Shown here in pieces: positions 1-32,329 of a DNA stretch of 32,329 bases. The stretch lies in the IMG/VR virus record IMGVR_UViG_3300010413_000112, positions 1 to 32,329 of that record; one strand, 5' to 3'. Each line of letters opens with the position of its first letter. Position 1 is the first letter of the stretch. Source of the stretch: a virus. The notes beneath the pieces were generated by a model, which was given only the letters and a program-made list of their open reading frames with translations, had not been told where the DNA came from and made no database searches. The translations under genes were made by a program, and so were the position numbers.

Positions 1-27
1 ATTAAAAAGCAAAGGAGAGTGGGTTTA

Positions 28-234
28 ATGAGATTTTATATGGTGATAGACCCTGAATGTAAGAGTTATATTGGACAAAGTGGAGAGATAACAGACACCA
101 ATCCACCAAGATTATATAAGAGAAAAGCACATGCAGTAAACAAGGCAAAGATGTTCAATCAAGAGTGGTATGTTGAGGAGGTTGACATACTTGGACTTGA
201 TGGATTTTATCCAGTGGAATGTTATGATGAGTAA
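28..234 (+). CDS. Hypothetical 68-aa phage protein
   Basis: Small soluble protein that I do not recognise. It starts MRFYMVIDPE and ends in an acidic ECYDE tail, with no signal peptide, membrane segment or clear motif. The ATG at 28 was chosen because AAAGGAG at 11-17 lies 10 nt upstream; an in-frame GTG at 19 would be only about 1 nt from that site. It stands just before a terminator-promoter module and the small terminase gene, so it probably ends the upstream transcription unit, which runs in from outside the window. Coding style matches its neighbours. Function unknown. Confidence 0.7.
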   Translation: MRFYMVIDPECKSYIGQSGEITDTNPPRLYKRKAHAVNKAKMFNQEWYVEEVDILGLDGFYPVECYDE

Positions 235-247
235 AAAGTTACATCTG

Positions 248-273
248 AGAGGGGATGAGTTGTCCCCTCTTTT
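248..273 (+). terminator. Intrinsic terminator after the first gene
   Basis: Perfect 8-bp stem AGAGGGGA/TCCCCTCT with loop TGAGTTG, followed by TTT. It closes the upstream unit and overlaps a promoter-like sequence (next entry). Confidence 0.75.
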
Positions 274-283
274 GGTGTATAAT
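255..283 (+). promoter_or_regulatory. Promoter overlapping the terminator, upstream of terS
   Basis: ATGAGT (255-260) lies partly in the terminator loop. A 17-nt spacer follows, then TATAAT at 278-283. The same arrangement recurs at 6759-6788 and 14022-14051, with TTGAGT and an 18-nt spacer. Transcription would start about 34 nt before the small terminase ATG. The -35 match is weak, so the call rests on recurrence of the whole module. Confidence 0.55.
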
Positions 284-316
284 ATATTAAAATTGTAAGA
301 TAGGGGGTATATTTTT

Positions 317-799
317 ATGTTAACAGATAGAATGAAAAAGTTTGCAATGAAGTATCTTGAGACAGGAGATGTGTACATCTCTTCAAAAGAGGCAGGATAC
401 TCTGAGACATACGCAAAGTCAAAGGCATATTTATTATTAGAGAGGATGGACATTCAACAATTTATGAATGAAAGTGCAGGAGCGGTTGAGATGCAGAACA
501 TCTTGGCAAGTGACAGAGAGTACAACATCTCTAATGCGGGAAGAGTCCTTGAGTTCTTTAGTGACGTCATGGAAGGAAGAGTCAAGGATGAGATAGTCAA
601 TGTTGTTGTGAACTCAGAAGGTGAGTCCTCTGTGGTCATTACAAAGGTCAATCCAAAGACAAGGGACAGAATAGAGGCAGGGAAACAACTTGCCAAGAGA
701 TTTGGACTGGACAAAGTAATTGACTCCATCTCAGATGATGATGTTGATAAGGATGTCATCAAGGTGGAAATTGTACAGGGGAGAGACTGTGAAAATTAA
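317..799 (+). CDS. terS: Terminase small subunit
   Basis: DNA-recognition subunit of the packaging motor, 160 aa. The N-terminus shows the Terminase_2-type pattern of small subunits: LTDRMKKFAMKYLETGD, then SSKEAGYSETYAKSKAYLLL, a helix-turn-helix-like segment that would bind the packaging site. The middle holds an acid-rich region and a possible oligomerisation part (about residues 60-125). The C-terminus is very acidic (SDDDVDKD) and would face the large subunit. An AGGGGG-like site lies about 9 nt before the ATG. The large terminase follows after a 175-nt gap holding a palindromic repeat, so the two subunits are not directly abutting as they often are. Confident from motif and position. 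Confidence 0.85.
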   Translation: MLTDRMKKFAMKYLETGDVYISSKEAGYSETYAKSKAYLLLERMDIQQFMNESAGAVEMQNILASDREYNISNAGRVLEFFSDVMEGRVKDEIVNVVVNSEGESSVVITKVNPKTRDRIEAGKQLAKRFGLDKVIDSISDDDVDKDVIKVEIVQGRDCEN

Positions 800-856
800 C
801 CCTGCAAAAAATGAGTTTTACCCCATAGAATGGAGAAACTCAAAAAATGCAGGGTA
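799..856 (+). repeat. 58-bp palindromic repeat element, copy A
   Basis: Arms CCCTGCA-A5-TGAGTTT (800-818) and AAACTCA-A5-TGCAGGG (836-854) form an imperfect inverted repeat. The 7-bp and 6-bp pairing blocks are separated by an unpaired A-tract on each side, with a 17-nt centre. A second copy lies at 13951-14008 in the opposite orientation, about 50 of 58 positions identical. The element fills part of the terS-terL gap (800-974). The rest of that gap is AT-rich and has a TATAAT at 892-897 without a good -35. Function unknown. Confidence 0.85.
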
Positions 857-974
857 AAATGTATAAAGAAAAAAGAGTATAAATAACCCTGTATAATAGA
901 AAAAAAGTTTAACCTGGAATAACTCAATATATACAAGGTTTACCTATACTTGGTTTTAGGAGGTTTTTTACAGT

Positions 975-2399
975 ATGAAGATAGCTCCTCGTTTTGCTCC
1001 TTTCCTTTTAGAGAAATTAACTGAGAGGATTGTGGTGATGATTGGTGGGTATGGGTCAGGAAAATCTATGGCAATTGCTCAGAAATTACTTATTGATTAT
1101 GCACTAAGGAAAAAAACAAAGATAGCAATAATAAGAAAAGTATTCGGCACACATGTAAACTCTACTTACTCCCTCATGAAGAGACTCATTCAGGATGAGT
1201 GCCCCAACAAGGTTGTGGGTAAGCTAGGGAAGAACACAAATTCCATCCAATTTTCCAACGGGTCAGAGATAATCTTTCTTGCACTTGACAACCCTGAGAA
1301 ATTGAAGTCACTGGACAACGTTGAAGTGGCATGGATTGAAGAGGCATCAGAGATTTATTTGCACGACTTTACAGAGATAACAGGAAGACTGAGAACAGGA
1401 GACACAAAGATAATCCTATCATCAAATCCACTCACCACATCAAATTGGTTGTATAGATATTTCTTTGTGTGGGAGGATGATAAGACAGGTGAAAAGACAA
1501 CAATCGTGTCAGAGGATGAGTTTTATTCCATTAAGGACATCATCAAGGAGTCAGACATTGGGGGTGTCAAGTATCATCATTCAACTGTAATGGACAATCC
1601 TTTTGTAACAGAGGATTATATAAAACAGTTGAGAGCATACAAGAGAACAGACCCTTTTAAATATGAGGTTGCATTTAAAGGAAAGTTTGGAGTACTTGGT
1701 GAGAGAGTCTTTGAGAATATCACAGTTGGAGACTATTCACAGATGAGAGAAGGTACTCAGTATCTTGGATTTGACCTCGGAGACAAAATCTCATACAATG
1801 CTTTGGTTGATGTTAGGATAAAAGGACAAGACCTCTACATTGTCAATGAGTGGTATGACAAGGACATGACAATCCCAGAGATTGCAGATGAGTTCCGAAA
1901 GTTCGGCATCCCTCGTGGAAAAACCGTTTGGAATGATACAAACTTTCCTCAGACAATAAACACACTAAAACCAATGTTGTCAGGGGATGGTATCTCATTC
2001 CAAAATGCAAAGAAGGGAGCAGGTTCAGTTCAAGCGGGTATACAGAAAATAAAGTCCTACAACATCCACATTGACAAGAGATGCAGACACACACTCAGAG
2101 AGTTCAAAGAACTTGCATACAAAGAAATTAACGGAATAAAACAAGAAGACAAATACACATTAGACCCACATACAGTAGATGCGATAAGATATGCTATATG
2201 CAAAGTACAGATGTATGTACCCAAAGGGGACTTTTCCCATGACTATACAGGACAGACCTTATATAGTGACAATCCAATGGTTGCTCATTTACAGAGAGAG
2301 AAGAAGATGCAGGAAAGAAAGAAGAACACAACTAATGCAAAGGTAGGGAAACAAGTTGCTTTAAGAGGTAGAGTCAAACAACCACTAAAAGGAGAGTGA
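975..2399 (+). CDS. terL: Terminase large subunit (packaging ATPase and nuclease)
   Basis: Motor that pumps DNA into the procapsid and cuts the concatemer, 474 aa. ATPase half: Walker A GGYGSGKS at residues 24-31, Walker B VAWIEEA at about 118-124 with the catalytic Glu, and coupling motif LSSNP at 148-152. Nuclease half (RNase H-like): acidic residues D267 in GFDLGD, D321 in WNDTNF and D402 in DPHTVDAIRYA fit the metal-binding triad. Length and motif spacing match the Terminase_3/PBSX-like families. The C-terminal 60 residues are polar and basic. AGGAGG at 958-963 lies 11 nt before the ATG. A 55-aa gene follows after 4 nt. Confidence 0.95.
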   Translation: MKIAPRFAPFLLEKLTERIVVMIGGYGSGKSMAIAQKLLIDYALRKKTKIAIIRKVFGTHVNSTYSLMKRLIQDECPNKVVGKLGKNTNSIQFSNGSEIIFLALDNPEKLKSLDNVEVAWIEEASEIYLHDFTEITGRLRTGDTKIILSSNPLTTSNWLYRYFFVWEDDKTGEKTTIVSEDEFYSIKDIIKESDIGGVKYHHSTVMDNPFVTEDYIKQLRAYKRTDPFKYEVAFKGKFGVLGERVFENITVGDYSQMREGTQYLGFDLGDKISYNALVDVRIKGQDLYIVNEWYDKDMTIPEIADEFRKFGIPRGKTVWNDTNFPQTINTLKPMLSGDGISFQNAKKGAGSVQAGIQKIKSYNIHIDKRCRHTLREFKELAYKEINGIKQEDKYTLDPHTVDAIRYAICKVQMYVPKGDFSHDYTGQTLYSDNPMVAHLQREKKMQERKKNTTNAKVGKQVALRGRVKQPLKGE

Positions 2400-2403
2400 T
2401 AGA

Positions 2404-2571
2404 ATGTTTAAGTTAGTTATTTTTAAGTTATTGGGGAGCAATTGTTTGTGGCAGTTTGTAGATGGGTTGATACTCAAAGCAGTAGAGTCAACTGAGACAG
2501 ACCTTGATGACAAAATCTATAATCAGATGAGACCTATCATCAAAGGTGAGATATTTAGGAGGTTTAAATGA
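2404..2571 (+). CDS. Small protein, 55 aa
   Basis: Short gene between the large terminase and the GNAT-like gene. It begins MFKLVIFKLLG and ends FRRFK; the first 25 residues are hydrophobic and could associate with a membrane, the rest is charged. AAAGGAG lies about 11 nt before the ATG. The stop overlaps the next start as ATGA, and the AGGAGG serving the next gene encodes its own FRR residues, so the two are translationally coupled. I do not recognise a family. Confidence 0.65.
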   Translation: MFKLVIFKLLGSNCLWQFVDGLILKAVESTETDLDDKIYNQMRPIIKGEIFRRFK

Positions 2572-2984
2572 GACTTGTTGAAATACCAAAGTTTAGCATG
2601 GCTTGTAAAATGATACACTACAATAAGTACTTTCCCAACGGTTGGGAGTTGGAGGATACTCTGACAGAGATACATGACTCTGAGGGTTATGTCATAGGAC
2701 TAATCTTGTGGACAACACATGGAAACAATGCTTATAATGTCCACATTCACCATTTTGGAGCAGACTTTTTCACTTTCGGAAAAGGACTCCTTGAGTTTTG
2801 CAGATTGGGAGAGTATACTTTCAATGAGATTAATGTTGAATGTATAATAGGTACACCCTTTGAAAGGATGCTCATCAAAAGAGGATGGACACCAAGAGAG
2901 GCAAGTGTCCCTGAGAGAATATTTTATGATTATAGGAGGAAAAAGTCATGGGTGGGTTCGGAAACAAATTTACCAAGAGTATGA
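2568..2984 (+). CDS. GNAT-like protein of the head gene cluster
   Basis: 138 aa. Central beta-rich core (WELEDTLTEIHDSEGYVIGLILW) and a C-terminal stretch ERMLIKRGWTP, which resembles the last strand-turn of GNAT acetyltransferases. GNAT-like proteins next to terminase or portal genes are common in podoviruses, and T7 gp13 (an internal virion protein of similar size) is another possible match. The acetyl-CoA loop (Q/R-x-x-G-x-G/A) is not clear, so enzyme activity is doubtful. Its last 37 nt overlap the next gene in another frame, and the next gene's AGGAGG lies within it. Role in the virion or on a small-molecule substrate is inference. Confidence 0.5.
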   Translation: MRLVEIPKFSMACKMIHYNKYFPNGWELEDTLTEIHDSEGYVIGLILWTTHGNNAYNVHIHHFGADFFTFGKGLLEFCRLGEYTFNEINVECIIGTPFERMLIKRGWTPREASVPERIFYDYRRKKSWVGSETNLPRV

Positions 2985-3346
2985 AAACATGGAAACGAAC
3001 AGTCGCAGACCCTTTGAAGGACTTTGGAGTTGGAGTTGCAGACACCGTTGGACTTGGTGAGCCAGTTAGAGGGGCTTTTGGTGAAACGAGGATGCAAAGA
3101 GAACAAAGAAGGATGGAAAGGTCTGAGGCTCAAGCGGAGCAGAGATTAGCAGAAAGACAAGAACTTGAGAGGCAGACTGCACGTTCACAAGAAGGAACAC
3201 AGGCAGAAATAAGTGCTGACATTGGAAGATTACAGGCAGGGCAACTCACAGAGCCAACAGGAGACTTTGGAATTGAGTCAGGGATTGGTGGAGTCGCTCC
3301 AACATCTGACATGTTTGGCTCAATGAGGAAGAGATTGAGGAGGTAG
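2948..3346 (+). CDS. Coiled-coil virion-associated protein with basic C-terminus
   Basis: 132 aa. The N-terminus is Gly/Lys-rich (MGGFGNKFTKSMKTWKRT). A highly charged Glu/Arg/Gln helix at about residues 45-90 is likely coiled coil. A glycine-rich linker follows, and the protein ends SMRKRLRR. AGGAGG lies about 9 nt before the ATG. Placed immediately before the portal gene, it is probably a minor head or internal protein. The same kind of Arg-rich end recurs on the products ending at 14714 and 17614 and near the end of the one at 18106; here the codons also supply the AGGAGG of the portal gene. No family recognised. Confidence 0.6.
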   Translation: MGGFGNKFTKSMKTWKRTVADPLKDFGVGVADTVGLGEPVRGAFGETRMQREQRRMERSEAQAEQRLAERQELERQTARSQEGTQAEISADIGRLQAGQLTEPTGDFGIESGIGGVAPTSDMFGSMRKRLRR

Positions 3347-3351
3347 GTTGC

Positions 3352-4869
3352 ATGTCTGAAAATTTAAAAAAACTATACCAAAAGGCTCAATCAGAAAAAA
3401 GCATGATAATTGGAAGGTATACAGAAATTGCAAGGCATACCCTTCCATATACAGAGATAAATGCACAGAATGAAAAATCAGTATCCAAAAAACAAGATGA
3501 CATTGATGCCACAATCTTACAATCCCATCAAGAATTGAATAACTTTATTATGTCAACAATGCTTGGTGGAGGTGAGTATGCAGATGTTGAGTTTGACAGA
3601 GAGGTCTTTGATGAGATAGTTGATGAGATACCCGCAATACAGAGAAATGAGTATGAGGAACTGACTGAGTTATTACAGAATGACTCTAAAAAGATATTTA
3701 AACTTATGGCAAACTCAAACTATAATGTGACTGTTACAAAGTCAATGTCAGAATGTATCAATCTAGGAACTGGATGCATAAAGTTGATTGAAAGAGACTC
3801 CATAACAGAACCTTTCCTCATGAACTTTGTTCCAGTAAATGAGTTATTCTTCACTGAGGACTCTTTTGGGAGACCTAACTATGTATTTAGAAAATACGCA
3901 GATATTGAGAAAGAAAAAATTGAGGAGTTGTTTGGAGTTGATGTTTCCTCTATGAGTAAAAAGATGACACTCATTGAGTCATGTATCAGGAACTTTGATG
4001 GTACATACACCCACAGATTGACAAGAGAGTCCTTTGACACTTCATTCCATGAGGAAAAACTATCGTACAACCCATTCATTATATTCAGGTGGAACACATC
4101 CCACTCGAACTCATATGGACTTGGAATAGGCTTTGAGTTGATAGATGAGTTCTCAAGACTTAAAAGATACAAGGAACTTGAGAGAAGGTCAGCGGAGCAG
4201 TTTGTTGATAAACCTATGGTGTTTTATGGAAATATCGAATATATGCACAAAATGAATTTTGGAATAGGCAAGATGTCCTATGGAGGAGAGTCCCCACAGG
4301 ATGCCTCAGTCAATCCAATGGGACTTGGAACAGAGGTCATTCCTATTTCAGAGCAGATTGCAAAGTCTGAGAGCATCATCAGAGAGTCATATATCTCAAG
4401 ACCAATTGGAAACTATGTGGACAAGTCCAATGTAACCGCAACGGAAATTCAAACAAGAATGAGTCTATTTAGAGAGAGATTTTCGGGGACTTATGAACTC
4501 CTTTCAGATGAGTTGCTAAAAGCATCTTTCATTACAATTTTTAGGATGATGGCAGAGAGAGGACTCCTGACTTTCCCTTTTGAATATATTGACTTTATCC
4601 ATCTTAAGTACACAAACCAAGCGTCCAAGAGTGCCAACTTGGAAGAGGCTCAGAGATTAGTTCAAGCAAAGCAGATTGTTGATACAATGTACCCTGAAAC
4701 AAGACTCTTGAACATGGAAATAATTTCCACAATTCCATATATCTTCAACCTTTTAGATGTAAACAAGACATTGTTCCCTGATGAGGATGCACTTGGGGAA
4801 AAACTCAACAACCTCATGGATGCGACACAACAACCACAACAACCAATTGAAGGAGAGATGACACCATGA
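3352..4869 (+). CDS. Portal / head-tail connector protein
   Basis: 505 aa, the size of T7-type connectors, which form the dodecameric ring at the packaging vertex. The N-terminus (LYQKAQSEKSMIIGRYTEIA, then TLPYTE) matches the usual start of this family, in which an Arg-rich helix precedes a 'TLP' segment. The core includes a conserved-looking NVTATEIQTRM (residues about 361-371) before the long crown helix, and the C-terminus is Gln/Pro-rich. GAGGAGG lies 8-9 nt before the ATG. Followed by a 4-nt overlap with a small gene and then scaffold and capsid, the classical order. Confidence 0.88.
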   Translation: MSENLKKLYQKAQSEKSMIIGRYTEIARHTLPYTEINAQNEKSVSKKQDDIDATILQSHQELNNFIMSTMLGGGEYADVEFDREVFDEIVDEIPAIQRNEYEELTELLQNDSKKIFKLMANSNYNVTVTKSMSECINLGTGCIKLIERDSITEPFLMNFVPVNELFFTEDSFGRPNYVFRKYADIEKEKIEELFGVDVSSMSKKMTLIESCIRNFDGTYTHRLTRESFDTSFHEEKLSYNPFIIFRWNTSHSNSYGLGIGFELIDEFSRLKRYKELERRSAEQFVDKPMVFYGNIEYMHKMNFGIGKMSYGGESPQDASVNPMGLGTEVIPISEQIAKSESIIRESYISRPIGNYVDKSNVTATEIQTRMSLFRERFSGTYELLSDELLKASFITIFRMMAERGLLTFPFEYIDFIHLKYTNQASKSANLEEAQRLVQAKQIVDTMYPETRLLNMEIISTIPYIFNLLDVNKTLFPDEDALGEKLNNLMDATQQPQQPIEGEMTP

Positions 4870-5066
4870 TGACCGATAAAGAGCGGATGAGACACGAGTC
4901 CGCGTTGAATAAGTTTTCAGGGGATGACAAATTGCTTGATTTAATAGACTTGACTCATCTCATTTATAGACAAACAGATACGCACTTGAGTTTTCCTGAC
5001 TACTTGCGTACAATATTAATTACACATGCAGAACTGAAAAGGCATGGAAAAACTATTGAGGAGTGA
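4866..5066 (+). CDS. Small protein between portal and scaffold, 66 aa
   Basis: Charged, helical-looking protein (LLDLIDLTHLIYRQTDTHL...). It overlaps the portal stop by 4 nt, with two tandem ATGs at 4866 and 4869 and a GGAG about 12 nt upstream. The segment TDTHLSFPDYLRTILITHAEL may be an amphipathic helix pair. Small genes at this position are frequent in T7-like podoviruses but poorly conserved, and no function can be given. Its last codons (TIEE) contain the GAGGAG that serves the scaffold gene, so translation is probably coupled. Confidence 0.6.
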   Translation: MMTDKERMRHESALNKFSGDDKLLDLIDLTHLIYRQTDTHLSFPDYLRTILITHAELKRHGKTIEE

Positions 5067-5071
5067 TTTAC

Positions 5072-5734
5072 ATGGAAGATGTACAAAACCAAGTTCAAGA
5101 TGAGCAAGTTGTCTCACATGAACAAGAACAAGAGCAAAACAATCAAAACGAACAACAAGAGGAACAGACTTTTTTAAGTGACACTATTGAGTTCGAGGAG
5201 GAAACACACTATAATCTTGATGATTTAAACTTGAACCCCGAACACATTGAGGAGTTCACACCTGTTTTTGACAGATTGCATCAAAATGGTGTAACACAAG
5301 AACACATGGAGCTTTTCTTTGATATTGTGAAAGGCTATGATAGTCCACAGGCAGTGCAGGAGAGATTGAGTCAAAACTTACCAATGGAAATAAAAAGAGC
5401 CTATAAACCTTTAAAAAATTATGCAGAGCAGTCACTTGGTCTCACTGGACAGGAACTTGATGATGCTATGACAGATGAGCTTGTCCTCAAGGTTATGTAT
5501 GCCTCTTTTAAAGGAACAAAGTCTCCAAAACAAACTTTGATGACCCCTCAAAGGTCAACTCCACATGGTAACAAATTAACAGATGATCAAGTGTCTGAAA
5601 AAGCAAAGCATTTTTTCAGAAGAGCAGGAAAAACACACGCAGACCAAAAGTCCTTTGTTGAGGACTTAATCTCTCAGGCACAAAACCCTGAAACTATAAG
5701 AAAAAGATATAAAGCTATATTAAATAAAAAATAG
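5072..5734 (+). CDS. Capsid assembly scaffold protein
   Basis: 220 aa, directly upstream of the capsid gene. Residues 1-45 are almost entirely Gln/Glu/Asn (HEQEQEQNNQNEQQEEQ), the middle is helical (about 55-135), and the last 60 residues are basic, ending RKRYKAILNKK. An acidic disordered N-terminus with a basic C-terminal helix-loop-helix is typical of phage scaffolds, whose basic end docks on the inner face of the coat protein. ATG 5072 was chosen because GAGGAG lies 8-9 nt upstream; an upstream GTG at 5063 overlaps that site. Sequence similarity to a named scaffold family was not judged. Confidence 0.8.
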   Translation: MEDVQNQVQDEQVVSHEQEQEQNNQNEQQEEQTFLSDTIEFEEETHYNLDDLNLNPEHIEEFTPVFDRLHQNGVTQEHMELFFDIVKGYDSPQAVQERLSQNLPMEIKRAYKPLKNYAEQSLGLTGQELDDAMTDELVLKVMYASFKGTKSPKQTLMTPQRSTPHGNKLTDDQVSEKAKHFFRRAGKTHADQKSFVEDLISQAQNPETIRKRYKAILNKK

Positions 5735-5745
5735 GAGGTATTCAC

Positions 5746-6615
5746 ATGGCTAGTGTATCAACAATGTCAGCAAATCCTGACAACACAATTCAAACATTCC
5801 AAACAAGGTATGATGATGCAGTATATCCTGCATTACAAGAGAGTGCAATAAAAACTCTACCTGACATGATTTCAAGAATTGAACAAACTTTTGAGGGAGA
5901 AAAGGTTGTCTTTTATGACATAGACCCTTCAAACACATCCTCAACAATGGATGGAACAGACCACACAGATGAGGGAACTGCTGGAGACATCAACTCATTT
6001 GAGGCAGAAATTGAGCCTATATATGCTTATAGAAGGGTATATAAAAATGAAATGAACAAAACTAACCTTGACCTTGCGGGAGACTTCGTACAATCGTTTG
6101 TGAGAGCAGTTGACAGAGGTGTCAACCTTGGTTTCCTTGGGGCAATTGATGATGCCAAAGCAGGAGATGAGATTGGAGATGACACTCTACCAATTGATGA
6201 GTTGATTGATGAGGTGATTGAGTCTTGTGAACTTGCATCTCTGAGAGTAGCAGAAAGACCTGAGTATGCTCCTACCGCACTCCTTGTCATGAACTCTAGG
6301 GATTATGCTAGACTTCATAGAAGTGTAAAGAAAATCTCATCAGACTTCTCTGCAAACGTTTCAGGTGGTATGTTCTATGGAGCAAAGGTTGTGACGTTTG
6401 AGGCAGACGTTGTTCCATCAGGAAGAACTTATGTTATCCCTTGGGGAACAACAGGGCATGGAAGATGGGAGACAGTTGAGGCATCTGCAACATATCAACA
6501 GTTATTTGATGGTATGTGGTGTTTTGCTAAAAAATCAGGAGGAACAGTTGTTATCCAACCTGAGTCAATTGATGTTATTGAGTCTCTACCTTTCGGGACT
6601 CCTCCTTCGGTATAA
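5746..6615 (+). CDS. Major capsid protein
   Basis: 289 aa, next to the scaffold gene with a strong AGGAGG about 8 nt before the ATG. An N-terminal arm is followed by a segment resembling the HK97-fold spine and E-loop (VFYDIDPSNTSSTMDGTDHT...). The middle has RRVYKNEMNKTNLDLAGD and the long helix FVQSFVRAVDRGVNLGFLGA. The A-domain-like region contains TALLVMNSRDYARLHRS, reminiscent of T7-like and other HK97-fold coats. Position, size and acidic composition make the call safe, although the exact family is uncertain. An in-frame basic 34-aa frame follows a single UAA stop (see next entry). Confidence 0.85.
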   Translation: MASVSTMSANPDNTIQTFQTRYDDAVYPALQESAIKTLPDMISRIEQTFEGEKVVFYDIDPSNTSSTMDGTDHTDEGTAGDINSFEAEIEPIYAYRRVYKNEMNKTNLDLAGDFVQSFVRAVDRGVNLGFLGAIDDAKAGDEIGDDTLPIDELIDEVIESCELASLRVAERPEYAPTALLVMNSRDYARLHRSVKKISSDFSANVSGGMFYGAKVVTFEADVVPSGRTYVIPWGTTGHGRWETVEASATYQQLFDGMWCFAKKSGGTVVIQPESIDVIESLPFGTPPSV

Positions 6616-6618
6616 ATC

Positions 6619-6723
6619 ATGAAACGTACTAAAATAACAGGAAAACCTGTTCAAGCCAAAGACAAGGAAAAAGTATCAAAACCAATAAAAAGAACAAAGG
6701 TCACAGGAAAACCAAAACAGTAA
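6619..6723 (+). CDS. 34-aa basic mini-ORF or read-through extension of the capsid protein
   Basis: Begins 3 nt after the capsid stop and in the same frame (TAA ATC ATG). The product is very basic and internally repeated: KRTKITGKP near the start and KRTKVTGKP near the end. No Shine-Dalgarno precedes the ATG; the sequence there is CTCCTTCGGTATAAATC, which is unusual for this genome. It could be made by reinitiation after the capsid stop, or appear as a C-terminal extension by UAA read-through. A chance ORF is possible, but the repeat and clean ending before a terminator favour a real product. Confidence 0.4.
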   Translation: MKRTKITGKPVQAKDKEKVSKPIKRTKVTGKPKQ

Positions 6724-6751
6724 TAGTGGAGGTGTTCAGTATCTAGGAATT

Positions 6752-6777
6752 GGAGGGATTGAGTTCTCTCCTTTTTT
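6752..6777 (+). terminator. Terminator after the capsid unit
   Basis: Stem GGAGGGA/TCTCTCC (7 bp with one G-T) around loop TTGAGT, then six T. It separates the head genes from the fibre genes and overlaps a promoter. Confidence 0.8.
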
Positions 6778-6788
6778 CTTTGTATAAT
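6759..6788 (+). promoter_or_regulatory. Promoter inside and after the terminator, upstream of the fibre genes
   Basis: TTGAGT (6759-6764) is exactly the terminator loop. An 18-nt spacer spans the 3' stem and the U-tract, and TATAAT lies at 6783-6788. Transcription would start about 25 nt before the first fibre gene. This fits best as a combined end-and-restart switch between gene blocks. Confidence 0.6.
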
Positions 6789-6819
6789 TATAAAAAAGAT
6801 ATAAATAAAGGAGGATTGT

Positions 6820-8211
6820 ATGAGTTCGTATAAAAATCAAATTCCACAAAATATAATAAAACAGTTTGTGGTATCTTACCCTGAGACAGACTATGATATA
6901 ACAGGAGTGGATGAGTCAAAGGCAATTTTCATGTTTAGGTATGATTTACCTCTTTCTCCATCTGAGTTTGAGTTATTACAAGAGGCAGACTATACAGTAA
7001 TAACTGAGGGAGAACAGAAAACTCTCAAAATAACTAATGATGACCTCCTCCAAAGAATAGACACGATACAGGTTAACTACCAACTGGAAGACGAGTCGGG
7101 TATCTATGAAGGGGAGACATTAGAAGGTTTAATCGTAGCATTTAACAAACTAGTGGAGTCTTACCAAGATACAAGAACATATACAATAAACCATCTAATG
7201 ATTGGAGATGACCTTGTGTCAACCTTAGTCCTCCCAAAACTCGGTGATGGTCAATTATGGGTATATGATGAGGAAAATGATCGTTTTGTTGGAACAAGTT
7301 TTGGTGACTTTGATATTGATGCAATTGTTGATGAGGTTGTTGAAAAGGCAAAGGCTCAGATTGATTTCTATGTTGAAAACTCAGTCATCCCAATGATTGA
7401 TGAGTACGTTGTGGAGGATGCACTCCCAACGATTGATGAGTATATAGAAGATGTTTCAAAACCTGAAATTGATGATTATGTTGATGGAACACTTGCAGAC
7501 CTTGTTTTGTATTGGGTTCAGGGTACATGTAATGCGTACACAGGAGCAGACCCAAACGGTATTGCAGATGTAATAGTTGACAGAGAAGATGTTGGAAACA
7601 CTGAAATAATTGAGGGAGTTGCTCCTTTAACCGCAAGACCTAATGGACAACTACTTGGTACTTCTTTTGTGGCAGAGGATGACTTTACAACAACCATTGT
7701 AGGAGTATCAGTTGATGTGTCAAGAGGAGATTATCTTTCATGGTTTGGAGAGTGGGTTCACATCAGGGGGTCAGCAGGTGACTTCTACACAAGGTCAGAA
7801 ATTGATTATATGATTGCAAACTTACAATCGCAGATTGATGATAAAGCAGACACAGACCACCTTCACCCTGAGTATGCTCCAATATCACATACGCACATTG
7901 AGTCAGACATCACAGACCTTGACAAATATACAAAGGCAGAGACTGACACCGCACTTGGTCTCAAAGCAAACATCACAGGAGCAGACTTCACAGGAGATGT
8001 AACAACAACAGGGAAACTTGTTGCAAGTGGAGACGTCGTTGCGTACTTTGAACAAACATCTGTGAGAACACTTGTTGAGATTGAGATGGACATTGTTGAG
8101 GTTTCACTTTTAAGGGATAAAGCTTTTCAGTTAGGAATGAACAATGTATTGATTGAACTTGATGCAAAACTTGTGGCACTAATATCTGAAAAGAGTGAAC
8201 AGGAGGCATAG
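6820..8211 (+). CDS. Tail fibre-like protein
   Basis: 463 aa. The N-terminal 150 residues resemble a particle-attachment domain. Three short repeats of the form P-x-IDEYV (about residues 190-225) likely make a trimeric stalk. A later segment SQIDDKADTDHLHPEYAPIS and SHTH has the H-x-H and 'DKADxxHxH' signature of phage fibre shafts, followed by the repeat-like KYTKAETDTALGLKANI. The last 60 residues form a coiled coil (LVEIEMDIVEVSLLRDK) that may trimerise the fibre. AAAGGAGG precedes the ATG. Its place straight after the capsid, before the tail tube genes, is unusual compared with T7, where the fibre gene comes last. Confidence 0.75.
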   Translation: MSSYKNQIPQNIIKQFVVSYPETDYDITGVDESKAIFMFRYDLPLSPSEFELLQEADYTVITEGEQKTLKITNDDLLQRIDTIQVNYQLEDESGIYEGETLEGLIVAFNKLVESYQDTRTYTINHLMIGDDLVSTLVLPKLGDGQLWVYDEENDRFVGTSFGDFDIDAIVDEVVEKAKAQIDFYVENSVIPMIDEYVVEDALPTIDEYIEDVSKPEIDDYVDGTLADLVLYWVQGTCNAYTGADPNGIADVIVDREDVGNTEIIEGVAPLTARPNGQLLGTSFVAEDDFTTTIVGVSVDVSRGDYLSWFGEWVHIRGSAGDFYTRSEIDYMIANLQSQIDDKADTDHLHPEYAPISHTHIESDITDLDKYTKAETDTALGLKANITGADFTGDVTTTGKLVASGDVVAYFEQTSVRTLVEIEMDIVEVSLLRDKAFQLGMNNVLIELDAKLVALISEKSEQEA

Positions 8212-8213
8212 AC

Positions 8214-9554
8214 ATGGGAAGATTGGCAAACTTGATGAGGGATTTTATCCCTCGTGATATTCCCACAGGTACGGTTGCAATAAGTGACATCTCTGTGGAG
8301 TTGGGAACAGACCCAATGGGGCAAAGAAGTCTTGACCAAGCAGATGGAAGGGAACTTGTGGGAATACCCACATCAGGAACAGAGATTTCCTTAAATGACT
8401 TTAGAGGTACAGGAACAGGGGTTAAAATTCAATCGGGTGGAGTTCACTTCACAAGCGGAGCATCCACAGGAATGAGAGTCTATGAGGTATATCCATTCAA
8501 GGCAGGGGTGGGGTGGGTTGACTGTACTGAAAACCCCACAGGGTGGACAAACATCACAAACCCTGAAAATTATGTTGACCAAGACTTTGGCACTTATGCA
8601 ACAGGAGACAGGTCAACTGACAGTGCATATGCAGGTATCATTATAGAGGACAGACTTGTGAACTCATTAAGATGTAAGTTTTCAACAGGGAATGACACAG
8701 GGGTGAGAGCAAGAGTCTATTATAAAAAGACAGGTGATACCAGTGACATATATCCAAAGACAGACTATTGGCAGAGTAATTCAGCAAACGCAGAACTTGA
8801 CCTTGAGTATGACCTCGTCACAGGTGAAGAGACAGTCCATGCCAACACAGGATGGATTGTATACAAACCAGTAACAGGTATCTCAATCACATCAGGAGAC
8901 TGGAACTATCAAGGAGCATCAGGTGGAACTTCTCAGATTGCATACACAATCACCCCTCCTGATGCCACCAATTTAGGTGTCACTTTTGAGTCAGGTAACA
9001 CAGGAGTTGTCACAGTGAACTCAGCAGGACTCATGACTGCAGTTGGGACTGGTTCAACGACAGTAACAATCAAGTCTGTGGACAATCCAAGCATAACAGA
9101 CTCAATCAATGTCAGTGTTGCACTCAATATTGCACTCAACAAAGCACACATCACAATTAGAGGAGACTCATCACAGACCGCTCCATCTGTATATGAAATA
9201 CATCCAAAGTTGAATGGTTCATGGATTGGAAAAGGAACAGTATATCAAGATGGCAACTATTTCACGCAGTTGGACAAAATAAATGACAATGACTGGAACT
9301 CCAGTGCAGATGCGGATGAGTTTTCACCAAGTACAAATATCGGTATAACATACTCAAGTGCTCCTGTGACTGAGTTGGAATACAGAGTCAATAATGAGTT
9401 CGGGGTTGGCATCTATGAGTTCCGATATAATGATACGCAACTATTGAGTAGATGGAGATGCACAAGTGAAAGTACCTATTTAAGAGTAAAATATAACTTG
9501 TTTACAGGAGCGGAAACTATCGTGGAACAGGGTTCAGGATGGTCAAAACAATAA
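8214..9554 (+). CDS. Fibre/decoration protein with a BIG2 Ig-like domain flanked by duplicated domains
   Basis: 446 aa. The start has the phage tail-protein style 'TGTVAISDIS...GTEISLNDFRGTG' (about residues 18-65). A BIG2-type Ig fold is at about 218-305: AYTITPPDATNLGVTFESGN, then GLMTAVGTGSTTVTI. On each side lies a related ~130-residue domain. Both contain V-Y-E-[VI]-x-P-x(3)-G, an acidic D-x-D stretch, and near the end Y-[DN]-L-x-TG-x-ET followed by GW. The protein probably binds host surface glycans or decorates the particle. AGGAGG lies just before the ATG. The gap to the first fibre gene is 2 nt, so the two are made together. Confidence 0.7.
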   Translation: MGRLANLMRDFIPRDIPTGTVAISDISVELGTDPMGQRSLDQADGRELVGIPTSGTEISLNDFRGTGTGVKIQSGGVHFTSGASTGMRVYEVYPFKAGVGWVDCTENPTGWTNITNPENYVDQDFGTYATGDRSTDSAYAGIIIEDRLVNSLRCKFSTGNDTGVRARVYYKKTGDTSDIYPKTDYWQSNSANAELDLEYDLVTGEETVHANTGWIVYKPVTGISITSGDWNYQGASGGTSQIAYTITPPDATNLGVTFESGNTGVVTVNSAGLMTAVGTGSTTVTIKSVDNPSITDSINVSVALNIALNKAHITIRGDSSQTAPSVYEIHPKLNGSWIGKGTVYQDGNYFTQLDKINDNDWNSSADADEFSPSTNIGITYSSAPVTELEYRVNNEFGVGIYEFRYNDTQLLSRWRCTSESTYLRVKYNLFTGAETIVEQGSGWSKQ

Positions 9555-9571
9555 TGACAAAGGAGTGTAAT

Positions 9572-9811
9572 GTGTTAATTAAAGATTTTATCAAGTTATA
9601 CCACAAGGAAGGGGTGGGAGCAGTCTTTCTCATCTTTTTTCTGTGGCAGTTTCACCTATTGTTTTCCTCACAAAGAGAGGTGAACTATTTAACGTTGGAG
9701 AAATTGGAGAAGATGAGGGATGTTCAACATGAGCATGATATTAAACTTGCTAAAGCTGACCTTATCTTGGATGTTCATGATTTTAGGATAGGGAGGTTGG
9801 AAGAAGATTGA
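9572..9811 (+). CDS. Holin-like membrane protein
   Basis: 79 aa from a GTG start, chosen because AAAGGAG lies 6 nt upstream; an ATG at 9539 would overlap the previous gene and lacks a site. Residues about 14-33 form one transmembrane segment (GVGAVFLIFFLWQFHLLF). A charged helical tail follows (REVNYLTLEKLEKMRDVQ...), likely coiled coil. A single-span protein with a coiled-coil tail in the tail region fits a class of small phage holins or spanin-like membrane proteins, but no lysin gene is in the window to support a lysis cassette. It overlaps the next gene by 4 nt. Confidence 0.5.
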   Translation: MLIKDFIKLYHKEGVGAVFLIFFLWQFHLLFSSQREVNYLTLEKLEKMRDVQHEHDIKLAKADLILDVHDFRIGRLEED

Positions 9812-10200
9812 GCAAAGGGTCAGGATATATACACAGACCAAGATTTATTGACACAGTTGTCCTTGATGTCCCAATAATTGAAGGGGAATGGACAGAGATT
9901 GCAAGAATTGAAGACAGTATAACCGCAGGAAAGTACATGCTCGGTGCATCTATAACATTTGAACTAGGTTCAGCAATAGGAAGTGAACTTTTAGTGAGAT
10001 GGTTTATAAATGGATATGAGACAGAGACTTTTCATATCGGGGTTGACAATGATATTGATACAGAATATTGGGATTATCAATTTCCTTTAGATTTACCAAG
10101 TGGAGACCTCACAATCTATGGAGAAGTGGGTTCAAGCGGAGGAGGAGTTGTTGATGGTTTGGTTGTCAGGAATAGTTTATGGGTTCACAAAATGAGGTGA
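9808..10200 (+). CDS. Small beta-rich virion protein, 130 aa
   Basis: Reads from a TTG start overlapping the previous stop (TTGA), with GGGAGG 11 nt upstream. The sequence is built of alternating strands: WTEIARIEDSITAGKYMLGA, SELLVRWFINGYETETFHIG, and PSGDLTIYGEVGSSGGG. This is the pattern of a beta-sandwich, likely a head fibre, decoration or adaptor protein. It sits between the holin-like gene and the gene for a protein with three Ig-like domains. No named family recognised. Confidence 0.55.
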   Translation: MSKGSGYIHRPRFIDTVVLDVPIIEGEWTEIARIEDSITAGKYMLGASITFELGSAIGSELLVRWFINGYETETFHIGVDNDIDTEYWDYQFPLDLPSGDLTIYGEVGSSGGGVVDGLVVRNSLWVHKMR

Positions 10201-10233
10201 TTTTATGGATGCGTATATAGGTTACAAGGCATA

Positions 10234-10263
10234 TTGAGTTACCACATCTATGGATGGTATACT
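10234..10263 (+). promoter_or_regulatory. Candidate late promoter before the Ig-domain gene
   Basis: TTGAGT at 10234-10239, 18-nt spacer, TATACT at 10258-10263. This has the same spacing as the terminator-linked promoters but no hairpin here. The ~100-nt gap 10201-10299 holds nothing else that I can see. Confidence 0.45.
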
Positions 10264-10299
10264 TAATTTGAAAAACATATAAAAACAGGAGGTTTACAC

Positions 10300-11385
10300 A
10301 TGAAGACACTATCGGTCATGAGTGAGTGGAAAGAGGCATCCACAGGGGCAACCATACTCACTAATAATGGACAGTCGCAGATATACGCAAGACCAGTTGG
10401 GGACACATCAAAAGGGGTTCGTTTGGATATTGCAGACTCAAAGTCTTTTGAAGAGGCAATGGAGGTAAAAGGTTCACTTGCAAGGAGTTATACTCAAGTC
10501 ACAGTTGATGGGAATGAGACACTCAGAGAAGATGTTGACTATTTAGTCCCCGCAAGAACTAATGATGGAAGATTGACAGAAATTACTTCACCAATAAAGT
10601 TCAAATTATATGAAGAAGATGGAGTTACACCAAATACAAGAGATATTTTCAACTTTGCTTTTCCACTTACAACAACCGCAGATGATGGTACACTTGCATG
10701 GACTGTCAGCTCAAGTGATGAGAGTATCTGCACAGTTGAAAAAATAAATGATGGGGATACAGACAATTATTTGCAAACTAGAGCAACTGCAGTTGGTATT
10801 GGAAAGTGTACTGTGACAACCACAGATGTTCTTGGAAATTCAGCAACAGTTGAACTTGAGGTGACTACTCCAAACTCAACAAGTATATCTATTACAAACA
10901 AAACAGAGCTTGAAATACCAATGTATGTTGGAGACAAACTTGCGGTTGAGACAGAAGTGCTCCCTACTGAAGCAATACAAACTCCATATATAACAATGGA
11001 AGAAGGAGACTACTTCACTGCATATGTATCAAATGGCTTAGTGGTTGCATACAAGGATGGAGTTCAAACTTTAAGAGTCAGAGACATTGTGACAGGTTTT
11101 GAGGACACCGCAACAATAACTGTGTCATCTAGCACACTTTCAGTTGACCTGACATTGGAAAACTCTACAATTGCCCCAACAGATACAACTCAAGCCTCAA
11201 CAAGTCATATTCCTGCATCTGCTCCTGTAACAATTGTTTACTCCTCGGATGATGATTTAGTTGCAACGGTGGATGCCGATACAGGACTTGTGACAGGAGT
11301 TGCGGATGGTACATGCAACATCATAGCACTTGATACAATATCAGGTCTGAGTGACTCTGAGCAATTGGAGGTTGTAACACCATAA
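10300..11385 (+). CDS. BIG2-domain structural protein
   Basis: 361 aa. The first 100 residues look like a particle-anchoring domain (MKTLSVMSEWKEASTGATIL). At least two, probably three Ig-like BIG2-type repeats follow: about 107-195 (TLAWTVSSSDESICTVEKI...GIGKCTVTTTD), 196-280 (more divergent) and 281-361 (TIVYSSDDDLVATVDADTG with VTGVADGTCNI). Such domains on virions commonly give weak binding to bacterial surfaces or mucins. AGGAGG precedes the ATG; a G/C-rich hairpin follows the stop. Its role as capsid decoration or as tail appendage cannot be told from sequence. Confidence 0.7.
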   Translation: MKTLSVMSEWKEASTGATILTNNGQSQIYARPVGDTSKGVRLDIADSKSFEEAMEVKGSLARSYTQVTVDGNETLREDVDYLVPARTNDGRLTEITSPIKFKLYEEDGVTPNTRDIFNFAFPLTTTADDGTLAWTVSSSDESICTVEKINDGDTDNYLQTRATAVGIGKCTVTTTDVLGNSATVELEVTTPNSTSISITNKTELEIPMYVGDKLAVETEVLPTEAIQTPYITMEEGDYFTAYVSNGLVVAYKDGVQTLRVRDIVTGFEDTATITVSSSTLSVDLTLENSTIAPTDTTQASTSHIPASAPVTIVYSSDDDLVATVDADTGLVTGVADGTCNIIALDTISGLSDSEQLEVVTP

Positions 11386-11395
11386 ACTAGTTAGG

Positions 11396-11419
11396 GGGGA
11401 GGGATTGCCCCTCCTCTTT
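11396..11419 (+). terminator. Hairpin after the BIG2 gene
   Basis: Stem of 8-9 bp centred on GGAGGG (398-403 of this kilobase) and CCCTCC, loop ATTGC, followed by TCTTTATC. The U-tract is short, so this may be only a partial terminator. Confidence 0.5.
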
Positions 11420-11437
11420 ATCAATAAAGGAGGATTT

Positions 11438-12001
11438 ATGTCTTTAGATAGAGGAAAAATTATTGGCTCAGTGTTAATATGGTTGGGAAATACTGACTCA
11501 TACAATGACACAGACTATGATGAGTATAAGATGGCAAACAGACTCCTAAGTGACGTTGTTAGACAAGTTATGCTCAACAGGAGACTCTTATTTAATGCGG
11601 TATCAGTTCGGTTGAATTTGGCTCAATCTGAGCCTATGGACACAGAATATAAATATAACTTACCCATAGGCTTTTTAAATCACATATCGCCATCTGAGAT
11701 GCGGATTGAAGGAAAGTATATTTTTAGCAATATTAAAAATTTAAAAATGAAATATTGTAAAAAGATAGACTTTTCTGAAATACCTGATTATATGGAGATG
11801 GTGCTTTTTTATGGATTAGCGGAAAAAATGACAACATCCTATCCACAGTATAATGAGAAAAATGCAGAGGCAAAACAAATGTTCCACGCATCAATAAAAG
11901 ATTTACAAGCAAACGAGGTATCAAATACAAGAACATATACTGAGGATTTTGACAGAACAAGAGTCAAGTCAAGTTATTCAGGACTCTTGGTTGGGAGGTA
12001 G
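11438..12001 (+). CDS. Tail tubular protein A-like (gp11-like gatekeeper)
   Basis: 187 aa, close to the size of T7 gp11 (about 196). In T7-type tails this protein makes the ring between portal and nozzle. The sequence is helical at both ends: a DYDEYKMANRLLSDVVRQVM-type helix near residue 30, and DYMEMVLFYGLAEKMTTSYP near 110, where the family has its conserved helix. The ATG at 11438 was chosen for AAAGGAGG 8 nt upstream. It is followed after 2 nt by the nozzle gene, the usual order. Direct motif support is modest; size, helix pattern and the neighbour carry the call. Confidence 0.65.
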   Translation: MSLDRGKIIGSVLIWLGNTDSYNDTDYDEYKMANRLLSDVVRQVMLNRRLLFNAVSVRLNLAQSEPMDTEYKYNLPIGFLNHISPSEMRIEGKYIFSNIKNLKMKYCKKIDFSEIPDYMEMVLFYGLAEKMTTSYPQYNEKNAEAKQMFHASIKDLQANEVSNTRTYTEDFDRTRVKSSYSGLLVGR

Positions 12002-12003
12002 TT

Positions 12004-13872
12004 ATGGGATGGAACACAATGTCCTCATGGGACTTTGGTGAGATTGGTCAAAGGTTGGATGGAAACAGAACCTCAGAACCTTTCCAAAACTCAGCAAAAG
12101 AAATATTAAATGCTTATGTGACACCTATGCAGACATTGAGGGTGTTTAAAGATTATGACAGAACTCCAATGGAGGATGCTTTAATCATAGATGTAATTGA
12201 TACAAGATATGACTTTTTTATTGTTGTTAGAGTGGACAGGGTATCTCTCATCTCTTATTCAACACTCGGAGAAATATCTGGAATTGACTACTCAGGAGGG
12301 AGGGTTGGTTTAAAGTGCAACGTCTTTGCAAATACAAGACTCGCGGTCGTTGATCAAGGAGTGACACTGTTCTTTGAGTTCACTCAAGCGGGAGATAGTA
12401 TAATCGCACTGGACTTCCTTGACCAAGTATCCCCACCACTCAGGAACAGAAGGATTGTCAGATTAGATGTCCACAGGGTTTATGAGTTGGAGGAGTTGCA
12501 ATATGATGCATCAGGAAACCCTGAGAGGGTAAAGAGAAAGACATTGGAGAAGATAGGAGATGGGCTTGTAAATCCAATCCTCACAGTGCAGGATGGAGAG
12601 GTTATCATTGAGGAAATATCAGGAAAAGTTCAAAGAATATACCAAGAGAGGATAAATACTTTTAGAGGATACAGAGCGTCTGAGTCTGAGTATGAAGGAG
12701 ACATCACAATTGATGACCTTAATGATGGAGAATTAGTCCTCAACTTTTTCTCAGGTTTTCCTGAAAGTGGTGATAATGCTCAATTTTTATTCAATAAAGG
12801 CACTGTGAGTTTTACTGAGGATGACGTAGACCAAGGTAGACAATACTATCAAATGAGTGTCCAACATGAAGGAAGAGGGAGACTCTATTATGGAGAAATG
12901 GTTGACCTTAATGGTGTCATCACATCAGTTACAACCTTTCAAAACCGATTAGTTATCACATCAGATGAGACAATTTACTTGTCAGCTATAAATGACTATA
13001 CGAATTTCACAAACTACATTGAAGAGGACTCTCCATTCTTTGTGACACCTAACCCAATATCAAACCAACAACCAATCATACGGAACACCTTTTCCTCAAG
13101 AGGTCTGTTCATAGCAACCAATAGAGGACTCTACTCAATGGGATATAATCAGGCAGTGTCTCCAAATAACCCTGCACTCGATACAATCTCAGATATGCCT
13201 TCAACTTATCAGGTGGAGATGGTGGACACCAACTTTTTCTTTATTGGAGAAGATGGGAATTTGTACTCAGTGCAAGAGATGATTGAGTCAAACACCAATA
13301 GATTATATCAATTTGTTGTTGAAAAATATGAAGTTGCATCAGGAGTTGGAGGTATTTCAACTTTCAGGATGGACAAATACAATAGACTCATCACAACAAC
13401 CACGCAGGGAGTTGTGAGGATGTATGATGTTCTTGCAACGGATGATTTTAGAAGAGTGTCCTTTGAGTTGGACTATACTGGAAAAATCTTTGGAGTGAGA
13501 GACCTGCTCATATCTCAAGGGGTCATCCACAAAGCATCAAATAGGAACAAGGAAAAAATGACTGTTGTGGTACATCAACCATCTCTGTGGACAAATACAG
13601 GTGGGAGTCTATTGAATGATAAGAAAACCAAAGTGCAAGTGGCGACAGTACAATGTATTAATCAGGGTGGGAGCTCCATTAATCAGGTATACATCAACAA
13701 CAAGAAAATTACAAACAATGAGGAACTCATGGGGAATTTGTCAGTTTACACGACAAAAGCATCCTTTGACATAAGGGATGGTTTCCCAATAGAGATTGAC
13801 ACAGGAGAGAGTACAGGAATAGTTGAGATAACTGCAATAGAATATAATACAAAAGAGGCAGGAAGATACTAA
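12004..13872 (+). CDS. Tail tubular protein B-like (gp12-like nozzle)
   Basis: 622 aa, shorter than T7 gp12 (794). It is beta-rich throughout. A family-like N-terminal region is SAKEILNAYVTPMQTLRVF, and mid-protein there is TTFQNRLVITSDETIYLSA, followed by a region (SSRGLFIATNRGLYSMGYN) resembling the beta-propeller platform of podoviral nozzles. GGGAGG in the preceding gene serves as its ribosome site. Together with the preceding ring protein it builds the short tail tube. The protein lacks about 170 residues compared with T7, and no separate cleavage or enzyme domain is visible. Confidence 0.75.
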   Translation: MGWNTMSSWDFGEIGQRLDGNRTSEPFQNSAKEILNAYVTPMQTLRVFKDYDRTPMEDALIIDVIDTRYDFFIVVRVDRVSLISYSTLGEISGIDYSGGRVGLKCNVFANTRLAVVDQGVTLFFEFTQAGDSIIALDFLDQVSPPLRNRRIVRLDVHRVYELEELQYDASGNPERVKRKTLEKIGDGLVNPILTVQDGEVIIEEISGKVQRIYQERINTFRGYRASESEYEGDITIDDLNDGELVLNFFSGFPESGDNAQFLFNKGTVSFTEDDVDQGRQYYQMSVQHEGRGRLYYGEMVDLNGVITSVTTFQNRLVITSDETIYLSAINDYTNFTNYIEEDSPFFVTPNPISNQQPIIRNTFSSRGLFIATNRGLYSMGYNQAVSPNNPALDTISDMPSTYQVEMVDTNFFFIGEDGNLYSVQEMIESNTNRLYQFVVEKYEVASGVGGISTFRMDKYNRLITTTTQGVVRMYDVLATDDFRRVSFELDYTGKIFGVRDLLISQGVIHKASNRNKEKMTVVVHQPSLWTNTGGSLLNDKKTKVQVATVQCINQGGSSINQVYINNKKITNNEELMGNLSVYTTKASFDIRDGFPIEIDTGESTGIVEITAIEYNTKEAGRY

Positions 13873-13916
13873 AAAGCAATAGTACATAAAAGGTGTAATA
13901 ATTGAGTTATCTCATT

Positions 13917-13938
13917 TAGAACTTTTTGTTCTATTTTA
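13917..13938 (+). terminator. Weak hairpin after the nozzle gene
   Basis: 6-bp stem TAGAAC/GTTCTA, loop of five T, followed by TTTTA. It lies at the start of the 215-nt gap 13873-14087, which also holds repeat copy B and a terminator-promoter module. Confidence 0.5.
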
Positions 13939-13950
13939 CATGTTTGATGT

Positions 13951-14008
13951 TACCCTGTATTTTTTGAGTTTTTCCATTCTTTAGGGGAAAGTACATTTTT
14001 TGCAGGGT
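13951..14008 (-). repeat. 58-bp palindromic repeat element, copy B (inverted)
   Basis: The reverse complement begins ACCCTGCAAAAAATG and ends ACTCAAAAAATACAGGGTA, matching copy A at 799-856 end to end without gaps, with about 8 mismatches mostly in the centre. One of the inner pairing blocks (GAGTTT) is changed to a non-pairing form, so this copy keeps its outer palindrome but less of its inner one. Confidence 0.85.
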
Positions 14009-14013
14009 TGTTG

Positions 14014-14041
14014 TGAGGAGATTGAGTTCTCCTCATTTTTT
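14014..14041 (+). terminator. Terminator before the internal virion genes
   Basis: 8-bp stem TGAGGAGA/TCTCCTCA around loop TTGAGT, followed by TTTTTT. It is the cleanest of the three terminators of this design. Confidence 0.8.
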
Positions 14042-14051
14042 AGTATATAAT
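14022..14051 (+). promoter_or_regulatory. Promoter superimposed on the terminator, upstream of the internal virion genes
   Basis: TTGAGT in the loop (14022-14027), 18-nt spacer, TATAAT at 14046-14051. It would start transcription about 30 nt before the ATG at 14088. Confidence 0.6.
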
Positions 14052-14087
14052 ATAAGCAAAGATAAGGTATAAAAGGAGGTATTACTA

Positions 14088-14714
14088 ATGTCGCTCGTTT
14101 TGTTAGGAATAAGAGCAGGGGTCTCAGGGACTCAGGCACTAATGCAAATGAGGTCAGCAAAAGACCAAAAGAAGATGATGCAATATACAAGAGACAGACA
14201 GTTGCAGATGATAGACAAGGGGACAAGTAGAAAATTAAATGCTATGCAGGAAAATTACCTTATGAGTTTGAGAGATACCAACTCAGCATATGCAACTAGT
14301 GTTGGAGCATTGTCGAGAGAGTATGACAAGGCAAGGTCACAAAGTGCAGTTGCAACCTCAGTCAATCCCAATGTCAATATCGCAAACTCATCTCATTACA
14401 TTGATGGACTTCAGGCGGTTTCGGATGAGTATACCGCAACTGTGACAAGAGCAGGAGCAACACTCAAGGACAATGCTCACAGGATGAGCAGAATGAATGT
14501 TGAGAAAAGAATGGGAACTTTGACTCAAGCGGAGCAAAAGAGGTTAGATGTTCAATTGGATTATGATACCAAAATACATGCACTAGACAAACAAACTCAG
14601 GGAGCAATATTTCAAGCAGGAGCATCCATGTTAAACTTTGGAGTTGCAAGGAATACATCAAACCTTCTTGCACTTGATAATGAATTGAGAAAAAGAAGGA
14701 GGCTCGGATTATAA
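14088..14714 (+). CDS. Internal virion protein, gp14-like
   Basis: 208 aa, near the size of T7 gp14 (196), which forms part of the ejection channel in the outer membrane. The first 20 residues are Gly/Ala/Leu-rich and may insert in a membrane (MSLVLLGIRAGVSGTQAL). Then come long charged helices (SAKDQKKMMQYTRDRQLQM, EYDKARSQ) and a second small hydrophobic stretch near 185 (GAIFQAGASMLNFGVA). It ends LRKRRRLGL, whose codons also carry the AAGGAGG for the next gene. Coupled by a 1-nt overlap to the large internal protein. Call made from size, composition and order. Confidence 0.6.
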   Translation: MSLVLLGIRAGVSGTQALMQMRSAKDQKKMMQYTRDRQLQMIDKGTSRKLNAMQENYLMSLRDTNSAYATSVGALSREYDKARSQSAVATSVNPNVNIANSSHYIDGLQAVSDEYTATVTRAGATLKDNAHRMSRMNVEKRMGTLTQAEQKRLDVQLDYDTKIHALDKQTQGAIFQAGASMLNFGVARNTSNLLALDNELRKRRRLGL

Positions 14715-17614
14715 TGCAGAAATTACTATCGGATATAAACCCATCTAAGGTATCTTTAAACCTCACAGGAGGAGAAGGTCTTGAGATAGGAAGAACCCTT
14801 CAACAGATGGCAAGACAGGAACTTGAGTTCAACAAGATGACCGCAGAGACAATTGGAAGTGTTCTCAGCGAAACTCACACCATGAAGGAAAAAGCATATT
14901 CTTCTATATTGGAACAAGACCTGAGAGAGTTACAAACGGAGTTTGACATAATGGTGAGCAAAGACCCAACATACTTTACATCAGGTGAGGAAGGATACAA
15001 GAGACTGGAAAAGGATACAAAAGAACTCCACGATAACTTGGACAAAGCGGTCAATGATGCAGACATTGAGAAATTCAGAAAAAATGACTTTCTCAGAGCC
15101 AATCAAACATCAATGGAGTCCATCAAAATGAACCATGCAACGAGGATTGGAGAGATGGAACTTTCCAACAGAATGAGGTCACTTGAGATGGGAATTGTTG
15201 GGAAACAAAACGCAGTAAAAAACTCATATGAGGGAATGTACAGTGAGGAGGTATCGGATGCATTTAAACAGACAGTTGACTTGGTGTCAGAAGAAATAGG
15301 GATGACTGGAAACCCTTATGTTGGTATTGAGAAGATAGTGCAAACCGCTCAGTTATCCACAACGGACTTTTTTGATCGTTTGATGAGAGAGGCTCAACAT
15401 GTGGCAAGAACTCAAGGAGTAAACATTGAAACCGCTATGCAAAAGGTAAAATCAAATTATAGAGAGTTTTTCAATGATAATGGTACTTTTAAAGAGACCA
15501 ACGGCATACCCACAATCATGAGAGAGTTTTATGATGAGGTAGACAGTAAACTGGCAGACCTGACAAGAACTCTACCTGATGACCAGAGAGCATCACTTGG
15601 AATATTCATGAGAGAGTCTTTTCAAAATGCAGGGTTTACAATGGGGAGAGACATCTCTCAAAAGATGACAACAGTTGAGACCAGTCTTCAACAGGATTGG
15701 AGAAATTCACAAACTGAGATGCAGGAAGTCAACACAACATCAATTAGGATTAGAGAGTCAGACACAACAGGAGAATTCAGAGCTTCCAACGACGCATGGA
15801 CAAGTGGAAACTATCAATCTATGTCAAAATTAATTGCAGGAAAAGAGTCTGACAACTATGGTTTAATCCCATGGAGAAATTACACAGGAATGGATGGGTA
15901 TACCAATATTGCAGGTTCTTTCGTGCCTGTGGGAACACAACAGGGACTCTCAAATTCATTAACGGCATGGGAGCAGGTCAAAGCCGATACAGGCTCAGTG
16001 ATTGTTTTTCAAAACACTCCTGAGTATAAAGATGCCACACGTGACATGAGTTATGATGAGATAAAGGCTTTTGATTATATGTTACACCATGCAACAGGTG
16101 GAAACTATAATGTGACTGCACTTTACTCTGATTATGCCTCCATTCATAAAAACACAATGAGAATACAAAACATATTTGATGCAACAGAAGGTCTTGAGGA
16201 AGTTGGAATAAATATTCCATATTCAAATATACAAAATACCAAAGTTGGAAGGATGCTTGAGGACAAGTTTGAAATAACAACTTCGGGAGATTATGAGGAG
16301 TTTATAAGAGTTGTCGGAGGATATGTTCAGCTAAAGGATGAGAACAAATCAAAATTTAATATGAAGAATATTCAAGAGTTGACAGTTGACCAATTAGAAG
16401 CCCTTATAAATGACCCTTCTATTGGACAGTTAATTGCTCCTGACTTTGGTGGAGTGTACACCTCAACAGAAAATATCAGACCTGCAACCATCAATGAGGC
16501 ATCACTCAAAGCAGATGTAAATGCAAGAAAAGGGACTCAATATTTTGCGGAGAACAATATACACCTTGTTCCAAAGTCTACTGAGTTACAAATGGCAGTT
16601 GACCAAAACAGAGGAGCGGACTTCAACATTGTTGAGAGAGAACTCATTGAGAAAGGAGTCAATCTTGATGAGCCGTATATGATAGGAAGTAAAGTCACAG
16701 TTAGAGACTACCTAAAAAACGGAGGAACACATAAACCATCAAACATGACCCCACACAAAATTGTTGAAAACAAGAAAAAAGATGGAGCTTTGGAAATATC
16801 AGGAGAGGTTGAACGTAATAATATTTATTTAGATGGATATGAGTTCATGGAAAACCAACCTGACAAAGACCAAGTTGCAGTTGACTCTGAGGAAGTCACA
16901 GAGTCCCAGGAAGACACCCAACCTACCACAGATACCACTAAGGACATTCCAAGTCCTGAAAAAGCAATTGATGAGTATCATGCAGGAACAATTGAAATGG
17001 CATATCATGTTCTTGGGACATACTTTGGAGGTATGTCAATAAGGGATGCAATAGGTACAATGGAGGGAATTTTGATGGCAAAGAGTACTGAAAAGGTTGC
17101 AGAACATGGTGCAGTTGCGATTGGTAGTCTTGTAACAGTATCAACCTCAAACCCTATTTTAGGCATAGGAGTTGGTATTGCAACAAGACATGGTGAGGAT
17201 ACTGCACAAAGAATGTTGAGTGACTACCATGCCAAAGAGTTCATGAGCATTGACTTGGTTCACAATTATGGATTAAGTTCAAAAGAGGCAAATATGGTCA
17301 TGAATGTGTGGAAAGACCAAGTAAAAAGAGAATATGAAGGAGTAAAACTTCCTTTCTTCAAAACTCATGAGATGTATGAAGGAAAATACCCCACAAGTGC
17401 AGAGAGTTTGTTGAATGTAATTGGACATATCCAAGAGAATTATAATTCAAATTACTCAATTGAGGAGAACACTAAGAGGATACTCCAACAGTCAGGATTG
17501 AGTCACTCAAAATATGTGAGGTCACTTGAAGGAACTGACAAGATTGACCAACTCATCCAAGATTGGGGACTTGATGCTCAGAGTGGAGATACACTCAGAA
17601 GGAGGCTCAGATAA
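14714..17614 (+). CDS. Large internal virion (ejection) protein, 966 aa
   Basis: Probable gp15/gp16-type internal core protein that leaves the head to build the trans-envelope channel. It is mostly helical. The first 150 residues hold long charged helices (RTLQQMARQELEFNKMTAE). A flexible acidic linker lies near 735-760 (DSEEVTESQEDTQPTTD). A hydrophobic Gly/Ala-rich stretch at about 792-830 (GAVAIGSLVTVSTSNPILGI) could cross a membrane. I see no clear lysozyme or transglycosylase active site, unlike T7 gp16. It ends LRRRLR, again with the next gene's AAGGAGG inside the codons. One large protein here may replace two in T7. Confidence 0.65.
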   Translation: MQKLLSDINPSKVSLNLTGGEGLEIGRTLQQMARQELEFNKMTAETIGSVLSETHTMKEKAYSSILEQDLRELQTEFDIMVSKDPTYFTSGEEGYKRLEKDTKELHDNLDKAVNDADIEKFRKNDFLRANQTSMESIKMNHATRIGEMELSNRMRSLEMGIVGKQNAVKNSYEGMYSEEVSDAFKQTVDLVSEEIGMTGNPYVGIEKIVQTAQLSTTDFFDRLMREAQHVARTQGVNIETAMQKVKSNYREFFNDNGTFKETNGIPTIMREFYDEVDSKLADLTRTLPDDQRASLGIFMRESFQNAGFTMGRDISQKMTTVETSLQQDWRNSQTEMQEVNTTSIRIRESDTTGEFRASNDAWTSGNYQSMSKLIAGKESDNYGLIPWRNYTGMDGYTNIAGSFVPVGTQQGLSNSLTAWEQVKADTGSVIVFQNTPEYKDATRDMSYDEIKAFDYMLHHATGGNYNVTALYSDYASIHKNTMRIQNIFDATEGLEEVGINIPYSNIQNTKVGRMLEDKFEITTSGDYEEFIRVVGGYVQLKDENKSKFNMKNIQELTVDQLEALINDPSIGQLIAPDFGGVYTSTENIRPATINEASLKADVNARKGTQYFAENNIHLVPKSTELQMAVDQNRGADFNIVERELIEKGVNLDEPYMIGSKVTVRDYLKNGGTHKPSNMTPHKIVENKKKDGALEISGEVERNNIYLDGYEFMENQPDKDQVAVDSEEVTESQEDTQPTTDTTKDIPSPEKAIDEYHAGTIEMAYHVLGTYFGGMSIRDAIGTMEGILMAKSTEKVAEHGAVAIGSLVTVSTSNPILGIGVGIATRHGEDTAQRMLSDYHAKEFMSIDLVHNYGLSSKEANMVMNVWKDQVKREYEGVKLPFFKTHEMYEGKYPTSAESLLNVIGHIQENYNSNYSIEENTKRILQQSGLSHSKYVRSLEGTDKIDQLIQDWGLDAQSGDTLRRRLR

Positions 17615-18106
17615 ATGGCAGGATGGATTGAGATGCAACAGGCAGTGAGGGAGCATAGAATTGTGGAGGTGGAGCATGACAGAAGTGATGCTCCATACCC
17701 TGACAACTATTCATACAAGAAGGGGAGAACTGCAGATGTCACAAGGAGGAGACTTGCTCCCTTTGTGGTTGGAGAGACGAGGACAGGTGAACCTGCAATA
17801 AGAGGTTTTCATGTTTCAGGTGACACCAATGATTTAGACATGAACTCCTTTGGACTGTTTAGGATAGACAGGATAAAATCAATAAAGATTACAGACCAAA
17901 AGTTTAATCCAAACCAAAACAAATTCACACAATTCAGGAGAGAGAGAGCGGATGATGGTATGCCAACAATTGTGACACACATCTCTGACTTTCCAATTCC
18001 AACGGATGAGCAAAAGACATCCCTTTCAGGTGGGTCTATGGGAAAGAGGCTCAGAAGAGGTGGAAATGTTATTAAAGGAAGAGGTGGGAGATTTGCTAAA
18101 AGATAA
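17615..18106 (+). CDS. WYL-like domain protein at the end of the structural unit
   Basis: 163 aa, starting straight after the preceding stop. Residues about 8-98 resemble a WYL domain: REHRIVEVEHD, an R-x-L-A-P segment (RRRLAPFVVGE), GFHVSGD, then LFRIDRIKSIKITDQKF, matching the usual last strand 'R-x-dRI-xxhxxhxxxF'. The C-terminal 30 residues are basic (GKRLRRGGNVIKGRGGRF). WYL domains bind nucleic acid or nucleotide ligands and usually belong to regulators or defence proteins. Here the gene is last in the virion block, suggesting a DNA-bound virion protein or a late-to-early regulator. No helix-turn-helix is visible. Confidence 0.55.
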   Translation: MAGWIEMQQAVREHRIVEVEHDRSDAPYPDNYSYKKGRTADVTRRRLAPFVVGETRTGEPAIRGFHVSGDTNDLDMNSFGLFRIDRIKSIKITDQKFNPNQNKFTQFRRERADDGMPTIVTHISDFPIPTDEQKTSLSGGSMGKRLRRGGNVIKGRGGRFAKR

Positions 18107-18108
18107 GC

Positions 18109-18138
18109 TTGAGTTATTATCTCATACCATGATATTAT
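18109..18138 (+). promoter_or_regulatory. Candidate promoter after the structural operon
   Basis: TTGAGT (18109-18114), 18 nt, TATTAT (18133-18138), matching the late-type spacing. A weak 6-bp hairpin AGATAA/TTATCT encloses the -35-like box here too. Part of the 415-nt gene-free gap 18107-18521. Confidence 0.4.
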
Positions 18139-18144
18139 ATATAT

Positions 18145-18218
18145 GTACTTCTCGGACATGGTTTAAAAGCATGTCTCCTCAATTGTCCAAAGTCCTCATT
18201 ATATGGGGACTTTTTCTT
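18145..18218 (+). ncRNA. Candidate small RNA of about 75 nt
   Basis: Lies between the promoter candidate at 18109-18138 and the terminator at 18189-18218. It contains hairpin GGACATG/CATGTCT (18154-18160 with 18170-18176, one G-T; loop GTTTAAAAG), a short single-stranded piece CCTCAATTGTCC, then the terminator stem. There is no ORF of note. It could equally be just the 3' end of the late transcript. Confidence 0.35.
18189..18218 (+). terminator. Strong terminator closing the structural region
   Basis: 9-bp stem AAAGTCCTC/GGGGACTTT (one T-G), 7-nt loop ATTATAT, then TTCTTTTT. It cleanly separates the late region from the early-type promoter that follows. Confidence 0.85.
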
Positions 18219-18244
18219 TTTATAAAAATAAATTAAAAAAATTG

Positions 18245-18273
18245 TTGCATTAAATTATTTTATATGTTAATAT
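18245..18273 (+). promoter_or_regulatory. Early-type promoter 1
   Basis: TTGCAT (18245-18250), 17-nt spacer, extended -10 TG-T-TAATAT ending at 18273. An A-rich block AATTAAAAAAATTGT lies just upstream. The same layout occurs at 21586-21614 and 28356-28384. It drives the structured leader and the Sak4-like operon. Confidence 0.75.
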
Positions 18274-18279
18274 ATTAAT

Positions 18280-18500
18280 GTCAGGTACAGGGAGGCAACC
18301 GAATGTAACAAGGTGGTTGTGGGAAACATGAAGAGGTGGTACATGATAACAATTTAAGATAAAGGAAAAAACACACCTCCACAGAGGGAAGTAAGCTTGA
18401 GCCGAATGTGTAAAGTACACTATCTTAAAACTAGATAGGCATCCAAGAGATGGAAAAACAAGAACAGGTACATGATGGAACTTTCGGAAATTGTTTATTG
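18280..18500 (+). ncRNA. Structured leader or non-coding RNA, unclassified
   Basis: About 220 nt with no ORF longer than 20 codons, between promoter 1 and the Sak4-like gene. Helices visible: GCAACC/GGTTGT (18295-18300 with 18315-18320), GAGGTG/CACCTC (18333-18338 with 18374-18379), GTGTA/TACAC (18408-18412 with 18416-18420) and CTATCT/AGATAG (18420-18425 with 18433-18438). A long-range 9-bp helix TTTAAGATA/TATCTTAAA (18353-18361 with 18421-18429) would exclude the last. ACCTCC at 18375-18380 is also complementary to the ribosome site GGAGGT at 18511-18516. Direct repeats: CCGAATGT (18299, 18402) and GGTACATGAT (18338, 18467). I recognise no known RNA family. Confidence 0.5.
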
Positions 18501-18521
18501 TATTTTTAAAGGAGGTATTAC

Positions 18522-19157
18522 TTGGCAGTAATCACAATATTGGGAGAGAGTGGCTCAGGGAAGTCCACTTCAATGAGAAATTTAAACCATGAGGAAACAA
18601 TGATAATTCAATGCACACCTAAAATGTTACCATTTAAGGGAGCAAGAAAAAAGTACAACAAGGAAAATAAAAACTTTAAAGTAGTTGATAACTATCAAAG
18701 CATCTATAAAAGTTTAAACTATCTTCAAAATCATGAGGAGGGTATGAAAAAGAAAATACTCATCTTAGATGATGCTCAGTATTTAATGGCTCATGAATAC
18801 ATGACATCCACTATTACAGGTTTTGACAAGTTCAATGTACTTGCAAACAACTTTTACACACTCATGATGGAATTGAAGAACATGAGGGATGACTTAAACA
18901 TATATGTAATGAGTCACACAGATGTTGATGAGCATGGAACAACAAGACAGAAGTCAATCGGAAAACTACTAAATGACAAGATATGTCTTGAAGGTCTTGT
19001 TAGCATAGTCTTAAAGACTGAGATTAGAGATGGGAAATATTATTTCACAACTCAGACTAATGGAAGGGACACAGTGAAGTCTCCTCAAGGGATGTTTGAG
19101 TCAATGTTAATAGACAATGACCTTACAATCGTGGATGAGGCAATAAGAGAATATTAA
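18522..19157 (+). CDS. Sak4-like RecA-fold ATPase (single-strand annealing / recombination)
   Basis: 211 aa from a TTG start, chosen because AAAGGAGGT lies 5-6 nt upstream and the next codons open a P-loop protein directly. Walker A GESGSGKST is at residues 8-16, Walker B KILILDDAQ at 78-86, and a sensor-like VMSHTDVD at 129-136. The end, YFTTQTNGRDTVKSPQGMFE, is typical of phage AAA_24/Sak4-type proteins, small RecA-like ATPases that help annealing and recombination. The next gene encodes an SSB-like protein, the usual partner. Its expression may be controlled by the structured leader. Confidence 0.75.
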   Translation: MAVITILGESGSGKSTSMRNLNHEETMIIQCTPKMLPFKGARKKYNKENKNFKVVDNYQSIYKSLNYLQNHEEGMKKKILILDDAQYLMAHEYMTSTITGFDKFNVLANNFYTLMMELKNMRDDLNIYVMSHTDVDEHGTTRQKSIGKLLNDKICLEGLVSIVLKTEIRDGKYYFTTQTNGRDTVKSPQGMFESMLIDNDLTIVDEAIREY

Positions 19158-19220
19158 TCAGGGCAGTTTGGATTGGTTATCACATTTTGGATGAGGTATA
19201 ACCTCAAGGGAGAATATATT

Positions 19221-19826
19221 ATGTTCGGAACTATAAAATCAAACGCAGTATCAGTTAAAGATGAGACAGTGGTGTCGTATATTGAAAAATCATATCTTGG
19301 AGAAGCTAAAATCATATCTTGTTCATACCTTGAGGCAAAGACAGGAGCAAAGGGACTGGATATTCAGTTTGAGACACCAAACAACGAAAGGTTTACAATG
19401 TCATCATACTTTGTTAGCAAGTCAGGAGAACCGATTGACTTTCAACTTTCAAGAATTATAAAGATTATGACTATGGCAGGGAAACAACTTGAGAACTTAA
19501 AATGGACAAAAGGAAAGAACAGATTTAATAAAGATGGAATGATATGTGAGGAACTTGTTGGTGTCTCAATGACACTATATGCTCAACATAAGTGGGAAGT
19601 GTACAACAATAAAGCTAGAGTAAAACATGACATCCTTGATGTGTTTTACACAGACTCAAAATTAACAATTGCAGAACACAATGCAGGTGAGACACATCCT
19701 GAGAGATACTTATCAAGGAAATCTCATTGTATCACAAGAAATGATACAGAGACCAAGCCAATGGTTGGACAGGATGCTCCAAAGAAAAATTTTACAGTGC
19801 AAAACGACACTGAGGAGGCGTTTTAA
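19221..19826 (+). CDS. SSB-like single-stranded DNA-binding protein
   Basis: 201 aa. The central part is strand-rich (GEAKIISCSYLEAKTGAKGL, ERFTMSSYFVSKSGEP, then ELVGVSMTLYAQHKWEVYNN), compatible with an OB fold. The C-terminal 30 residues are polar and end in DTEEAF, an acidic tip with terminal Phe like that of bacterial SSBs, which recruits partner proteins. Position next to a Sak4-like ATPase supports the call. ATG 19221 has GGGAG about 10 nt upstream; an earlier in-frame start at 19173 has no such site. It overlaps the lipoprotein gene by 1 nt. Confidence 0.55.
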   Translation: MFGTIKSNAVSVKDETVVSYIEKSYLGEAKIISCSYLEAKTGAKGLDIQFETPNNERFTMSSYFVSKSGEPIDFQLSRIIKIMTMAGKQLENLKWTKGKNRFNKDGMICEELVGVSMTLYAQHKWEVYNNKARVKHDILDVFYTDSKLTIAEHNAGETHPERYLSRKSHCITRNDTETKPMVGQDAPKKNFTVQNDTEEAF

Positions 19827-20101
19827 TGAGAAGGGTGTTTGTGGGAGGACTTATAATCCTCTCCCTCTCCTTTGGAGGATGCTTGAGTTGGAAAAGAGCA
19901 TTTAATGATTTCAAGTCAAACACAGTTGGTATTAAAAGAAAGGTCACTGTGTATGACCACTCAGGAAACAAATTGAGAGAATATTCGGGTAGAATTGTCA
20001 TTGATGGGTCAGGTGAAAGAACAAAGATAACAACATCAGATATGAGAGTCATCATTGTTGATGGTGGAATTGTAATCACAGAGGATATGAGGGGAGAATA
20101 A
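19826..20101 (+). CDS. Small phage lipoprotein, DUF5052-like
   Basis: 91 aa with lipoprotein signal: RR, a hydrophobic core, and Cys19 in LSFGGC. The mature part, NDFKSNTVGIKRKVTVYDHS then REYSGRIVID and MRVIIVDGGIVITED, follows the pattern of small phage lipoproteins (DUF5052-like: 'D-x-S-x-x-x-GL-x-R-x-V-x-VY...' then 'G-R-x-I'). It would sit on a membrane facing the periplasm or cell surface. Such proteins often block superinfection. AGGAGG is in the previous gene. It lies between SSB-like and beta-barrel genes and is probably co-transcribed with them. Confidence 0.6.
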   Translation: MRRVFVGGLIILSLSFGGCLSWKRAFNDFKSNTVGIKRKVTVYDHSGNKLREYSGRIVIDGSGERTKITTSDMRVIIVDGGIVITEDMRGE

Positions 20102-20102
20102 C

Positions 20103-20705
20103 ATGAAAAAGTTTGTATATACTGCAACAATCGTTTGTTCAATACTTTTAAGTTACACAGTATCAGATGCAAAAGAGACTCAGGTGAATGTGAGAATTGA
20201 TGGAACAATCAATGACCACTCATCCACAAACAATGGATGGGGGATGTCTGTTGACTTCCTACAACCATCCTCAATTGAAGGACTTTATCTTGGACTTGAG
20301 GGAGGTTTCACAACAATGAAGATGGACAACTCAATTGGAGATGACCTTGAGTTTGTCTCATTGTATACTGGGTTGGTTGGAAAATACTACTTTAATGATG
20401 AGTTGTATATCAGAATGGCATCAGGGTTCATTACAGGAGATGACTCAGACTCTTGGAAAGGTTCAATCAATGTTGGTGGAAGACCAACAAGTATCACAAA
20501 ACTCAATGATACAGAGTCAAAAGGTGTATACTTTGGACTTGAGACAGGTTTTGAGTTCAACAATGGAGTTGTGACCTTTGCAGGTTGGAGGAACATCCCT
20601 CAAGAGATGGTTGAGAGAACCATGACCAAGACTGAGATAATAAATAAAGACAAGAACAGTGACAGGATAAACCAGTATTACTGTGGAGTTGGATATAAGT
20701 TCTAA
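20103..20705 (+). CDS. Outer-membrane beta-barrel-like protein
   Basis: 200 aa. Signal peptide with core YTATIVCSILLSYTVSDA, cleavage probably after Ala23. The mature part alternates amphipathic strands and ends in the aromatic YYCGVGYKF, whose final Phe is the classic outer-membrane-insertion signal. About eight strands fit a small OmpA/Lom-type barrel (GLYLGLEGGFTTMKMDN, FVSLYTGLVGKYYFND, GVYFGLETGFEFNNG). Phage-coded barrels such as lambda Lom alter the infected cell surface. It implies a diderm host. GGGGAG precedes the ATG, and a strong hairpin closes the unit. Confidence 0.7.
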   Translation: MKKFVYTATIVCSILLSYTVSDAKETQVNVRIDGTINDHSSTNNGWGMSVDFLQPSSIEGLYLGLEGGFTTMKMDNSIGDDLEFVSLYTGLVGKYYFNDELYIRMASGFITGDDSDSWKGSINVGGRPTSITKLNDTESKGVYFGLETGFEFNNGVVTFAGWRNIPQEMVERTMTKTEIINKDKNSDRINQYYCGVGYKF

Positions 20706-20707
20706 AG

Positions 20708-20740
20708 CCTGATGGGGATATTCCCCATCAGGTACTTTTA
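20708..20740 (+). terminator. Strong hairpin after the barrel gene
   Basis: Perfect 11-bp stem CCTGATGGGGA/TCCCCATCAGG with a 3-nt loop, followed by TACTTTTAT. The U-tract is modest, so termination may be partial. The next gene's AGGAGG begins right after it. Confidence 0.7.
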
Positions 20741-20757
20741 TAGGAGGTGTGTTGTTC

Positions 20758-20979
20758 ATGGATAGGTTGTATAATTGGTTAAGGAGAAAAGGAACACTTG
20801 TGTTTAAAGAAGAAGATTGGAGAGATTTTCAGGTTACTTATAAGATAAAATACTCAGACCTCGTTACAGTACATGATATTGGAAAATACAAAGTTGAGGA
20901 TGTTGAGAAAAACAATCGTTTTGGTGTATGGGTTGGAGAATATGGACAGAGGCATTTATATGCAAAGGAGGAGTTTTAA
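20758..20979 (+). CDS. Hypothetical 73-aa protein
   Basis: Begins MDRLYNWLRRKGTLVFKEED and is strand-rich and charged. A region VTVHDIGKYKVEDVEKNNRF resembles short SH3-like or beta-barrel modules that recur in neighbouring early proteins. The ATG at 20758 has AGGAGG 10 nt upstream; the GTG at 20749 would leave only 1 nt. It abuts the next gene with no gap, and AAAGGAGG within its last codons serves that gene. Function unknown. Confidence 0.6.
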   Translation: MDRLYNWLRRKGTLVFKEEDWRDFQVTYKIKYSDLVTVHDIGKYKVEDVEKNNRFGVWVGEYGQRHLYAKEEF

Positions 20980-21567
20980 ATGTTTTTTAGTAGAGAGAAG
21001 ACAATAGAGGATATTGAGAGAAGTAATGCAGAGTATCAATACATGGAACTGCTAAAAGAGAATAAGAGAGAGTTACTTGCACGAAACAGGTTTGTTGACA
21101 CAGTTGTCCAATATTTCAATGAGTGGGTTGACCTACTTGGGACAGATAGTGAGGTTGGGGAACTCTTGACAGGACATTCCACCTCAGACATGATGTTTGT
21201 TAGGTTTATAGTGAAAAGGGGAGCATATAAGCATTATCACATACCTAATCTTGAGTGCACAAAGGCAGATACAAGCATCTCATTGGAGGAGTTAACTGAC
21301 ATACCTTTTGTCCATGAGACCTTTGTACCCGAACTCAACAAAGCAACATCCTTTGGATGCTTAAACCTTAGAGAAAAGGATGTCCAAGACTTCTATATGG
21401 GATTAGTTGCGGAGTGTATGCTCCAACTTGAAAAGATATGCAACAATGAAAGTATTTTAACAAGTTTATACCTTGATGTGTACTTTGAAAAGTTAGATCA
21501 AGAAGATTATGAAAAAAAATCCGAAGAACTAAGGCACTATATATCGTTAAAAAATAAAAAATATTAA
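20980..21567 (+). CDS. Hypothetical 195-aa protein
   Basis: Helical, charged and soluble. The N-terminal 40 residues look like a coiled coil (EKTIEDIERSNAEYQYMELL). A middle part with YKHYHIPNLEC and DTSISLEELTDIPFVHETF is followed by a helix-rich end. No signal peptide or recognised active site. AAAGGAGG precedes the ATG. It is the last gene before early-type promoter 2. I do not recognise a family. Confidence 0.6.
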   Translation: MFFSREKTIEDIERSNAEYQYMELLKENKRELLARNRFVDTVVQYFNEWVDLLGTDSEVGELLTGHSTSDMMFVRFIVKRGAYKHYHIPNLECTKADTSISLEELTDIPFVHETFVPELNKATSFGCLNLREKDVQDFYMGLVAECMLQLEKICNNESILTSLYLDVYFEKLDQEDYEKKSEELRHYISLKNKKY

Positions 21568-21585
21568 AATATATTAAAAAAGTTG

Positions 21586-21614
21586 TTGCAATAAAATATT
21601 TAATATGTTAATAT
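21586..21614 (+). promoter_or_regulatory. Early-type promoter 2
   Basis: TTGCAA (21586-21591), 17-nt spacer, TG-T-TAATAT ending at 21614, with ATATTAAAAAAGTTGT upstream. The start point would be about 45 nt before the ATG at 21668. The leader contains a short hairpin GAGG/CCTC. Confidence 0.75.
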
Positions 21615-21667
21615 ATAAGCAAGTTGAGGGACAACCTCACAAAACGAAAATTGAGGAGATGATTTAA

Positions 21668-22726
21668 ATGGCAAAAGGGATTACTTTTAGAACAAAGGCA
21701 ATGGTAGAAAAGACAAGCAAAGGATGGACAGTGAATGCAATTGCAACTGAGTCAAAGAAAGTTGACTGGAACACAGTTGAGGATACAATGGTTGCAAAGG
21801 GATGGAACATTTCAGGAGTAATTGAAGAGAATGAGAAGGGAATGACATATGGATGGTTCAATGTACTGGATGTATGTTGCACAAAGGCAGAGGCTATGGA
21901 AGTATACAGAGACTTGATGGATACTATCATCACAATGGAAGACCTTGAGAAGGAGAAAGTTGAGTCTGACTCAACTCCTTCTGAGGGTACAGTTGAATGG
22001 ATAAGATTAAACAAAGTTCAAGGTTGTGACACCGAAACTTGCAAGGGATGTCCTAACATGGAGAACTGTATCACAAGAGAGGGAACAGATGCAACGGACT
22101 ATCTTACAATTGAAGCAAAGGGAAGAATTGACATCAAGAAATTTGGAGACCTTAAACTTAAAGAAGGTGACAGAGTGAGATATACCCTTGAGTATGATGA
22201 GGAGAACTTTGGGATGGAAGGAACAGTGACCAATGCCTTTAGAAGTGAGATGACCTTTTATCCTTACTTTATTACATGGGACAACGGAAAAAATGACTGT
22301 GTATCTTGGTCAGGTAGAGGATACTACAACGAGTCAAAACCAAGAATTGATAAGATTGAGGAGGATGGGTCAGATGACCCTACTCCTGAGGAGAACTTCA
22401 GACCTATGAAAGAGATGACCAAAGATGAGATTGTGGCAGAGTACAATGACATCACAGGAGCAGATGTGACAAGCTTCCATTACTCAAGAGTTACATTTGA
22501 GAGTTTGTTGAAGGTTGCAAGAGTAGACACGAACACATCCCACAAAGAAAAGATTGGACACTATGAGTTCACATTCATTGAGGGAGACTTCTTTGGGAGT
22601 GACTATACAATCAAGGTCATAGAGATGTTTGATACGGTAGCAGTAGCGTGGTACACAAGGGAGCTATACTATAAGGACAGAGACCATATGGTCAAAGACC
22701 TTTCAGATAGATATAATCATATATAA
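21668..22726 (+). CDS. 352-aa early protein with Cys cluster and SH3-like module
   Basis: Not recognised as a whole. Residues 1-100 form a helical-beta region (KMVEKTSKGW...). A short Cys cluster follows at about 120-134 (GCDTETCKGCPNMENC; C-x4-C-x2-C-x5-C), which could bind zinc or an Fe-S centre. Then an SH3/KOW-like barrel LKLKEGDRVRYTLEYDEENF with TWDNGKNDCVSW (about 160-215), and a C-terminal part with YEFTFIEGDFFGSDYTIKV. It is the first gene after early promoter 2, so expression should be early and strong. Possibly a regulator or nucleic-acid-binding protein; that is inference. Confidence 0.6.
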   Translation: MAKGITFRTKAMVEKTSKGWTVNAIATESKKVDWNTVEDTMVAKGWNISGVIEENEKGMTYGWFNVLDVCCTKAEAMEVYRDLMDTIITMEDLEKEKVESDSTPSEGTVEWIRLNKVQGCDTETCKGCPNMENCITREGTDATDYLTIEAKGRIDIKKFGDLKLKEGDRVRYTLEYDEENFGMEGTVTNAFRSEMTFYPYFITWDNGKNDCVSWSGRGYYNESKPRIDKIEEDGSDDPTPEENFRPMKEMTKDEIVAEYNDITGADVTSFHYSRVTFESLLKVARVDTNTSHKEKIGHYEFTFIEGDFFGSDYTIKVIEMFDTVAVAWYTRELYYKDRDHMVKDLSDRYNHI

Positions 22727-22740
22727 GGAGATGGTGTATA

Positions 22741-22980
22741 ATGCCAACTATGAAGGAATTGAAGTCTGAGGCACAGGCAATGAAAGTCAAGGGGTACTCA
22801 AGAATGAGTAAAGAGCAACTTGAGGAGGCAGTTAACAACAAATACGCATCTATGATGGGAATGCCTACATCAGATAAGAAGAAGAAAACTCCAAAGACCA
22901 CACTCACAAGGTCTCAACTTGAGAAAAAAATGAAGGCTCAAGGAGTCAAGAAGGTATCACAGATAAGAGGGACAGTTTAG
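22741..22980 (+). CDS. Small basic Rho-N/SAP-like protein, 79 aa
   Basis: Starts with MPTMKELKSEAQAMKVKGYS then MSKEQLEEAVNN, the Leu-spaced helix-turn-helix pattern of the Rho N-terminal/SAP-like DNA- or RNA-binding motif ('ELKxxAxxxxxxGxSxxxKxELIxAL'). A lysine-rich linker follows (DKKKKTPKTTLT), with a second half LTRSQLEKKMKAQGVKK. Probably a small nucleic-acid-binding protein. Preceded by AAGGAG. Its stop codon is within the first of two tandem hairpins. Confidence 0.6.
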   Translation: MPTMKELKSEAQAMKVKGYSRMSKEQLEEAVNNKYASMMGMPTSDKKKKTPKTTLTRSQLEKKMKAQGVKKVSQIRGTV

Positions 22981-22998
22981 TCCCTCACCCGAAAGGGT
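22967..22998 (+). promoter_or_regulatory. Tandem hairpins at the end of the SAP-like gene
   Basis: GAGGGAC/GTCCCTC (7 bp, loop AGTTTA; spans the stop) followed immediately by ACCC-GAAA-GGGT, a stem with a GNRA tetraloop. There is no U-tract, so they are more likely mRNA-stability, processing or protein-binding elements than terminators. The next gene's GAGGAGGAGG begins after them. Confidence 0.55.
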
Positions 22999-23019
22999 AG
23001 AATTGAGGAGGAGGTTTGA

Positions 23020-23178
23020 ATGACAATACAGGAAATTAACAAAAAGATTGATGGAAGATTATGTCCTGCAACAGTAGGTTTACACTCTTATGTGTCATAC
23101 TGTAAAAATGGTGAGTGTGGTCAATGTTGGAAAAGAGCAATTGAAGGAGGAAAGACTAATGACAAAACAAAGAACTAA
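23020..23178 (+). CDS. Small Cys-rich protein, 52 aa
   Basis: Short product MTIQEINKKIDGRLCPATVG with C-x(12)-C-x(4)-C-x(2)-C (CKNGECGQC), a likely zinc-binding arrangement. GAGGAGG lies 5-6 nt before the ATG. It overlaps the next gene by 20 nt, and its codons supply the GGAGG for that gene. Probably a zinc-finger-like accessory protein. Confidence 0.6.
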   Translation: MTIQEINKKIDGRLCPATVGLHSYVSYCKNGECGQCWKRAIEGGKTNDKTKN

Positions 23179-23443
23179 AAGAAAATTTGTTGAGTGGAAA
23201 GTTGAACCAACCTACATGCAGAGAGTGATGGACACAGGATGCAAACCAGTTGAGATTGAATGGGATAAGGTACTCAACACAGAGTACCATAATCTTAAAC
23301 TAGACCTGATAAAAGTTAGAGACAATATAGTCAAGCAAACTTGGAACAAGTCATTGACTGAAAAGGAGAAAGACATCCTTTCAAAGATAAAGAGACTTGA
23401 AGAAAATAAATTAGTTAAAGGAGATGACACTAATGGGATTTAA
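23159..23443 (+). CDS. Hypothetical 94-aa basic protein
   Basis: Charged and helical: TKQRTKRKFVEWKVEP, then a helix-rich half ending EKDILSKIKRLEENKLV. The ATG at 23159 has GAAGGAGG about 6 nt upstream; an earlier in-frame ATG at 23090 lies inside the preceding gene without such a site. The start and context suggest DNA or RNA association, but no motif is certain. It overlaps the next small gene by 11 nt in a densely overlapping run leading to the replication protein. Confidence 0.55.
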   Translation: MTKQRTKRKFVEWKVEPTYMQRVMDTGCKPVEIEWDKVLNTEYHNLKLDLIKVRDNIVKQTWNKSLTEKEKDILSKIKRLEENKLVKGDDTNGI

Positions 23444-23558
23444 ATATTGTGAGGAGTGCGGTGATATTATAATTGATGGATACTCAACACTCTGTGGGTG
23501 GTGTTTGCTTAAGAAGGAGGAGCAGGAGAGGGAGGTATGGGAAGATGAGGAGTTATAA
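23433..23558 (+). CDS. 41-aa zinc-ribbon-like protein
   Basis: Tiny protein with two C-x2-C knuckles: YCEECGD near the start and LCGWC after about 14 residues, then a Glu/Lys tail (KKEEQEREVWEDEEL). The layout is that of a minimal zinc ribbon. AAAGGAG lies about 8 nt upstream. Its end overlaps the replication polyprotein start by 14 nt, and its codons carry the GGGAGG used by it, so the two are probably coupled. Confidence 0.6.
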   Translation: MGFKYCEECGDIIIDGYSTLCGWCLLKKEEQEREVWEDEEL

Positions 23559-26500
23559 GGTCTATCTTGCAGATACAGAGTCATTGGTTGACTTTTGGGG
23601 AATACGTTTCATTGAGCAGGATGGGGATGAGATAATCTCCTTTGATACAATTGGAGAGGATACTCTAATCAACAAAACCCCAATCCTTGACTTTATGAAG
23701 AACAATGTAATTGTATTCCACAATGCAGGATATGACTCTTTCATGTTATACAGACTCATGGCTTTTTCAGGAGCAACTCCAACTGTTATGAGAGATTTTA
23801 ACAAAGAGTATTTCCAAGACTCAAGAAATTTTATTGAGCAGATGAGAGAGTATGGAAAATACTCCAAAAGGTTCTCTGAGGAGTTCGGTTGTAAAATATA
23901 TGACTCCCTGAAACCTCTTGGAAAGTCTTTAAAGGTCATGGAGTATGTCACAGACCAAGAGGTCATGGTTGAGACCTTTGATGAGAACAGAAGATATGAT
24001 GAGGAGTTCTCAAAATACTTCAATCATGACGTAAAGGCTTTGCAGAAAATATGGAACACTCATTGGAAGTTAAGACCAACCATCAACGATAGAAAAAACG
24101 CACTTGAATATCTTGGGGTTATAGGAAAATTTGATGAGTACCATGAATACTCTTCACCCTTGTCATTCCTTGCTCCTCTGTTTTCAAAAGACATCAAGGG
24201 TGAGTCAAGACAATATTCAAGGATTGACTTTCGTGAAATCCCTGCATTGAAGGATGAGACATTAAATGAACAATTCAAGTCCCATATAGAAAAATACACA
24301 CTAGATACAAAGTTAGCGGACAGAGATGACTCTAAAAAGACAGAGGTTCTAATTTTCGATAACAACACAGTATTTTCAGGTGGAGGTATACATGGAGTCC
24401 ATAAGTCTCAACAGTTCTTTAAATCAGATGACTCTTACACAATAATGCACTATGATGTTGGGTCTCTCTATCCTAACATATTGAGAGTTGACCAACATCT
24501 TGCAAGACACATGGACATTGAATTATACACATCTCTTATTGAGAATAGATTGAAATACAAAGCAGATGGAGATAAGCAGAGGGCAAACGCACTTAAACTG
24601 GTTCTCAACTCGGCATATGGTATTATCAACATGGAGGTTGACATCTATGATAAGAACTCAGACTACAACCCTATGGGGTATAAACCTTTAGGGCAATGGG
24701 TTTGTCTCAGGGGTCATCAACTACTCCTGAGTATGATAGAATTATTCAAAGAGTATCTCACAGACATTACAGTCATTCAAATGAACACAGATGGTGTTTA
24801 TTTTCTAATCAGAAATGATGAGGTTGAAAAGTCAAGGGAAGTTGCAAAGATGTGGGAAAAGGAACATGATATGACACTGGATGGTCACTCCTATGCGTAC
24901 ATGTACCAAAAGGATGTCAACAATTATATTGCAGTTGAGTTCAATGGTGACATTGAGTCTAAGGGTAAACTTGGAATTGATGACAAGGAAGGTGTCACAG
25001 ATGTCACAATCCCTCTTACAGTGAGAGAGTGCATCATGAGACAGTTCGGGATGGTTCAAAGAACTCAAGAGCCTAAAATATATCCAATCTTGGACAAGTC
25101 ATCAGGTTCTCTGTGGTATCTAACCAATAAAGAGACAGGGATATATCACTGTACTGGTAAACCATCAAGCATCAATCCAATGACAGTTGAACAGATGGAG
25201 GCAAGTGGGAAGACCTTTGGTAAAATTGCAGGTATGTCAAAGTTACATCTCACAACTAACATTGATGATGCAGACCTTTCAGTATATGAGTGGTTGTCAG
25301 ACCTCCACATCAGGAACAGGACAGAGACCGCAATTGCAGATTTGAAACTAAAAGACCCAATCATGTCAATCATTGACCCATCTGCAACGGAACTCAAAAC
25401 AAAGATTGGTCAAAGATATAAGGACAACGCAACCGCAACAAGTAAATCTGAGATTGAGGTCAACATGACTGACAAATATTGGAAACCTGTTGGAGGAACA
25501 AGAAGAAAAGATGAGTGGAAGGGTAGATTTTGGGAACACTTTGAGGAGTGTCTTGAAAAAGGTTATCACTTCATGCTTGGTTCTGTGAAAGGTGGAAAGA
25601 GAGCAATTGAACATGGTCAAGGACAAAACGTTGGATACTTTGACTTGGATGAGGGATTTTTACCATCAATACATGAGGCAAGACAACTCATTGAAGAGAA
25701 GACTGGTATCAAATTATTTGCATCCTATTACACTCTATCTGCAACAGATGAGAAGAGAAAACAGAGACACTTCTTTCTATTGGACAAAACATTCTTACCA
25801 CATGAGAGAAAAACATATAGAGCCTTCATGAACCATCTCTCAGACCTACTTCAGGAAAAATGTGGACTCACCAATGATCGTGCCACATGCTCCCTGAATT
25901 ATGTTGCATTTACAAGGCATCCTGACATGGAGTACTTTATAGCAGACTCAAAAGAGGTTGACTGGTTTTCAGTCAATCTCTCTTCTCTTGAAGTTGATGA
26001 GGATGCAACCTTCAAAGCGACATGGAAGAGCACTCTTTTAGAGGGTGAGGTATTTTCAAAGGATTTTATACATTATCTTGACTATCTGAGAGACGGAAAC
26101 ACAGGGATACATTTCTCACATTTAAGGAGAATAATCTATGGAACTATACCTTATTTGCAAGACGTCCACCCAACACTTCCATCAGAAATAATTAACATAA
26201 TAACTGAGTTTGCACAAAAGCATTATTATGGAACAATGCCAAATAGTTACATTGACAGGTTCAAGGCACTAATCAAACAAGGTGAGTATAATGAGACTAA
26301 TTTACAGAGATATAACCATTATAAATCAATATATCTTGTTAGAGGAGCAGACACTCTCTATAAGAAGGTTAAAAATAGAGTTGAGAGTTCACCTTTTAAA
26401 GTAGAGTCAGGTGTGATTAATATTGCAGGAGTTGGAGCAGGTAAAACCACTTTTCTTGTTGATGTAACCGCACTTCATACGTTGGAACAAATAAAAACAG

Positions 26501-28296
26501 TTATATGGACAGACAATGTGGATAATGTTAGAGATATTAAACACAGACTTATTGACAGATACTCTGAGGATATTGCAAATAATGTTCTATTTGTTACACC
26601 ATCAACCCCTGTGGAGGAAATAAGAGAGCACAAAGGTGTTATAGTGACTCACCATCAATATCTGACTCACAAGGGAATATCTTCTGAAAGATACCCAAAG
26701 ACATATGCACTTATGAGTACAGATGTAAAGTATCATCTTCTTGATGAGTTGCAAAACCTTGTCCATGTAAGACACAAAGACATTGTGATTGAGAGACCAA
26801 TGTTTAAAAGTTCCCTTAGAGGTTCAAGAGTAAAGTGGATACCAATCACAACCCATATTCCAACTGTGAAGGAGGGCACTAAACTTGAAATAAAATTATC
26901 AGGCAATCTTGTTTGGAGAGAGACAGAGACTTTTAATGCAATAGAGTATTATAATCTCGAAGAGATGCAGGACATTGGTACAGATGCAGGATGTAAGAAA
27001 TATTTTGAAATACTTGAGGAGGTTGGTAGTAGATACACACCAAAACAAGGAAGTGACTACGGATACATAGAGAGACTCTATAAAGTCAGGATGACAAAAC
27101 CATCCATTGATGACTGGTCAGTGTATGAACACATGTACAGGTTATGCTCAGATTGTGGAGAGATATTTTTGCATGAGAAGATACCAACTCATCTTGGAGT
27201 TGAGATTGATGTGTCAAGTACATGTCATTATGAAGGACTAAGCAAAACAGGTTTTCATGGGTTGTGGTCAACATCCCTCAGAATAAGAGATGAGAGTGTC
27301 ATTGTGGATGACTTAAGAGGAGCTTACACAGGCTTTTCTGCATCCATGTCAGAGGATGAGACTATCTTTAATGGGATGACTTTCAACCACATCTCTGAGT
27401 CCTTCTCTAAGACAGACAAGGTATACATCCAAAACCTCAATAACTTCCCAACCTATGACAAGATACTTGAGTCGGGTTTAAACACTTTAATTGTGTATGA
27501 CCTGAAAAATCAAGCATCCGCAAGGTACAGGGAACTTATAAAAGACAGTAGGTTCACAAACAAGGTAACGTTGCTTCAGGATAAAGGAGATGCCACTCAT
27601 TATGCAAATGGAGATGAGTCAGAGGCACACTCCTATCCCATAAAGATAACATACAGAGAAAATAGCAGACTGAGAGGAAAAGACCTCCCACAGATAGAGT
27701 GTATGGTCATAGATATGCACAACAAAAGAAATTTGCTATTTGATACCACAGGAGACCCTATTGAACATAAACTAAATCAGTCCATAGGTAGACCTCTCAG
27801 AGGTCATCAGATGCTAAAGTCCTTTGTATTCTTCAACAACGACAAAGACACAGGACATAATGCAAAGACAGGTGAAGAGTATCTCAAAACGATAGTTGGA
27901 AAGGATGAGGTATTTTTCATAGATAGATGGTTTGATAGAGAGACCTTTGAAGAGGTGAAGAACACTCCTGTTATAGAGTGCATAAGGTTTATATCATCTC
28001 CTGAGTCACACCCAATGAAGAACACCAAGAGAGAAAAGTCATCAAAGAAGGAGTCAAAGACCAAGTACAAATATACTCCAACAATAAGAGAATATATTGG
28101 AAAGGAACATCAAAGAGGTGTCAGGGAATGGAGAGAACTCTTTGGAATGAAATATCAGGAAGAGCCTGTGTTCTCAAGAACCTTCTCTCAATCTGCATTG
28201 AATAAACTTGGAGCAGATGGTATTCACATCCATGTTGGGACTCTTGAAGGAAAAAAACAATTATATTATTTCAAATATATCAATGAGGAAAACTAG
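23545..28296 (+). CDS. Replication polyprotein: exonuclease - family B DNA polymerase - primase - SF2 helicase
   Basis: 1583 aa. Exonuclease (1-175): DTE (D10, E12), HNAGYD (59-64), Y158-x3-D162. Family B polymerase (about 290-470): motif A DVGSLYP (304-310), motif B K351-x3-NSAYG (355-359), motif C NTDG (414-417), where the first Asp is Asn but the essential D416 stays. Archaeo-eukaryotic-type primase (about 640-810): GYFDLDEG with D700 and D702, QRHFFLLD with H742, and a SLNYVAFTRHP segment. SF2 helicase (about 950-1430): Walker A GVGAGKTT (962-969), LLDELQ (D1067, E1068), RGKDLP (1377-1382), QSIGRPLRG (1412-1420). A basic linker and DNA-binding-like tail follow. The ATG at 23545 has GGGAGG about 10 nt upstream; a start at 23473 lacks one. 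No frameshift or stop separates the domains. Confidence 0.88.
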   Translation: MRSYKVYLADTESLVDFWGIRFIEQDGDEIISFDTIGEDTLINKTPILDFMKNNVIVFHNAGYDSFMLYRLMAFSGATPTVMRDFNKEYFQDSRNFIEQMREYGKYSKRFSEEFGCKIYDSLKPLGKSLKVMEYVTDQEVMVETFDENRRYDEEFSKYFNHDVKALQKIWNTHWKLRPTINDRKNALEYLGVIGKFDEYHEYSSPLSFLAPLFSKDIKGESRQYSRIDFREIPALKDETLNEQFKSHIEKYTLDTKLADRDDSKKTEVLIFDNNTVFSGGGIHGVHKSQQFFKSDDSYTIMHYDVGSLYPNILRVDQHLARHMDIELYTSLIENRLKYKADGDKQRANALKLVLNSAYGIINMEVDIYDKNSDYNPMGYKPLGQWVCLRGHQLLLSMIELFKEYLTDITVIQMNTDGVYFLIRNDEVEKSREVAKMWEKEHDMTLDGHSYAYMYQKDVNNYIAVEFNGDIESKGKLGIDDKEGVTDVTIPLTVRECIMRQFGMVQRTQEPKIYPILDKSSGSLWYLTNKETGIYHCTGKPSSINPMTVEQMEASGKTFGKIAGMSKLHLTTNIDDADLSVYEWLSDLHIRNRTETAIADLKLKDPIMSIIDPSATELKTKIGQRYKDNATATSKSEIEVNMTDKYWKPVGGTRRKDEWKGRFWEHFEECLEKGYHFMLGSVKGGKRAIEHGQGQNVGYFDLDEGFLPSIHEARQLIEEKTGIKLFASYYTLSATDEKRKQRHFFLLDKTFLPHERKTYRAFMNHLSDLLQEKCGLTNDRATCSLNYVAFTRHPDMEYFIADSKEVDWFSVNLSSLEVDEDATFKATWKSTLLEGEVFSKDFIHYLDYLRDGNTGIHFSHLRRIIYGTIPYLQDVHPTLPSEIINIITEFAQKHYYGTMPNSYIDRFKALIKQGEYNETNLQRYNHYKSIYLVRGADTLYKKVKNRVESSPFKVESGVINIAGVGAGKTTFLVDVTALHTLEQIKTVIWTDNVDNVRDIKHRLIDRYSEDIANNVLFVTPSTPVEEIREHKGVIVTHHQYLTHKGISSERYPKTYALMSTDVKYHLLDELQNLVHVRHKDIVIERPMFKSSLRGSRVKWIPITTHIPTVKEGTKLEIKLSGNLVWRETETFNAIEYYNLEEMQDIGTDAGCKKYFEILEEVGSRYTPKQGSDYGYIERLYKVRMTKPSIDDWSVYEHMYRLCSDCGEIFLHEKIPTHLGVEIDVSSTCHYEGLSKTGFHGLWSTSLRIRDESVIVDDLRGAYTGFSASMSEDETIFNGMTFNHISESFSKTDKVYIQNLNNFPTYDKILESGLNTLIVYDLKNQASARYRELIKDSRFTNKVTLLQDKGDATHYANGDESEAHSYPIKITYRENSRLRGKDLPQIECMVIDMHNKRNLLFDTTGDPIEHKLNQSIGRPLRGHQMLKSFVFFNNDKDTGHNAKTGEEYLKTIVGKDEVFFIDRWFDRETFEEVKNTPVIECIRFISSPESHPMKNTKREKSSKKESKTKYKYTPTIREYIGKEHQRGVREWRELFGMKYQEEPVFSRTFSQSALNKLGADGIHIHVGTLEGKKQLYYFKYINEEN

Positions 28297-28303
28297 ACTA
28301 TAT

Positions 28304-28323
28304 GGTGAGATTTATGTCTCACC
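28304..28323 (+). other. Hairpin after the replication polyprotein gene
   Basis: Perfect 7-bp stem GGTGAGA/TCTCACC with loop TTTATG, followed by an A-rich run rather than T. As there is no U-tract it is not a standard terminator; it may mark the end of the message or block exonucleases. Confidence 0.5.
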
Positions 28324-28355
28324 TATAAAAAATAAAAAATATATTAAAAAAGTTG

Positions 28356-28384
28356 TAGACATAATTTAATTAATATGTTAATAT
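28356..28384 (+). promoter_or_regulatory. Early-type promoter 3
   Basis: TAGACA (28356-28361), 17-nt spacer, TG-T-TAATAT ending at 28384, with ATATTAAAAAAGTTGT upstream as in promoter 2. It would start about 20 nt before the ATG at 28411. Confidence 0.7.
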
Positions 28385-28410
28385 AATTATCAAGAAGGGA
28401 GGAGATACAG

Positions 28411-28656
28411 ATGGAAAAGAAAACAACACATCCATTGAAGATTGTGAAGATAGACAGAGCAGGAAGACCGATTGAAGTTTACAGTAGTATATATAAAGCA
28501 GGTCATGAGCATGGTTCACCTGCAAATATAACTCATTGTCTTAGAGGTAGAACAAAGGTTGCATATGGTTTTCACTGGATGACATTGGATGATTTTAGAA
28601 AACACAAAGATGCAGATGGAAATATTGATGTAATGGAAGTATTTTATAAAAAGTAA
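28411..28656 (+). CDS. Stand-alone NUMOD1-like domain protein
   Basis: 81 aa, nearly all one NUMOD1-like module: IVKIDRAGRPIEVYSSIYKA, then ITHCLRGRTKVAYGFHW. NUMOD1 domains are normally the DNA-binding part of homing endonucleases such as GIY-YIG and HNH types ('hyxhdxxGxhhxxasxxxA...'). Here no nuclease domain is attached, so the product could be a degenerate endonuclease, a DNA-binding regulator, or the remnant of one. It is first after early promoter 3, and AGGAGG precedes the ATG. Confidence 0.6.
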   Translation: MEKKTTHPLKIVKIDRAGRPIEVYSSIYKAGHEHGSPANITHCLRGRTKVAYGFHWMTLDDFRKHKDADGNIDVMEVFYKK

Positions 28657-28669
28657 ACAGGAGGAAAAG

Positions 28670-29194
28670 ATGGACAATATCAAACCGATAAGACAATATG
28701 TGTTTGAGAGAGGAATGAGAGTAAAAAGAATGGGTATTGACAACAAACAAATATTTGGAAACATTGAGTCAGTAGATAAGGATAAAATATATTCAATAAC
28801 AGTTAAGTGGGACTCAGGAGAGACCTATGGGATAACATCTCGATATACAATAGATGGATATTGGATGACTGGGACTAAATCCGAAATAAGAAGGATACAT
28901 CCAATTGATGAGCCCTATCCATGGGAAACAACTTTAAGTTTACATGAGTTGACAGAGCAAGATGGTATCACTCACTCTGACAGTAAGATACAAGGTGGAC
29001 ACTACAAAGACTCAATAGAGTGCATCAAAGTTCTTGAACTACTTGAGAGTACGGGAGCAGGGTTTCATGAGATACAGGCAGTGCGATACATATGGAGAGC
29101 AGGAAGGAAGACAGGAGAGTCAAAAGAAAAGGATTTAAAAAAGGCTTTGAATTATTTACACAGAAAACTTGAAGGAAAGTGGTTCTATGAGTAA
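28670..29194 (+). CDS. DUF3310 protein with N-terminal SH3-like module
   Basis: 174 aa. The C-terminal part (about 109-168) matches DUF3310: GGHYKDSIECIKVLELL, then AVRYIWRAGRKTG and DLKKALNYLHRKLEG. In other phages DUF3310 proteins lie in nucleotide-metabolism or host-takeover gene groups; their chemistry is not known. The first 75 residues resemble a beta-barrel module (FERGMRVKRMGIDNKQIFGN, YWMTGTKSEI) that is not usual in the family. AGGAGG lies just before the ATG. It overlaps the next gene by 8 nt. Confidence 0.8.
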   Translation: MDNIKPIRQYVFERGMRVKRMGIDNKQIFGNIESVDKDKIYSITVKWDSGETYGITSRYTIDGYWMTGTKSEIRRIHPIDEPYPWETTLSLHELTEQDGITHSDSKIQGGHYKDSIECIKVLELLESTGAGFHEIQAVRYIWRAGRKTGESKEKDLKKALNYLHRKLEGKWFYE

Positions 29195-29786
29195 GAAAAG
29201 GATAAGAAGATACAGAAAAAATGTGTTTGCAAGATACACTTTGGATGGGACTTTTATTGAAATGTTCCCATCTGTGTCTGACTTGAAAAAGGCAGGATAC
29301 AGTGAAACAACCACAAGACTGGTTTGCACTGGACATACAAAGAAATATAAAAATTGTCTTTGGAGATATGTTGTTGATGGTGTTATCCCTAACATAAAAG
29401 AGAATACAGAAAAAAGAGCACTGTATATTCAATTTGCAAAGTTGATCATTCAGGGTGAATTGACTCTGACTGAGGCATCCATATTTAATCCTACACTCGA
29501 TAAGAGTACACTTGGAAATTATGTTCAAAGGTTAAGAGTCACACACAAAGCGGAGTTTTTGGGAAAGAAGTTGTATGAAAAGAAAGACAAGGATAAAGTC
29601 AACATATTGAAAATACATCCAAAAGTCCTTATCGAATACTCACACGCACTTGAAGTCCTTGAGATGCATGGTTATATATACATAAAAAAGGAGTATGATT
29701 TGAACGGTTCATATGATACCATTGTTACTTTTATTAAAAAGAAATTTAACAAGATTTGTTGGGATGGAGACATCTATGAAGAATAA
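29187..29786 (+). CDS. NUMOD1-like DNA-binding protein with HTH-like middle
   Basis: 199 aa. A basic N-terminus (MSKKRIRRYRKN) is followed by one NUMOD1-like unit (VFARYTLDGTFIEMFPSVSD and the closing KNCLWRYV). The rest looks helical, with a possible helix-turn-helix around GELTLTEASIFNPTLDKSTL. No catalytic motif of GIY-YIG, HNH or LAGLIDADG type is seen. ATG 29187 overlaps the previous stop and has GGA 8-9 nt upstream; the TTG at 29169 has no better site. Probably a transcription or DNA-binding factor, or the leftover of a homing protein. Confidence 0.55.
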   Translation: MSKKRIRRYRKNVFARYTLDGTFIEMFPSVSDLKKAGYSETTTRLVCTGHTKKYKNCLWRYVVDGVIPNIKENTEKRALYIQFAKLIIQGELTLTEASIFNPTLDKSTLGNYVQRLRVTHKAEFLGKKLYEKKDKDKVNILKIHPKVLIEYSHALEVLEMHGYIYIKKEYDLNGSYDTIVTFIKKKFNKICWDGDIYEE

Positions 29787-29806
29787 AAACAGGAGGTATG
29801 AGATAC

Positions 29807-30676
29807 ATGGGAAAAGTTAACAGAATTGATTACACATCATACGAAGGACAGGTGAGAAAGTCGAACAAGTACGGAGAGTATGAAATCCAATCTTACTCAG
29901 GAATGGAGTCCAAGACAAAGACTCACTTTTTCACAATAAGATTTATTGACACAGGGAATGTTGAGGAGGCAGTGTCTTGGAAGAAGATAAAATCAGGAGC
30001 AATCACTGACTCAAGACTTGTTGACCTACAAAAGAAAATCAAGAAATCTGAGGCAGTGAGACAGAGGAACATGGTTGCTAAAGGACAAATGAAAGAGAAG
30101 AAGGTGAAAAGGTATCCAATAGCAAGGGACAAGATGGTTGTTCTTGCTTTAGACCTGAGTACAAACTCGACAGGTTATGCACTTTTCAAGGATACAACCA
30201 TTGTTGACTTTGGTTCAATTACTTATGGCGAAAACAAACAACTATCATTGAAGGATAAAAACACCCTGAAAGAGATACCATCAACAACACTATTTGGAAT
30301 TGGTGAAAAAGATATGTGGTTGGATAATAGATTAAAAAACATGTATCAATTCATTATAAAATTAATCAACCAACATCATCCTCAATTGGTAGTAATAGAA
30401 GATTGTTATTTAATGAATGTAAATGTTTTAAAAACATTGATGTTGCTTCAGGGATACATAAGAGGAGTTTGTCTCAACAAAGACATCCCTTGTGAGCTCC
30501 TTATGCCATCTTCATGGCAAAACTATTTCAACATGGAACACAAGAGGGAGAAAATAAAAGAGAGGTCAAAGGAAATTGCAAAGGCAACTGTAAAGCAGGA
30601 AGTTTGGGAAGATACGGCAGATGCCTTGTGTCTTGGTATGTATGCAGTGGCAACATTAGATAGTGGGGTGAAATAG
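29807..30676 (+). CDS. RuvC-like Holliday junction resolvase with N-terminal extension
   Basis: 289 aa. The RNase H-like nuclease core (about 108-289) holds ALDLST with D116, VVIEDCY with E198, and WEDTADALCLG with D269 and D272, the four acidic residues of RuvC-type resolvases. In phages they cleave branched DNA before packaging. The first 100 residues are extra: VNRIDYTSYEGQV, then SNKYGEYEI and IRFIDTG, a small DNA-binding module found in other phage proteins beside HNH nucleases, followed by a basic coiled helix. ATG 29807 has AGGAGG 10 nt upstream; the ATG at 29798 overlaps that site. Confidence 0.75.
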   Translation: MGKVNRIDYTSYEGQVRKSNKYGEYEIQSYSGMESKTKTHFFTIRFIDTGNVEEAVSWKKIKSGAITDSRLVDLQKKIKKSEAVRQRNMVAKGQMKEKKVKRYPIARDKMVVLALDLSTNSTGYALFKDTTIVDFGSITYGENKQLSLKDKNTLKEIPSTTLFGIGEKDMWLDNRLKNMYQFIIKLINQHHPQLVVIEDCYLMNVNVLKTLMLLQGYIRGVCLNKDIPCELLMPSSWQNYFNMEHKREKIKERSKEIAKATVKQEVWEDTADALCLGMYAVATLDSGVK

Positions 30677-30733
30677 ATGGCAGATTTATCAGATTATTTT
30701 ATAGAGGAGGTAAAGAAAGATGAGACGTTTTGA
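30677..30733 (+). CDS. 18-aa mini-ORF upstream of the MazG-like gene
   Basis: MADLSDYFIEEVKKDETF. It overlaps the next start by 14 nt, and its codons carry the AGGAGG used by the MazG-like gene. Preceded by a GGGG-containing site. It may be a leader peptide coupling translation, or spurious. Confidence 0.3.
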   Translation: MADLSDYFIEEVKKDETF

Positions 30734-31154
30734 TGATATTAAACCATCATATAACATGAGAGGAAGACTTCACAAGATATACAAGACAAAGGGATGGGAG
30801 AGTCAAATATCCAAGTTAAAAGAGGAATTTCTTGAGATGTGCCTTGAGATACAGAGAGTTGGAGGAGAGGACAATACAAAGGGGAACTATGATGCAATGA
30901 TCGAAGAGGTTGGAGACTTCCTTGTGGTCAGAAATCAATTTGCATCAGAGTTGATGAGTGACCTTGAGGTGCAGATACTGGACAAGACCCTTGAGAGTAT
31001 GGAGAGCCTGATGGTAGACCTTGACCTGATAAACTTTTATGGACTCATTATGAAGAACCCTCATGCAAGACAAGAGATTGAGGCATCCATGACAAGGAAA
31101 GTGTGGAGAACACTGGACAGGATAGAATGCACAGAAAATGAGGGGTGGTTATAA
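30720..31154 (+). CDS. MazG-like nucleotide pyrophosphohydrolase
   Basis: 144 aa. The helical metal-binding pattern of the MazG/dUTPase superfamily is present: LKEEFLEMCLEI with E36-x2-E39, then MIEEVGDFLVV with E63-x2-D66, the usual ExxE...ExxD spacing of about 24. Such enzymes cut NTPs, dNTPs or (p)ppGpp into monophosphates and pyrophosphate; in phages they adjust the host nucleotide pool or the stringent response. The rest is helical. AGGAGG lies about 8-9 nt before the ATG. The stop overlaps the next gene (TAATG). Confidence 0.8.
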   Translation: MRRFDDIKPSYNMRGRLHKIYKTKGWESQISKLKEEFLEMCLEIQRVGGEDNTKGNYDAMIEEVGDFLVVRNQFASELMSDLEVQILDKTLESMESLMVDLDLINFYGLIMKNPHARQEIEASMTRKVWRTLDRIECTENEGWL

Positions 31155-31261
31155 TGGAACTGCAAACAAGTTGCTCATGGTTACAGGTTGGAGACCTTAC
31201 CCTTGAGAGATACATCAAAGAGAAAGAGGAGGAATGTTTAAATGAGTTGTATGAGGTTTAA
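31154..31261 (+). CDS. Small 35-aa protein
   Basis: MELQTSCSWLQVGDLTLERY and a Glu-rich helix. It starts on the MazG-like stop (TAATG) with a GGGG about 10 nt upstream, and its last codons overlap the next gene. It may be real, as it sits in a tightly coupled run, but nothing points to a function. Confidence 0.4.
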   Translation: MELQTSCSWLQVGDLTLERYIKEKEEECLNELYEV

Positions 31262-31424
31262 TGAGAAAATTGTGTCATTCAGAATAACACCTGCAAAGGA
31301 TGGAGAGATTTGTATCCAATATATGTATGATGGAGAGATTGTCCATGAGGTTATAAGGTTTGTTTGGGACTCTTGGTCTATATTTAACGAGTTGAGGAGG
31401 TTGAGAAAGATATATGAGAAGTGA
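31242..31424 (+). CDS. Hypothetical 60-aa protein
   Basis: MSCMRFNEKIVSFRITPAKD and then strands IQYMYDGEIVHEVIRF, with a helix at the end (NELRRLRKIYEK). AGGAGGA lies 8-9 nt before the ATG. It overlaps the previous mini-gene by 20 nt. A small strand-helix fold is likely; function unknown. Confidence 0.55.
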   Translation: MSCMRFNEKIVSFRITPAKDGEICIQYMYDGEIVHEVIRFVWDSWSIFNELRRLRKIYEK

Positions 31425-31474
31425 TAAAAGAGATAATAAAGGAATTATCAAAACCAATTAAGGAGGGAAATAGT

Positions 31475-32107
31475 ATGTTTAAAGTAGGAGATAAGGTTGA
31501 GAAGTTTGGAACGACATCAGTTGCAGGAGATAAGGGTATTGTTATACACATTAGCACAAAACCAAAAGAAAAGTATCCTGTGATTGTTGAGTTTGATTGT
31601 ACGATAGAGTCGTTCACCACTGATGGAAGATATTGGACTCATGATGCAATCACTTTGAGAAAGTCTGACATACATGTGTGGATGCCAAAAGTTGGAGAAT
31701 ATTATTGGAACTTAGAGGCAGAGGACTGGACACAGGTTACAGAGATGGACAAAGCAGATGAGGACTGTGGTGGATGTATGACAGACAACTTTGGGTGGTG
31801 TTGGTTCACAAGATGGCAACCTGAGTCAGGGCATCACATATTCACACCAAAGAAGTCAAAGAGGGTTGAAAAAACAATCGTTACTGTTCAGGAAATTGGA
31901 GGGACTTATGAGGAAGAGTGTACAACGGTCTTAGATGAGTTCATAGTGCTCAAGGACTTCCCATCCAAAGGATTGAAAATTGGAGACATTGTTGTGACTT
32001 ATCTCAATGCTCCTGAAAAGGTATATAAAAAAGGAGAGTTTAATGATGTGGTGTGGTTGGCAAATTCTTTTGATGGAAAAAACTATATGTCACAAATATA
32101 TAGATAG
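31475..32107 (+). CDS. Hypothetical 210-aa protein with SH3/KOW-like barrels
   Basis: N-terminal module FKVGDKVEKFGTTSVAGDKG (about 2-30) has the V-G-D-x-V opening of KOW/SH3-like barrels, followed by VIVEFDCTIESFTTDGRYW. A middle part contains a small Cys cluster, DEDCGGCMTDNFGWCWF. A second barrel-like stretch KGLKIGDIVVTYLNAPEKVY lies near the C-terminus. ATG 31475 has AAGGAGGG about 9 nt upstream; a GTG at 31421 overlapping the previous gene is possible but lacks a site. Function unknown. Confidence 0.6.
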   Translation: MFKVGDKVEKFGTTSVAGDKGIVIHISTKPKEKYPVIVEFDCTIESFTTDGRYWTHDAITLRKSDIHVWMPKVGEYYWNLEAEDWTQVTEMDKADEDCGGCMTDNFGWCWFTRWQPESGHHIFTPKKSKRVEKTIVTVQEIGGTYEEECTTVLDEFIVLKDFPSKGLKIGDIVVTYLNAPEKVYKKGEFNDVVWLANSFDGKNYMSQIYR

Positions 32108-32250
32108 TGTTCTGAGAGCCTGAGAGTGGTCAAAATGACCGCTCAAGTACCTCACTGGTATATCTTATCATGTTGAATGGTTGGAAGTGTTAAAAAGGGT
32201 CTGAGAGGGTCACATTTTATATGGAGATATTTTAAAGGAGTTGAGACATC
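32108..32250 (+). other. Intergenic region with hairpin and repeated CTGAGAG
   Basis: 143 nt without a gene. CTGAGAG occurs three times (near 32111, 32119 and 32200). A stem GAG..TGGTCA/TGACCG..CTC with loop AAA forms in the first half. No good promoter was seen. It may be a leader for the gene at 32251. Confidence 0.4.
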
Positions 32251-32329
32251 TTGATAATAAGTAAATTATGTAAAACCAATGAGGAAGTGGATAGGTTTAT
32301 TGAACAGATGGATGGACAGTACATCCTGA
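32251..32329 (+). CDS. Start of a gene running out of the window
   Basis: TTG start with AAAGGAG about 10 nt upstream. The first 26 residues read (M)IISKLCKTNEEVDRFIEQMD and on to the window edge. Too short to identify. Confidence 0.45.
   Translation, partial: MIISKLCKTNEEVDRFIEQMDGQYIL

Follow-up and report, generated by a model that had tools for sequence, protein, structure and literature searches.

A predicted single-chain replicase of a small tailed phage combines family-B DNA polymerase, archaeo-eukaryotic primase and SF2-type helicase domains in one open reading frame

We analysed a stretch of viral DNA of 32,329 nucleotides, hereafter the window, which corresponds to positions 1 to 32,329 of the IMG/VR record IMGVR_UViG_3300010413_000112. 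A single open frame of 1583 codons is located at 23545-28296 on the plus strand, as given in a first-pass annotation made from the letters alone, and extends for 4.75 kb without interruption from the ATG at 23545 to the stop codon at 28294-28296. A GGAGG sequence read directly from the DNA lies 9 nt 5' of this ATG; thus, ATG 23545 is favoured as the start over the in-frame TTG at 23473. The gene and the replication-related features around it are as follows.

23545..28296, plus strand: probable fused replicase gene, 1583 aa (frame also present in an independent assembly)
23531..23535, plus strand: putative ribosome-binding site, GGAGG
18522..19157, plus strand: Sak4-like recombination protein (phrog_2872, E=4.9e-75)
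19224..19826, plus strand: single-strand DNA-binding protein, SSB (phrog_743, E=1.1e-10)
29798..30676, plus strand: RuvC-like Holliday-junction resolvase (phrog_159, E=5.2e-22)

Further genes of this phage code for terminase subunits, a head-tail adaptor family portal, a DUF3310 protein and a MazG-like protein. The nearest named relatives of the portal and the terminase were found in Fusobacterium phages, with 30-37% identity. A scan of the ORFs of this phage recognised neither a second DNA polymerase nor a separate primase or replicative helicase (no DnaB, DnaG, PolA or further PolB); about half of the ORFs have no assigned function. A search for relatives based on the terminase returned the same phage only, the surroundings of Sak4 genes in other phages were uninformative about the replicase, and Rfam had no matches within the window.

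The integrity of the frame was evaluated using a second metagenomic IMG/VR contig, IMGVR_UViG_3300009506_000194, which contains the same joined frame with 99.9% DNA identity. This contig aligns to window positions 18792-32329 with 14 substitutions in 13.5 kb, and then extends over 327 bases that the window lacks into positions 1-1637 of the window. Both contigs combined indicate a phage genome of about 32.66 kb, and the gene content of the window is therefore nearly complete. The replicase gene contains seven of the 14 substitutions (codons 375, 1121, 1138, 1139, 1145, 1150 and 1286), all of them synonymous. An assembly join of separate genes, which the first-pass annotation had itself raised as a concern, would agree with the lack of a fused relative in the collections searched, but the ORF is unbroken and the second assembly has the same joined frame with scattered, exclusively synonymous differences. 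We thus rejected an assembly artefact, and consider a chimera extremely improbable. The synonymous substitutions also point to coding constraint on the C-terminal half and argue for translation of both halves of the frame.

The N-terminal part of the chain contains the following features.

23545..25359, plus strand: family-B DNA polymerase with 3'-5' exonuclease, residues 1-605 (phrog_1252, profile of relatives, invariant residues)
23572..23580, plus strand: Exo I, D10-x-E12 (invariant in the alignment)
24454..24477, plus strand: PolB motif A, D304-VGSLYPN (D304, S307, P310 and N311 invariant)
24595..24621, plus strand: PolB motif B, K351-LVLNSAYG (K351, N355 and G359 invariant)
24778..24795, plus strand: PolB motif C, QMNTDG, with the catalytic D416 (N414, T415 and D416 invariant)

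Judged by sequence, residues 1-605 are with certainty assigned to an exonuclease and a PolB. The profile search proposed in the first-pass annotation gave a match of phrog_1252 (phage DNA polymerase) to residues 4-476 with E=6.6e-55, and a profile made from 110 PolB relatives scored 219.9 bits on the 1583-aa chain. We aligned the chain with three phage PolBs, namely the enzymes of Leuconostoc, Enterococcus and Vibrio phages. The residues D10, E12, N60, D64 and D162 of Exo I-III and the polymerase residues D304, K351, N355 and D416 were invariant, and both the exonuclease residues and motifs A, B and C of the first-pass annotation were found to be in place. Motif C reads NTD rather than DTD, likewise in the aligned relatives. 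The terminal branch that leads to the PolB of the 1583-aa chain is long, at 2.2 substitutions per site.

Only 47 residues separate motif A (D304) from motif B (K351). The TPR1 insertion of phi29 places about 134 residues between the two motifs. The gap in the 1583-aa chain is too short to contain this insertion, which is typical of protein-primed PolBs of the phi29 type; the spacing fits an enzyme that requires an RNA or DNA primer.

The middle part of the chain contains the following features.

25549..25944, plus strand: AEP-type primase core, very probable, residues 669-800 (alignment with 17 phage AEPs, profile, motif pattern)
25642..25650, plus strand: predicted AEP motif I, D700-L-D702 (in register with 17 AEPs)
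25765..25770, plus strand: predicted AEP motif II, R741-H742 within KQRHFFLL (in register with 17 AEPs)
25876..25878, plus strand: likely AEP motif III, D778 within LTNDRAT (in register with 17 AEPs; unnamed in the first-pass annotation)
26101..26316, plus strand: weak PriX/PriCT-like helical segment, residues 853-924 (Pfam PriX, E=0.023 with the excised segment, below cut-off)

Residues 669-800 very probably form an archaeo-eukaryotic primase (AEP) whose nearest counterparts are the phage VirE/VapE-type AEPs. The three catalytic motifs (D700/D702, R741-H742 and D778) occur in order and in register with 17 phage AEPs, and D778 is likely the third AEP acid. An AEP profile made without the 1583-aa chain gave it a score of 10.4 bits, with E=0.015 across 1015 sequences, and ranked it directly below two true family members, and the best of 300 shuffles reached 3.3 bits. 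The AEP motif pattern, which like the SF2 pattern described below was written with the sequence of the chain in view, is present at 699-781 of the chain and in 15 of 17 phage AEPs; it was found in only two of 714 other ORFs, both genuine AEP proteins, and was reached by 46 of 300,000 shuffles. The excised segment had a weak PHROG match to phrog_25531 (E=0.039), and this match pointed to viral AEP proteins and then to phage AEPs fused to VirE/VapE-type ATPases.

No model of Pfam, PHROG or NCBIfam was above cut-off for residues 606-940, which lowers the case for membership in any curated AEP family and not the AEP reading itself. The AEP-like primase of the first-pass annotation is likely, with D700, D702 and H742 as placed, although no curated profile passes. 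The weak PriX-like segment follows the AEP core; PriCT domains, to which PriX is related, are usually fused behind AEPs (PMC5862659). AlphaFold2 run on the single sequence of the AEP region gave a poor model (pLDDT 38.8), and a Foldseek search with this model gave no matches, the model being too poor for the search to be meaningful.

It is conceivable that only the PolB and the P-loop ATPase work, and that the middle domain is decayed or repurposed, with priming supplied by a host primase or by recombination ends. The score of 10.4 bits is weak in absolute terms, motif II deviates from the classical SxH, and the Sak4-like protein together with the SSB would allow recombination-primed replication. 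However, the three acidic positions all align with those of the 17 phage AEPs, the frame is intact with synonymous differences only, and the PriX-like segment is located where it would be expected behind an AEP. We regard the loss of the primase as unlikely, and assign the middle part of the chain to an AEP with high confidence.

The C-terminal part of the chain contains the following features.

26362..28014, plus strand: predicted SF2-type helicase core, residues 940-1490 (motifs I-II-V-VI; P-loop matches below family cut-offs)
26428..26448, plus strand: predicted helicase motif I (Walker A), GVGAGK967T (sequence and motif pattern)
26737..26748, plus strand: predicted helicase motif II (Walker B), LLDE at 1065-1068 within LLDELQ (sequence and motif pattern)
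27334..27351, plus strand: probable helicase motif III, FSASMS at 1264-1269 (position, assigned by eye)
27673..27690, plus strand: predicted helicase motif V, RGKDLP at 1377-1382 (sequence and motif pattern)
27778..27801, plus strand: predicted helicase motif VI, QSIGRPLR at 1412-1419 (sequence and motif pattern)
28027..28293, plus strand: basic linker and small C-terminal segment, residues 1495-1583 (composition; no family match)

On the basis of its motifs, residues 940-1490 are in good probability an SF2 helicase. The ordered I-II-V-VI pattern, also written with the chain in view, was found at 964-1419 of the chain and in 15 of 18 phage SF2 helicases, and in none of 293 other ORFs and none of 300,000 shuffles. 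An earlier pattern that included motif III missed known SF2 proteins and was dropped. Motif VI is QSIGRIAR in the phage SF2 helicases located beside related PolBs, compared with QSIGRPLR in the chain, and an insertion of approximately 170 residues lies between motifs II and III.

Family-level matches in this half were below cut-off. GajB (E=4.5e-4) and XPB (E=0.005) matched the P-loop region only, both below their family cut-offs, and no curated family model of Pfam, PHROG or NCBIfam passed its cut-off anywhere in residues 640-1583. Compared with the helicase half by hhalign and HMMER, a profile of ResIII helicases from phages was neither significant nor above shuffles, and a PSSM test on this half was marginal (31 of 3000 shuffles). 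Pfam and PHROG gave no SF3 helicase match in the 1583-aa chain. Solved structures searched by sequence gave nothing credible, and AlphaFold2 without an alignment produced a poor model of the second helicase domain (pLDDT 39.8). SF2 motifs I, II, V and VI of the first-pass annotation are present in order, with K967 as placed, but no SF2 family profile passes.

The C-terminal ATPase might instead be an origin-binding or initiator motor of the UL9 type, so that the chain would start replication at the origin and host DnaB would unwind the fork. Phages and plasmids are known to encode AEPs fused to remote SF2 domains of the UL9-like kind (PMC5862659), and the basic tail (residues 1495-1583), which is possibly DNA-binding, could serve such a motor. 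The herpes origin-binding helicase model PF02399, however, did not match the chain, and GP55 of lactococcal phage 1706 shows that a PolB-fused helicase can drive strand displacement (PMC12205980). We consider an initiator role the less likely one, and favour the ATPase as a candidate fork helicase.

The distribution of relatives was determined for both halves of the chain. A related PolB occurs in 908 phage records; among the best matches listed, coverage is at most 30% of the chain and none reaches 80%. At least 120 complete PolB ORFs were collected from genomes, phages and viral contigs; none of those collected is fused, and the longest has 904 aa. For the AEP-helicase half, no relative except the same phage was found in viral contigs, species genomes, phages and plasmids. 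The search for the same or split forms suggested in the first-pass annotation thus returned neither a fused PolB nor a relative of the AEP-helicase half. When 25 PolB-bearing records were searched with this half, a single match was obtained, which was broken by stops and was rejected as chance.

The PolBs of the relatives are accompanied by separate helicases and primases, including ResIII SF2 helicases, DnaB with DnaG, VapE and D5. An SF2 helicase gene is located at most 2 kb upstream of PolB on the same strand in 19 of 82 loci. The first-pass annotation proposed that a PolB gene had fused to a primase-helicase gene. This agrees with the anatomy of the chain and with the known AEP-PriCT-SF2 proteins (PMC5862659); as the searches returned no AEP-SF2 relative free of the polymerase, we infer this origin rather than observe it.

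Taken together, the gene probably encodes a single-chain, near self-sufficient replicase of a small tailed phage. By analogy with GP55, we infer the enzymatic activities, helicase polarity, hand-off and oligomeric state of the chain as follows. The C-terminal SF2-type ATPase would move along single-stranded DNA and separate the strands in front of the polymerase. Movement in the 3'-5' direction is common among SF2 enzymes; with this polarity, the helicase would sit on the leading-strand template ahead of PolB. The AEP domain, aided by the PriX/PriCT-like segment, would lay a short primer on the exposed single strand and hand it to the N-terminal PolB of its own or a partner chain, which would extend it and proofread via the 3'-5' exonuclease. 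The SSB, the Sak4-like protein and the RuvC-like resolvase may deal with single strands and recombination.

We compared the chain with known systems. The phrog_1252 PolBs of Leuconostoc Limdunavirus, Enterococcus Efquatrovirus and Vibrio phages share its exonuclease and polymerase motifs, short A-B spacing and NTDG, but they are unfused proteins of 510-904 aa, in phages that encode their various primases and helicases by separate genes. The AEP-VirE/VapE-type primase-helicases of tailed phages share the AEP core, in which the three motifs are all in register, whereas they join it to a VapE-type ATPase and the polymerase, where one is annotated alongside, is a separate gene. The All3500-family AEPs (PMC5862659) contain an AEP, a PriCT-like domain and a remote SF2/UL9-like helicase in the order predicted for the chain. 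They carry no polymerase, and PF02399 does not detect the helicase of the 1583-aa chain. PolB and a helicase are also joined on one viral chain in the PolB-SF1 helicase proteins of Tlr1 and transpovirons and in the SF1-pPolB of OmPLV, and in Tlr1 the polymerase is likewise N-terminal and the helicase C-terminal (PMC12721341). These fusions, however, belong to eukaryotic viruses and have a protein-primed PolB, an SF1 helicase and no AEP, and in Tlr1 the PolB exonuclease is lost (PMC12721341).

The closest comparison is HelPrimPolB, in which an SF3 helicase and a PrimPol are fused to the N-terminus of PolB (PMC7544198). The purified example, shown to be active in 2025, is GP55 of lactococcal phage 1706, which has helicase, primase, polymerase and exonuclease activities on one chain; it is a dimeric protein of 1317 aa that performs de novo synthesis on M13 and has more than 1000 homologues (PMC12205980). 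Primer hand-off in GP55 works in trans. The first-pass annotation knew of no common phage family with this order of the four activities; phage proteins that combine the four had already been described (PMC7544198, PMC12205980), and a claim that no such phage chain is known is not supported. The 1583-aa chain shares with GP55 an exonuclease, a PolB, an AEP and a helicase on one phage chain, as predicted activities in the present case, and the same PolB family (the PolB half of GP55 matches phrog_1252 with E=2.3e-45). The order in GP55 is SF3 helicase-AEP-helical domain-PolB, in contrast to PolB-AEP-PriX-like-SF2 here. As far as our searches reach, a PolB-AEP-helicase order with an SF2 helicase is unreported.

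Given the four shared predicted activities and the common PolB family, the chain could be an ordinary HelPrimPolB related to GP55 that lacks any structural novelty. We consider this very unlikely, as the order is reversed and SF2 motifs are present in place of the SF3 helicase. The whole GP55 protein corresponds to phrog_4210 (1798.6 bits), whereas the 1583-aa chain has no phrog_4210 match at E<=1. The GP55 AEP scores approximately 0 bits with the profile that the chain matches, and only a short PolB segment is shared in BLASTP. A rearranged common ancestor with GP55 followed by domain replacement is possible. Since the two proteins have in common a polymerase family and a principle and differ in order, primase and helicase, a separate fusion event is the simplest reading. 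The same solution in reverse order with other primase and helicase types points to a separate origin as most likely, and we lean towards a second, independent origin in which the other end of the same PolB family was fused to an AEP and an SF2 helicase of other lineages, as a mirror image of HelPrimPolB.

Such a second origin, if true, would mean that covalent polymerase-primase-helicase machines evolve more than once, and that a tailed phage can use an SF2 enzyme as the fork helicase within its replicase. Provided that the activities are real, the same four activities would be joined to one polymerase family in two unrelated arrangements, and all-in-one replicases would be a recurrent solution rather than a single accident. 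The chain would then also be a candidate enzyme for the primer-free amplification of DNA, its helicase and primase being unlike those of GP55. With GP55 as the purified comparison, the importance of domain order, helicase type and priming in cis or in trans becomes testable.

The second IMG/VR contig of this phage (L001) carries 327 bases (13539-13865) that bridge the end of the window (32329) to its start (1). With its two ends joined in this way by L001, the genome of the phage comes to about 32.66 kb. A small cysteine-rich ORF starts in this stretch, which is absent from the window.

Motif C of the replicase PolB (24778-24795) reads NTDG and not DTD, a form kept in all three aligned phage PolBs, and the distance between motifs A and B, 47 residues, is unusually short. 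Of the seven positions at which the replicase gene differs synonymously from L001, five are crowded into 90 bases (26907-26994) in the helicase insertion, and this cluster is possibly a small recombination tract.

The following further features were located in the window:
8214-9554, virion-region protein with an Ig-like domain (phrog_215)
10300-11385, virion-region protein, Ig-like in appearance as judged by eye
19826-20705, two small ORFs adjoining the SSB gene
28411-28656, small ORF directly behind the replicase, with weak NUMOD/HTH similarity

Judging from its lipobox (LSFGGC), one of the ORFs beside the SSB gene is likely a lipoprotein; the other is likely a signal-peptide protein of outer-membrane-like appearance. 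Together, they hint at a Gram-negative host. The weak similarity of the ORF behind the replicase is to a DNA-binding module of the homing-endonuclease type, and a nuclease domain is absent from this ORF.

In several phages (L121, L123, L124, and L128), the AEP-VirE primase-helicase gene is preceded, either immediately or with one gene in between, by an annotated DNA polymerase gene. Separately, in several phages that carry a PolB (L009, L010, L012, L014, L019, and L026), a ResIII-type SF2 helicase gene ends 6 bases or less from the PolB start; SF2-PolB is a recurrent gene pair.
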